A program made the position numbers and the translations under genes. This document shows, piece after piece, positions 1-64,000 of a stretch of DNA of 64,000 nt. The notes below the pieces were generated by a model, which did no database searches, was not told the DNA's origin, and worked only from the letters and a program-made list of their open reading frames with translations. Location of the stretch: contig JACEVL010000143.1 of the NCBI GenBank assembly GCA_020284085.1, positions 706,983 to 770,982 on the forward strand, written 5' to 3'. Each line of letters opens with the position of its first letter. Within the stretch, counting starts at the first letter, position 1. The DNA is from Aporrectodea caliginosa. Its lineage: Eukaryota; Annelida; Clitellata; Crassiclitellata; Lumbricidae.

Positions 1-40
1 CTATATATATGCACGTCTTTCTATTTATTTATGTGTAGGC

Positions 41-1074
41 CTACTTGCCTGTGTTTGCGGTTGCATCAGCAGACGTGACGTTATTAGGACTTCCATGAAC
101 TTCAACATCTTCTTTAGCGTCATCAGATGTAGCGACGACGTTTTCAACGTTTTCTCTGTAGGCGTCATATTCAACTTCAACAGTTTCGGTTTCTTTGGCT
201 CTCACTCCTCGCTCCATCTCTACCGCCTTTTCGTCTTCTTTGGCTCGGGCGACAACCTCTTCGTTTTCCCTGTCGATGGCATATACAACTTTACCTTTTT
301 CGGTTTCTTTGGCTCTCACTCCTCGCTCCTCCGTCTCCTCGGTCTCCTCGTGTTCTTCAGCTCGAGCTTTTTCCGCAACTTCTGCTTTTAGCTTTCTCCT
401 GGCTTCTTTGACTTGTGATTTCTTTTTCGCCCCATTCGCATTAGCCGGGATAAAAGAAACATTAAGTGGCTTTGCATATGCTTCTACTGTATCGGCTCCG
501 GGCGGAATCTTAGGTCGTGTGCGTTTGTAAACGATTTCTCTCTCATTGAAATAGACCGCGTGTTGCAATTTGACTACAGCATCGTGTACGTCACTATCAT
601 CTTCCCATTGTACAGGCTTAGAGGATTTCTTTTTCTCCTCCATCTGTTTTCTGCGATCGTCCACGTATTTGTCGAAATCGCCATATTCTTTTGTCTTCAT
701 ATCAATGTAGGTTTTCAAGACGGGAGGAGGATCCTCATACAAGTCTTTGAATTGTTTCTTGTATTTTGTCCATGCTGGTGGACCGAAGATTTTCTTGAAA
801 CACTCGAGGTAACGTTTTGCATCTGGGGTGTCCCATCCTCTTGCTTCCAGATCGTCCATCAGAATGTCCCATAGCTTGTCTCTGTTCCTACTGTAGTTGG
901 CCATGTGGTCGTGTAGAATGGTGTGCCGCAGTTCCATCTCTCTGTGCAGACCATGTTCTGTAAGATCCATGTCCCATCCTACCGTTGTAAGGGCATCAAA
1001 CTTATATCCCGAGGCACCCCATCTAGTTTCTTGACAGATTGGCAGGTTTGAATCTGAGCCGGTGGTTTTCTCTA
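41..1074 (-). CDS. Terminal exon of an unrecognised acidic, Lys/Glu-rich protein
   Basis: An open frame on the minus strand ends in TAG at 43-41. A good splice acceptor (TTATTTTTCAG on the minus strand) lies just upstream of base 1074, so this is probably the last exon; the open codons above it up to 1174 look intronic. About the first 200 residues are rich in W, Y, D and K (for example WDILMDDLEARGWDTPDAKR and FKKIFGPPAWTKYKKQFKDLY). The C-terminal ~130 residues are low-complexity, Glu/Lys/Ala-rich, and carry two copies of a block containing GVRAKETE. I recognise no family. A nuclear or adaptor protein is possible but is only a guess. Upstream exons would lie at higher coordinates and are not identifiable in the repeats. 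Confidence 0.5.
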
Positions 1075-1169
1075 CTGAAAAATAAATAATAAAAGCACGT
1101 GAATACGGCCAAGTGTATATACCACCGACACACACTGCCAGTTCTTGACCTAGTCCTTTAGTCATCATC

Positions 1170-1660
1170 ATCATTTATCATTTATTTCTGTAACCATCAG
1201 AAGAGAAAAAAACGAACAAACAGTAAGACAATGGTTTGACATGTACTGACTACAAGGAGGCCCAGAAGGGATCATGGATCCCGCTAAATAGGGACACCTA
1301 AACATGTAAAAAATACAGATAGGGAAAGAAAGACAGTCAATGATACTTAGAGTAGAGTAAGCCTTGGGCTCAAAAAACAAACAACAAATAAAACAAAATA
1401 AAATAAGATGGATCCATCAAAAATCACAATAACAAAAGAATATAAAATCTTAACTAAAATATCATTGCAGACGAAATCATCTAATTTGCCACAATTTTAG
1501 CTAAAATCGCATTACAGACAAAATAATCGAATTTAATTAATCAGTAATTTCAATCAGTCATTTATTTATGTAACCAATATTAGGAAGAGAACAACAACAA
1601 TGAAACAATAAGGCAATGCTTATATATATGTAAGGCCTACTGGTTACATGGGGTCCAGAA
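1170..1660. repeat. AT-rich spacer with a ~100 bp direct repeat
   Basis: The stretch near 1178-1250 (TCATTTATTTCTGTAACC and following) recurs in similar form near 1558-1650 (TCATTTATTTATGTAACC and following), both leading into a block with 'ccagaagg'. Between them is AT-rich sequence without coding potential. This looks like two copies of an interspersed repeat end, orientation unknown. Confidence 0.4.
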
Positions 1661-1663
1661 GGT

Positions 1664-3290
1664 CCAAGATGGCCGCCAAAACACAGAAATATGCATATTT
1701 CCGCTCATAGGTAAGCTACAATGACAAATGAACCCTCCACTTTCATAGTTCCGAGGTCAAGGAATCCATTTATCGTAGTTAGAATAGTCTGTCAATACCA
1801 CTTTCCAAGATGGCGGCCAAGATGGCCGCCAAAACAGAAATATGCATATTTCAGCTCATGAGGTAGCTACAATGACAAACGAACCCTCCAATTTCATAGT
1901 TCCGAGGTCAAAGGAATCCATTTATCGTAGTGAGAGAGTCTGTCAATACTAATTTCCAAGATGGCGGCCAAGATGGCCGCCAAAACAGAAATATGCATAT
2001 TTCAGCTCATATGTATGCTACAATGACAAATGAACCCTCGACTTTCATAGTTCCGAGGTCAAGGAATCCATTTATCGTAGTGAGAATAGTCTGTCAATAC
2101 CACTTTCCAAGATGGCGGCCATCCCTCAGAGGTAAATTAGTATTGGCAGACTATTCTCACTACGATAAATGGATTCATTGACCCCGAAAGAGGAGGGTTC
2201 ATTTGTCATTGTGGCATACATGTACCTCTGATTTGAAATATGCATATTTCTGTGTTTGGCGGCCATCTTGGCCGCCATCTTGGAAAGTGGTATTAACAGA
2301 CTATTCTCACTACGATAAATTGATTCCTTGACATCAGAACTATGAAATTGGAGGGTTCGTTTGTCATTGTAGCATACCTATGAGCTGAAATATGCATATT
2401 TCTGTGTTTGGCGGCCATCTTGGCCGCCATCTTGGAAAGTGGTATTGACAGACTATTCTCACTACGATAAATGGATTCCTTGACCTTAGAACTATGAAAT
2501 TGGAGGGTTCATTTGTCATTGTAGCATACATATGGGCTGAAATATGCATATTTTTGTGTTTGGCGGCCATCTTGGCCGCCATCTTGGAAATTAGTATTGA
2601 CAGACTCTTCTCACTACGATAAATGGATTCCTTGACCTCGGAACTATGAAAGTGGAGGGTTCATTTGTCATTGTAGCTTACCTATGAGCGGAAATATGCA
2701 TATTTCTGTGTTTTTGGCGGCCATCTTGGCCGCCATCTTGGAAAGTGGTATTAACAGACTATTCTAACTACGATAAATGGATTCCTTGACCTCGGAACTA
2801 TGAAATTGGAGGGTTCATTTGTCATTGTAGCATACATATGGGCTGAAATATGCATATTTTTGTGTTTGGCGGCCATCTTGGCCGCCATCTTGGAAATTAG
2901 TATTGACAGACTCTTCTCACTACGATAAATGGATTCCTTGACCTCGGAACTATGAAAGTGGAGGGTTCATTTGTCATTGTAGCTTACCTATGAGCGGAAA
3001 TATGCATATTTCTGTGTTTTGGCGGCCATCTTGGCCGCCATCTTGGAAAGTGGTATTAACAGACTATTCTAACTACGATAAATGGATTCCTTGACCTCGG
3101 AACTATGAAAGTGGAGGGTTCATTTGTCATTGTAGCCTACCTCTGTTTTGACATTATGCATATTTGCATTATGCCATCTTGGCCGCCATCTTGGAAAGTG
3201 GTATTGACAGACTATTCTCACTAGGATAGATCGATTCGTTGACCTTAGAACTATTAGAATTGATACTTCATTTTTATTGTACCTTACCTA
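1664..3290. repeat. ~150 bp satellite in inverted (head-to-head) arrangement with YY1-like boxes
   Basis: Units of about 150-153 bp run in one orientation from 1664 to about 2130 (boxes at about 1664, 1804, 1956, 2106). They run in the opposite orientation from about 2140 to 3290 (boxes near 2259, 2410, 2561, 2717, 2868, 3021, 3177). Each box is GGCGGCCATCTTGGCCGCC or its complement, an 8-base inverted repeat with a 3-base loop. It holds two copies of the CCATCTTGG/AAGATGGCGG core, which matches the known YY1 recognition sequence. Each unit also has the palindrome ATATGCATAT. Units differ by only a few substitutions, so the array is young. Open frames in it are by-products of the repeat. Confidence 0.85.
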
Positions 3291-3780
3291 TGAGCTGAGA
3301 TATTAAAAATTGCTTTGGGGTAAAAAATAACCCTCTTCGTCCTCCGTGTATCGTAAAATGTCTTCGTCCTGCGAAGGTTAATCAAACAAAAATATACGAA
3401 GAGTCAGAGGCGAAAATCTGTACATAACTTTGGGGGGACAGAGACCTCCAGAAAGTTTATAAGGGGGGCAAATGGTCGTCCGAAGGACGATCGTTGAGTC
3501 GCGCAGCGCCGAGCAGGGGAGGGGTATGGGGAGGGGGATGTGCCCCCTCCCCACTTAAAATTTTTTTGAATTTCCACACTGCAATGGTTGCATTTTAGGC
3601 TGTCATTTGAACAAATTGCTCTATTATTTCAAAACTGAGAGGAAGCAGATGTTACTCGTAGCTAAGATGTTGCTTGAGTCGTGTTTGAGTTTGACTGCAG
3701 AGCCTAGTAGGAAACCAGACATTTATTGAAATTAATATAAAACCTAGAAAATACGTTCAATTTTCAAGATCGCCACAAGC
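3291..3780. repeat. Interspersed repeat fragment, no gene seen
   Basis: Non-coding. It includes G/C runs (a 'gggggatgtgccccctccc' hairpin near 3530-3555) and at 3565-3640 a segment that recurs inverted at 61747-61840 (TTTCCACACTGCAATGG; GCTGTCATTTGAACAAATTG). The palindromic C/G-run hairpin and the shared end suggest a DNA-transposon terminus. Confidence 0.45.
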
Positions 3781-4085
3781 CTTAAGGTATTGTATTGTAT
3801 TGTATTTGATCTTTTATAAAGCGCTTCTCACAGCATAAGCCTTTCTCTTCGGAAGAGTCCATTAAATAATATTTAGGGCCTACAACATTCGTAATTGTAA
3901 GCAAATATTTATATAGCGCCACTCAGGATCAGAACCCCCGATCCGGGTCGGTGTCTTCACTGGTAAAGAGAGAGGTTTTCAGGCGCTTGCGGATCTGGTC
4001 AAAAGAAATAGAAAAAAGATCGGCCTGCATGGTTCCGTTGCTTCTGACCAACGAATTGTAATCCTAATCGTAGGCCTAATCGTAG
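3781..4085 (-). mobile_element. 5'-truncated non-LTR retrotransposon, 3' end
   Basis: Read on the minus strand, 3890-4010 encodes ...FDQIRKRLKTSLF..., the typical C-terminus of L2/CR1-type ORF2 (LKT-LF), followed by a 'gagtggcgctatataaat' tail. A (TATTG)n-rich piece at 3785-3830 belongs to another such tail. A related piece with the same C-terminus is at 35275-35570. Confidence 0.6.
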
Positions 4086-4144
4086 ACTCGAGATTTCTAG
4101 AAAGCCCACAAAAGCGGGTGCCAGCTTATTCACAGGTGCTTAGT

Positions 4145-4345
4145 CGAAACAGAATATTTTGGCAGAGAGATCATCTCTATCGACTTTTCAAAAGCATTTA
4201 ACACCGTGCGGCAATCCACTTTGATGACCAAACTCAGTGCTTTAGAAGTGCCGATCATATCTACAATTAGGCTATTGGATCGTCGAATACTTTGGGAACA
4301 GAGGACATACTACAAGATATTAGGAAAAAATATAAAGTCTATACC
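4145..4345 (+). pseudogene. Reverse transcriptase relic (non-LTR)
   Basis: The plus frame reads IISIDFSKAFNTVRQSTLMT followed by KLSALEVP, matching the conserved RT block around the first catalytic Asp (DFSKAFDTV) in non-LTR elements. The intact element at 53725-56833 has the equivalent DFSKAFDTV block. Only this short block survives, and frames break on both sides. Confidence 0.65.
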
Positions 4346-4439
4346 CGCATCAAAGCTAATGGCACGCAAGGGTCTCGATGTATGTACTTGTGCTTAATTA
4401 TTACGACACTTTTTCATATCGAAGATGATTAGTGTCGGA

Positions 4440-4595
4440 GGCAGAGTACAAGGTACAACCTCGTACTCCACGTTTATACTGCGACCGAGCCACCCGCAGT
4501 AAAGATCCGATAAATTAATCTATGATAAACCGACCGCCGGCGTGGCGAGCGAGCTACCAACCCACTCGGCCACTCAGGATCTCTACGCAAGGGTC
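4440..4595 (-). mobile_element. tRNA-derived SINE
   Basis: On the minus strand it begins GATCCTGAGTGGCCGAGTGG and continues with TTGGTAGCTCGCTCGCC, a tRNA-like 5' part. A body with 'cggatctttactgcgggtgg' and 'ctcggtcgca' follows. The same body recurs on the plus strand at 46503-46615, where a B-box-like GGTTCGCTTCC is visible. Confidence 0.6.
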
Positions 4596-5334
4596 TCCAA
4601 TATCACCACCATCATATAACGCTGATGCATCGGACGTCCATCCGGTCCGCATTTACCCAAATCCCAGCCGGTATAGATATAATTATACTAATAAATGATT
4701 CTCTTTAAATCCTGTACACAGTGTACAGGCTATACTGTAGGCTATATGAGTCATTTTCTGCTATTAGATCAATTAGACATTTCAACGATTTTTAAAATAA
4801 AACTCGCCATTATTATTTCAAATGAATTATTTCAAATGAATTATTTCAACGAATTCACTATTGAGGAGATTATTGTTTCCATGGTTATTTTGGATATATG
4901 CTTTTCAGTTTATTTTACCTGCTGCGTTTGAATTTGAAAATTGTCCACTCCGTTACCGTCACTTTCACAAAAGGTCGAAAATAACATTATAGAAATACGA
5001 CTTCAAATGATAGTTTTTCAAAACTTTATGTGTTTCGTAAACAGATTTTAAACGCCTTTCATTTAAGAAGTTTGTCATTAAATGAAACAGTACTTATTGT
5101 GGCTAAATAAATTATTTTCAGCTGTCACCTGAAATAATGTCCACTCCGTTACCGTGCATAAATCTTTGCACTACTACTTACTTACCAACATCTGGGTCTG
5201 GTGCAAATTAGTCAGACCATTTATGACGTCTGTGCATGTGTATAGGCCTACTTCGTTAATATGCTGACTTTTCAAATAGATGCGGTAATAATTTGGTTTG
5301 AAAGGTGTAATCTACGCATGATACGTTAGAATGG

Positions 5335-5517
5335 AACCGTCTTCCAGCTTCAGTTCGACAGTGCATATCTGTTGCACAGTTTAAAACAAAATTAAAAACT
5401 TATCTGTTTACCTTGCACTATGACTAAGAATGTAGCGAAACGCGCTCTCGTGCAAGACTTGTCTTGTTAAAGCGCGCTATAAATTTTCATTTGTATTGTA
5501 TTGTATATTAATAGGTG
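5335..5517 (+). mobile_element. Non-LTR retrotransposon 3' end (L2/CR1 type)
   Basis: The plus frame reads WNRLPASVRQCISVAQ then FKTKLKTYLFTLHYD and a stop, the characteristic ORF2 C-terminus of this group. A 3' UTR follows with 'aaagcgcgctataaatttt' and a (GTATT)n tail. It is severely 5'-truncated. A close relative lies at 7722-8400. Confidence 0.75.
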
Positions 5518-5731
5518 TCCACTCCGTTACCAAGATTTAATCTACAATGAAGATGCTCATGTAGTCAACAATTTTCAGGTTTCATCTTCTAAATGAACAA
5601 AATTGATATGTTGAAAAATGTGGTCCGAAACGTGGGCGATAAAAAAGTTTATTTCATGTTATGTTGAAAATGTCCACTCCATTACCTGTCCAGTCCGTTA
5701 CCTCTTACACAAGAACGTATTGTATATTTTG

Positions 5732-6233
5732 GGGAAAAGTCGTAGTTTACGTTGCTAAATTATTTGATATTGTCACTTTAACATGGAAGCTGGATTGATG
5801 AAAGAAATTGTTTCCATAAATGGAAGTGGGATTGATGAAAACATTCCTGTGTTCAAAATAAAGTTGTATTGATCGAAATAATTGTTTCCGTAAATAGAAG
5901 CTGGATGGATGAAATTAAGTTTCTGATTCACTAGAAGCTGGATTGATGAAAATAATTGTTTCCGTAATTAGAAGCTGGATTCATGAGAATATATCTTTGC
6001 TTAAATAAAAGTTCCATTGATGAAAAATATTTCTTTCATCAAATAGAAGTTGGATTGATAAAAGTAATTTTTTCTAATTAAATGGAAGTTGGATTGATGA
6101 AAATATTTCTTGACGAAATGGAAGCTGGATTGATGATAGTTAACATGCACATGGGTAGACTGCTTACTTACCAACGTCAAGTACGGCATTGAAGATATTA
6201 TAATAATTTAGCAACGTAAACTACGACTTTACC
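5732..6233. mobile_element. MITE with internal minisatellite (family A, copy 1)
   Basis: Terminal inverted repeats of about 30 bp (AAAGTCGTAGTTTACGTTGC at each end, one side inverted) flank several variable ~35-45 bp copies of 'agaagctggattgatgaaa'. An 8 bp direct repeat TATTTTGG borders both ends, as expected for hAT-type insertion. No coding capacity. A second copy in the opposite orientation lies at 22201-22593. Confidence 0.75.
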
Positions 6234-6897
6234 TATTTTGGTAACGGAGTGGACATTTAATGGTGACGGTGTGGACATTTCTTTAAAAAATATGTTTTAT
6301 TAAAACAATAGCTTCACAGATATGTTTTTACTCGTGTGTGTTAAGATAGAATTAATTTTTCTTTTATATATGTTCATAACTATACATGTGTGAAACATAA
6401 CTACAAAGTTTTGTGGATTTATTTGTAGAGTTAAAGTTGCGGTAACGGAGTGGACATTTTTTTAGTGCAAGACAATGCTGTACTGCATGTTACTGACTCA
6501 TACTGAGTTGATATTATGAGTTTACTAGAAATGTAGATAAGTGACACAATATAGTTCAGTGTAACATGTAGTTATTTGGCGTTGCTTTAGTTTTCATTAA
6601 AATTTATGGAAAAGCAAGTTTGGTAACGGAGTGGACATTGCTAATTTGGGTGTTGTCAAAATACTTATAAAAACTGATGAAACTAGAATATTAGTGTGCA
6701 ACAGAGCCCATATTTCTTAACTAGGCTACATAGGCCTACACTACTGGTCAACCTAAGATGAATAAGTTATTCATTTTAAAGAAAAAAATTTCTTGCATCT
6801 CCAAAAGTGAAATTGATCTCATAGTAGAAAATGACTCATATTATAGCATAGGCCTAAATAGAAAATATTATATAAGTCATTGTGTTTGTAGATACAG

Positions 6898-7400
6898 GAA
6901 TTATAGTTAGTTTAGTATAAGTGAGTAAGTAACAAGTCATTTGATAAGTACTGTTAATTGGTTAGGAATAGAATGTCCGACAGCCTTTTATGGAATTTAT
7001 AGAACGTTGAAGACTCGTCCTCAGGTTTGCTATGGCCTTAAGATCGTGACTACAAAACTCATGTTTCATTCGACACATTTCCACCGTAAGGTCTTCGAAT
7101 TCCTGTCCTTGTTTTCTACCGGACCCAAACTGGAATTTTCATTGCATAACTATTTTCTCCTTAGCAGCCTTTGACTGATGCCTCGAAATAACGGCGCTAT
7201 AAAAGTAAACATTATCAGTTCTTAGTTTATTACGTAAATTTGTTTCTTGACGTCATTTTCCCCTCATCTGCGTAGTCAACGGCCTCTTAGTAGGACGTTG
7301 CGTTCGTTAAAAAATTGTTTCGTGATCATAGATTTCCGAAGTAATAATTATTGTTTAGCGTTTCATTTAAATATTTTCTCCTCAGGTATGAACAATTCTT
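6898..7400. other. Non-coding spacer
   Basis: AT-rich sequence. I see no gene, RNA or clear repeat in it. Confidence 0.4.
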
Positions 7401-7640
7401 GGTAATCCCGTAGTTCAGGTTGGTAAATGATTTCATATGGTCAATATAAAATGGAAGCTGATGAAAAAATAGTTTCTTTACATGGAGGTGGGATAGATGA
7501 AACCATTGCTGTGTTTACATGGAAGCTGGATTGATGGTAGTTATCATCGACATACTGTAGGTAGAGCTGCTTGTTTACCAACGTCAGGTGCGGCATTGAA
7601 GACATGAAAATAATTTACCAACCTAAACTACGGAGTTACC
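7401..7640. mobile_element. MITE with internal minisatellite (family B)
   Basis: Imperfect terminal inverted repeats (left GGTAATCCCGTAGTTCAGG, right complement GGTAACTCCGTAGTTTAGG) enclose 'ggaagctggattgatg' type repeats like those of the other MITEs here. A clear target duplication is not visible. Confidence 0.6.
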
Positions 7641-7721
7641 ATTAAATTTTACGAAGCGAGGAGATTTCACCGTACTTCGCACAAACCGGAAGTTTGGAAA
7701 TCGTGCTTTCTCTGTCTCAGG

Positions 7722-8400
7722 ACCCTTAGAATGGAACAGTCTTCCAACTTCAGTTAGACAGTGCACATCTGTTGCTCAGTTTAAAACAAGGTATGGCCTA
7801 AAAGTGCATTTTAGCGTATTTTATTGATAGTGGAGGTAGGCTTGTATTTTAGCGTATTTAATTATTTCAATGATTTTCATGATAACTGTAACGAATCCAG
7901 CTTTTATTTAAGCAATATTCTTTTCATCAATCCCACTTCTACTCAGACTAAAATTATTTTCATCAATCCGACTTCTATTTAGCAAGAATTCTTTTCGTCA
8001 ATCCAACTTGTATTCGACCAACGCTGACTCCCCATGCAATGGCGACTCATTTGCGACGCTTAACTGTACACTTTTTCATCTGTCCAGCTTCTCTTTTAGC
8101 AAATAACTAGTTCATCAATCCAACTTCCATTTCGGCAATCAATTATTTTATATCAATCCAGCTTCCATTTACGCAGATACATCAGAGAAATAATAAAATA
8201 CGCTAAAATACTCGGCCATAAACATCATGAGTTAAACACGCTAAAAATAATTCACTTTAACTAAAACAAAATTAAAACTCATTTGTTCACCTTACACCAT
8301 GACTAAGGATGTAGCGAAACGCGCTCTCGTGCAAGACCTGTCTTGCTAAAGCGCGCTAGCCTATAGACCTAAATTTTCATTTGTATTGCAAGCCTATGTA
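7722..8400 (+). mobile_element. Non-LTR retrotransposon 3' end, split by a MITE
   Basis: The left part (7722-7789) encodes the end of a WN-LP-SVRQ-type ORF2 C-terminus. The right part (8262-8400) continues it with KTHLF-like codons, the 'gcgctctcgtgcaagac' 3' UTR and a GTATTGTATT tail. The interruption is the MITE at 7790-8261. Compare the uninterrupted relative at 5335-5517. Confidence 0.7.
7790..8261. mobile_element. MITE with internal minisatellite (family D), 8 bp target duplication
   Basis: It is flanked on both sides by TAAAACAA (7782-7789 and 8262-8269), an exact 8 bp duplication as in hAT insertions. Inner inverted repeats contain ATTTTAGCGTATTTTATT. The core holds about five variable copies of 'catcaatccaacttctattt'. 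It interrupts a non-LTR 3' end, so its age relative to that element is fixed. Confidence 0.75.
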
Positions 8401-8494
8401 TTGTATTGGATAAGGTTAAATGTATTCACTGCTTGACTTGGAAGATAATTTTTTTAATTGCAGCGATAACTGGGAACCTGAGGAATTTAAGACG

Positions 8495-9587
8495 ATGGAA
8501 CAGTTAAACGATATGACGGAATGTTGCATTTGCGGCGATATGTTCACAGATCCAAGAATGCTACCATGTATTCACACATTTTGTCTCAAATGTCTCGAAT
8601 CAACCAGATGGAACTCAGACAAGTGTCCAGGAGACACAATGTCTTGTCCGATCTGCAGGCAACGATTCATCATACCACCAAATGGACTTAGTGGTCTTCC
8701 GAAAAACTTCTTCATGGAGAGATTAATGGAAATAGTGAAGATATCCAAATCACATAAGGCCGCTTTGCCGTGCGACGTTTGTCTAGTAAATAAAGAAGAT
8801 GCTGATATTGAAGTACCTGGTGCTTCAAAATACTGCGCTGAATGCCGAGAAAACATGTGTGAGATTTGTTCTGTACAACACAAGCGCCAGAAGTACAGCA
8901 GAGATCATCAGATTGTACCTTTCGAAGACCAACTTAAGGATGAATTGGTGAAGACATCGGTGGTTACATACTGCAACCAACATAATAAGGAAGAGCTGAA
9001 GATGTACTGCGCTGAGTGTAAGGACGTTGTTTGTATTAAGTGCCTTGCAGAAAGTCACAAATTGCACAAATGTTCCGATGTAAGCAAAGTAGCGGATGCT
9101 TTTAGGGTCGAGATCGGCATCTTCCAAATGAAAGTAGTTGAAGGTTCGGAGGAAGGATTGGCAAGAAAACTCATGATTGAACAGGAGAAAAGGAGGTTCA
9201 CGGAAGACCTGGGAATCGCTGAAACTGCGATAAAAGACAGCGCAAACAAACTGAAAGAACTTATCGACAAGCATGCAACGGTTCTACTGGATGAATTGTT
9301 TCAGGTAAAGGCAACACGAATGAAAGAAACTGAAAATAAAAATGAGAAAATTGAAAGATATCTTGCAGCAGTTAACAGCTTCAATGCGTACTGCCGTGAA
9401 ATAAAATCCAAGGGAACTCCAACCGATATCTGTCGCGCTGTCGATGATTTGCGTGCTAGAGCTAATCAATTGCAGGAAGTGAATGCAACGCAGATTAAGC
9501 AAGATGCTAATGCCGTTCTTGTCTCTTTTAAAACTTCTGCATTCCAAGATATCCTGAAGGTGGAGAACATTGTCGGCAACCTAGAAG
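8495..9587 (+). CDS. TRIM-type protein, exon 1: RING, B-boxes, coiled coil
   Basis: This is exon 1 of a three-exon gene (8495-9587, 10101-10148, 11023-11855). Numbering from the Met at 8495: RING C3HC4 at residues 10-54 (C10, C13, C25, H27, C30, C33, C51, C54), then B-box 1 from about residue 93 (CDVC), B-box 2 from about residue 155 (CNQHNKEELKMYCAEC), then a helical coiled-coil region. The frame is open from an earlier ATG at 8420, but TTTTTTTAATTGCAG at 8449-8463 looks like an acceptor, so 8495 is preferred; the earlier ATG adds 25 residues. TRIM proteins are usually RING E3 ubiquitin ligases, often in innate immunity. That role here is inferred from family. The exon ends with a donor AAG|GTATAT leaving phase 1. 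Confidence 0.9.
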
Positions 9588-10100
9588 GTATATAGGGCCT
9601 ACATTTACAAACAGTCATTATTACTAACATGCATAACTGACTTCTATGTTCTGTTGAAACGTTGTCTACTAGGCTCTAGTGGTATATTGTATGTTCTGAT
9701 CAGTTAATAGTCACTAACTGACGCATTTTGACTATGAACTCTTTCTGAGTGACCGCTACTTTCAAATATACGTAGGCCCTGTATTTTACTTCTGCCAGAA
9801 TTTTATTTTGAAGACTTAAAACAAAATACTTCAATTGCCTATTCAAAATCAATGTTGATTTAGCATATCAGAAATGCATAGCTAGGCTATGCTACTTAAT
9901 GGGATTGGACCCGTATTGCTCTACAGTATATGGGAATTTGGATCTTATAATGCTTCCAAGTGGACATGCTTGCATGGTTATGACAAGATTAAATCAAAGC
10001 TACCAATTTTGCATTGATCGTATTAAAAGCGTCGTGGAATGCAATGTTGGCTTTGGTTCAACTTAATCGATTTAAACCAGTTTTGCTACTTTATTTGTAG

Positions 10101-10148
10101 TGCAACATAAGACGATCGCCACGCCAAAGACGAATGAAGAACAACCAG
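10101..10148 (+). CDS. TRIM-type protein, exon 2 (48 bp linker)
   Basis: The mini-exon lies between TTTATTTGTAG and a GTGTGA donor. With one base carried from exon 1 it reads VQHKTIATPKTNEEQP and leaves one base for exon 3, so both junctions are phase 1 and symmetrical. It is a short, charged linker between the coiled coil and the propeller. The same exon with AG/GT borders is conserved at 17986-18033. Confidence 0.8.
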
Positions 10149-11022
10149 GTGTGAAAGCTTCAATTACTTTTAAGTCATTGTTTTTTCACCGATCTATATA
10201 GACCAAATTCTGATGACTTATAAGGTCCAATTGTAAACTTTTCAAAGTATATTATATATATATAGTATATATATATATAAGTATATATATATATATATAT
10301 ATATACTCTAGAACACAGTTTGAGAACCGTCTTTTGCGAAGAAGTTATGGATATCCATTTGGTTTGAATACGGCATGGCAGTATGCTGTAGCAAGGCCTC
10401 TAGCGATACAATCTAATCTACTCTAAGTACGTTACCCACGTCGAAGCTGAAGTTATGTTGCATAATTCATTTAATGAATACACTAACCTAAAGATTAGCT
10501 GCTTCGTGACGCTAACTGTAGTCATTGTCTGTGAGCCTCAGTTCTGAAAATGACGACCAATCTAAATGAACAGATATAATGTAAACTGTAACTGTGCAAA
10601 GAACTCGAGGTTTCCCGATTTCTTCTCTAAAGAATAGGTTATCATCGTAGGTAGTTTTCAGATAGTAGTGTTGGCATACATTCACGTGTGTAGCCTACGA
10701 AGTACCGAATAACACACCTGCATAATATAGGCTGCATAACATGCAATTATTTTGAGTTTCTATTTATTTTCAAACTATCTTGTGTACTTAGGAAAAAAAT
10801 AATGCTGTGTATCCGGTAACCCGACCGAGTCACTTTTTTAGGCCCGACTGGGAAAATTTTGTGATTTTGTTTATTGACACATGAATATAAGTTTTGCGTG
10901 CCAGTGGAGCAGATTTGCGACATTGATATTAGCCTGTAGACCTGAGTTTATTCTGCGGAGACATTTAGATTTTAGATGATTTATGTAAGCTACGATAGCA
11001 GTTCTTTTGCTGATTGTTTCAG
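10149..11022 (+). other. Intron 2 of the TRIM gene, with an AT microsatellite
   Basis: It runs from GTGTGA to GATTGTTTCAG. An (AT)n-rich microsatellite occupies about 10248-10306. The rest matches the corresponding intron at 18034-18909, which has extra insertions. Confidence 0.7.
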
Positions 11023-11855
11023 TTTCCATTGACTTCATGCAAAGACTCCAGTGTTCGATAGATGTGCATGCAGTTACTAAACTGGACGACAAAATCTACG
11101 TACTTTGCAGGAAAATGTTCCGATTTGATAGTGGTACTGTGATAACTATCTTTGAGGACCGAAACCCGTTTCAGGCTTACAAGAACATCACGAGAGGAGA
11201 GATTTCGGGTTGCCAGCATATTGTATCAAGTGAGAAGTTAAACTGTCTATACGTATCTGACTTGCGGAATAGATGCATCTGGAAGCTAACTGCTGAGGAC
11301 TGCCGAGCGACTCAATGGTTGCCCATACTAAACGGACTATTCACTCTGTCAGTGTCCAATGATGGACATCCTTTGCTTTTGAGAGATGTTGAAGGGGTGA
11401 GTCAATTGGAAATCTTCGGATCTAATGCAAAGATCATTCGAAGTATTGCATTACCCCGCGATATAGTAAGTCCACTCCACACCATACAGGACACCAATGG
11501 ACAGTTCATCATAATTCACAAATCGGATGAATCAGGTGGATCTTGGGTAATCAGTAAATTGAACAGCGAAGGGCAAATACTTCGCCAGTTTCAGTACAGA
11601 GAAAAGAATCAAGAGCTCATGAATCCATGTCATTTGTCTTTGGATTCAGAGAACAATCGACTGTTTGTGGCTCAAAAGGATAAGTTGAAATTCAGTGTGG
11701 TTATATTTGACCTAGGTTATCTAGAATTGAAACAAATTCTTCTATCATCTGAGGAAATCCTTCCTAGTTGGCGACTTTCACTGCATTACGATGAACGCAA
11801 GAAACAATTACTTGTGGGAAAATTACAGGAAGTCGCTGTTTATCAAATTTATTAG
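11023..11855 (+). CDS. TRIM-type protein, exon 3: C-terminal beta-propeller
   Basis: The last exon starts after GATTGTTTCAG and ends in TAG at 11853-11855. It codes for about 277 residues with repeated short blades, for example DDKIYVLC, NCLYVSDLRNRCIWKL, NNRLFVAQKD and KQLLVGKLQEVAVYQIY. These resemble NHL/six-blade propellers at the C-terminus of invertebrate TRIM proteins, which bind targets (protein or RNA). The complete protein would be 657 residues from the Met at 8495 and has no frameshift. A duplicated copy sits at 18910-19745. Assignment to the NHL family rather than another propeller class is by pattern only. Confidence 0.85.
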
Positions 11856-12089
11856 GACGAGTTTGGCACAGTTTTTTTTACAGATGTTGTAACTTGTAGC
11901 AATATTAAATCAAACTTTAACACTTTAACGACTAAGGTTATTGGTTTCCCTGTCGCGTACAGCATCCGTTCGTCGTCAATGTATTAAGTATAATTAGTTG
12001 TTATAATGATAGTTTAAGCGTTACTTTAAAAGTCTAACGCATTCTTAGAACAATGGATAAGTAAAAAAATACAATGACTCCATAATAAG

Positions 12090-12515
12090 AAAAACTACTA
12101 ATCCGGTTTAACATGCATTGCTATTATCCCATTCATTCTCACTGGCATACCCCCACCAGGCCTGGGAGGCATACATAAGGTGTTCCACAGTGTTTACCAT
12201 AGCCGCCTCAATGCCTCATGCAGCGCGAAAGGGCAAGTGCCCTGATCTCTCAAAACCCGGAGTGCGTACAGAGAGGAGGAACTTCAGGCAAGGACCTTTT
12301 CTATAATTATGCTTTCTCATGCGCAGGTCGGAGCTGAGGGTTATCCCCAACACTCTAATGGTGTCAACCCTTTCAACCCCTTGGATTACGACGGGTATGG
12401 ATGAACCTTTGTGGCCCCTTCTGCTGAGAAGTGTAATGCATCATAATGTTAGCAAAAATTCGGTGACGGGCGTAACCCAATCAGTAACTGTTGGGGTAGC
12501 CACAAGTTAGGATCA
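12090..12515 (-). pseudogene. Non-LTR reverse transcriptase C-terminal relic
   Basis: The minus strand reads IPVVIQGVERVDTIRVLGIT in one frame and YASQAWWGYASENE further on. Both are hallmarks of the region after the RT catalytic core (LGVTLSSD; Y-SPAWWGF). The equivalent part of the intact element at 53725-56833 reads YAAPAWWGF. The frame is broken by stops. A second copy at 19995-20405 came with the segmental duplication. Confidence 0.6.
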
Positions 12516-12536
12516 AGGCGTCGCAGCACTAAAAAG

Positions 12537-13003
12537 AGGTAATTTCGCATTTAGCGTTCTAAATTATTCTCCCACTGTAGCATTATTATTTTTTCATCAA
12601 TCCAACTTCCACTTAGGCAAGAATCCTTTCATCAATTCAGCTTCTATTTAGGCAGCAATTCTTTTAATCTATTCAGCTTACATTTAAGCAACAATTGTGT
12701 TTGTCTAATCCTTTTTATATATAAGTAACAATTATTTTTCATCAATCTCACTTCTAGGCCCTATTTAGCAAGAATCTTTCCATCAATACGAGTTAATTCT
12801 ATTTGAACAACAATTATCATCAATTCGACTTCTATTTAGCGAGAATTCTTTTCGTCAATCCAACTTCGTAATCTCCAAACTTCTACAGCGCCACTCGAAA
12901 GCCAAGCGCAGGGCACCAGCTTATTTACGAGCGCTGCATTCTACCGACGCTAAAACCAATATAATGGGGAATAATTTAGAACGCTAAATTGCGAAATAAA
13001 CCT
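12537..13003. mobile_element. MITE with internal minisatellite (family C, copy 1)
   Basis: Terminal inverted repeats of about 35 bp (AATTTCGCATTTAGCGTTCT on the left; the right end is its near complement) surround about seven variable copies of 'catcaatccaacttctattt'. A ~70 bp SINE-like fragment with 'gccaagcgcagggcacc' (about 12870-12940) is inserted near the right end and is absent from copy 2. Confidence 0.75.
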
Positions 13004-14276
13004 ATAAAATTGAGAACAGCAGATAAGAATGCTTCTTTACAGTTACGATGTACCGCAACACAGCCAACACTGTGGTGTTCGTGACTTCCGTTCGAGTGTC
13101 TGTGCAAGATTTTGGCACCTTAGTTTGTTTGTAGTTGTGTTTCATTGCGTTGTGAGATGCCCGTTCGTGGCGAAATAAACTTTATTATACGTTTTATCTA
13201 ATGAGTTAATAAATGAGTCAGCAAAGATGTGCCAGTCTCCTACAGTAGACGAATGTAGAGAATTTTTACAGCGAAAGACATAGTTGAAGGAACCACCAAA
13301 CCGACCTATATCTTAAATATCTATCCTGAACCAGTTCAGTAGCCGAGTTACTGCTGCAACGCTTCGAAGAACAGATAGGCCTAACTGTACAGAGGAATTG
13401 CTTTGAGCGCCAAGACTTAACTCAGAGAACTCTTATTGAGAGCCAGATTGAATGCTTGGAAGAACATAAATGAGCAGACATGTCTTTCCTAGTCAAGTCT
13501 TGACTTAGAGAACTTTCTTGGAACGTCTGATAGGGCTATTGAATCACAGGGAACCAATATCGATTTATTAACGCAGCGGCTAAAGAAGTTAGAAGAAATT
13601 AACGCAAGCATGTTACAAGGTTCAGGCTTGGATCCCGTAAACGTTATCATAGCAATTTCTACGCTTAGATTACTTCTAGCAGGGTTTTATCAAAACCCCT
13701 TTTGTGAGAGTCCTAAAGCTGCATTTTATTAAGTGTCCTGATACATACATACAATGTGGCCTAGGCCTATAGCCTACATCTGATTGGGTTGAATTGGAAA
13801 CGCAGGCTACATGGTTCGTGCACTTGAACCTTAACAATTCGTTAGAAAGTACTCTTAGATCTCACTGGATATCGTGTTAGCATATCCTCTGAGCTGAGCA
13901 TTAACATAATTATTTGTGTTCGTTTCTATAGTGCCGTGTGAGCTCTGTTGCGCATGCGTGATGCATATCATTAACTTAAAATGCGGGCTGATGCGCAGGG
14001 CGTAGCCTACACATGTCGTCTGTGTCAGTATACGCAGGTGTTCAATCTTTACGATAACGTGAGAATGTCTCACACTGGCTGCGAGTGACTACTGAACGGT
14101 GGAGCTGCGTTGTTCTACAAATGTCGTCGTATTTGTTTTATTCTGCTTCGCATTCCAACTGCTCCAATTTCTACTCTACGTTCTCCTCCACTTCCTCTTT
14201 CAATTCTTCTTTCTCCTCGATTTCTTCCTCCTTTCTTTACCACCCTCTCCTTCAACCATCCACCCTAAAACCAGAG
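13004..14276. other. Non-coding stretch
   Basis: I see no supported gene. 14160-14270 is a CT-rich tract that yields spurious open frames. Confidence 0.4.
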
Positions 14277-14530
14277 CTTCTCATTTGAAAATCGAAGGCG
14301 ATTTTAAAATCGATCGCGCTGGATTGAGTAGGCGATCATGCGCGATCGACCTCGGGATGCTTTGTTTAGGCCTACAGAATATTTTGTGTATTGTATTCTT
14401 ATAGCTGCATAGGCCCTACTATAATAATTATAGTTGTGCATTAACTGCTAGAGTAGGCCTATAATTATACGCAACAATTATTAACCGTAGATTAGCCTCC
14501 TCTGCTTGTCGATGCAATGTTGTATCGATC
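14277..14530 (+). repeat. Interspersed repeat end (hAT-like terminus)
   Basis: It begins CAGAGCTTCTCATTTGA with a GATCGATCGC-rich stretch and includes 'ttagcctcctctgcttgtcg' near 14490. Both parts recur at 42835-43022, with the CAGAGCTTCTCATTTGA end inverted there. The CAGAG start suits a hAT terminus, but the partner end is not identified. Confidence 0.4.
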
Positions 14531-15119
14531 CTAGCCTAAACTTTCACAAGTAGCCTAGAACCAGCTTGGATTATTTTTGTCTACCTTAGTGAATGTGAAA
14601 TACGGACACTTTAGGACACTTTCAGGTACTTTTGGACGCCATTTTTTTTATTTCTTGCATAATAAAGTGAAATTATAATTTTTCGTATACATATTGATTT
14701 TAATTAATTAAAAAAGTAACGGCACAGGGCCGAAAAATTCTGCGATTATAAGATATTACTGCATATAGTGTTGCATCGATGCAAAATTGATCCATTATTA
14801 CGGGTATTATGTCACGTGTTCCCAAATGTTACAATTTCGAGGGCCAAGAAGATGCCATTGCAAAGGGCCGCTTTGATTTTGAGCGCCACCACGCTGGCCA
14901 TATCAATTATGATTGAAAACTGTTATTTTGTTCCTGAAAATCACCAGTTTAACCGATAATTGGTTACATAACTATAGTTTAGCTCACAACAATTTATGTT
15001 ATGTAGTTGAGATTGCGACTTGCAAGTGATTATATGTATTGGGGTATGTCAGACCCCACCTCACCTGAAACGTTACAATGCTTCACCTCACCTCCAAAGG
15101 GTTAACTAGTTAACTACTA
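14531..15119. other. Non-coding stretch
   Basis: AT-rich; no supported gene or RNA. Confidence 0.4.
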
Positions 15120-15250
15120 ACAGAACAGACAGCCTGCAATACACGGCGCTAATAGCAGCCTACAAAGCATATCCGCCCTACGGGGCTCGAACTCGGTACC
15201 TCTCGCTCTCTACGCCAGCTGTTATCCAACGCGCCACCCAGCCCCCCAAA
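15120..15250 (-). mobile_element. tRNA-derived SINE
   Basis: The minus strand reads GGGCTGGGTGGCGCGTTGGA, then 'cgtagagagcgagaggtacc' and GAGTTCGAGCCCCGTAG. These are A-box-like and B-box (GTTCGAGCC) parts of a tRNA. A second copy at 16375-16925 is split by a hAT MITE. Confidence 0.65.
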
Positions 15251-15267
15251 AAACTTTGATAGCCTGA

Positions 15268-15806
15268 TGGTTAATTGAGGAAAACAATTTGGAAAACAAT
15301 TTGGAGTTAATTAGAAAATTTTAAATAAAGTGGTTAATATTTTTTTATATTAGAATCTGGGAATAAATTTAGAATTATTGATAATAAGGCCGAATCACAA
15401 TATGAATTCATTAATTTTTTTAACGCCCTTCAGGGGTACCAATCAGAGGTTCAAATTGTGCAGAGCGTCGACGAGTTATTCCGTTTATAGGTGAAGAACT
15501 TACGAATTTCTAGTCGCAAGAGGACACTGGCGAAGAACGTATAATCCAACTCTAGTGGCACTATATTCTTTTTCATGTTAGCCATTTTGAGTTAAGGACA
15601 AAGGAGCAGTTTACTTTACAAATACCCTTACTCTGCCGGTATTTGTCTTATATTTATTAAATCTTCTCGCATAATTTATGTTTTGAATTTCTTCCAGTGT
15701 ATCGTATGACAAATGCTGTTCCATCTGCCTGTACAGTTTAACTCACATTTGTATAGAAATTGTTGAGCGGATATGTTATCAGAACGAAAGCATTTAGTAA
15801 AGCCCA
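15268..15806 (+). repeat. Duplicated segment S, copy 1
   Basis: About 540 bp starting GTTAATTGAGGAAAACAATT is repeated, with few changes, at 21468-22040. In both places it lies downstream of a TRIM 3' half, so it is most simply part of the same segmental duplication. Confidence 0.75.
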
Positions 15807-15937
15807 TAGAGATGTATAATATATAAATATATCACTAGAGGCCCAGATCTGCTGTTATTTTTGAGGCCGCCGATTTCGCCATTTTGTATACTGCAAGGGT
15901 CAAGGCCTTTTGAGCCTTGACCGTTGCGGTATAAAAA

Positions 15938-16029
15938 ATGGCGACACGATCGACGGTAACTTGTGTAGCTCTTGGATGTAAGAATTTATTAACGCCAGAA
16001 AACAAGGCCGATGGAATATCATTTCATCG
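15938..16029 (+). CDS. THAP domain gene, exon 1 (start of THAP-propeller fusion)
   Basis: It starts at ATG 15938 and runs to a strong donor CG|GTAAGT. It encodes MATRSTVTCVALGCKN and onward, with the first zinc ligands of a THAP (C2CH) finger, C9 and C14, and ends in ISFH with a split Arg codon. THAP domains bind DNA and occur in transcription factors and P-element-derived transposases. This exon joins in phase to 17076-17224. Confidence 0.8.
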
Positions 16030-16374
16030 GTAAGTTGTTATTTTGTGTCTGTTGTACTTTTTGCAATGCATAAACTTCGTAAAAACATTAAAACAGTCTT
16101 GTTTAAGAGCAAGCTTATAAAATCGGGGGCTGAAGGATATAACGAGTAAGTTTACGGGTTACGGCCTGAATCCCCGAAACGAATTTCGACCGGATCCCCA
16201 AAATTGATTTTCTAAGTCCGACCCGAATGAATATAGGCCCTAATTAACAAATAAACATGTGAATATCAGAATATACATGACGGCCAAGCTAGGTCGGTAA
16301 TGTTTACAATTTAATAATAATTCTCTTTATTGAAACAATCTCGGTTGACAGACCGCAACCGGTGACATAAATCT

Positions 16375-16925
16375 TAACTACTAACAGAAAAGACAGCCTG
16401 CAAACACAAAGCACGTCCGCCTGCGGTAGGGCTGCCAACTTTTGATTTTGCCATTCCGGGACGCCCGCAGTCGGTCGATGTGCCATTACCAGTTCACCCT
16501 GTCCACATTGGTGCTCAGACAACTGCGATTGTCAGACTACATGCTAAGCACTCTCCCGCAAACTGACAGTCTGCAGAACACAATGCTAAGCAACTGAATG
16601 TCAGTGTTTTGTAAATTTTTGAAGACTCGACGCTGTTGAGCCAGCGACGTCAGGTCTGATAGAGCTTAGAACGCAAATTTAATCGCACAACTTGTCCAGT
16701 TTAATGTGCGAAAACAAGAACAACATTAATTTTGGTGAACTGGATGTCTACACCAAATTCCGGGACAATTTGGGATCAATCCGGAACACGGGACGCACAA
16801 GGCCGATTCCGGGACTGTCCCGGCGAATCCGGGACGGTTGGCAGCCCTAGCCTGCGGGTATCGGACTCGGTACTTCTCGCTCTCTATGCCAGTGTGTTAT
16901 CCAATGCGCAATCGGGCCCCAATTT
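16375..16925 (-). mobile_element. tRNA-derived SINE interrupted by a hAT MITE
   Basis: Left and right parts (16375-16426 and 16850-16925) together match the SINE at 15120-15250, including 'ctctcgctctctatgcc'-like sequence. The MITE at 16427-16849 sits between them. Confidence 0.65.
16427..16849. mobile_element. hAT-type MITE, 8 bp target duplication
   Basis: Terminal inverted repeats TAGGGCTGCCAAC / GTTGGCAGCCCTA and sub-terminal CCGGGAC motifs. GCCTGCGG is duplicated exactly on both flanks (16419-16426 and 16850-16857). Non-coding, 423 bp, inserted in a tRNA SINE within the THAP intron. Confidence 0.85.
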
Positions 16926-17075
16926 AACTCTGAATAGGTTTCGGGAGTTTGGCCGCCTTCTAGAAAACTAAACAACCGAACAGTGATATACATGAAATCT
17001 TATTTAAATGAACAAAGCCATAGTTTTTTGGCAGATCATGGTGTAAGCGAATAACATTTTCACAATCTGTTATAG

Positions 17076-17224
17076 GTTTCCAAAAGATCCTGAACTGCGA
17101 AAGAACTGGGCAGTCCATTTACACCGTGACAACTGGGCACCGACAGACTACTCGCGTATCTGTTCAACTCACTTCGAAGATGTTTGCTTGTACAACAGTG
17201 GCATGCGCAAGAAACTGTTACCAG
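17076..17224 (+). CDS. THAP domain gene, exon 2
   Basis: It is bordered by CTGTTATAG and a weak donor CAG|GTTTGC. It completes the THAP finger: FPKDPELRKNW, then YSRICSTHFED with ligands C60 and H63 of the predicted protein, and RKKLLP at the end. C9/C14, C60 and H63 fit the C-x4-C-x45-C-x2-H spacing; the conserved FP, W42 and F64 are present. The usual AVPTIF box would lie in a following exon that is not found here. It ends in phase 1 with a G, the same as TRIM exon 1, so splicing to the TRIM mini-exon at 17986 keeps the frame. Confidence 0.8.
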
Positions 17225-17254
17225 GTTTGCGGAACTGACTTGAAATATAGTTCG

Positions 17255-17322
17255 TGTTTCTTTTAAAACTTCTGCATTCCAAGATATCCTGAAGGTGGAG
17301 AACATTGTCGGCAACCTAGAAG
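17255..17322 (+). pseudogene. Remnant of TRIM exon 1 (3' tail)
   Basis: 68 bp nearly identical to the end of the TRIM exon at 9520-9587, including its donor position (AAG|GTACAT). It has no acceptor or RING/B-box part. It marks the left breakpoint of the segmental duplication, 31 bp after THAP exon 2, and should be spliced out of the fusion transcript. Confidence 0.85.
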
Positions 17323-17429
17323 GTACATAAATTTACAAACAATCAGTATTACTAACATGCATAACCGACTAATTTGTTTTGTTGAAACGTTGTCTACTAG
17401 TGATAGGCCTATATTGTATGTTCTGATCC

Positions 17430-17588
17430 CTCTGATCCTCTGGAAACCAGACTCTGACCTCCCTCGGACTACTCTTTTGGACAACCCTTCTGACTAGACG
17501 CAGCGCTCGTGAATATGCTGGTGCCCTGCGCTTGGCTTTCCAGTGGCGCTTTAGAAGTTTGGAGATTACGTTTACGATTACGATTATG
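17430..17588 (+). mobile_element. SINE/retroposon insertion in TRIM-copy intron
   Basis: Absent at the matching site of copy 1 (about 9690). It is flanked by TATGTTCTGATC on both sides (12 bp target duplication) and ends in a GATTAC-type tail. Its body 'gccctgcgcttggctttcc' is inverted at 12870-12940. It postdates the duplication. Confidence 0.7.
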
Positions 17589-17985
17589 TTCTGATCAGTT
17601 ATTGTCACTAACTGACGCATTTTGACTTAGACCGCTACTTTCAAGTACATGTAGACCCTATATTTTACTTCTTCCAGATTTTTATTTTGAAGAGTTAAAA
17701 CAAAATACTTCAATTGACTATTTAAAATCAATGTTGATTTAGCATATCAGAAATGCACAGCTAGGCTATGCTGCTTAATGGGATTGGACCCGTATTGCTT
17801 ATTATGGGAATTTATATCTAATATTGCGTCCATGTGGACATGCTTGCCGGTTATGACAAAGGTTAAATCAAAACTACCAATTTTATATTGATCGTATTAA
17901 AAACGTCGTGTATTGCCAGCGTTGCTTCTGTTGGCTTTGGTTCAATATAATCGATTTTAAATCAGTTTTCCTACTTTATTTGTAG

Positions 17986-18033
17986 TGCAACATAAGACGC
18001 TCGCCACGCCAAAGACGAATGAAGAACAACCAG
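17986..18033 (+). CDS. Fusion gene exon 3 (TRIM mini-exon copy)
   Basis: A 48 bp copy of TRIM exon 2 with intact AG/GT borders (TTTATTTGTAG and GTATGA). It reads VQHKTLATPKTNEEQP in the phase set by THAP exon 2. The one residue change (I to L) from the parent leaves the frame intact. Confidence 0.75.
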
Positions 18034-18384
18034 GTATGAAAGCTTCGATCACTTTTCAGTCATTGTTTTTTCACCGATCTATATAGACCAAATTCTGATG
18101 ACTTATAAGGTCTAATTGTAAACGTTTCAAAGTATATAATTATATGAAGTTAAGTTGCGTAATTAATTTAATGAATACACTAACCTAACGATTAGCTGAT
18201 TCGTGACGCTTAGCCTACTGTAGTCATTGTCTGTTAGACTCAGTTCTGAAAATGACGACCAATCTCACGGAACAGATAATGTAAACTATAACAGTTACTG
18301 TGCAAAGAACTCTAGAGTTCCCGATTTCTTCTCTAAAGAATAGGTTATCATCGTAGGTAGTTTTCAGATGGTACTGTTTTCCAT

Positions 18385-18572
18385 AGTATATATACAGGGG
18401 GGGTTGGGGGTTAAACCCCCCCCCCATTGGCTTAGGGGAAAAAATTTTTGCACCCAGCACGATGAAGTTTTAACAATATTCGCAATTTTCGGTTGAAAAC
18501 ACAAATTACCGGTATTTTAAATCCCAAAACCCCCCCATCATAAATTCCTGGCTACGCCACTGTATATATATA
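18385..18572. mobile_element. Insertion with CAGTGGCGTAGCCAGG end
   Basis: Present only in the duplicated intron. It is bounded by TATATA and has an inward C/G-run hairpin. The right end read on the minus strand is CAGTGGCGTAGCCAGGAATT, a terminus common in animal DNA transposons; the left end is diverged. Confidence 0.5.
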
Positions 18573-18694
18573 TTCACGTGTTTACGAATAAAACACCTGT
18601 AGACCTATAATAATTATAGGCTGTATCAGTTATGCAATTATTTCGTGTTTTCCAGTTATTTTCATGCTATCTTGTGTACTTGCCTGAGTTTCTT

Positions 18695-18845
18695 CTGCTA
18701 GGCCTAGAGCGGAGTCATTTATCTACTCTCAATCTTTCTATACTTGCCTCAAAACTGTCCTTTTTCAGCCATGCTGTGGTCGGGAGCGCTCCTGAGTAGT
18801 AACCTTGAAGGGGGGCTATATAAAACTTCGTAATGAATGAATGGA
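18695..18845 (+). mobile_element. Non-LTR/SINE 3' tail
   Basis: It codes for LKTVLF-like residues near 18750 and ends in GGCTATATAAAA plus an AATG-type tail. It is absent from the matching intron of copy 1. Confidence 0.5.
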
Positions 18846-18909
18846 TTAATTTAGATTTCAGATGATTTAAGTAAACAACGATAGCAGGTTCTGTTATTGA
18901 TTATTTCAG

Positions 18910-19745
18910 TTTCCGTTGACTTCATGCAGAGACTCCAATGTTCGATTGATGTACATGCAGTGACGAAACTGGACGACAAAATCTACGTACTCTGCAGGAA
19001 AATGTTCCGATTGGATAGTGGTACTGTGATAACTGTCTTTGAGGACCGAAACCCGTTTCAGGCTTACAAGAACATCACGAGAGGAGAGATTTCGGGTTGC
19101 CAACATATTGTATCAAGTGAAAAGTTAAAATGTCTATACGTATCTGACTTGCGGAAGAGATGCATCTGGAAGCTAACGGCTGACGACTGTCGAGCGACTC
19201 AATGGTTGCCCATGGTAAGCGGAATATTCACTCTGTCAATGTCGAAAGATGGAAATCTTTTACTACTGAGAGATGACAAGGGGGTGAGCCATTTGGAAAT
19301 CTACGGATCTGATGCCAAGATCATTCGAAGTATTGCATTGCCCCGCGATATAATGAATCCACTCCACATCATACACGACTCCAATGGACAGTTCATCATA
19401 ATTCACAAATCTGAGGAATCATGGGGTGGATCTTGGGTAATCAGTAAATTGAACAGCGAAGGGCAAATACTTCGCCAGTTTCAGTACAGAGAAAAGAATC
19501 AAGAGCTCATGAATCCATGTCAGTTGTCTTTGGATTCAGAGAACAATCGACTGTTTGTGGCTCACAAGGATAAGATGAAATTCAGTGTGGTTATGTTTGA
19601 CCTAGGTTATCTAGAATTGAAACAAATTCTTTTCATATCTGAGGAGCTCCTTCCTAGTTGGCGACTTTCACTGCATTACGATGAACGCAAGAAACAATTA
19701 CTTGTGGGAAAATTACAGGAAGTCGCTGTTTATCAAATTTATTAG
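18910..19745 (+). CDS. Fusion gene exon 4: TRIM-type beta-propeller copy
   Basis: It starts after TTATTTCAG and ends in TAG at 19743-19745. It encodes a propeller about 90% identical by eye to 11023-11855, with no stop or frameshift and one in-frame extra codon (HKSEESWGGSW versus HKSDESGGSW). Joined to THAP exons 15938-16029 and 17076-17224 and the mini-exon, it predicts 374 residues: THAP (1-80), linker (81-97), propeller (98-374). The RING, B-boxes and coiled coil are lost. An alternative is an untranscribed partial duplicate, but the open frame argues for constraint or recent origin. Confidence 0.75.
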
Positions 19746-19994
19746 GACGAGTTTGGTACAGTTTACTCCGTGTGTAGCAATATTAAATCGGACCTTAACA
19801 CTTTAACGACTAAGGTCATTGGTTTCCCTGTCACGTACAGCATCCGTTCGTCATCAAAGTATTAAGTAGAATTATTTGTTATAATGATAGTTTAGGCTAA
19901 GTGTTACTTTAAAAGACTAACGCATTCTTTAGAACCATGGATAAGTACAAAAAATACACTGACTCCATAATAAAAAAAAAAACATACTAATCCG

Positions 19995-20405
19995 GTTTAA
20001 CATGCATTGCTATTTATCCTTTCAATCTCACTGGCATACCCCAACCAGACCTGGGAGGCACAGGCCTACATAACGTGCCCCACAGTGGTTATCATAGCCG
20101 CCTCAATGCCTCATGCAGCGCGAAAGCGGACGTGCCATGATATCTCAAAACCCGGAGTGCGTATAGAGAGGAGGAACTTGAGGCAAGGACCTTTTCTATA
20201 TGCTTTCTCATGTGCAGGTCGGAGCTGAGGGTTATCCCCAACAGTCACTCTAATGGTGTCGACCCTCTCAGCCCCTTGGATAACGACGGGTATGGATGAA
20301 CCTTTGTGGCCCTTCTGGTGAGAAGTGTAATGCATCATAATGGTAGCAAAAATGCGGTGAAGGGATTAACCCAATCAGTAGGCCTAACTGTTGGGGGTCG
20401 CGACA
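19995..20405 (-). pseudogene. Non-LTR RT C-terminal relic, duplicated copy
   Basis: A copy of 12090-12515, in the same position relative to the TRIM 3' end, with similar broken RT codons (GSSIPVVIQGAERVDTIRV on the minus strand). It came with the segmental duplication. Confidence 0.6.
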
Positions 20406-20437
20406 AATTAGTATCAAGGTGTCGCTGCACTAAAAAG

Positions 20438-20785
20438 GGGTAATTTCGCATTTTAGCGTTCTAAATTGTTCCCTCACTGTAGCATTATTATTTATTCACC
20501 AACCCAACTTCCACTTAGGCAAGAATTCTTCCATCAATTCAGCTTCTATTTAGGCAGCAATTCTTTTAGTCTATTCAGCTTACATTTAAGCAACAATTGT
20601 GTTTATCTAATGCTTTTTATATTTTATAAGTAAAAATTATTTTTCATCAATCTCACTTCTAGGCCCTATTTAGCAAGAATCTTTCCATCAATACGAGTTC
20701 TATTTGAACAACAATTATCATCAATTCGACTTCTATTTAGCAAGAATTCTTTTCGTCAATCCAACTTGTATTCTACCGACGCTTA
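20438..20785. mobile_element. MITE with internal minisatellite (family C, copy 2, right end missing)
   Basis: The left inverted repeat matches 12537 (GTAATTTCGCATTTTAGCG), followed by about seven 'catcaattcgacttctattt' type repeats. The right inverted repeat is absent after 'ctaccgacgct'; this is where similarity to copy 1 ends. Confidence 0.65.
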
Positions 20786-21467
20786 ACATAATTATTCAAA
20801 TATTCTATTTGTTAAATAGCCTAGTTAATTAAAATTGATAATGATTCAGCAAATTTAAAAGTTAAACCACTCTAATGCGTTGCAGGAGAATTTCATTTTA
20901 TGAAGTGCTGTGAAGTTCAGTGACCACATTGGAGGATACACCCATTAAAGCCAGAGGAAGATAGCTGCACAAAATATAAATCACAAGATAAACAGAAAAA
21001 CAAAATGTAAATTGAAGCATAATCCACACAGAAATTGTGAGCTAGCATGTGACTGCCAAGTAGTTCAGGCCTACCTAAGTGGTGTGGTGTACACTGCGAT
21101 CGCTAGAGTACCGCGCAAAACAATGTTTTACATTAACCGTGTATTTGGTCAAATGTGAGATTTTTACTTGCATTATGGAAAGGTTTAACCCTCATGCGAC
21201 CAACATATTTAACTCCTTAATAAGATCAACTGGGTCCCTTGGTACCTCAATAGTCATGGCGCGTTCAGTGCTTTCTGCTCTTGCTGAAATGTCACTTTAT
21301 CTTGCTACTAGTCGAAGTGGCAACAGTTCATCGTTTACCTGTGTATTGTATTGTATCTATAAATTTACATAGCTCCTCTCGCAGTGTACACCAATCAGAG
21401 GAGCTGTGTATTGCTGTGTATTGTATTTTTCCAATGTTTCCTATCTGTTACCTGTAACAAGTTGAGG
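20786..21467. other. Non-coding stretch with a small hairpin
   Basis: No supported gene. AGCTCCTCT near 21370 and its complement AGAGGAGCT near 21397 form a hairpin next to GTATTGTATT tails of the non-LTR type. Confidence 0.4.
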
Positions 21468-22040
21468 GTTAATTGAGGAAAACAATTTGGAAAACAATTT
21501 GGAGTTAATTAGAACATTTTAAATAAAGTGGTTAATATTATTTTGTTATATTAGAATCTGGGAATAAATTTAGAATTATTGATAATAAGGCCGAATCACA
21601 ATATGAATTCATTAATTCCTTCATAGATTTTTTTAACACCCTTCAGGGGTACCAATCAGAGGTGCAAATATTATTGTGCAGAGCGTCGACGAATTATTCC
21701 GTTTATATGTGAACAACTTACGAATTTCTAGTCGCAAGAGGACACTAGCGAAGGACGTATTAATCCAACTTTAGTTGCATTATATTCTTTTACATGTTAG
21801 CCATTTTGAGTTAAGGACAAAGGAGCAAAGTTTACTTTACAAATTAATACCCTTACTCAGTTACTCTGCCGGTATTTGTCTTATCTTTATTAAATCTTCT
21901 CGCATAATTTGTGTTTTGAACTTCTTCTAGTGTATCGCATGACAATTGCTTTTCCGTATGCCTGTACAGTTTAACTCACATTTGTATAGAAATTGTTGAG
22001 CGGATATGTTATCAGAACGAAAGCATTTAATAAAGCCTGT
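21468..22040 (+). repeat. Duplicated segment S, copy 2
   Basis: Second copy of 15268-15806, ending in 'gcatttaataaagcc'. No THAP exons follow it, unlike copy 1. Confidence 0.75.
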
Positions 22041-22200
22041 GACAAAAAGAGATTATGATTGGAACGACTACAGCTTTCCAGGTAGACATTCGACAATATT
22101 AAAATCGAATGGTTGATCACGTTGATTCAGTTTTCTGTGTAGGTGATGCAGTTTGATTGTTTGCTGCAATGACAAACATTGAGTGAATGAAGGTTTTCAG

Positions 22201-22593
22201 GGTAAAGTCGTAGTTTACGTTGCTAAATAATATTATTCTAATGTCTTCAATGCCGTACTTGACGTTGGTAAGTAAGAAGTCTACCTATGTGCATGTTAAC
22301 TATCATCAATACACCTTCCATTTCATGAAGACATTTTTTCATCAATCCAACTTCTATTTAATTTGAAAAAATTACTTTTATCAATCCAACTTCTATTTCA
22401 TGAAAGAAATATTTTTCATCAATGGAACTTTTATTTAAGCAAAGATATATACTCATGGATCCAGCTTCTAGTTACGAAAACAATTATTTTCATCAATCCA
22501 GTTTCTATTGAATTCAAAACTTAATTTCATCAATCCAGCTTCCATTTACAGTGACAACATCAAATAATTTAGCAACGTAAACTACGACTTTAC
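22201..22593. mobile_element. MITE with internal minisatellite (family A, copy 2)
   Basis: Terminal inverted repeats GGTAAAGTCGTAGTTTACGT and its complement, with repeated 'catcaatccaacttctattt' inside. Same family as 5732-6233 but opposite orientation. No clear target duplication. Confidence 0.75.
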
Positions 22594-23187
22594 CTAAACG
22601 TTTTATGCTTCAGTCAAATGTTCTATAGAGTATATTTTAAAATATGTAGCTTCAGATGTTTTAAAAATTTCTGTTAGCTTTAGAGCCTGTTCAAATTCTC
22701 ATATAAACTCTTTGTAATTTTGAAAAAAAACGACAATGGAAATTTGTTTACATTTTGCAATCATTTAGTGATATCTGTAGAACTAGACAAATTCTGAGAT
22801 CTGGTTTTGTTAATTTTTAGGCTAAATTTGTCATATTTATTCAATGTAATTCTTTATTAACAGCATCTGCACTTTCACTTTCAGAACAAGAAACAGGATG
22901 TTTATGATAAAAACATTGATTGCATTGTCTCATATAGTGTTCGGACAATTTCAAGGAGACAATTAGTGCATCAGAAACACGGTGTGAAACTGTGCAGCTG
23001 GTGTTGCCAGATAACGGACATTGCCCAACTACAAACTGTAAGGAATATACAGAAGCATGTCGGAAAGCAACTTTGAAAGGCTTATGAAATACTTACTTAG
23101 TACTAGAAGAATTGAAGCAATGTAGGATGCTACATAAAATACATTAAAAGCATCTGATTATTTCAAAGCAAACTCAGGCTGTGCACC
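22594..23187 (+). other. Upstream region of the C2H2 gene
   Basis: AT-rich. A pyrimidine tract with CACTTTCACTTTCAG at 22870-22884 could be an acceptor for a 5' exon, but I cannot define one. Confidence 0.3.
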
Positions 23188-24498
23188 ATGAGTGAAAATA
23201 GAAATTTTTGTGAGTCAGGACTAACAGAGTCTTGCAACACAGAAAATAAAATGGAGAATGTTACCGTAAACAATATTGGAAATGTATACCAGTGTGAGTT
23301 CTGCGAAAAGGCGTTTGCAAAAACTTGTGATCTAATACACCATATTAGAATCCACACAGTAGATAAACCATACAAATGTCTCCTATGCAGCAAAACATTT
23401 AGTTTTGGGAGTTATTTGAATGTTCATATGAGAACCCACACTGGAGAGAAACCATACAAGTGTGAACTATGTGCCAAAGCGTTTATAAGCAAAGACAAAG
23501 TAGAAAAACACACAAGAACTCACACTGGAGAAAAACCATACCAGTGTATGATATGTGCGAAAGCATTTACAAGAAATGATAAGCTAGAACTTCACACAAG
23601 AACCCACACTGGAGAAAAACCACACATGTGTGAACTATGCTCGAAATCATTTATAAGTAAAGCCAAACTAGACCAACACACAAGAACCCACACTGGAGAA
23701 AAACCATACCAGTGTATGATATGTGCAAAAGCATTTTCAAGAAATGATAAACTAAAACTTCACACAAGAACCCATACTACAGATAAACCGCACAAGTGTG
23801 AACTATGTGCAAAAGCATTTGCAAGAAATGATGAACTAAAGCTACATGCAAGAACACACACTGGAGAAAAACCATACAAGTGTGAACTATGTGCAAAAGC
23901 ATTTACAGCAACTGGTCAACTAAAATGCCATTTGAAAACCCACACTGCAGATAAGTCACACAAATGCAAGTTATGTGACAGAGCATTTCGAACTGAATAT
24001 CTTCTAAAGAATCATAAGCGATTGCATACAGGAGAAAAGCTATACGAATGCCAATCTTGTCACAAAGCATTTGAACAGCCTCAACATTTGAATAAACATG
24101 TGAGAATTCACACTGAAGAGAAACTACACAAGTGTGAAGTATGCAACAAAGGTTTTGCATTGAAGCGTTATCTGCAAGAACATTCAAAAATCCATGATAG
24201 AGAAAAGCCATACAAATGTTCACTATGCGAGAAAGGATTTTGTAGGGCTGGTCGTCTCAGAAATCACATTAGAACCCACAGAGGAGAAAAGCAAAATCTG
24301 GAAGTTATTGGAAATAAGAGATCATCTGCTGTTCATATTCGGCCCTTCCTGGTGAAACCACATGGATGTGGATTTTGTGATGCAATGTTTGAAATTGAAG
24401 AAGAGTTTGTGGATCACTGTTTTGCGGTGTGTTATTCTCCAGTGGCTGAAGACTTTGCTGAGGTGTTTCAAGATCATCAACTGTATTCACTTGTTTGA
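23188..24498 (+). CDS. C2H2 zinc-finger protein, 12 fingers
   Basis: An uninterrupted 436-residue frame from ATG 23188 to TGA at 24498, with a short acidic N-terminus. Twelve classical C-x2-C-x12-H-x3-H fingers occupy about residues 30-365, most joined by TGEKPY-type linkers, which indicates sequence-specific DNA binding in the nucleus. A thirteenth atypical C-x2-C finger near residue 395 ends in HCFAVC. Fingers 4 and 6, and 3, 5 and 7, are very similar, so the array grew by internal duplication. No KRAB, BTB or SET domain is seen in this exon; an N-terminal exon upstream is possible. A decayed partial copy follows at 25075-25431. The DNA target cannot be deduced. Confidence 0.85.
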   Translation: MSENRNFCESGLTESCNTENKMENVTVNNIGNVYQCEFCEKAFAKTCDLIHHIRIHTVDKPYKCLLCSKTFSFGSYLNVHMRTHTGEKPYKCELCAKAFISKDKVEKHTRTHTGEKPYQCMICAKAFTRNDKLELHTRTHTGEKPHMCELCSKSFISKAKLDQHTRTHTGEKPYQCMICAKAFSRNDKLKLHTRTHTTDKPHKCELCAKAFARNDELKLHARTHTGEKPYKCELCAKAFTATGQLKCHLKTHTADKSHKCKLCDRAFRTEYLLKNHKRLHTGEKLYECQSCHKAFEQPQHLNKHVRIHTEEKLHKCEVCNKGFALKRYLQEHSKIHDREKPYKCSLCEKGFCRAGRLRNHIRTHRGEKQNLEVIGNKRSSAVHIRPFLVKPHGCGFCDAMFEIEEEFVDHCFAVCYSPVAEDFAEVFQDHQLYSLV

Positions 24499-25074
24499 TA
24501 ATGAAACACTTTTTCTTTAGCAATTATAGTCTGCTAGATTGTTGGAAACACAACAGCTAATAGTTTCTCTACAAAGATTTAAGTGATTCCAGTTTTTGAT
24601 TTATTTATTCATATTCATTGTTACATTTATAATCACTTGGAGAGTTTTTCTTCACTTGGAAGCATTTTGTATCCCTAATATATTTTTGTAACTTTTTTCA
24701 TTAAATATAGAATTTGCCTCACTAGAAATCTTCTAGACTAATTACACTTTTATTCAAGAGCAACAATTTTGATTATTTTGTTGATTGGCTTATTTATTAA
24801 AGAGAGTCAATTTAATGGAAATGTCCTGTATGGAAAGTATTGTTCCAGTTGAGTTCAACCTGGTCTGCTGGAATCCTAACAATTTCATTTTGTTTCCGTT
24901 TAGTACTTACTATATTATAATAGTACATTTTATAAAACAACATACGATAATACAAAGTGTGAGTTATATGAAAATGCTTATGTCACGAGACATTTATATG
25001 GACTAGTTGTTTACGTGTCCACAGGACATAAAAAAATCTAGGTGGACAAAAACTGTTTAGACTCATGTTTTGAA
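24499..25074. other. 3' flank of the C2H2 gene
   Basis: AT-rich, with no supported gene. It probably contains the 3' UTR. Confidence 0.4.
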
Positions 25075-25431
25075 AGATGACGTTCAAGCTCTTGTCTATG
25101 AGAAATGCAAAACGTTCAACAGAATAATTTGAAAAATCATGGACAGAAACCATACAAGTGTGACAAATATCACAAGGCATTTGCAGAGAAGAGTCACCGG
25201 AATAGGCATTCAAAAAGACACGTGAATAAAATTCATACAAAGTCAGATTATGCGAGAAATGGTTGGAGCATAGGGCCTACAAGTATATAGTATACATGTA
25301 CTCCTGATTCTGTGAAACCATTTGAGTGTGTAGTATGCAATGAACTGTTTCAAATAGAACAGGAATTTACGAAGCACTGTTTCCAGGCGTGTTATTCTCC
25401 ATTGAACGATGACTTTGCAGAACTGTTTTGA
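25075..25431 (+). pseudogene. Decayed partial copy of the C2H2 gene 3' end
   Basis: Codons for a finger read YKCDKYHKAF, where the second zinc Cys is replaced by Tyr, then HSKRH. After stops, the tail FECVVCNELFQIEQEF and HCFQACYSPLNDDFAELF parallels the C-terminus of the intact gene (HCFAVCYSPVAEDFAEVF). The order is kept, but the middle fingers are lost. Confidence 0.8.
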
Positions 25432-26204
25432 AGATTAACACCTGAATTGCATTACTTTTCAATGTAATTTCAGTTCAAAATATTTTTCAAAGAAAATATA
25501 TTCTGCCTTCTAAGAAAGTGTGTTCTATTTAATCATGCATAGTAAAGTTGTTGACTGGCTGATACACTACAAATGTTCCAGTTTTTTTACTTGAACATGT
25601 TCCTGTTGAAGACTGTAACAGAATGTAAAAAAATATAGCTGTGGTCTTCTTTGCTTTCCTTATTCATAATAAGTTTACGTTAAAGTAAATAAAATGTCTT
25701 GTATTGCAGCATAGGCAATATCTTAAGCAGCCCGCTAGTATTGGCTGATTGCCTGCTTAATTACCTTGCTTACTTACTTAGTCCTTCCTATCATGGAGGT
25801 CTGCATATCGACCAACGCATGTCCTCCTCTCGTCTCTATCCATTGCCAGCTCCTTGGCCCCGTCGCACGACATCTCCAGGAATCTCAAGGCCGTGAGTGT
25901 CTGAAGCAGGTCTTCATTGAAGGCACTTCTAGCTGGGCCTATATCTGAGCACCACTGTTTGCTTAATGGCTTACGATTTGTTCTTGAAGACTAGCATCAG
26001 TTTGGTTGACACCGTCAGCTCCATTATGGGGTACTTAAAAGGTGTTTTAGTCAATCTCCAAAATAATAGAAACATGCATAGATCGATACATAAATACAAC
26101 TGCATTGGGGAGGGGTTTAGGATAATGGGAACACTCTGGCGCATAGAGGCATTTACCCAAATCCCAACCCGTATAGCAGTTCATAAATATTTGAAACATA
26201 ATTA
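25432..26204. repeat. Mostly non-coding, one shared repeat fragment
   Basis: No supported gene. 26105-26180 ('aatgggaacactctggcgc', 'catttacccaaatccc') resembles pieces at 4645-4670 and 51255-51300 and is probably part of a dispersed repeat. Confidence 0.4.
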
Positions 26205-26335
26205 TTGTAGGCAAATTTTCATCGCTCATCCAACTTCTTGTTTTACCACAATAATTTGGCATTAAAATAATTTTATCATCGCTCACCCAGCTTCTGTTTA
26301 AGCTATAAACATGCTCATCCAACTTCTAATGCAGT
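26205..26335 (-). repeat. Minisatellite fragment of the MITE type
   Basis: Three degenerate copies of 'catcgctcatccaacttct', like the internal repeats of the MITEs at 7790-8261 and 12537-13003. No terminal repeats are visible. Confidence 0.5.
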
Positions 26336-27367
26336 GTTTAATCTAGACGTCTTCTAGGGGGAAAGTCCCCCCCCCAGGATCGAATTTCCCCCACCCCAGA
26401 AAAGTGGAAGAGATGAAATTTTGTACAGAAGTGTCAAATTTAGGGATAATTCCCCCCAGGATTTATTGTCTACCCGAAGAATTTTCTTTGAAAACTCTCA
26501 TTACTACTGTAATGATCTATAAAATCCTTACTAGAGGCTATTTTAGAATTACTTGTGTCCGCCCCCTGAGACCTCTAGCGGTAGAAACGTGGCGAGCCGA
26601 TGAAACGATGGTGTCGTGCTTGGCCTCGGTAGTTTCGCCGTTGATAGCATTATTATTGAATTTTCCTTCAGCCACTGATCACGCGCTAGTCACGCCTGGT
26701 ACAGCAGCAGAACCACTGACTCATCCCCTACGTCATCGATTTTCTGTCTTATTTCGTGTCCATATAAGGTTAGCATCTTGAGCTGGACTGCTGATTGGTT
26801 GAAGAGTCTGATTAGAGAACCTGCCACTAGTAAAATTTGTCACTTGCTGCCGAGACGTCCTGGAGGTTAGATCTGTATCGATGGATTACCTAGGAGTCGT
26901 TGCCGAGTCGTCCGAGAGATCATTTCTTTTTGAGTCCCCGTTTTCGAAGTAGATTAGATAAGGAATTGAGAAACACTTGCGTTAGTCTCTTCCTAAGAGT
27001 TAAATAGTCCGCTATAGAAGTTTAAAGTAGAAACGAGTACGATTGGAATAATATTGTCGATTGTCTGAATTGCGAGGAAATGTGAACTCGTAACGGGATT
27101 TTATCGTATTCGCTGGATTACTCTCTGTCGTCGTCTCCGCTTATTCGCTGGATTATCTTCCGTCTTCGTAAACCATAATTGCACTTGGATTATTAATCAT
27201 GTCCTTTGTTCCAAAGATGGGTAAATAATCATCTGTTTCTTTAAATTGTTTGTAATTGCAAGTCACTGCCAGTAGAAACTGCGTAGGATAAAGTTAAATG
27301 TTTTACTTGAATTGTTGTATATAATTGAGACTGTTCGTTGCATAATCTTTAATAATAATTTCTAACT
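26336..27367. other. Region upstream of the coiled-coil ORF
   Basis: 26355-26460 carries C-rich tracts. The rest shows no coding region. It could be leader or promoter of the ORF at 27368; no LTR pair was found. Confidence 0.3.
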
Positions 27368-28066
27368 ATGTCTCGTGAATCTGTACATTCATTGGAGGAA
27401 GGTGAGCAAGGTGATATCAGGCCTCTTTCACCAGAGTTGCTTCGAGCCTCTATTCTTGAACGCGTGTTGGAAAGTATAGAAAAGGTGTCGGCTGGACAAA
27501 ATAAATTAGCTGATGGACAAAATAATTTAGCTGCTGGACAAAATAATCTAAATGACGGACAGTCTGAAATAAGACAAAGACTAGGAGACCTGTTTGAAGG
27601 GCAGTCTGAATTGTCTAGATCCCACTTTGAATTGTCTAGAAACCAATCTGAATTGTCTAGATCCCACTCTGAAATGCAGAAAGACCAGAGAAGTCTGTTG
27701 GATAGGATAGAATGCTTAGAATCAGATAGACGAGTAAGTAAGGAAGTGAGTACCACTACGAACCCTGACTTTTCGGAACCTCAACCGGAAGTTGCCGAAC
27801 TACCTTCCGCCGCAGCCTTACCCTTGGAAACCTTCGTCAAGAAACCCATAATAGCAGAATCGGATGGATTTGAACCCGAGACGCTAGGCCCACGCCGGAG
27901 CACTAGATTAAAGGATCGGCCACAGCCTGATTACCGTTTCCCTGTGAAACCTGGATTTAGAAAGGAAACTGGTGCCAGACCTAAGGACTACTCTACATTG
28001 TCGAACATCAATAGAACTCAAATCTCACTTCAAACGCTACCACTCCTTTACATAAACCGCCTGTAG
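27368..28066 (+). CDS. Unrecognised coiled-coil ORF, possibly transposon-derived
   Basis: 232 residues from ATG 27368. Residues ~38-65 repeat a 7-residue pattern (GQNKLAD, GQNNLAA, GQNNLND), and ~78-100 repeat ELSRSHF, ELSRNQS, ELSRSHS. These are heptads that should form a coiled coil. A Pro/Glu-rich segment follows, then GPRRSTRLKDRPQPDYR, a basic motif common near the C-terminus of retroelement polyproteins. The last ~15 codons run into a non-LTR/SINE tail, so the original C-terminus may be lost. Function unknown; a domesticated or truncated Gag-like protein is possible. Confidence 0.45.
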   Translation: MSRESVHSLEEGEQGDIRPLSPELLRASILERVLESIEKVSAGQNKLADGQNNLAAGQNNLNDGQSEIRQRLGDLFEGQSELSRSHFELSRNQSELSRSHSEMQKDQRSLLDRIECLESDRRVSKEVSTTTNPDFSEPQPEVAELPSAAALPLETFVKKPIIAESDGFEPETLGPRRSTRLKDRPQPDYRFPVKPGFRKETGARPKDYSTLSNINRTQISLQTLPLLYINRL

Positions 28067-28165
28067 TATTGTATTGTATTGTATTTGAACATTTGTTATA
28101 GCGCGAAGAAATCTTGAAGGGGCGCTATATAAATATCTGAAATGAATGAATGAATGAATTTAACT
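28063..28165 (+). mobile_element. Non-LTR/SINE 3' tail
   Basis: (GTATT)n, then 'tatagcgcgaagaaatc', GGGGCGCTATATAAAT and (GAAT)n. The same pattern occurs at 18790-18845. Confidence 0.55.
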
Positions 28166-28454
28166 AACAATGCCGCAGTGTTGCTTCGTGCAGCTGTGTA
28201 GTCGTGTATCGAGTAACTGTTGTAGTGAAATTTCATCCATTGAACCGTCCGAAATCCACATTCCTTAGCAGCTGCCTTGGCGCTATAGAAGAGCGTTGAT
28301 CACGTCAGAGTCTAGAAGTTTCTTGTCAACGACACAATCCAATATAGCATAATGGTGCTTTTAAATGGACACAGAATAATATGTGACTCAGAAAACCAAC
28401 GTCATAATTATATAGGTAGGACATATAGTCCAGGAGCAGTAAATATTTTTACAT

Positions 28455-28575
28455 AGTGTACCCAGGCAAAATTCTGCTACAAGCTAATTTTTGCGGATTC
28501 TGAAAGGTATTGTGTCATTTAAACGTTGGGTAAAAATCCACCCAAATCCTCCTTGGGGAAAATAAGTTATAGCCA
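28455..28575. repeat. ~120 bp repeat, inverted relative to 32700-32825
   Basis: Shares GGCAAAATT, GCTACAAGC, TAAAAATCCACCC and TTGGGGAAAA in order with the complement of 32700-32825. The pair brackets about 4.1 kb. Confidence 0.6.
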
Positions 28576-28729
28576 CTTTAAGTGCGAGTTTTTACGCTGA
28601 GCGATATTAAGGGATTTTAAGCTGTGAGTAGCGAAAGCATTATGATTTAGGTACTCTTTCTGTTTGCTTCCTCGCTATTAGTACGTTCCATCGTTAAGTT
28701 GGTGATATTTTGGGTAAACTTATAGTATC

Positions 28730-28879
28730 GTGGGCTGAAGGATTATACAGCATCTTTGGGCAAGCTACGCGAACGCCGGACGGTACCAGGTTTTCTAACC
28801 GACCCTCACGACGCCTCATCTGACCATAATTACCGACAACGACGCCAGTAAACTTACGCACTATATCCTTCAGCCCCCG
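28730..28879. mobile_element. Small MITE (~150 bp)
   Basis: Ends TGGGCTGAAGGATTATA and TATATCCTTCAGCCCCC are inverted repeats. A single similar end (GGGGGCTGAAGGATATA) occurs near 16126. Non-coding. Confidence 0.6.
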
Positions 28880-28884
28880 ATTCT

Positions 28885-29970
28885 ATAAGCTTGTCATATT
28901 TTGTTTGTCAGTCTGTGACTAAATGTTCATTTTGTGGATGTGAGCATTATGTAGACGACATTATAGTTAATATAAGAGAGAGTCAAGTTGGATGTTCTAT
29001 TAATGGCTTGTACATTGGATGTGTGATGGACCCGGATGAATTGTTGTTATTGTCTGCATCATTGACTTCTAATCAGAAAATGATTAGCCTGTGTGAATAG
29101 GAAGCACACTATTTGGATATGAAATTCAACGTATCACAGTCAATGGTGCTTAGGATGGGTCGTACTTATAAACAGCTGTGCGTCGGTTTGACCGTTTCTG
29201 GCACAATCCTGTCGTATGTTGATAAAGCAAAATACTTAGGAGTCTTACTGATTGCTGGAAGACAGTATAGAATGAGTCTCAGTGAAGCAATTTGCAAATT
29301 TTGTAAGTCTGTTATTAGTATTCTTTCTAAAGCAAAAGGACACATATTTTTTGCTGAAGTGTCAGGACGGAGGAATGTTATATGTTTTAGTGATATGGCC
29401 TCTCATATTATAACAGACAAATGGTATAGTGACCGTCAGAGTTGTGTCGAGGATGACAGCCATAGTATTGTTGTTGCAGCTGCAAAACTGATAAGGGCTC
29501 AAATACGTGAAGCAGTGTACAGTCAGCATACATATCCTGCACCGAATGATTTTAGTGATACACAAAAGTGTAAGACTTGGATTCCTAGTCTTTTAAGGCA
29601 ATTCATTGATATTGTTGTTTGTGAAGAACTCAAGCAGGTTTCCATAAGTCACAGTATCGTTCAGGGTGCAAGACCCCGATCAGTCATTTAACCTGTTTTA
29701 TTTGGTGTTGGTGTTTCCATGGATCATACATTTGGGTCTTGATGGCTTGTTGATATGTTGTCCAGGATTGGCCATTACTTATGATGAGGTTAAAAGGTAC
29801 AAGCAGTCGGTGGTTCATTGCGGCAATTCAGATGCACCAGAGAGCTTTCCTAGTTGTTTCACTCAATGGTCTGCTGATAATGTAGACCACGATGTAAATA
29901 CTCTGGATGTTAAGGGTAGTTTTCATGCATGGTATGGGAATCATCTCAATGTCTACGCCACTGAGTAGAC
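28885..29970 (+). pseudogene. Broken retroelement ORF: RT 3' part plus a DNVDH-type domain
   Basis: 28885-29097 has RT palm features (VGCSINGLYIG, then a degenerate MDPDELLLLSAS where YADDxxLLSxS is expected). An in-frame stop follows, then FNVSQSMVLR and KYLGV, which follow the catalytic core in non-LTR RTs. 29430-29970, across frame changes, reads YPAPNDF, KTWIPSLL, ARPRSVI, SYDEV-like ITYDEVKRY and SADNVDHDVNTLDVKGSFH. I recall the latter as a widespread, uncharacterised, repeat-encoded protein family in animal genomes. At least two frame breaks show it is dead. Confidence 0.55.
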
Positions 29971-30067
29971 TATCATCTGGTAACTTCACTGAATCTGAAG
30001 TTCCCTGACTGCAGAGAATGAAAGTTGACAAAGTGATCACTAATCATGGTATATACATCAAACATTA

Positions 30068-31930
30068 TCATTTATTATTATTATTATTAAATAAATTTGT
30101 AACGCACGCAAGGTCACACCGAAATGTGAATCTGAGGCGCGGATAGTCAGCCGCCAGGTGAAGATGCACTTAGATTTCTAAATCCATGAAAGCCAAGGAG
30201 AAAGAGTAAGTTTTGAGCCGCTTTTGAAGGAAGGAAGTGAAGTTGAGCTACGAAGAGAAAGTGGTAGTCGATTCCATTCATTTGGAGCAGAGGCGTGGAA
30301 TGCACGAGAGCCCATAACTGTTCTGCATCGTGGCTCAGCTAGAAGACCTGTACTTGATGATCGCAGGCAACGAGGAGGGATGTAAGGGGTTAGTAGTGCA
30401 TGAATATAGGTAGGTGTGCTGGCGCTGAGGGCTTTGTAGGTCAAACAGGCCAATTTAAATTTTATTCTGAATTCAACAGGAAGCCAATGCAGCTCGTGGA
30501 GTAGGACTGAGGAGCATGTTCGTAGTGGGACACGCATCACTACACGAGCTAAGGAGTTTTGGATTCGTTGCAGCCTTTTGAGTTCAAGGTTTGAGACACC
30601 CACAAAAAGGGAATTAGCATAATCAAGACGAGAGGATACAAGTGAACAGGCTATGGTTTGAGACATATTCTTAGTAAGAGCCGACCTGATGTGACGTATT
30701 GCCCTGATGTGATAGAAACAAGATTTTACAAAGGTTTGTTATGTGTGGTCGGAATGTGAGCTTATAACTGTCCAGGGTTACCCCAAGTGTTTTGACAGTG
30801 TCTAAAAGAGGCACAGCAGTACCTGTGAGGTCGACACTAGAAAGTGAAGGGAAAGAACGCAGGCGTTGGCCTGAACCGAACAGAATTGCCTCAGACTTGT
30901 TTGGGTTTATGGCCAAACCATTGAAACAGAACCATGCATACATAGATGAGAGGCACTCTTCAAGTTTTAGTTTACCAGACTGGTCAGTGTGTGACAGAGC
31001 AATATGTAGCTGAGTGTCATCCGCGTACTGTTGTAATTGGACTCCAAAGTGATTAGCTATACGACTGATTGGGGAAGTAAAGATTGTAAATAATAAAGGG
31101 CCGAGGACAGATCCCTGTGGAACTCCAGCAGTGCAAAGTGTGGACTCAGACCGAGCGGTACCGATGCCTACCTGCTGACTACGGTCACCCAGGTAAGAAG
31201 CTAACCAGTTTAAGGCAGTTCCAGAGACACCGAAGCTTTTGGTTAGTCTTGAAAGAAGTAGCTGGTGGTCTACGGTGTCGAAGGCTGCACTGAGGTCAAG
31301 ACATACTGAGAGGCAGGCTTTACCATTGTCAACACAGGAGAAGATGTTATCCAGTGTAGAGACAAGAGCAATTTCAGTGGAATAGCCTTCGCGGTAAGCT
31401 GACTGATAAGGGCTGAAGTTAGGTGAAGAAGTGATGTGTTTCTTGATACGTGTAAGAAAAAGACGTTCAAGGATCTTGGAAATGTTATTGAGGTTAGAGA
31501 TAGGTCTAAAGTTAGAAAGGTTGCTGGTGTCAAGGTCGGGTTTTTGAGTAAAGGCGTGACTAGAGCAGATTTGAAGCATGACGGAAAACACCCTTCAGCA
31601 AAAGACAGGTTGGCCAAGTGTGCAATAAGGTGGGAGAAAACATCAGAACAAGAGACAATAAGTGGTGTAGGTATGAAGTCCATTGGGGATGATTTAGGGA
31701 CCATGCTCTTGAGAAAATTAAAGACTTCAAAGTAGGTGACAGGTGGTAAGTCATCAAAGGCAGAGCCGGAGAAGTCAGAGTCGAGCAGCAGGTCATTCCA
31801 TACTAAATTGGCAGCACATCTAGCAATTTTACATTTAAGATCGTTAATTTTGTTTACAAAAAATGCAGCAAATTTAGAACACAGATTCTGATTCTCAGGG
31901 TCAGAGCGTTGGCAGTTAACAGTCTCTTGT
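30068..31930 (-). mobile_element. L2/CR1-type non-LTR retrotransposon, 5'-truncated and frameshifted
   Basis: On the minus strand from about 31930: FVNKINDLK linker, SPMDFIPTPLI, FRPISNLNNISKILERL, DLSAAFDTVDHQ, GVPQGSVLGPLLF, QYADDTQLH and KTLGVTLDS. After a frame break near 30668 come LDYANSLFVGV, LHWLPVEFRIKFK and WNRLPLSLRSS. These are RT blocks 0-7 with intact YADD and the standard C-terminus. At least two frame changes (near 31590 and 30668) break the ORF. The 3' end has a (TAA)n tail at 30068-30090. No endonuclease domain remains. Confidence 0.85.
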
Positions 31931-32059
31931 AGGTTCCGTGTGGCACCTCAGTCATCCTTCACACCGGTGTTGTTCTGCTCATGGGCATGGTCTAGGGCAA
32001 TATTGGAGAATGCATGCTCCGTCTTCTTTACTGTGAAGTTGCCATGCAGAAATTCCTTG

Positions 32060-32540
32060 TACACAGCAGGATAAGTGTTTGCAATTAGTTCTATTGGAAT
32101 CCTTGCCCCTAAATATGTACGTTTAGACACCAAGATCACGATTCCAAGTTATCTAGAAGCTGAGATATTGAAAAAGTTTTATTTTGGTCGGCCATTTTGT
32201 AAAATGGCTGCCAATTTCGTCTAGATAAGTGTTTGCAATTAGTTTTATTGGAATCCATGCCCCCAAATATGTATGCTTAGACACCAAGATCACGATTCTA
32301 AGTGAACTAGAAGCTGAGATATTGAAAAAGTTTTATTTTGGTCGGCCATTTTGTAAAATGGCTGCCAATTTCGTCTAGATATGTGTTTGCAATTAGTTTT
32401 ATTGGAATCCTTGCCCCTAAATATGTATGTTTAGATACCAAGATCACGATTCTAAGTGAACTAGAAGCTGAGATATTGAACAATATGTATTTTGGTCGGC
32501 CATTTTGTAAAATGGCTGCCTTATCCGCTAGAGGGCTGTG
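32060..32540. repeat. ~154 bp tandem repeat with GCCATTTTGTAAAATGGC palindrome
   Basis: Three units share 'tgtttgcaattagttttatt', 'ccaagatcacgattc', 'agaagctgagatattga' and GCCATTTTGTAAAATGGC. Palindromes occur near 32190, 32344 and 32498. The layout (agctgaRatat, then a CCAT hairpin, ~150 bp period) parallels the satellite at 1664-3290. Confidence 0.75.
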
Positions 32541-32699
32541 AAAATTTGTGTCCCGGGCTTTTTGGACTCGTCTACCCATCTACTATCTGGAACCAAAGGG
32601 GCGCGTTGGTTACCAGATGTGAAACTTTTTCAGCTTCCGTAACCCACTATTTTGCATTATTTCAATACTAATCGCATGTATTTTCTTTAATACACGTTT

Positions 32700-32825
32700 T
32701 CATACATAACTTTTTTCCCCAAAGTGGATTCGGGTGGATTTTTACCAGTTTATTCAGTAGACTGAAGCTTGCAAGAAAAACATAAATTTGGCTTGTAGCA
32801 CAATTTTGCCTTGGTCTATACTACC
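32700..32825. repeat. ~120 bp repeat, partner of 28455-28575 (inverted)
   Basis: Inverted copy of the left repeat; see that entry. Confidence 0.6.
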
Positions 32826-32862
32826 CACTCTCTGACTAATAATATGTAGACTATTGTAGAGT

Positions 32863-34020
32863 ATATGGGTATATTTCACAACAGGCGTCAAATTCAGAAA
32901 TAGAATTAGAGAAAAATAAAGTCATGCAAAATAAAAAAAATGTATTACACAAATATTTTACTAGCAGTCCTGAAGCATATTTGATATTGGGCAGAGCTTA
33001 AATTTGACAGATTTGGCCTAATTTTTCATCTTAGTTTACTTACTATGTGAAACACATACAACTTTCATTCCTAATTATTTACAACTCCGTTACGTAATAA
33101 ATACACATTATAATATACTGCCACTGTTTATAATTAGTGATTAATTAGTATTAAGTGTGCATTAAATTATTACACAGCAACCTAAACTATTTTTACGACA
33201 AATATTCTACATGTACCATTAAATAAATTAATTTTAATAGAAAATAATGTAACGGAGTTGTAGTAACGGAGTTGTAAAATATTCAGAATTAGGTCTCCAT
33301 GCTTACCGGACGAGTTAGGATACAATAAATAGTTAGTTTATAGTGGTGAGGCTATCAATTTCAATATTATTTTTGAAATAAAAAAATTATATATATACGC
33401 AAAGTGCAATAATTACAGTCACGGAGTTGTAAATCTTTTTATACTATTACATTACCGGATAAATTTCCGAAAATTGTCAACAGAAGCACACTTCCATATT
33501 GATTTTTGTTGGTAAATTCAATGCAGACTGGTTCCCTGCTATCGAGGATGCCAATTCAAAAACCGAGAGTTTTCAGTTTATTCCCCAGATGGCAGAAACC
33601 CATTCGTAACGGTGTTGTAACCAATATTTGAAGACATACGGTTTTATTTATTTTTTAATTATTTAGTTTGTTAATTAGTTAATAAAAACCATATAGAGCA
33701 ATGGATATAATATTATGTAAGTTAATGATCTAAAAATTATAAAACATCAGATAAGCGTTTCAGCTGTTACCGTAACGTAACGTTGAATTGATTCACCATT
33801 AGAAAGGACAATGCAATTTCGGGTTAAAATTGGACTTTATAATTTTTTTCTCATACTAATCATCTAAATAATAGAACATAAATAATTTTTTATAACTAAT
33901 ACATGCCCTACAATGTATATAAAAATTATAAATTATAATTTTATTCTTTGTGTAAGCCGTCCAAAGGAGAAGAGGGAAATTTATCTAATTTGCCTCCTGT
34001 TGTGAAATATACCCATATAG
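32863..34020. mobile_element. TIR element with ACAACTCCGTTAC motifs, copy 1
   Basis: Perfect inverted ends TATATGGGTATATTTCACAA and its complement (24 bp in total, including CAGG), probably TA-flanked. Inside, ACAACTCCGTTAC occurs near 33084 and as its complement near 33248, 33264, 33420 and 33606 (variants). No transposase. The motif resembles TCCACTCCGTTACC of the 4711-6897 element, which suggests related transposases. Confidence 0.75.
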
Positions 34021-34173
34021 AAATATTTTCCTATGGGCTTCATGTGTCATAATTTTATGTAAAACGCTGCTTTTGGCTTTTGCGTTGAGTTTTGCTTCAG
34101 TTTTCTCAGACAATGGCAAGCTAATGAGCATGGTATGTAATTAATTATTTTCACCGAGATATTACATTTGTAG

Positions 34174-34597
34174 CAAAATTCCGTTGAAGTTGGGTCTGAA
34201 CAACCACGACAGATATAGTCCTCCGCGTAACAAATTTCGCGGTACTCTCGAACCGCCGTTCCTCTACTTCGGCTTCATTCCAATCGCCAACGCCACTAAC
34301 AAAAACACTCAAGGCTTAATGATAAACGGAAATCGAGCCAGTTTTAAAAACTGCGATGCCGTCCCTAACAGCCACTTCGCCCTCTACACCAACTTCAAAG
34401 AAGCGCTGCCGACCGACGATGAGTTTCAGTTTGAGTACTGCAAGGTCTTGTTCTCCGGCCTGTTACCGATTCCTTCAGGTCGCGTGATTCCATCAGAGTT
34501 CTTCTTCTTTGGAGAGACGGTCTGGGGAGGATGCGGCTGCTACCGACAGACCAATCAGTTGGAGAACATGACCGGATTCACCATTGGCTTCAGATAG
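34174..34597 (+). CDS. Terminal exon of an unrecognised protein
   Basis: It begins after the acceptor ATTACATTTGTAG and ends in TAG at 34595-34597, with about 140 codons. Codon use is clearly coding and GC-richer than the flanks. It reads PPRNKFRGTLEPPFLYFGFI, then NRASFKNCDAVPNSHFALYT, EYCKVLFSGLLPIPSGRVIP and FFFGETVWGGCGCYRQTNQL. It has few Cys, many aromatics and no transmembrane stretch. I do not recognise the family. The upstream exons are not visible; the TIR element ends only 154 bp upstream, so they must lie before it (below 32863) or be lost. Confidence 0.6.
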
Positions 34598-35270
34598 ATG
34601 AACGGAACTTTGTCTAAGATTTGTCTGATCTCTCATAACAGGAAACAGAAATCATCTAAATGATCCGATACTTACCTATAGCTCATTGTTTACCTAGTTA
34701 GTGCCATACACCTCATCATTTATAATGCGCTTTGTTCAAGACTTCAATGAAGATCATAATATGCTTACAGACGATGTGTTCTTCTGAGATTTCAAAGTCG
34801 ATCTTGTTGACTTTTCGTTTCGATGTTGAATCCTGTTCAGTACTGCCATGAGTTTGCTTCTGTTAGACGCATAATTATGTAATCTACATACATTTTAATG
34901 TCAGCAAAATAACTTTTGAGACATAAATATTCATTTAGTATCAAATGAATAACTATTACAAAGTCCAATTTGCTCTTCATATTGGTCATTATTATCGACA
35001 TCGTCATCACCATCTCCTCACCATCTCTCTCATCAATCAATATTCGTTTAATTCAGTAAATCCAGTTGTCATGAACGCAACTGGTTATAAGTTACACCAA
35101 TTAGCTGTAGAGCCGAGCTTCAGTTATTTATTGTAGACAATTACAGGTGATCATGAGACAATTAACATATATCTTTGAACAAGACAAGCGTAATGTAGGC
35201 TAGTTACGTTTATCCTTCGTGGGAGGGTGAAATAGTGCATTCTAGGACGTAAGTTATATTTGTTTTGTCG
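34598..35270. other. Non-coding, probable 3' flank
   Basis: AT-rich, with no supported gene. Confidence 0.4.
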
Positions 35271-35274
35271 TGTA

Positions 35275-35570
35275 ATCGTAATCGTAGGCCTACTCGTAAT
35301 CGAGTATTTATATATCGCCACTCAAAAACAGAGGCTCTTCCGACACGGGCTAGTGTCTTCGTTAGTAAAGAGAGAGGTTTTCAGGCGCTAGGCGGAACTG
35401 GTCAAAAGAAATAGAGAAAAGGTCAGTCCTGTAGTTCGTATCGCAAAATTGTAAAGCGCCTTCAAAGGAGTTGATGAACTGTTGGTCTGGGATGAATGAA
35501 AAGAGTTTACTATAAGAGACTATGCCGAAGAGTTTCAGGCTACTATCTGGCAAGTCGAGGCTCAATTATT
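35275..35570 (-). mobile_element. Non-LTR retrotransposon 3' end
   Basis: The minus strand reads LFSFIPDQQFINSFEGAL, then ISFDQFRLAPENLSLY, a diverged FDQxRxRLKTSLF C-terminus, followed by 'gagtggcgatatataaat' and an ATTACG-type tail. Same family as 3781-4085. Confidence 0.6.
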
Positions 35571-35934
35571 GGAAAAATGCCGTGAGAGTTCCTGCCATCA
35601 GAGACAGTGCAGGAACCCAGTGGAAAACGAAAGTGGTAGCACGGAAATGCTGAAGAACTTATCCTAATGGATCTCCGTTGACATTGGTTATTCACGGTAA
35701 CCTTCGAATAAACTAGCAACATTTAGGTTAAAGGGCACGAAGTATATAAAATAAAAATCATGAAAAGAAGGTCACCAGACATTTTCATTACAAACACCAG
35801 TGAGTCTTAGGCCCAAAATGTTTTAAGGTCAACTTAGAATCATCGTCAGCGTAGACAAACGTTTATGTATGTAGATATGTACGCCTGTTTATATATTTTA
35901 TGGCATTCTGGCGCCGCTCCCTAAGCTGCTCCAT

Positions 35935-36085
35935 GCGGACGTAGAATGGATTTGGTCGGATGAGCAACAACATGCGTTCCCGATCATCGAAGGCTTAGCG
36001 AGTGGAAAGGCTGATGCGAACTTTGGGAGGGTAGCGAGAATCGATCCCGCATCTATGCTGTTCTGCTGCAGTGTGATTCTAGTTA
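35935..36085 (-). mobile_element. SINE-like repeat
   Basis: The minus strand contains GCGGGATCGATTCTCGCTACC (split here: GCGGGATCGATTCT, CGCTACCCTCCC), shared with 51310-51365 on the plus strand. GATCGATTC resembles a B box. Confidence 0.5.
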
Positions 36086-36129
36086 ACGCTAACGCTAACT
36101 GTAACTAAAAAATATAATTAACTATAACT

Positions 36130-36900
36130 TACTATAGTCTACAGCTAGAGCGAAAATAGCACTAACGTAAATTCATCGGTATTTTTGTTACAAGAAATAA
36201 AAATAAAAATACAATATCGACACACATGAGAACATGAAAATGTCTTAAACTAATAGCCTATATTCGCCCCGCATTTTGGAATTTTGAATTAACACAGTAC
36301 AAACGGCGCATTTTACTAAAATTATGCAGTTAAAGCCAGCCTATTGTAAACGTTTGCGACCCAAGTTGATGCGGAAATTCGCAATATTAGTAGCCTAGTC
36401 ATAGTAATCTTGTAGTCAAAATGTCACTAGCGACCTTGAACGGCCGCAAGCGTGGAAATGCAGTCTGGAGTCATTTCAAGTACGAATAATTGACATAATA
36501 AAAGTTTGTAGGCCTACATCATCTGGGGCGTTGGTGTTAATAAGCAGGTGCCTTAGTGAGGAGTGTTTCAGCGTGTCCATGGAACAGGGCGCAACTGAGG
36601 AGGGGGCGCAGATTTCGAGACGGAATGATTTTAATTATTAAACTATTTAGCCTACTTTTTCTTGAAAAATGAAATATCAATCACAAATATAATAAATGCA
36701 ATAAAATAACAACAGCTAAAAGTGTCTTTGGCCTAAGCCTGTATAATATTGATAAATAGATATCTGTGCAGGCTTATTTAAAATTCTATCTTACGCCATG
36801 GTTAAGTTGACCTTTGGGGCATGAGGGGTGGCGCCAGATTTACGCTTGGCACTGTGCGCAATTATAGCTTCCTACGACCTTGTAAATGAGCGAAAGTTAT
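36130..36900. other. Non-coding stretch
   Basis: No supported gene; AT-rich. Confidence 0.4.
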
Positions 36901-36903
36901 GTT

Positions 36904-37103
36904 GCCGGTGTCACGAAATAGAGTGTCCCCAAATCCCAATACATGAGTATCCCCGTAGCGAAATGGAGTATTCGGTTAAGTTTGCATTTTTGCGGTTTCT
37001 AAGTGTATTCAGTCGTACCGTTTGAATTTATTCCATCCAGGGGCATAAATTCATTCATCCCCCCGGATAGTCCTAGGACGGATACTCTATTTCGTGATAC
37101 CGG
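36904..37103. mobile_element. 200 bp MITE
   Basis: Inverted ends GTGTCACGAAATAGAGTGTC and GATACTCTATTTCGTGATAC (about 25 bp). Non-coding. Confidence 0.65.
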
Positions 37104-37365
37104 CTCATAGCCGGTGAAACACGACTAATCTACTGAATCATCTCAGCTGTCACCATCCACCTGCACACAAAGAAGTCTGCGCTGCAAAGAGTAATAGAAA
37201 GAGGTGCATACTGTAGAATGGAACTCGGCGAAGTCAATCAAAAATGGTGAGTTATTCAAGTCCAGTAAAATAAAAAGACTCAACTGTGCCAATGGTTGTG
37301 TTTTTCTATGTGTTTGGTGATTTTGCGGGAGTACACCGTCACTCTTTGTTTCTAGGTGTCATTAT

Positions 37366-38610
37366 ATGGGTATATTTTACAACAGGAGTGAAATTTAGAA
37401 ATAGAATTAGAGAAAAAGAAGTCATGCCAAAAAATTTCTTACACAAATATTTTACTTGCAGTGCAGAAGCATAGGCCTACTTAATATTATGCACAGCTGA
37501 AATTTGACAGATTTGACCAAATTTTTCATTTTAGTTTTTTACTATGTAAAACATACAACTTTGATTCAAACATATTTACAACTCCGTTACTTAATAAAGT
37601 AAGCCATTTTATTGATAGAGCATCAAATACCATACGATCACAGTATTCAGTACAAATTCAAGAAAACAATTCCAGTAGATGAATGCAAATAATAATTATC
37701 AAAAGATCAACCCAGAAGGTTCATATGGGCCCGGTGCGGCTGGATCGACCTTTTTCTGGATAATATTTGACAGTAGTAACAGTGCAAAGACAAAATGCAT
37801 TGTGTGAGAGTATGCTACACAAATCAATAAATACACAGTACAACATACCGCCACTGTTTATAATTAGTTTATAATTAGTTTATAATTTAGTTATTAATAA
37901 GTTTAAAGTGTGCATTAAATTATTGCAAAGCAATCTAAATTATTATGAAGTTAAATTATCTACACGTAGGTCCATACCATTAAACAAATTCATTTTAATA
38001 GAAAAATAAATTAACCGAGTTGTTGTAACGGAGTTGTAAAATATTCATAAGTAGGTCTCCACGCTGACCGGACGAGTTAAGAAAAAAATATAGTTAATTT
38101 ATATTTTCAATATTTTGTTTGAATGAAAAAATTATACATATTATACGCAAAGTGCAATAATTACAGTCACGGAGTTGTAAATCTTTTATGCTATAACATT
38201 ACCGGATAAATTTCCGAAAATTGCCAACAGAAGCAAACATAGGCCTATATAACATCCATATTGATTTCTTGTTGGTAAAATCAATGCAGACATGTTCCCT
38301 GCTATTGAAGATGTCAATTCAAAAACCGAGAGTTTTCAATTTATTCCACAGATGGCAGAAACCCATTCGTAACGGTGTTGTAACCAATATATGAAGACAG
38401 AGGCTTTTTAATTATTTAGTTCGTTAATAAGTTAATAGAAACCATATTGAGCAATGGATAATTATATGTAAATTAATGATCTAAATATTATAAAACATCA
38501 GTTCAGCGTTTCAACTGTTACCCTAACCCTGAATTGACTCACCATTAGAAAGGACAATGCAATTTCGGGTTAAAATTTTTCATACTAATCATCTAAAATA
38601 ATAGTACAGG
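37366..38610. mobile_element. TIR element with ACAACTCCGTTAC motifs, copy 2 (right end lost)
   Basis: Starts TATATGGGTATATTTTACAA like 32863 and follows that copy through GTAACGGTGTTGTAACC near 38371, then stops near 38610 without the right inverted repeat. A ~250 bp segment (about 37602-37840) absent from copy 1 is inserted, bounded by AATAAA on both sides. Confidence 0.7.
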
Positions 38611-39460
38611 GTAATTTATTCTTAGTAATTTTTCAAAGTGAAAACAATATTTCAAAACATGGTAGCAGATCATTCCGGAATGGCTACCACTCATCATTAT
38701 AATTGATAAATTTTAGCATCAAGGCTAAGTGTATTCAAGAAACTGAATGTGCCAATTCTTCAAAGCCTTTCGAAGCTCTAAGCAAATAGTGTAAAGCGTT
38801 TGATATGCATTGCTGCTGCGTCTGTAGGCAGTATCGCTTGGTGATTAAGTCTGTGGTAAATAAAATGAAAATACAGGAACTCTAACAATAACAATTGCTA
38901 AAAAATAATACCAACTTTAACTGTAACTTAAACTTTAAAAACCATTAACTATGACAGTTACTGTAACTAAAATAAACGCTATAAGGAGAATCAAACTGAT
39001 CTTCAGCTCTTCGTGCCGCAGTGTAATTTCAGTCACCTAAAGTCCCCTCCGCAAGCATCTGCAAAAGACAAATGACTGCACTCAAGTCCACCCTCTATTA
39101 AGAGATTGAAATGAAACGTTAAATGCGTGTTTTATTCAAATTGTTCCGCTGCAGTGTTAGACTAGTAGTCCTGACTTATTGATTCAAACAGACTTAAAGT
39201 GTCAACAGGTGTCTTATCTTCACTCATCACGCAGCGAACTCCACAGGTCATGCATTTGCGTATACGTATTCAGTCGATCACATCAATAAGCTCTATTATT
39301 ACGAGTCTGCGTACTCTTTGACTTGCAATTCATGAAAGCTCATAAATTCCTACGAGAAAATAGATAACAGCTAATGTTCTTAAAATTTGCGTTTTCATTT
39401 TCAATTTCTGTACATTGAACGCATCCAGAACAAGATGCCTTACGCTTTAGACTTACGTAA
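38611..39460. other. Non-coding stretch
   Basis: No supported gene; contains short TAACTGTAACT-like runs. Confidence 0.4.
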
Positions 39461-39462
39461 GG

Positions 39463-39463
<1 letters not shown>

Positions 39464-39516
<53 letters not shown>

Positions 39517-39613
39517 CTCTCTCTCGTTCTCTCTCTCTCTGCCTCTGCCTCTCTCTGTCTATCTGTCTCTCTGTATCTCTGTGTCGCTGTCTGTTTGGCT
39601 CTGTATCTGTCCC
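39464..39613. repeat. (CT)n microsatellite and degenerate CT tract
   Basis: A pure CT run at 39464-39513 decays into CTCTGCCT/CTGT variants to about 39613. Open frames on both strands here are composition artefacts. Confidence 0.95.
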
Positions 39614-39919
39614 TGTCTCTGTCTTTTCGACATGAGTGTTGGAAAAACCGAAAAAACTGAAGAACAACAGGCAAAAGCGAGGAGTCAGTCTACAGAGACA
39701 TACAGTGTTTTAGTTGTCTAAAAGAACTTGTGCCGAAAATTTTACAGATGACCAAGTATACGACGCAGGTAAAAATATAATGTTGTCAAGATGTTTAACA
39801 CAAACCAACTGACCTGGGGATCAAGACCTAACCCCGATATCTCTTCAGTTACATGGCTTATGGTTTTGAAGAAGAGCTGTGAGACCTGAACCTCCCCCGT
39901 ATCCCCAGCAACTGAAGCA

Positions 39920-40437
39920 CATGGGCGCCCGCAGATATTTTAGCAGGCGGGGGCAAACACAATGGTCACAGTTAATTTTTTTTATCTAGACCTTGAAAAA
40001 TGCAAAACAGGAAACTAAGAACATGGGTGTTTATCATAGAGATTTTCTAAATTTATAATGTGAAAATTATTTATACTTTAATGAAAGTTTACCATGAATT
40101 TTTAGAACAGTTAAAAAGTGCGTTATAACGTAGTTGGGAGCACAGGCCCATTCCAATGAGGTTTGATGGGAGAAATCAGTACTCAGCACGATGTCATACC
40201 ATATATCATTATAATTATAGAAAACGACATGGGTATATTGAGCATGCGTATATTATATTAAAATTATTTTAATTCTTACTTAAAGTCATATATCTCAGTT
40301 TCACTTGCTGTGTCATTAGTATCATTAGTGCCAAGAAATTTGTTAAACACCAAAAAGTAGTAGTTAACAAATAGGTGTCAATTTCCAATGGGGAGGGGGT
40401 AAGTGCCCCCTCTAGCCCATATGTGCGGGCGCTCATG
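39920..40437. mobile_element. DNA-transposon remnant with GGGCGCCCGCA ends
   Basis: Left ATGGGCGCCCGCAGATAT and right complement ATGAGCGCCCGCACATAT are inverted. The flanks CTGAAGCAC / CTAAAGCAC may be a diverged target duplication. Non-coding. Confidence 0.5.
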
Positions 40438-40599
40438 CTAAAGCACCGGATAGTAGTTGAACGGAAAGTTCACGTACCGTCAAGGCAGGCCAATGGTTTG
40501 AAGGTTCTTTTCGTTCGCAGTTCACTCCTTCGTTCATCTTCGGTGTTCATAGCCAGTGTTACAAAAAACCTCGGTAGCCTGAGGGTTAATAATAATTAA

Positions 40600-40850
40600 T
40601 AACTTCTAAAGCGCTTGTGTATAATGCACAAGACCAATAACCGATGGAACACACACAAAAACAAGTTGTAGTCGTATTAACATCCAGGTCGGTCTGTTGA
40701 GAGACTGTCTACGGTGGATAAACAATTTGAAAAAGTGAAGTTTCAGGCTGATAGCAAAATGCACTTGTGACTGAGCAGAACGAGCCAACACGAGAAAGGA
40801 TCTAGCTGAAAAGTGACCCTAAGACTGGTGAACTATGCAAGATTCGATGG
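40600..40850 (-). mobile_element. CR1-like non-LTR 3' end
   Basis: Minus-strand codons AQSQVHFAISLKLHFFKLFI and a 3' UTR with 'caagaccaataaccgatgg' are diverged relatives of the insertion at 48649-49242. Confidence 0.55.
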
Positions 40851-41050
40851 AAAGAGAAGCAGAGGCAAGCCAAGACTACTCAAGATAGACAGGCCTACTA
40901 CTGTATAAATGAGGACATAACATTAGGCCTACAGACTAACACTAAGGATGAGTAATGGACTTCACAAATGACTGAGGACAATGGAGGTCATTTATTCGTA
41001 CCCATCACAGCCAAAATGGCTGGGGTCAGGAACTGAATATATATTATATA

Positions 41051-42219
41051 CAGGGTGCGGCCGAAAAAAATAACCCATTACGAAAATTGCGATTTCTCGA
41101 AAACCGCTGAATATTTTGTTACAAAACTTCACCAGTCTATTTGACACATATCTATTTACAGCTTTGCTAAATCTAATTAAATTCGAATCATGAAAACCAA
41201 AATGGAGCAACCCTGAAGTGAAACAATGTCATTTTCGTTTCAACAGACAGTTACTGACAGCAATAAGTAAAAAGTAACGACGCAAACAGTAATGTAACAA
41301 GGTTCAAAGTTACTTATTGTTATTGACAGGATTAGGCCAAGTGTTAAGTTTTGTGCAAGGAATGTTCGAAGTGACCGCCGTTTGCTTTTATGCAAGCTTG
41401 CAGACGTTTTCGAAAGCCCAGAACAGACTTCTGAATGGTCTCAAGTGGCAAGTCATGCCAGATGATTTGCAGCGTATTTTTCAGTTCAGGAATGTTCTTC
41501 GGCTTTGTGGTAAGTTTGTTGTAGGTCTCAAGCATTGCACCCCAGACAGCATAGTCGAGTGGGTTCAAATCTGGGGAATTTGGCGGCCATGAATCCTTGT
41601 CGATGAAGTCCAGGCAGTGACTTGTTAACCAATCTTGGGCAGCTTTGCGCCGTGAGCGGGCGCTCCATCTTGCTGCAAAATGAACTGATTTCCCAAGACA
41701 GTGTGACAGTCATCGACAAGCTTAGGCAAAAGATTCTCCACATAGTACTTAGCATTGACTTTGGCCTTCTCGTCAATGAAATGCAAACGTCCCTTACCCT
41801 CATAGCTGACACCTGCAGAAACCATGATGTGGGGAGAGAACTTGGCTCTCTCGACCAACAGACGGCTTGGATGGATATCGGCTTTTTTCGTCTTCGCCCA
41901 GACGCGGTTGTTTTGATTATTAATTGGTGGATTGATGCAACAGTTCTTTTCATCGGGGAAGAAAACCTTTGTTGTCGCTACTTTATGTAAAAATATGATT
42001 TCCTATTTCGTGAATGCCGTGTTCAGTTGAAAAAATGCAGTTCTTTCTTCTCCCTTATGTGATTATCACAAATATAAAGACACTGACATAAAATTCTCAA
42101 ATAATTTGCAAAGATATGTTATGTTACGAATAAGAATGAAAATATTTGTAACAAAACATTCAGCGGTTTTCGAGAAATCGCAATTTTCGTAATGGGTAAT
42201 TTTTTTCGGCCGCACCTTG
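41051..42219 (-). mobile_element. Decayed mariner-type transposon with TA target duplication
   Basis: About 75 bp inverted ends (CAGGGTGCGGCCGAAAAAAA / CAAGGTGCGGCCGAAAAAAA), each bordered by TA. The minus strand encodes FPDEKNC, then KFSPHIMVSAGVSYEGKGRL, FILQQDGAPAHGAK and, after a frameshift near 41640, WPPNSPDLNPLDYAVWGAM. These are the three catalytic Asp blocks. If the shift is a one-base loss, 37 residues separate the second and third Asp (DD37D-like). The N-terminal DNA-binding half is missing. The element is not active. Confidence 0.85.
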
Positions 42220-42221
42220 TA

Positions 42222-42700
42222 TACGCATGCAATAATGTGCCTATACACTCACCTCTTAAGTTTTGTAAAAAAAATGAATGCCGATTTCTACTAGAACGAT
42301 CCAAATGGATAAATTACAACAACTGACTGTTTTATAATTGAATTTTCAATTAAACCACTGGTTTCTTTATTTGAAATTCCGTCAGTACTGTTGTATTCAA
42401 CGATCTGATAGGTTGTAGTAGAACGCAGAGGCAGCATACAGGTCATCTGAGCTCATCTCCGTCCGTGACCCTCTCCCCATCCATCTCCTCAGCCTACAAC
42501 GGTGATGTTGCTTGTCTGCCGATTGAATCCACGGCTGCGCCTTAATTACCCCTCCAAACCTCCCACCTCGACTCTGACACGCGGCCAAATTTCGTTAAGT
42601 CTGCGCAATACGAGGGCCAATGCTGGTCCTTCATCTCGCTATGGGCAAAGTGTTGGCTCACCGTATGCAAGACTAAGGCCCACATAATTTTGCGGCAGTC
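42222..42700. other. Non-coding stretch
   Basis: No supported gene. Confidence 0.35.
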
Positions 42701-42834
42701 ATTGAAATCATTGCAATGTGGGAACGACCACACTAGGCCGACGCCTCCAGAAAGCCGACGGGTGCCCCTAGTGGCTCGCACTGGGGCGATGGGGAAAGGC
42801 TGTCTGGGATATAGGGTATACGCACCACTTATTA

Positions 42835-43025
42835 ACCATCGATTAGCCTCCTTTGCTTGTCGATGCAATGTTGTGTCGAACCTTTCACAAGTAATGTAAA
42901 GTAGATAAATAAAATATTCCTCTAACTCATCGAGCGCGATCGATTTACCGATCGACCAGACCTTTGCTAGGCGATCGACCGAGGAGATCGATCGATCGAT
43001 CGCCTCAAATGAGAAGCTCTGAGTA
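42835..43025 (-). repeat. Interspersed repeat related to 14277-14530
   Basis: Shares 'ttagcctcctttgcttgtcg' and the inverted end TCAAATGAGAAGCTCTG, next to a GATCGATCGATCG run. Probably one end of a hAT-like element. Confidence 0.45.
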
Positions 43026-43364
43026 AGTCTTAAGAAAGGAACTATTATAAGCTGGTCCAGTTCAAAAGTCCATTTTAAAATGTTCATTTTGAACCACTTT
43101 TCCACTAAAGTGAATGAGTTCTTTCAGATCATAAATTCAGTTCAACTGCTTACCGGCTCTATGAGGGCGTATAATTTTTGACGTACCGGTATTGATTTTA
43201 GAAGTGTCAACAAGCAGCGCATACCACATTTCATTAGTCAATCATGCTTTAAAATTCATTCTTAATGTTTGCTGCTTTGACTGTTGCCTACGTTTGTCTA
43301 ACGTTGTTCAAGTCGGCTTATTTCTCTTTTGCATATAAATATTTTCACTCAGAGACACTCACTA

Positions 43365-43750
43365 TGGCTTCAATGGCTTTGTTGGTGTACCTATAGATAC
43401 GAAACGACCGATATCAAGCGCGAGCTACCAAGTCACCTAATTAGCACCTTAGTCCCTTATCAGTAGGCTACACTGTCGTTTGTGAGTGCTGATATTTGTC
43501 GTCTTCCTTCGCATTAAGACCTTCACGCAACTAATTATGCGAATGGACTAACTTTGAGGCACTGCTTTAATTAGCGTGAGATTACAAGAGCACACAGTAT
43601 ATATGAGCACACAGTATATAAGAGCCCTTGAAGATTGGTCATTGCCGTAAAATGGCTTCAAAGGCTTTGTTGGTGTACCTATTGATACGAAACGACACAT
43701 ATCAAGCGCGAGCTACCAAGTCACACAATTAGCACCTCAGTCCCTTTTCA
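43365..43750 (+). repeat. ~95 bp direct repeat, two copies 287 bp apart
   Basis: 43372-43460 and 43655-43745 share 'ggctttgttggtgtacctat', 'atatcaagcgcgagctacca' and 'attagcacct'. Origin unknown. Confidence 0.7.
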
Positions 43751-44550
43751 TGACACTGAGTCTTGATTGCATTTTGTCTGAAATCCCTTACGTTGTCTCC
43801 GTACTTTCAAGGATTCAGGTAATTTACGACACTATTTAATTTAATCATCTGATAAATAAATAGCACAGTGCCAGAAATAAACTATATAACAGTTTTTTGA
43901 ATTTCTAAGTTATGAAAAAATGCAAAATATTGTCTTTATGTACAATAATCTCCGATTGACTGATAAACTGACTGATATTACTCCATAATTATCAAGTTTT
44001 TTATATAGGTAAAAACTGTAAGTACAATTTTTAATAAAGTTCCAGATGGAGCTGGCATTATTTTATCCAATGAACTATGGCAAGACAGAAGACAAGCGGC
44101 AAAAAGTTGATCGCTTTCTTGAATTTTTTTACCAATTAGGTTACGATCGAAGAACAGAAAGGAAATTGACTGGAAACATTGGATTAGCGACTTTCTACTC
44201 AAGAGAGAAGATTTACAAAAGAACCATTTCTTGCATGAATGGCGCGGAGAGTTCGTTCGAACCAACGAACAAACAGACTTTTTGACTTGTACTGCGCTCT
44301 TATGAAGTACGTGTAAATGTACTATGTTTTCTGTTTTCTGAAATAACTGTAACCTTGCATGCCGAGCTCGAGGATATGATGCCACAGCTACAATAGGCCT
44401 ATTATTATCCGACCAGATGAGTTTCATTTTAAAATATTTTCTTTATGATCGCTTGTTGGAAGCACTTGGTTTAAATGCATATAATACAATTCTAGCATTC
44501 GTTTGGGTGACAATCAGTTTGAAGTCAATTGTTGGAAGCACTTGGTTTAA

Positions 44551-46303
44551 CACTAGAAGTACCGAGAAATCGAACTTCCTAGAAGCACCGAAGGGGTCAT
44601 TTTGACCCCAAATAATTTATAATGCAAAGTCAATTGCAAATTCAATGAAATTGACTATCAACTTTATTAACATAAATTACATGAGCATAAAAAAGTGTAA
44701 TAAGTAAGTTGGAATGGAATAATAGGAGATTCTCTCCTCTCAACAGATCTCCTATCCTCTCGCCAGATCTCCTCCGCTCTCACTAAATCTACTATCCACT
44801 CACCAAATCTCCTATCCTCTCACCAAATTTCCTATCCTCTCACCAGATCTCACTCTATCTTCTCGTCAAATCTCCTATCCTCTCACCAGATTTCTTATCC
44901 TCTCACCAGACCTCACCCTATCTTCTCACCAAATCTCTTATCCTCTCACCAGATCTCTTCTCTCACCAGATCTTCTCTCCTCTCGCCAGATCTTCTATCT
45001 TCTCATCAGATCTTCTCTCCTTTCACCAATAACTCTCCTATCTTATCACCAGATCTCCTATCCTCTGACTAGATCTCTTCCCCTCTGACCAGATATTCTA
45101 TCCTCTCACCAGATCTCCTTTCCTCTTTCCAAATATCGTCTTCTCTCACCAGATCTCTCTCCTCTCACCAGATCTACTCTGCTCTCACCAGATCTCTCTT
45201 CACTCACCAGATCTCCTCTCCTCTCACCAGATATACTCTCACCAAGTCATCCTCTTCTTCTCGTCAGATCGCCTATCCTCTCACTTGATCTCCTCTCCTC
45301 TCACCAGATCTACTACCCTCTCACCTGATCTCCTATCCTTTCACTAGATCTCTCCTCTGACCACATCTTCTTTCTCCCACTAGATATCCTCTCCTCTCAC
45401 CAGATATCCTCTTCTCTCACCAGATATCCTCTTCTCTCACCAGATCTGTTCTTTTCTCACCAGATCTTCTCTCACAAGATCTCCTTTCCTCTAACCAGAT
45501 CTCCGCTCCTCTCATCAAATCATCCTTCTCGCCAGATCTCCTATCCTCTCACTTGATCTCCTCTCCTCTCGCCAGATCTACTATCCTCTGGCCAGATCTC
45601 TCCTCTGACCAGATCTACTTTCCTCTCACCAGATCCTATCCTCTCATCAAATCTCCCTATCTCTCACCAGATCTCATCTTCTCTCCTCAGATCTTCTTTC
45701 CCATCGCCAAATGTCCTCTCCTCTCGCCAGATCTCTAATCCTCTAGCCAGATCTCCTATCCTCTCACCTGATCTCTCTTCTCTCACCTGATCTCCTCTTC
45801 TCTCACCAGACCCCATCTCCTCTCGCCAGATCTTTTATCCTCTCACCAGATCTCCTATCCTATCCTCTCATCTGATCTTCTTTCCTCTGACCAGATCTTC
45901 TTTCCTTTCATCAGATCGCCTCTCCTCTCACCAAATCTCTTCTCTCACCAGATCTGATCCTATCCTCTCACCAGATCTTCTCTCCTCTCACCAGATCTCC
46001 TCTCTTCTCACATTTATTACGTAATTAGCTTTGATATATAATATTATTGAATAAAAACAAGAAATGCGTAAGCCTGATATGCAAGTACTGATACAGGGGT
46101 CAGATTGACCCCTTGGTGCTTAAAGGTAGAACAGCAAAATCTCAGAAATTGTGAATCCCCCCGAGTTCAAATTTTGGCAGAGGGTATACCCTATGAAGTT
46201 AGGAAAAGTCATGAAATTACAGGACTCTGGCTATATCTGGGACCGGAGGTGCGTTCCGCTAAAAACCAAAAGGGGTCAGATTGACCCTTCGGTGCTTCTA
46301 GTG
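44551..46303. mobile_element. piggyBac-like non-autonomous element carrying a 1.3 kb minisatellite
   Basis: TTAA lies at both borders (44547-44550 and 46304-46307). Ends CACTAGAAGTACCGA and TCGGTGCTTCTAGTG are inverted, with sub-terminal GGGGTCA/TGACCCC motifs. An exact TTAA duplication is diagnostic of piggyBac. No transposase. The uninterrupted target TTTAAATGCATATAAT is seen in the other array units. Confidence 0.85.
44730..46015. repeat. CT-rich minisatellite, ~22-24 bp unit
   Basis: Over fifty variable copies of CTCTCACCAGATCTCCTATC, strongly strand-asymmetric (pyrimidine-rich plus strand). It fills most of the piggyBac-like element. Confidence 0.95.
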
Positions 46304-46502
46304 TTAAATGCATATAATACAATTCTAGCATTCGTTTGGGTGATTCCTAAAGCAACAGGTAAGTACTTTGAGTCAGACCTAGTTCAGCAGATGCTCAAGT
46401 TCTTCGCATTCACCCCGACCTATCATTCGTGGATATTGGTGAAAACCATGGAATAGGCCTATATAAGGATTTATATGACCAAGAATTGGTTAATCAAAAT
46501 CG

Positions 46503-46615
46503 TCACGCCGGCGCCCCGGTTCGCTTCCCGGTCGGGTCGGTTTATCAGAGATTAATTTCTCGGATCTTTACTGCGGGTGGCTCGGTCGCATTATAAACGT
46601 GGAGTACAATACAAC
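46503..46615 (+). mobile_element. tRNA-SINE fragment (same family as 4440-4595)
   Basis: GCCCCGGTTCGCTTCCCGG (B-box-like), then 'cggatctttactgcgggtgg' and 'aacgtggagtac'. 5'-truncated. Confidence 0.65.
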
Positions 46616-46633
46616 ACACAACACAACACAATA

Positions 46634-46862
46634 TACTGGGGCGCGGTGGTTTGGGGGTATGTTCGGTGCCTTGCAGCTGGAGGGTTGCGGGTTCGAATCC
46701 ACCTCAAAGCCGCTGCGTAAGGACCCTGGGCAAGTCCTTCACTGCAATTGCTCATGCGCTTCGGTGTGAAACTCCGACTACAGCAGTAGTGCTCAAGCCT
46801 CTGAATGGGAAATCTGGTTGAGGCGCTATAATTCGTGTTTAAATCCAAAACCATACAATACG
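46634..46862 (+). mobile_element. tRNA-derived SINE with LINE-like tail
   Basis: GGGGCGCGGTGGTTTGGGGG followed by GGGTTCGAATCCACC (B box), body 'ctgggcaagtccttcactgc', and a 3' end 'gaggcgctataattcgtgtt' with an ACAATAC-type tail resembling the CR1-like tails here. Confidence 0.75.
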
Positions 46863-48648
46863 TTACAATATATACCATTTATATGACGCAAGAATGCGTT
46901 AATCAAAATCGAAACAGAAGACGGAGAAATGAAGATTGTTGGAAGCACTTGGTTTAAATGCATATAATACAATTCTAAAAAGATGATCGCTTTCTTGAAT
47001 TTTTTTACCAATTAGGTTACGATCGAAGAACAGAAAGGAAATTGACTGGAAACATTGGACTAGCGACTTTCTACTCAAGAGAGAAGATTTACTAAAGAAC
47101 CATTTCTTGCATGAATGGCGCGGAGAGTTCGTTCGAACCAATGAACATACAGACTTTTTGACTTGTACTGCGCTCTTATGAAGTACGTGTAAATGTACTA
47201 TATTATGTTTTCTGAAATAACTGTAACCTTGCATGCCGAGCTCGCGGATATGATGCCACAGCTACAATAGGCCTACAACTTCGATTCACTTTCGGATGAC
47301 GACAATGCAAGTTTCTACATACAATGCCAAGCGTCAATGACCCGAAAAACAACAGTGAACTGTTCTGATCCAATGACATGTCTACGTTACTTGTTTTAGG
47401 CCTATTATTATCCGACCAGATGAGTTTCATTTTAAAATATTTTCTTTATGATCGCTTGTTGGAAGCACTTGGTTTAAATGCATATAATACAATTCTAGCA
47501 TTCGTTTGGGTGATACCTAAAGCAACAGAAACAGTTTGACAATCAGTTTGAAGTCAAATGTGTCAATGCGACACACGGAAATCTCATCTTCTCGATGTGT
47601 GTCTACTATCCCCAGAACAACATTTACGTATCAAAATGGGTCGTCGCTGGTAAGTACTTTGAGTCAGACCTAGTTCAGCAGATGCTCAAGTTCTTCGCAT
47701 TCACCCCGACCTATCAATCGTGGATATTGGTGAAAACCATGGAATATATAGGCCTATACCATTTATATGACACAAGAATGCGTTAATCAAAATCGAAACA
47801 GAAGACGGAGAAATCAAGATTTCTCGAGGAAAAGTGCTGGAAAGTTCTACGACGAAATCGATGTTGTGATGATCCAGATGGAGCTGGCATTTATCCAATG
47901 AACTATGGCAAGACAGAAGACAAGCGGCAAAAAGTTGATCGCTTTCTTGAATTTTTTTACCAATTAGGTTACGATCGAAGAACAGAAAGGAAATTGACTG
48001 GAAACATTGGATTAGCGACTTTCTACTCAAGAGAGAAGATTTACTAAAGAATCATTTCTTGCATGAATGGCGCGGAGAGTTCGTTCGAACCAATGAACAT
48101 ACAGACTTTTTGACTTGTACTGCGCTCTTATGAAGTACGTGTAAATGTACTATGTTTTATGTTTTCTGAAATAACTGTAACCTTGCATGCCGAGCTCGAG
48201 GATATGATGCCACAGCTACAATAGGCCTACAACTTCGATTCACTTTCGGATGACGACAATGCAAGTTTCTACATACAATGCCAAGCGTCAATGACCCGAA
48301 AAACAACAGTGAACTGTTCTGATCCAATGACAGGTCTACGTTACTTGTTTTAGGCCTATTATTATCCGACCAGATGAGTTTCATTTTAAAATATTTTCTT
48401 TATGATCGCTTGTTGGAAGCACTTGGTTTAAATGCATATAATACAATTCTAGCATTCGTTTGGGTGATTCCTAAAGCAACAGAAACAGTTTGACAATCAG
48501 TTTGAAGTCAAATGTGTCAATGCGACACACGGAAATCTCATCTTCTCGATGTGTGTCTACTATCTCCAGAACAACATTTTCGTATCAAAATGGGTCGTCG
48601 CTGGTAAGTACTTTGAGTCAGACCTAGTTCAGCAGATGCTCAAGTTCT

Positions 48649-49242
48649 ATTGCGCCGGTGTCTAATGCACAAAGCATCAACCGATGGCACACCAAAACAA
48701 TCCGTAATCAGGTCAAAATCCAGAAGATCAGTCCGTAAGAGACAGAGAGGCAGCCTAAGGCGGATAAGCAATTTGAAAGAGGTAAGTTTTCAGCCGCGAA
48801 CGAAATGACCCAAGCGACTGAGCACAGCGTACAGACACAGGAAGAGAGTTCCAAAAAGTAGGTCCAGATACTGAAAAAGCTCGTTTGCCAAGAACAGTTC
48901 TTGATTTTGGTATGACCAGACAAAGATGATCAGATGACCTCATTGAATAATGACAAGTCTGAAGAATAAGAACTGATTTTAAATATTGTGGTTGGCCAGA
49001 ATGTACAGTTTTATATACTATGAGCCCCAGTTTGAAACGAATTCTCTGCTGAACAGGAAGCCAATGCAAAGATTTAAGCACAGGGGTTATATGTTCATAT
49101 TTGGATGTCTTAGTTATGGCTCTAGCCAGAGAGTTCTGAACCCTTTGCAGTTTAAGCAAGTTAGACTTATTGATACCAGTAAGAAGTGAATTACAATAAT
49201 CTAGGCGACTGGAAACTAGTGCATTTGCCAGAGATATTCTTG
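48649..49242 (-). mobile_element. CR1/L2-like non-LTR 3' end with 30 bp target duplication
   Basis: The minus strand reads RVQNSLARAITKTSKYEHIT, LHWLPVQQRIRFKLGLIVY, FWNSLPVSVRCAQSLGSF and RLKTYLFQIAYPP then a stop. It is inserted in an array unit; 48619-48648 is repeated exactly at 49243-49272. 5'-truncated. Confidence 0.85.
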
Positions 49243-50285
49243 CAGACCTAGTTCAGCAGATGCTCAAGTTCTTCGCATTCACCCCGACCTATCATTCGTG
49301 GATATTGGTGAAAACCATGGAATAGGCCTATATATACCATTTATATGACGCAAGAATGCGTTAATCAAAATCGAAACAGAAGACGGAGAAATCAAGATTT
49401 TCCCAAGGAAAAGTGCTGGAAAGTTCTTCAACGAAATCGATGTTGTGATGATCCAGATGGAGCTGGCATTTATCCAATGAACTATGGCAAGACAGAAGAC
49501 AAGCGGCAAAAAGTTGATCGCTTTCTTGAATTTTTTTACCAATTAGGTTACGATCGAAGAACAGAAAAGAAATTGACTGGAAACATTGGACTAGCGACTT
49601 TCTACTCAAGATAGAAGATTTACAAAAGAACCATTTCTTGCATGAATGGCGCGGAGAGTTCGTTCGAACCAATGAACATGCAGACTTTTTGACTTGTACT
49701 GCGCTCTTACGAAGTACGTGTAAATGTACTATAATTATTATATTTTCTGAAATAACTGTAACCTTGCATGCCGAGCTCGCGGATATGATGCCACAGCTAC
49801 AATAGGCCTACAACTTCGATTCACTTTCGGATGACGACAATGCAAGTTTCTACATACAATGCCAAGCGTCAATGACCCGAAAAACAACAGTGAACTGTTC
49901 TGATCCAATGACAGGTCTACGTTACTTGTTTTAGGCCTATTATTATCCGACCAGATGAGTTTCATTTTAAAATATTTTCTTTATGATCGCTTGTTGGAAG
50001 CACTTGGTTTAAATGCATATAATACAATTCTAGCATTCGTTTGGGTGATTCCTAAAGCAACAGAAACAGTTTGACAATCAGTTTGAAGTCAAATGTGTCA
50101 ATGCGACACACGGAAATCTCATCTTCTCGATGTGTGTCTACTATCCCCAGAACAACATTTTCGTATCAAAATGGGTCGTCGCTGGTAAGTACTTTGAGTC
50201 AGACCTAGTTCAGCAGATGCTCAAGTTCTTCGCATTCACCCCGACCTATCATTCGTGGATATTGGTGAAAACCATGGAATAGGCC

Positions 50286-50420
50286 TATATAGAGCCCTGT
50301 ATCGGCCGCGCCGCGCCGCCGACGCCGACATTTCTTGGGCGCCGCCGCCGCCGATTTTTTGGATCGGCGCGCCGCCGCCGCCGCCGCCGACAATTTGTCG
50401 GCGCGCCGCCGATGCCACGC
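50286..50420. repeat. GCC/CCG-rich patch
   Basis: Extremely CpG-rich ('ggccgcgccgcgccgccgac', 'gatcggcgcgccgccgccgc') in an AT-rich genome. A similar patch in the same orientation lies at 61888-61985. Together they bracket the 11.7 kb that interrupts the array. Confidence 0.75.
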
Positions 50421-50495
50421 TGGTGTGTTTAATTGTTTTGTTGAATTTGTCATGTTTTGCATGATTTCACGATAAAATTGTTGCTTCAGTGGGTA

Positions 50496-50570
50496 GAAGT
50501 AGACACAGACAGACAGAGACAGACAGCCATGGACAGCCAGACACAGACAGACAGACAAGCCGTATGAAGC
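50496..50570. repeat. CAGA-type microsatellite
   Basis: Degenerate (CAGA)n/(CAGC)n at 50496-50562; similar short runs near 50780. Confidence 0.7.
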
Positions 50571-51290
50571 CATTGGCCTGGAGACCGCCTCGGCGCACCC
50601 CTGGTTGTACGCCGGCGCCCCTCAAGACCAGACACGCCCGGCATGGTGCGCTGCCATAACGGGCCACGGGCCTGGCATGGGCGAGGTTTGGTTCTTTTCT
50701 TAACCCAAATAATGTACTTCCCCAAGTATTGCTGTTCTGTCTATGTTAAGGTATGTAAGTAGGGAAGGGCCGGAGGGGACAGACAGACAGACCCTCGACA
50801 GGCCACGGAAGATTGGCATGATCCTGAATTGACCCTGATTCTCCGAGTGAACAAAGTGTCCTCTCTCTCAGCGTTTAGACTACAAGTTTCAATGTGCAAC
50901 ATCCACTCACAAAACGCATACCCAGTGAATGAGTCATCCTCGATATGATATCCCATCTGATCATCAGGCAGGCTTATACATATCCATCATCAAATTAGCA
51001 CACACTCAGCCTGTCATGCAGCTTATTCTCCAAGAGTTTGTAATATATATCAAATTTCTAGTCATCTAAACCCAAATCACACAGCGTTTTGGATAGGCAT
51101 GAATTTGACCAAATTGCAAATCTCTACTAGTGGATTTGCGATCTGCACATTAAACTGCTGTGGATTAAACTGCTATGAAACGAAGACTGTTTGGTATTGC
51201 TGAAAGAAGTTTAGCAGATTGAAAATAATTAAAATTTACTTGTCATACACCATGGGAGGGGTGGGCTTAAACTTTAGGGTAATGGCAACA
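50571..51290. other. Non-coding stretch
   Basis: No supported gene. Confidence 0.35.
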
Positions 51291-51642
51291 CTTTGGCACG
51301 AAGCTAAGAAGATCCGCATCGACGCGGGATCGATTCCAGCTACCCTCCCGAAGGTCGACTCAGCCTTTCATTCGCCAGGTGGCGTTCGTAAAACGAGCAG
51401 TAGGACGTTATGGGCGCCTTGCATGGCTGCAAAACAGTTAAATTCGACTCATGTAATAACTTGTGGTCATTCTTTCATGCTATTAATTGTAATCATACTG
51501 CGCGGTGTGTCTGTTCGAAAGAATAAACCAAGATTATTATTATTATTATTATTATTATCATCATCATCATCGTCGTCGTCGTCATCATCACCACCATCAT
51601 CATCATCATTATCATCATCATCATTATCATCATCATCATCAT
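51291..51642 (+). mobile_element. SINE-like repeat with (TTA)n/(TCA)n tail
   Basis: GCGGGATCGATTCCAGCTACC (split: GCGGGATCGATTCC, AGCTACCCTCCC) matches the minus-strand repeat at 35935-36085. A long ATT/ATC microsatellite at 51535-51642 follows. The Gmr1-like element inserted into this microsatellite, which resumes at 61564. Confidence 0.6.
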
Positions 51643-52107
51643 TGTCACCAACTCTTCTGTCCTTTCTTTAGTTGTGACCTAACTCAAAACTTTCCTTATC
51701 TCTACGTATAAATTGCTCAACGTCTTCTAACTGTTTACGAAGTAAATTGACACAGTTCTTTGAAGGTATTTCTTTTCAACCACAGTTAATATTCAAACAC
51801 AGTTCTTCATTAAACACAACGCGACTGTAACTTCTACATAACACAACTCTCTACTTCATTAAAACAACAACTACACTACATATCTTCAAATTCACTATCA
51901 TCAGCAGTTTCTAAGTTCGGCGCGCTAACTACACGTGCAGAGAATCTGTCGTCAGCCAAAGTTTAGGCTACTTTAGGCCAAGCGCCGCCAGGCGACCGCG
52001 CAACTAAGGCCTAAGACTAAAACCGCTTAACAATCGAATACGAATATATATATATATCAACCTAAGGAACACCTGTGCTCATTATATATGCAAAACATTT
52101 GTTCACA
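51643..52107 (-). repeat. LTR (3' LTR of the minus-strand element)
   Basis: Begins TGTCACCAACTCTTCTG and ends TTTGTTCACA on the plus strand. Nearly identical to 61097-61563, so insertion was fairly recent. It differs by a few substitutions and small indels (for example GGCGACCGCGC versus GCCGACCAGCGC). Confidence 0.9.
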
Positions 52108-52222
52108 TTACCTCCTTCCCTTTCTTTGGATTGAGCAAATTAAACTTAAAAATTTGCGAAATCATCATGTACTAAATTATGCAATAAACTTAATACTATA
52201 CAATACAGTAAAATAAACAATC

Positions 52223-53772
52223 TTATAATCTAGATAAACAATCTGCTACAACATTTAATCGTCCTTTCTTATAATTAACCTCTACATCAAAAGTTTGCAG
52301 TGCCAAAGCCCAACGCACCAGTTTAGCAGACTTTGACATAGATTCAGTCAGATAAGTTAAAGGATTGTGATCGGTAAAGATGTGAACTTTAGATCCAATT
52401 ATTATCTCTTTTAACTTATTTAGAGCCCAAACAATAGCATAGGCTTCTTTCTCCACAGTTGCCCATCTCCTCTGGGTGTCAGTCAACTTCTGACTTATAA
52501 ATGACACAGGGCGCTCTATTCCCTTATCATCCATCTGCGTTAGCACAGCTCCTACTGCAAAATCACTGCTATCACAGTACAAATTAAAAGGTTTTCCAAC
52601 ATCAAAAACATATAAAACAACTTTAGAGCGTACAGCATCTTTAAGTAAGTTAAATGCTTGTTGATGTCTATCAGTCCAATCAATCTTATCTGAAACATGT
52701 TTGCTTGTCAAATCAGATATAGGCTTCGCAATCTGTGCAAAATCTTTGATAAACTGTCGATAGTAACCAAAAAATCCCAGCAATTGCTTAACTTGTTTCT
52801 TCGTTTCTGGGGTTTTCAAATTAATTAAACTTTCAATTCTATCTGGATTCATTTGAATCGTTCCAGAACCAACTACATGACCGATGAACTTTACCTTACT
52901 CTTACCAAAGATACATTTCTTTAAGTTCAGAGTAATGTTATGCAGTCTCATTTGCATTAAATATGCATCTAAATGCTGTAAATGAATCTTCCAATCATCT
53001 GAATGCACAGCAATGTCATCTACATAAGGCTCAGCAAATTCATTTATAGGCTGTAAAACCATGTTAATTGCTTTAACAAATGTTCTTCCTGAGTTGATCA
53101 TCCCGAAAGGAACACGAGTAAACTCGTACAGTCCATTGTGAGTAACAAAAGCAGTTTTCCATTGATCAGTTTGCTTAACAGGACAAGTCCAGTAAGCACT
53201 TCGACAATCAAAAATCGAGATCACATTTGATTTTCCAACTTTGTGTAACACGTCTTTTACAATCGGCATCGGATATTTACAATCCACAGTGAACGAGTTA
53301 ATGTATCTGTAGTCGCAGGCAAGTCTCAGAGAACCGTCTTTCTTTTTAACAATAACCAACGGACTTGCCATTCTGCTCGAAGATGGTTTTATAATGTTGG
53401 CTTGAAGCATTTCTTTAATTTGTCGTTCAACTTCTGCTCGATAGATGAGTGGAATTCGGTAAGCCATAAATTCTTTTCACGAAATTCCGGTTTCAGTTCA
53501 ATTTCATGTTCAACCAATGTACATAATCCAGGCTTTTCAGAAAATCGATCGGAATATTTGTTCAGTACTTCCAGCAATTGTTTTTGTTGAGTCAATGTTA
53601 AATGGCTAATCTGTTCAGGATCAAGATTCAGTGAATTCTTTTCATTTTGCCAGTCATTCTTCGTCAACAGTTCAACCACTGAACCAAAGTCTTCATCTTC
53701 TTCAACGATTAGTCCACAACTCATGACGTCTACGGGTAACCCCAGTTTTGAACGATATAGATACACACGCAA
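52223..53772 (-). pseudogene. Gmr1-like RT and RNase H, frameshifted
   Basis: 53772-53389 starts in the duplicated target (MSCGLIVEED) and runs to the RT N-terminus (HEIELKPEF). After a one-base frame change near 53467, the frame 53467-52223 carries MAYRIPLIYRAEVERQIKEM, DCRSAYWTCPV, FTRVPFGMINS, YVDDIAVHSDDW (catalytic YVDD) and GFFGYYRQFI. RNase H follows with LYCDSSDFAVGAVL, ATVEKEAYAIVWAL and FTDHNPLTYL. It is the last domain, with no integrase after it. Confidence 0.85.
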
Positions 53773-56761
53773 TGAACTGTATTCACTGAGGAGATTCCCG
53801 GATGTTCGGCGTGGGTCTGCAGCCTGTGATATAATACAGAGGATCGCCGAATGTTCCTTGCTGCATTATCGTGGTCACAGGGCAGGCCGACGCTGCTGTG
53901 AAAATAGGAGATGGCCGTACGACAGACGTGATTTTGAAGGAACTGAAGCTCCTCGATCGTTTTATGTTCATCAAGTTGAACGAGAAAGAAGTAGCAGTTT
54001 GTACAACGTGATGACGTATGACAAGGAGATACCCGTTCGTATTAGCCGAACGCGCCTGATGTGTTCACGTAGGACATGGGATGAGCGACAACGACAGCTT
54101 GTTTACCCAATCACCAATTCACCTGGGCAACAGAAAAAGATCTGGAGAATCAACCAAGACGCCATGCATCCCTCCATCTACTTGGTGAATCCCACTAGCT
54201 TGGCGAAACCTCATGCCATCGAACATTTAACTGCAGATCTACACACACACAAATCTGATATAGCCATTATCGCTGAAACCTGGTTCAAAAAACAACACAC
54301 AGACGCTGCGATGTGCGTATCGGGCTACGACATATTCCGTCGGGATAGAGAACATCGAAGGGGAGGAGGGGTGGCTATTTACTGCAAAAGCTACATGAAT
54401 CCAAAGCCATTCCAACCATCCAGACATTATCCACCTGAAATTGAACTAACATGGATAACCATCAACTTTGACACTAGACATTACTATATAGGAGCACTAT
54501 ATCATCCGCCCAAACCAAAATACAAAACGGAGCAGCTCATTTCATTAATCGACGAGACACTGGACGAAATAAATTTAATACCACAAGACTCCATAATCAT
54601 ACTCGCAGGTGACTTCAATCAAATTTCCCCAATCGAAATACAGGCAATGGGACTGAGAGCAGAATTTGAGGGACCCTCTCATCAGGGGCACGCTCTCGAT
54701 AGGATTTACACCTCATGCATACTTTATAAAACCTGTCAAGCAGTCACGTCTTTAGTCAGTACCAAACATTCAGCCATAATTGCAACACCAGAATGCATTT
54801 CAGAAAGACAACCGGTTCAGCCAGCAGTTGAAACGGATAGGACGGTTTCAAATTTTCGCCTGCGCACACCCCATCAGATCGCCCTATTTCAAAATTGCAT
54901 GGCTGATCAAACATGGCGATTCATATCGGACAATGTTACGGCTGAGGAAGCTTTTGAAGAATTCTACTCTATCTTTGCGACTTTCTATAACACCTACTTC
55001 CCTTTAAAAACCATCACAAGGAAAAAGAAAGATCCTCCCTATATGACGCCGGTCGTTAAACATCTGCTGCGCAAACGGAATAAACTGTTCAAACAAAATC
55101 GAGTGGAAGCTGCTGCTGCTCTGTCCGAAAGAATAAACTCAATGATTATTCGTTTCAATTCTTCGACTTTTAATAACGCAAAACGGGGCTCTAGAGAGAT
55201 GTGGGCGGAGGTCAACCGCATACGAGGTACAGATAGACAGTCGGCCACCGCACCTGAAGGAGTAACTGCGACTACTCTCAATCAACATTATGGCAATATT
55301 TCAACAGATCAGCAATACGTGCAACCCAGGCTTAAATCAACAGCAACCAATGAGACTCATAACATCTTCTATGAGTATAACATCTTCGTGATGCTGGAGG
55401 CTGTTGGACGTACAGCCACTGGCCCCGACGAGATGTCACCTTGGCTCTTGAGCAGGACAGCATCTGTATTGGCAGAACCCATCACATGCCTCTTCAACCT
55501 TTCAATAAGAAACTCATATGTTCCTCCTCAATGGAAAATGAGTATCATAACTCCAGTTCCAAAAGTACGCCGACCGGCAACAGAAGCAGACTACAGACCA
55601 ATCTCGATCACACCCATCCTGTGCAGAGTGCTCGAGCGACTTGTGGTGCGCAAATTTTTCTACCCCATCTTGACACAGGCGCACAGCAATATGGGATTCT
55701 CTGACCAATATGCTTTCCGGCCCACTGGATCAACCTCAGCAGCCATCATCTCCATAACACATCACCTTGCAGAAATGCTCACCACCCACCCATATGTACA
55801 TCTGGTAGCACTCGACTTTTCAAAGGCGTTTGATACTGTGCAACATTCTTACTTGGCTGAGCAGCTAGCTGAACTGCCAATTCCAGATAACATATATAAC
55901 TGGATCATCGCCTTTCTCTACAAGCGACAGCACAGAACTAAATTTATGGGCGTCACCTCGAGCGCTATCGAAATCAATGCCAGTATTGTACAAGGTTCTG
56001 GGCTGGGTCCTGTTGACTTTATAGTGGCAATATCCAAACTAAAAACACGACACTCTACAAACAAAATTATGAAGTACGCAGATGACAGCTACCTCCTTAT
56101 TCCATCAACAAATAGTGAATTGATAATGTCCGAAATCGATCATGTCACCACATGGGCTGATTCTTGCAATTTAAAACTGAATCATTCTAAGATCCAAGAG
56201 ATGATAGTTCGTCGACCAATGAGAGGGTTGGGTGTTGATCTTCCAAAAGTTACACCGGGCCTCGCCAGGGTAAAGCACATGAAGATCCTAGGTGTCACTT
56301 TGTCAGAACAATTCAACTTCGACACGCATGTTAACAACATTGTCATTAAGGCTAGACAGTCAATGTATGCCCTCCGCGTTCTAACAGCACACGGGTTAAA
56401 GGGCCAATCTCTGTGTGATGTAACAAATGCTACCATAGTGTCGCGGATGCTCTATGCGGCCCCGGCGTGGTGGGGCTTTGTGGGGGCAGAGGGACGCTCT
56501 CGTCTTCAGGCAACTATACGGCGACTGGTCCGGTCTCGTTATCTACCGGAATTCTACCAAAGTTTCGAGCAACTTTGCAGAAAAGCAGACTCTAACCTCT
56601 TTTCTACCATCATCAGCAACCCTGCACATGTATTACATCAACTACTGCCTCCCTTGAAAACTGTTTCATACTCGCTACGCCCCAGAACCCACAATAGAAT
56701 AATACCTAAGGCAAACTCTCTATCTCGTAAAACATTTGTCACACGGATGCTTTATACCTAA
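53723..56761 (+). CDS. Non-LTR retrotransposon polyprotein (APE-type endonuclease + RT)
   Basis: 1012 codons without a stop. Residues ~150-345 are an exonuclease/endonuclease-phosphatase type endonuclease (IAIIAETWFK, GGGVAIYCKSY, IILAGDFNQISP, with STKHSAI near the end). Residues ~590-850 are RT (DYRPISITPILCRVLERLV, LDFSKAFDTVQHS, QGSGLGPVDF, catalytic YADDSYLL, KILGVTLSEQF). The tail has YAAPAWWGF, LRPRTHN and TFVTRMLY. It fits the CR1/Jockey-like group; clade not resolved. The ATG at 53723 straddles the host target and the element, so the native start may be a later ATG. The intact frame suggests a young insertion. Confidence 0.85.
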   Translation: MTSTGNPSFERYRYTRNELYSLRRFPDVRRGSAACDIIQRIAECSLLHYRGHRAGRRCCENRRWPYDRRDFEGTEAPRSFYVHQVERERSSSLYNVMTYDKEIPVRISRTRLMCSRRTWDERQRQLVYPITNSPGQQKKIWRINQDAMHPSIYLVNPTSLAKPHAIEHLTADLHTHKSDIAIIAETWFKKQHTDAAMCVSGYDIFRRDREHRRGGGVAIYCKSYMNPKPFQPSRHYPPEIELTWITINFDTRHYYIGALYHPPKPKYKTEQLISLIDETLDEINLIPQDSIIILAGDFNQISPIEIQAMGLRAEFEGPSHQGHALDRIYTSCILYKTCQAVTSLVSTKHSAIIATPECISERQPVQPAVETDRTVSNFRLRTPHQIALFQNCMADQTWRFISDNVTAEEAFEEFYSIFATFYNTYFPLKTITRKKKDPPYMTPVVKHLLRKRNKLFKQNRVEAAAALSERINSMIIRFNSSTFNNAKRGSREMWAEVNRIRGTDRQSATAPEGVTATTLNQHYGNISTDQQYVQPRLKSTATNETHNIFYEYNIFVMLEAVGRTATGPDEMSPWLLSRTASVLAEPITCLFNLSIRNSYVPPQWKMSIITPVPKVRRPATEADYRPISITPILCRVLERLVVRKFFYPILTQAHSNMGFSDQYAFRPTGSTSAAIISITHHLAEMLTTHPYVHLVALDFSKAFDTVQHSYLAEQLAELPIPDNIYNWIIAFLYKRQHRTKFMGVTSSAIEINASIVQGSGLGPVDFIVAISKLKTRHSTNKIMKYADDSYLLIPSTNSELIMSEIDHVTTWADSCNLKLNHSKIQEMIVRRPMRGLGVDLPKVTPGLARVKHMKILGVTLSEQFNFDTHVNNIVIKARQSMYALRVLTAHGLKGQSLCDVTNATIVSRMLYAAPAWWGFVGAEGRSRLQATIRRLVRSRYLPEFYQSFEQLCRKADSNLFSTIISNPAHVLHQLLPPLKTVSYSLRPRTHNRIIPKANSLSRKTFVTRMLYT

Positions 56762-56833
56762 ATTTTTTTTATATTTGATGATCTTTGTACACCAAAATGC
56801 GGTTAGCAGTTGGTTTTTTCAATAAAGGATATA
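53725..56833 (+). mobile_element. Non-LTR retrotransposon inserted in the Gmr1-like element
   Basis: Flanked by an exact 31 bp target duplication (53694-53724 and 56834-56864). About 3.1 kb, with one long ORF, a 3' UTR of about 70 bp with AATAAA near 56821, and no poly(A). It lies opposite to the host element and interrupts it between integrase and RT. Confidence 0.85.
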
Positions 56834-58979
56834 CATCTTCTTCAACGATTAGTCCACAACTCATTGCTCTTGTAATGTACTTTCTGATTTTATTTGCGTG
56901 AATTATCTTCCGACAATCGTCACCCATGTCAATCAAATAAGAGTACTTTGACCTTCGTTGTATGACAGTACATGGACCATGCCATCGTGACATCAGTTTA
57001 TTTGTTGAAGTCGGATATAACACAATGACTTTTTCACCCGGTTCAAATTCTTTATGTTTCGCTCTTTTGTTGTATTGATTCGTATACTGTAATTGCTTCT
57101 CTCGTGAATATGATTCTGCAAACAATAATGCTTTTTCCATATTTGCTTTCATGTCTTTCAAGTATTTTTCTGGTTGGATTCCAATATGAGGTGGTAAATT
57201 AATTTCTCTTGTCCAACTTTCTTTTAGAATTGCCAATGGTCCACGCGGAATCTTTCCATACACCAACATATAAGGAGCAATTCCAGTAGTTGCATTCGGT
57301 ACTTCTCGTAATGCCCACACTGTAAACGGAATTACTTTGTGCCATTGCCTTGGATTGTCAACAATTACATGATGGATCATTTTCTTGAATGTTTGATTCC
57401 ATCTTTCTACTAATCCAGCTGCTTCTGGATGACCTGGCGTGTCAAATCTTGGACTACACCCCATTAAATTCAGAAATTCTCTTGTCAGACTCGCAGTAAA
57501 ATTTGTTCCTTGGTCACTTGTGATCACAGAAGGTACACCAACGTTCATGAACAACTCCATCAAAGCATCACATACAGCTTTTGCAGTTAATGATTTCAAC
57601 AGAAACACTGTAGGCCATCTGGTGCAAGAATCGACAATACATAAACAGTACTTGTGACCTGCAGCAGATGCTGGCTCGATTGGTCCTACACAATCCACCG
57701 TAATTCTTCTGAAACTTACATCTTCTCTTGGAATTGGAGTGATAGGAACCCTGTCCATCACCAAACTTCTTGCCTTTAATTGACATTTCTCACATGATTT
57801 GCAAAATTTCACTATATCTCTTCTCATCTTTGGCCACGTAAAAGACAACTTTATTCGTTCTCTAGTTTTCTCTTCTCCAAGATGTCCTCCAAATACTGAT
57901 TCGTGAGCCAACTCCATCACTTTCATTCGTCGCTCTTTTGGTAACACCAATTGATATATCGTTTGCTCTAATATTCGATATCTCTTGTACAGTAAGCCAT
58001 TTACCACGCAGAATTCAGATTCTTTATCTTGCGCTAAATTCCACCATGCTTTCAATGATTCATCTTGTCTCTGCTGTTCTTCAAATTTCTTTGCGTCTGC
58101 AATCTGCATCTGTTGTTCTTCATCTTTCTCATCTTCTTGAAACAAATCTGCTATCGCCACATCACATTCATTATCCTCTTTCGTTTCATTTAGATTACCA
58201 TTCTTGCATGCAGCCATCTCTTGTTCACTCATCTCTGCTGTTATACCGTCTTGCATTAAACTTTGTTGATCATCGCTTTCGTTTTCCTCTTCGCTTGAAC
58301 TTTCAGTTTCACTTTCCTCTTCGACATCTACCACTTTCTTTCGCTGACTCTGCAATCTCGTCGTTACATTTGCTTGCACATCTCCTTGTATCATTTTCAC
58401 TTGTGGCACGGCTTTTAGTTCTGCAATGATTTCTGGATGCAACAAGAATCTTTCTGTGCTTCCCATTTTTGCAATACTAGCACACATCAATGTTACATAC
58501 GGTGTCAGTGAACATTTGATTTTATGCGGAATTACCTCTTCTTCCACATCGTTACAACACAGCCTTACATCAACTTTCACTAACTTTGCAGGAATGGCAT
58601 CTCCTGCCACGCATTGTAAATTCACTTTTCCAATCTGCTCCACCTTCATGCCTTCCAGTAATTCTTCACTAATCACCGGAACCTCTGCTCCAGAATCAAT
58701 AAGTGCTTTTACTTTTATTGGTTCTTTTCCTGCTGTTCCACGAATCTCTACCTCGACGTACTGCAATACCACTTTCTTCAATGCTGTACTTTCATCTCTT
58801 CCAACCATTTCTTTCTGCATTCCATTGTGCAATAGAATTTCTTTCTGAATATCAGGTGAAAGATGACATTTCATCACTGACTTTACTTCAGTTTCATTAT
58901 TCTGATGTTCTGTGGCTTGACTTTCAGAATTATCAACCACTTGAATTCGATTCACCCTCGAATTTTCTTGTTTTTCCAT
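56769..58979 (-). CDS. Gmr1-like protease and integrase
   Basis: A 736-codon frame whose start overlaps the gag frame by 47 bases in another phase, so a gag-pol frameshift is likely. Aspartic protease near residue 90 (VKALIDSGAEVPVIS), an acidic linker, then integrase: zinc-binding HHCC (HESVFGGHLG, then CKSCEKCQ), DDE core (ITVDCVGPI, VITSDQGTNF, HPEAAGLVERWNQ) and a C-terminal GEKVIVLYP/SRWHGPCTVI region. It then reads MSCGLIVEED and is cut by the non-LTR insertion; the last ~20 codons belong to that element. Continuation into RT is at 53772. Confidence 0.85.
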   Translation of the reverse strand: MEKQENSRVNRIQVVDNSESQATEHQNNETEVKSVMKCHLSPDIQKEILLHNGMQKEMVGRDESTALKKVVLQYVEVEIRGTAGKEPIKVKALIDSGAEVPVISEELLEGMKVEQIGKVNLQCVAGDAIPAKLVKVDVRLCCNDVEEEVIPHKIKCSLTPYVTLMCASIAKMGSTERFLLHPEIIAELKAVPQVKMIQGDVQANVTTRLQSQRKKVVDVEEESETESSSEEENESDDQQSLMQDGITAEMSEQEMAACKNGNLNETKEDNECDVAIADLFQEDEKDEEQQMQIADAKKFEEQQRQDESLKAWWNLAQDKESEFCVVNGLLYKRYRILEQTIYQLVLPKERRMKVMELAHESVFGGHLGEEKTRERIKLSFTWPKMRRDIVKFCKSCEKCQLKARSLVMDRVPITPIPREDVSFRRITVDCVGPIEPASAAGHKYCLCIVDSCTRWPTVFLLKSLTAKAVCDALMELFMNVGVPSVITSDQGTNFTASLTREFLNLMGCSPRFDTPGHPEAAGLVERWNQTFKKMIHHVIVDNPRQWHKVIPFTVWALREVPNATTGIAPYMLVYGKIPRGPLAILKESWTREINLPPHIGIQPEKYLKDMKANMEKALLFAESYSREKQLQYTNQYNKRAKHKEFEPGEKVIVLYPTSTNKLMSRWHGPCTVIQRRSKYSYLIDMGDDCRKIIHANKIRKYITRAMSCGLIVEEDVYPLLKKPTANRILVYKDHQI

Positions 58980-60859
58980 AATTTGAGGTTGTAACAGGAA
59001 CTGGACAGAATTTCATTAAATGCCTGTCTGATCCACAGTTGTGACAACGTTTCACCACTGCACCTCGTTGTTCAATGCTTTCTTTTCTTTTATATGGAGT
59101 AAACGATGCATTGCCTTCTCTCGCGACAAACCTTGGTGGTGACTTGTTATATACCGGACGTTGTCTGGCCATCATCGACTCTCTATTCTCGTGAACTACC
59201 GGATAATTTGGTTTCACTTCTGCACCTCTGAACTGATTTCCTGTTTCTTGATTGCTCTTCCAATGAAAACCAAAATTTGGAGTGGACTGTTGATTTCTTT
59301 TGCCATTGGGTACAAAACCAAAACTTGTCTTATTCGGAATTGCCAAACCAATTCGATTATTAACATGAATGTCTGCTAGGTCTGCCACAACACTAGCTTC
59401 GTAACAATCAGTTCCTTCCTTCGACAGCACAAACTGTAGTGGACCTGGTGGTAGTGATTCTTTCAACTTATCCGCCACTAATAAATCAAACAACTTCTCA
59501 AAATTCTTATCCACTTTGCGACTTTTCACATAATAGTTCAACAAGTTCTTCAGCCTTGCTGTAAACATTGTATACGTTTCTTCAGCTGTCTTCTTCGCAT
59601 CAATAAACTTCGATCTGTACTCTCTCGGTGTCAACTTGAATTCTTTTAACAAGTGTTCTTTCACGATCTCATAATCGTCTAAATCAGCGAATGACAATCT
59701 GTTTAGAACAGTTCTAGCTTTCGGAGTCATCAATGGCAATAGTAACTTCACCCAGAATTGTTCCTGCACGTTGAAACTACGAAACGCATTCTCAACCGTT
59801 TCGAAATATAATGGCACCTCCATCATATCGTTTGGCATTTTAGGTAACACGTGTTTCATGGCATCACCAATTTTCTTTATTTTCGAAACCATCGTTTCAC
59901 TTTCTTCCTGTTTCCTTTTCTGTTCTTCTCGTTCTTCTTCTCTTCTTTGTTCTTGAGCTTCTCTATTTTGCTTCTCCTCTTTGAGTTGTGCTTCTTTTAA
60001 TGCTATTTTTTGTTGTTCCAACTTTAAACGTTCTTGTCTTTCCGCTTCCGCCCTCTCCATGCTTTCTTTCTGTAATTTCAGTTCTTCTTCTCTAACCTGT
60101 TCTGCTCGTTCCAACTCTGAAATTCGCACTTTTTCCTTTTCTTCTTCACGTAGTCTCTTCTCTTCAATCTGTTGCTGACGTATCTCTTCGTCACTTTTCC
60201 GCGCCCTTTCAAATTCAATCATCTGCTCTAATCTTCTCCTTTCAGCATCTTCTCTATCTCTTCTCAATTGCTCTAATTGAATCTCAAATTGCTGCTTTTG
60301 CAATTCAAGTTCTGCCACACGAACTTGCTCTGCTTTCTCTTCTTTCTCTCTTTGAAGACGTAATTCTTCCTGTCTTGCATTCTCTGCCTTTCTCTTCTTT
60401 CTGTCTCTGAAGACGTAATTCTTCCTGTCTTGCATTCTCTGCTTTCTCTTCTTTCTCTCTTTGAAGACGTAATTCTTCCTGTCGTATTTCTTTCTCTTCT
60501 TTTCTTGTACGCTCTGCTTCTTCTCTTCGTTTCTCCTCTCTTTCTTTCTCTTCTTGTCTTCGTTTCTCCTCTCTTTCTTTCTCTTCTTGTCTTGTCATCA
60601 TCATCCATTGCATCATCATCTCCATAGACATAGGTCCAGGCGGTTTCTCAATAACCTTTTCCACAGCACCACCGACAGCACCTTCTTCTTCTTCTGCTTC
60701 TTCTTTAAGCCAGACTTCAGCTAGCGCTTCTAACATGTCTTCACGTGACATATCTTCCAGTTTTTCTTTTTCAAAACCAGCCTTCAACAAGCGCTGTTTT
60801 AATCTTTCAGAAGACATCTTCTTCAGTTCTGCTTGTTTTTTGACACTTAATTTCTCCAT
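58933..60859 (-). pseudogene. Gmr1-like gag, one frameshift
   Basis: It starts at ATG 60859 (MEKLSVKKQAELKKMSSERL). A long Glu/Lys/Arg-rich coiled coil is built on a repeated ARQEELRLQREKEEK block. An extra base near 60395 moves the frame, and the rest continues in 60435-58933: a capsid-like domain (residues ~200-330, with FKLTPREYRSKFIDAKKTAE) and a zinc knuckle CHNCGSDRHLMKFC (C-x2-C-x4-H-x4-C). Gag forms the particle and binds element RNA. This copy would need the shift repaired, so it is counted as broken. Confidence 0.8.
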
Positions 60860-61096
60860 CTTACTTCTTTACTTCAGTGCTGTCCTTTCTGGAAAACACG
60901 AGTTTTCTTTTGTGTTTGAAGTATTGGGGATTGTTCTTTGTTTGAAAACAACAAACTTGTATACCTTTGTCGTTGAGGCTTTCGTTGTCGTAGATTTACC
61001 AATGATTTGAATGCGTATTCACCAGTCGACGTTGTTTCGAATCCCAGACGTTGTTTCGAATCCCAGACGTTGTTTCACCGCTGCTGCCACCAAATA
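60860..61096 (-). other. 5' leader of the LTR element with primer-binding-like site
   Basis: Between the 5' LTR and gag. TGGTGGCAGCAGCGG on the minus strand starts three bases inside the LTR border. The first ten bases match what a tRNA-Leu 3' end ending in CCA would pair with. A TTCGAATCCCAGACGTTG unit is tandemly repeated at 61025-61075. Confidence 0.5.
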
Positions 61097-61563
61097 TGTC
61101 ACCAACTCTTCTGTCCTTTCTTTAGTTGTGACCTACCTCAAGAACTTTCCTTATCTCTACGTATAAATTGCTCAACGTCTTCTAACTGTTTACGAATTAA
61201 ATTGACACAGTTCTTTGAATGTATTTCTTTTCAACCACAGTTAATATTCAAACACAGTTCTTCATTAAACACAACGCGACTGTAACTTCTACATAACACA
61301 ACTCTCTACTTCATTAAAACAACAACTACACTACATATCTTCAAATTCACTATCATCAGCAGTTTCTAAGTTCGGCGCGCTAACTACACGTGCAGAGAAT
61401 CTGTCGTCAGCCAAAGTTTAGGCTACTTTAGGCCAAGCGCCGCCAGCCGACCAGCGCAACTAAGGCCTAAGACTAAAACCGCTTAACAATCGAATACACA
61501 TTATATATATATCAACCTAAAGGAACACCTGTGCTCATTATATATGCAAAACATTTGTTCACA
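61097..61563 (-). repeat. LTR (5' LTR of the minus-strand element)
   Basis: Same TGTCACCAAC...TTTGTTCACA structure as 51643-52107. A TATATATATA tract near 61500 in the LTR may serve as promoter core. Confidence 0.9.
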
Positions 61564-61746
61564 ATCATCATCATCATGTCATCATCATCATGTTAATTGT
61601 GTCCTGGCAAGAAGTTCGTTCATCAAAGGCTTATGGCGTTCTTGGAAATTGAACGTATTTTCTAGTTTTATATTACTTTCAAGAAATATATGCATTCAAA
61701 CTCAAACGTCGACTCAAACTACATCCTAACTGTGAGTGACAGCTTA

Positions 61747-61845
61747 TTCCTATCAGCACTGAAATAATAGAGCAATTTGTTCAGATGACAGCCTGAAATG
61801 CTACCATTACACTGTGGAAATTAAAAATATTTTAAAAGTTACTGA
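61747..61845. repeat. Repeat fragment, inverted copy of 3565-3640
   Basis: Shares ATAGAGCAATTTGTTC and TACACTGTGGAAATT-like sequence with the complement of 3565-3640. Confidence 0.55.
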
Positions 61846-61887
61846 CGCCCATTTGGCCCCTCATAAACTTCCTGGATCCGTCACTGG

Positions 61888-61985
61888 CGCCGACCACGCC
61901 GCGCCGCGCCGCCGCAACCGCCGCATTTTTGTACTAATGGCGGCGCGCCGCCGCCGACCAAAAATGACCGGCGCGCCCCCGCCTA
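61888..61985. repeat. GCC/CCG-rich patch, second copy
   Basis: 'gccgaccacgccgcgccgcg' and 'gcggcgcgccgccgccgacc', similar to 50286-50420. The array resumes immediately after it. Confidence 0.7.
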
Positions 61986-62014
61986 TCACTATGGATATTG
62001 GTGCAAACCATCTA

Positions 62015-63830
62015 ATATATATACCATTTATATGACACAAGAATGCGTTAATCAAAATCGAAACAGAAGACGGAGAAATCAAGATTTTCCCAAGGAAAAG
62101 TGCTGGAAAGTTCTTCAACGAAATCGATGTTGTGATGATCCAGATGGAGCTGGCATTTATCCAATGAACTATGGCAAGACAGAAGACAAGCGGCAAAAAG
62201 TTGATCGCTTTCTTGAATTTTTTTACCAATTAGGTTACGATCGAAGAACAGAAAGGAAATTGACTGGAAACATTGGATTAGCGACTTTCTACTCAAGAGA
62301 GAAGATTTACAAAAGAACCATTTCTTGCATGAATGGCGCGGAGAGTTCGTTCGAACCAATGAACATACAGACTTTTTGACTTGTACTGCGCTCTTATGAA
62401 GTACGTGTAAATGTACTATATTATGTTTTCTGAAATAACTGTAACCTTGCATGCCGAGCTCGCGGATATGATGCCACAGCTACAATAGGCCTACAACTTC
62501 GATTCACTTTCGGATGACGACAATGCAAGTTTCTACATACAATGCCAAGCGTCAATGACCCGAAAAACAACAGTGAACTGTTCTGATCCAATGACATGTC
62601 TACGTTACTTGTTTTAGGCCTATTATTATCCGACCAGATGAGTTTCATTTTAAAATATTTTCTTTATGATCGCTTGTTGGAAGCACTTGGTTTAAATGCA
62701 TATAATACAATTCTAGCATTCGTTTGGGTGATACCTAAAGCAACAGAAACAGTTTGACAATCAGTTTGAAGTCAAATGTGTCAATGCGACACACGGAAAT
62801 CTCATCTTCTCGATGTGTGTCTACTATCCCCAGAACAACATTTACGTATCAAAATGGGTCGTCGCTGGTAAGTACTTTGAGTCAGACCTAGTTCAGCAGA
62901 TGCTCAAGTTCTTCGCATTCACCCCGACCTATCATTCGTGGATATTGGTGAAAACCATGGAATATATATACCATTTATATGACACAAGAATGCGTTAATC
63001 AAAATCGAAACAGAAGACGGAGAAATCAAGATTTTCCCAAGGAAAAGTGCTGGAAAGTTCTTCAACGAAATCGATGTTGTGATGATCCAGATGGAGCTGG
63101 CATTTATCCAATGAACTATGGCAAGACAGAAGACAAGCGGCAAAAAGTTGATCGCTTTCTTGAATTTTTTTACCAATTAGGTTACGATCGAAGAACAGAA
63201 AGGAAATTGACTGGAAACATTGGATTAGCGACTTTCTACTCAAGAGAGAAGATTTACAAAAGAACCATTTCTTGCATGAATGGCGCGGAGAGTTCGTTCG
63301 AACCAATGAACATACAGACTTTTTGACTTGTACTGCGCTCTTATGAAGTACGTGTAAATGTACTATTTTCTGTTTTCTGAAATAACTGTAACCTTGCATG
63401 CCGAGCTCGAGGATATGATGCCACAGCTACAATAGGCCTACAACTTCGATTCACTTTCGGATGACGACAATGCAAGTTTCTACATACAATGCCAAGCGTC
63501 AATGACCCGAAAAACAACAGTGAACTGTTCTGATCCAATGACAGGTCTACGTTACTTGTTTTTAGGCCTATTATTATCCGACCAGATGAGTTTCATTTTA
63601 AAATATTTTCTTTATGATCGCTTGTTGGAAGCACTTGGTTTAAATGCATATAATACAATTCTAGCATTCGTTTGGGTGATTCCTAAAGCAACAGAAACAG
63701 TTTGACAATCAGTTTGAAGTCAAATGTGTCAATGCGACACACGGAAATCTCATCTTCTCGATGTGTGTCTACTATCTCCAGAACAACATTTTCGTATCAA
63801 AATGGGTCGTCGCTGGTAAGTACTTCCAAT
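62015..63830 (+). repeat. Array of ~950 bp tandem units, right block
   Basis: Two units (62015-62965, 62966-63830) nearly identical to each other and to 49331-50285. In the first unit, open coding-like parts are at 62032-62379, about 62493-62600 and about 62755-62867, the last ending at a GTAAGT donor. The second unit is cut near 63825 by a CR1-like insertion. Confidence 0.8.
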
Positions 63831-63842
63831 GTCAGTAATTAG

Positions 63843-64000
63843 CAACTTCTATTGCGCCGGTTGCGCCGGTGTCTAATGCACAAAGCATCAACCGATGGCA
63901 CACCAAAACAATCCGTAATCAGGTCAAAATCCAGAAGATCAGTCCGTAAGAGACAGAGAGGCAGCCTAAGGCGGATAAGCAATTTGAAAGAGGTAAGTTT
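63843..64000 (-). mobile_element. CR1/L2-like 3' end, cut by the window edge
   Basis: Same sequence as 48649-48790 ('gtgtctaatgcacaaagcat' and onward), inserted at nearly the same site of another array unit. GTTGCGCCG is duplicated at its 3' terminus. Confidence 0.8.

What the first reader, a model, noticed from the sequence alone, without database searches (positions are those of the whole stretch)
15938..19745. Predicted THAP-beta-propeller fusion gene created by a segmental duplication
A THAP finger is encoded by two exons (15938-16029, 17076-17224). 31 bp later the 3' half of the neighbouring TRIM gene begins as a duplicate. THAP exon 2 ends in phase 1, and the duplicated mini-exon (17986) accepts phase 1. 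The mini-exon and propeller exon keep their AG/GT borders, and no frame has a stop, so a 374-residue THAP-linker-propeller protein follows with no sequence change needed. The RING/B-box exon is reduced to 68 bp inside the intron. THAP binds DNA and TRIM-type propellers bind protein or RNA, so the product would be a new architecture. I know of no such combination, but I could not search.
Basis: partly seen in the sequence, partly recalled or inferred. Interest (0 to 1): 0.88.

Follow-up and report, generated by a model that had tools for sequence, protein, structure and literature searches.

The report
Predicted THAP–propeller chimeric gene
A duplicated copy of the propeller-coding half of a TRIM gene lies just behind two likely exons for a THAP zinc finger, in the same orientation and reading frame, so the two are predicted to be spliced into one new fusion protein, whose DNA-binding half would lack its usual closing motif.

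Summary
Two likely THAP exons (15938-16029, 17076-17224; Pfam THAP E 8.6e-16) are followed, 25 bases on, by a diverged duplicate (17250-20774) of the 3' part of the neighbouring TRIM gene (9515-12874). THAP exon 2, the duplicated 48-bp mini-exon and the propeller exon join in phase 1 without a stop, giving 374 residues. The duplicated propeller exon encodes a complete propeller (AlphaFold pLDDT 89.5, 24 strands; best PDB match TRIM2 NHL). Its frame is intact where simulated neutral decay keeps it so in about 0.1-0.3% of runs, though substitution counts are less decisive. So the copy is probably used.

The parent TRIM exon also joins the same copy in frame, giving a rival. A phase match is a one-in-three event. 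THAP exon 2 reads to a stop at 17236-17238 if its weak donor is skipped.

One search of 5.8 billion proteins found no THAP-propeller protein. No RNA data were available, and the genome search did not complete. I rate a chimeric transcript near even odds and a working DNA-binding fusion unlikely.

The parts
8495..9587 (+). Parent TRIM gene, RING/B-box exon (an upstream in-frame ATG at 8420 is also open)
   Evidence: ORF; Pfam RING 1.3e-8 and B-box 1e-8; in-frame joining
10101..10148 (+). Parent TRIM mini-exon, 48 bp, phase 1-1
   Evidence: AG/GT borders and in-frame joining
11023..11855 (+). Parent TRIM propeller exon with stop
   Evidence: ORF; homologs
15876..15944 (.). 31-nt inverted repeat (7-nt loop) whose right arm holds the THAP start codon
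15938..16029 (+). THAP exon 1 (predicted), start codon at 15938
   Evidence: Pfam THAP; intron at the place and phase of human THAP1 intron 1
17076..17224 (+). THAP exon 2 (predicted); ends in phase 1 before the place of the AVPTIF box; donor CAG|GTTTGC
17225..17238 (+). Read-through tail of THAP exon 2 ending in TGA (84-aa THAP-only product if not spliced)
17250..17322 (+). Start of the duplicate: relic of the 3' end of the RING/B-box exon with its donor
17250..20774 (+). Duplicate of 9515-12874
17986..18033 (+). Duplicated mini-exon (phase 1-1), 1 difference in 48 from the parent
18910..19745 (+). Duplicated propeller exon with stop; predicted complete six-bladed propeller
19782..19787 (+). 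ATTAAA polyadenylation-like signal (AATAAA at 19969 too)
21463..22037 (+). Match of 15265-15804, the stretch upstream of THAP exon 1; the THAP exons themselves are not repeated in the window

Best explanation
A partial duplicate of a TRIM gene, lacking its RING/B-box exon but for a short tail, lies directly behind two likely THAP exons in matching orientation and phase, and is predicted to be transcribed from the THAP promoter and spliced to them as a chimeric gene. Shown: the duplication and its divergence, the open 374-codon joined frame, and an intact propeller exon; a structure model predicts that it folds into a complete NHL-type propeller. Inferred: that the donor at 17224 is used and joined to 17986. 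Inferred too: because the RING is gone and the AVPTIF box is replaced by linker, the product would act mainly through its propeller, as a RING-less competitor that shares the parent TRIM's ligand but cannot mark it with ubiquitin, rather than as a normal THAP DNA-binding factor. I put 0.45 on the chimeric transcript being the main product of the copy; the competitor role, given that transcript, is a further guess.
For: THAP match and intron at the THAP1 place. Frame intact with or without the mini-exon. Of the 15 GT in 17076-17330, three score above -3 (17224, 17294, 17322); only 17224 leads to the fusion, and it scores above the parent TRIM exon-1 donor (1.03 against 0.59; matrix recalled). 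The copy's propeller exon has one indel, of 3 nt, in 833 aligned bases against 15 gap openings in 997 bases of 3' flank (Fisher p 0.0015), and simulated neutral decay leaves it free of stops and frameshifts in 0.11-0.29% of runs. Complete propeller model, best Foldseek match in the PDB TRIM2 NHL, E 4e-10. Precedent: in Drosophila yakuba 24 of 76 chimeras made by tandem duplication showed raised expression against 5 of 66 whole-gene duplicates (PMC5460883 section 7).
Against: No transcript evidence. The donor is weak: T at +3, 94.3rd percentile of all GT in the window, and a GT at 17294 scores higher (1.58). The same open copy serves a TRIM-only splice form. Pair dN/dS is 0.37-0.46 by three methods, not clearly below the 0.5 or more expected if only the parent is constrained. 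Of 32 residue differences outgroups assign 12 to the copy and 7 to the parent and leave 13 open, with 1 indel besides. A neutral copy would show a mean of 23-42 changes; up to 25 on the copy has P 0.70, 0.16, 0.05 and 0.002 at the four rates tried. Differences are uneven, with few in the last third of the exon, so gene conversion may have kept the frame. The RING-exon relic, useless in the fusion, is as conserved (2 differences in 73) as the mini-exon (1 in 48). The AVPTIF box is absent.
Confidence: 0.45

Rival explanations
1. The duplicated mini-exon and propeller are an alternative 3' end of the parent TRIM gene: exon 1 (donor 9587) would skip the first cassette and join 17986, with the THAP exons lying inside the long intron.
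For: TRIM exon 1 + 17986-18033 + 18910-19745 is open for 658 aa. It explains upkeep of the copy without any new promoter, and donor and acceptor are the ancestral pair.
Against: Needs read-through past the parent's own ATTAAA at 11904 and skipping of its cassette. The THAP exons and their own start lie in between and nearer.
Confidence: 0.2
2. A decaying leftover: a truncated THAP gene that at most yields an 84-residue THAP-only peptide, and a propeller copy kept open by youth or gene conversion rather than selection.
For: Stop right after the weak donor. AVPTIF missing and no exon for it found by pattern. dN/dS near 0.4-0.5; uneven divergence along the exon.
Against: No stop and no frameshift in the copy despite 10-13% intron divergence; the C2CH residues of the THAP are present.
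Confidence: 0.22
3. THAP exon 2 normally joins a distant third exon that carries AVPTIF; the TRIM duplicate sits inside that intron and is skipped.
For: Exon 2 breaks just before the AVPTIF position, as a natural intron there would; THAP proteins depend on the box (passages).
Against: No match in six frames of the window to [AST][VIL]P[TSA][ILVMF][FY], and no AVP-like start among phase-1 acceptors with at least 25 open codons in 17,240-40,000 (only acceptors with C or T before AG and a pyrimidine-rich tract were kept). The exon could have a divergent box or lie outside the window.
Confidence: 0.1
4. Assembly error or mis-joined haplotypes put the duplicate next to THAP.
For: Could not be checked: no reads, and the genome search did not answer in 13 tries.
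Against: The long stretches differ by 7-13% and carry different insertions, more than usual allelic difference (recalled).
Confidence: 0.03

Closest known systems
TRIM-NHL proteins (TRIM2, TRIM3, TRIM71, Brat, Thin)
   Same: The parent has RING, B-boxes and a C-terminal NHL-type propeller; the copy's model has TRIM2 NHL as best Foldseek match in the PDB, and the family profile hits TRIM2, TRIM3, TRIM71, Brat and Thin.
   Different: The propeller is too diverged for Pfam NHL on its own; the predicted fusion has no RING or B-box.
THAP proteins (THAP1, THAP2; THAP transposases such as Kolobok)
   Same: C2CH signature, FP, W and HF residues, first intron at the THAP1 place.
   Different: Lacks the AVPTIF box; C-terminal half is a propeller.
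THAP4 (THAP joined to a nitrobindin beta-barrel; recalled)
   Same: Precedent for THAP joined to an all-beta domain (recalled).
   Different: Barrel, not propeller, and the THAP is complete (recalled, not tested).
Chimeric genes from tandem duplication (Drosophila yakuba, PMC5460883)
   Same: A duplication that ignores gene borders unites the 5' end of one gene with the 3' end of another; one case of duplication followed by deletion is described (section 7).
   Different: Those had RNA evidence and were found as variants among lines; here the join is predicted only and the copies differ by 7-13% in their long stretches.

Membership tests
THAP domain | C2CH zinc ligands with conserved P, W and F | tested here: met
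   C9, C14, P33, W42, C60, H63, F64 in the translation, aligned to THAP2 and THAP1; Pfam E 2e-14 in the fusion
THAP domain | C-terminal AVPTIF box | tested here: not met
   Fusion matches profile positions 1-78 of 87, and linker VQHKTLATP follows; the fish relative P0006 matches to 86, its box reading AIPNV
THAP domain | Zinc-dependent sequence-specific DNA binding | not testable with these tools
   No assay
TRIM-NHL | RING and B-box before the propeller (parent) | tested here: met
TRIM-NHL | RING and B-box in the predicted fusion | tested here: not met
   Only a 73-bp tail of that exon remains, in the predicted intron; Pfam finds THAP alone in the fusion
TRIM-NHL | NHL-type six-bladed propeller | tested here: met
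   24 strands, pLDDT 89.5; TRIM2 NHL best match, TM 0.71; profile hits TRIM2, TRIM3 and TRIM71. Pfam NHL itself is not reached by either window propeller
Chimeric gene by duplication | Exons of two genes compatible in orientation and phase, open frame | tested here: met
Chimeric gene by duplication | Chimeric transcript | not testable with these tools
   No RNA data

The most novel reading that the evidence does not exclude
A young, selected gene encodes the first THAP-NHL propeller protein: a RING-less nuclear adaptor made by exon shuffling that carries the propeller of a TRIM ligase to chromatin and blocks or redirects the parent ligase.
Probability: 0.15. Interest if true: 0.65.

Novelty: new member of a known kind. 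Interest (0 to 1): 0.42.

Why it matters
If the junction is real, this is a new domain architecture made by a duplication that ignores gene borders, with parent and offspring side by side. It would also let one ask what an NHL propeller does once cut loose from its ligase, and whether a THAP finger without its closing box can still work. If the junction is not used, it is a useful warning against calling fusions from phase alone.

Tried and rejected
Rejected: a second THAP copy in the window (tblastn gave the two exons and three chance-level hits at E 4.9-9.4); the C2H2 array at 23188-24498 as the lost 3' half of the THAP gene (read by eye: it has its own ATG, its frame at the nearest acceptor does not fit phase 1, and no row falls there); a stop or frameshift inside the copy (none). 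A propeller-only product from ATG 18924 was considered. It would not need the mini-exon, whose borders are kept, but that conservation is not significant (P 0.25 if one branch is neutral), so it is not excluded.

Led nowhere: searching THAP residues 1-81 for relatives of 206-654 aa (14 candidates, none at E 0.001 or better); scans of viral contigs with the propeller alignment and with the RING exon (126 and 9 pattern matches, no relative). The species was not identified. No genome-wide paralog or synteny check was possible.

Limits of the neutral test: the indel rate uses 23 gap openings in 1784 aligned bases (four intron pieces and the 3' flank). Left out of that count were the RING-exon tail (73 bases, no gap), the mini-exon (48, no gap), the propeller (833, 1 gap) and the block 15265-15804 (540, 6 gaps). 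The share of indels that shift frame (0.75) and the transition shares (0.55, 0.50) are assumed, and the parent stands in for the ancestor. The donor matrix is recalled vertebrate frequencies. Outgroups for polarity and folding were 8 of the 54 proteins found (P0001-P0005, P0007, P0030, P0031), chosen because they cover the propeller.
Full report
What is there. On the + strand a TRIM gene (exon 1 8495-9587, mini-exon 10101-10148, propeller exon 11023-11855; 657 aa) is followed by two likely THAP exons (15938-16029, 17076-17224) and then by a second copy of the TRIM gene's 3' part. The matching blocks are 9515-12874 with 17250-20774, and 15265-15804 with 21463-22037. The second block lies upstream of the THAP start and its match lies downstream of the duplicated TRIM part, but the THAP exons between are single-copy in the window. 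So either a unit reaching past THAP exon 2 was tandemly duplicated and then lost its THAP end, or a TRIM piece was inserted behind THAP exon 2. The window alone cannot decide. The second block's lower divergence (5.0% against 10-13% in introns) also leaves room for a separate repeat.

The THAP half. Pfam THAP is matched at E 8.6e-16, and solved THAP2 and THAP1 chains at 3.4e-13 and 1.8e-11. The border between exons 1 and 2 falls in the R codon of FHRFP at phase 2. Human THAP1 intron 1 follows c.71, in the K codon of FHKFP (residue numbers; c.71+9 from the abstract and passages of PMC4049367). That supports real exons. Exon 2 stops just before the place of the AVPTIF box. In the fusion the profile match ends at 78 of 87, while a fish THAP relative matches to 86. 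Papers describe the box as needed for folding and stability: THAP11 with F80L is present at a lower level (passages of PMC6944463), and THAP1 with F81L is less stable (passage of PMC7334247). Kolobok transposases keep it or close variants in 27 of 38 and 23 of 24 cases in two frogs (passages of PMC6004289). By pattern I found no exon that could supply it, over the whole window for box-like peptides and over 17,240-40,000 for phase-1 acceptors. The statement that the product would bind DNA is therefore the weakest link.

The propeller half. The duplicated exon is 88% identical in protein to the parent and 32-42% to the eight other proteins aligned. AlphaFold gives pLDDT 89.5, pTM 0.89 and 24 strands over the 277 residues, so the single exon is predicted to hold a whole domain of six four-stranded blades. 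Foldseek's best solved match is the TRIM2 NHL domain (E 4e-10, TM 0.71, 16% identity), with Thin and Brat NHL among the top 50, next to many other propellers. A profile of the family reaches 54 PDB sequences at E 0.1 or better; the best are designed Pizza propellers, and TRIM71, TRIM2, TRIM3, Thin and Brat follow. A single-sequence search found nothing better than E 0.78, and Pfam NHL is not reached.

Is the copy maintained? It has no stop, and its one indel is 3 nt. With per-branch neutral divergence of 3.7-5.8%, 11-23% of simulated copies stay free of stops, and 0.11-0.29% stay free of stops and frameshifts. Gap openings are 1 in 833 exon bases against 15 in 997 flank bases (p 0.0015); both branches contribute to that contrast. 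Substitutions say less. dN/dS is 0.37 (NG86), 0.45 (YN00) and 0.46 (ML). Outgroup polarity gives 12 changes on the copy, 7 on the parent, 13 unresolved and 1 indel. A neutral copy would show means of 23, 31, 34 and 42 residue changes at the four rates tried. If only the 12 assigned changes are the copy's, neutrality is unlikely at every rate (P 0.007 or less); if all 25 are, P is 0.70, 0.16, 0.05 and 0.002. Differences are few in the last third of the exon (1, 9 and 0 per 100 bases from 11563 on), so gene conversion is possible. I read this as probable but not proven upkeep.

How the copy could be used. Four joinings of copy-2 exons are open: THAP-mini-propeller (374 aa), THAP-propeller (358 aa), TRIM exon 1 with the copy-2 cassette (658 aa) and TRIM exon 1-mini 1-propeller 2 (658 aa). 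The THAP exon 2 donor CAG|GTTTGC scores 1.03 with a recalled matrix, against 0.59 for the parent's exon-1 donor and 0.67 for its relic at 17322. The relic and a GT at 17294 (1.58) compete, but lead to a stop after LLPGLRN. By distance and promoter logic the THAP exons are the nearest 5' partner known here, and chimeras of this kind are often expressed: 24 of 76 in D. yakuba showed raised expression against 5 of 66 whole-gene duplicates (section 7 of PMC5460883). I put the THAP chimera at 0.45.

Likely role. With no RING or B-box the product could not act as the parent ligase is expected to. With the propeller whole it would probably bind what the parent binds. The simplest mechanism is a RING-less competitor, perhaps shifted to another compartment by what remains of the THAP finger. 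Every step of this paragraph is inference.

Novelty. One search of about 5.8 billion proteins with the fusion gave 6 hits among 1015 candidates: five align to the propeller and one to THAP, none to both. That search needs shared 5-letter words and keeps only proteins of 0.55-1.75 times the query's length, and many of its animal-like entries look like single exons, so it would miss some fusions. Paper searches for THAP domain with NHL (6 papers), THAP domain with propeller (4) and THAP with fusion, domain architecture, lineage-specific and TRIM (7, of which 6 listed) showed none on such a protein (titles and abstract starts only). The mode of origin is well known; the pairing may be new.

Noticed in passing
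15876-15944: A 31-nt inverted repeat, 90% complementary with a 7-nt loop, spans the THAP start; both arms carry ATGGCGA reading outward, which could mean a palindromic or two-way promoter.
   Followed up: partly
16427-16849: THAP intron 1 holds a MITE-like insert with ends TAGGGCTGCCAAC/GTTGGCAGCCCTA and GCCTGCGG on both sides, as in hAT-type elements (recalled).
   Followed up: partly
17429-17584: The copy's first intron has an insert, absent from the parent intron, that contains the inverse of 12867-12937 (94% over 71 nt).
   Followed up: no
23188-24498: Single-exon C2H2 zinc-finger gene with 12 Pfam-matched fingers on an 84-bp period; a related, apparently decayed stretch follows at about 25140-25350.
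   Followed up: partly
22303-22548: 37-bp tandem repeat TCATCAATCCAACTTC..., with relatives at 6072-6136 (inverse), 7869-8132, 12629-12866 and 20531-20767.
   Followed up: no
52226-59012: A retroelement on the - strand (RT/RNaseH 52226-53476, integrase 56772-59012) appears split by a + strand element with endonuclease and RT (53591-56758).
   Followed up: partly
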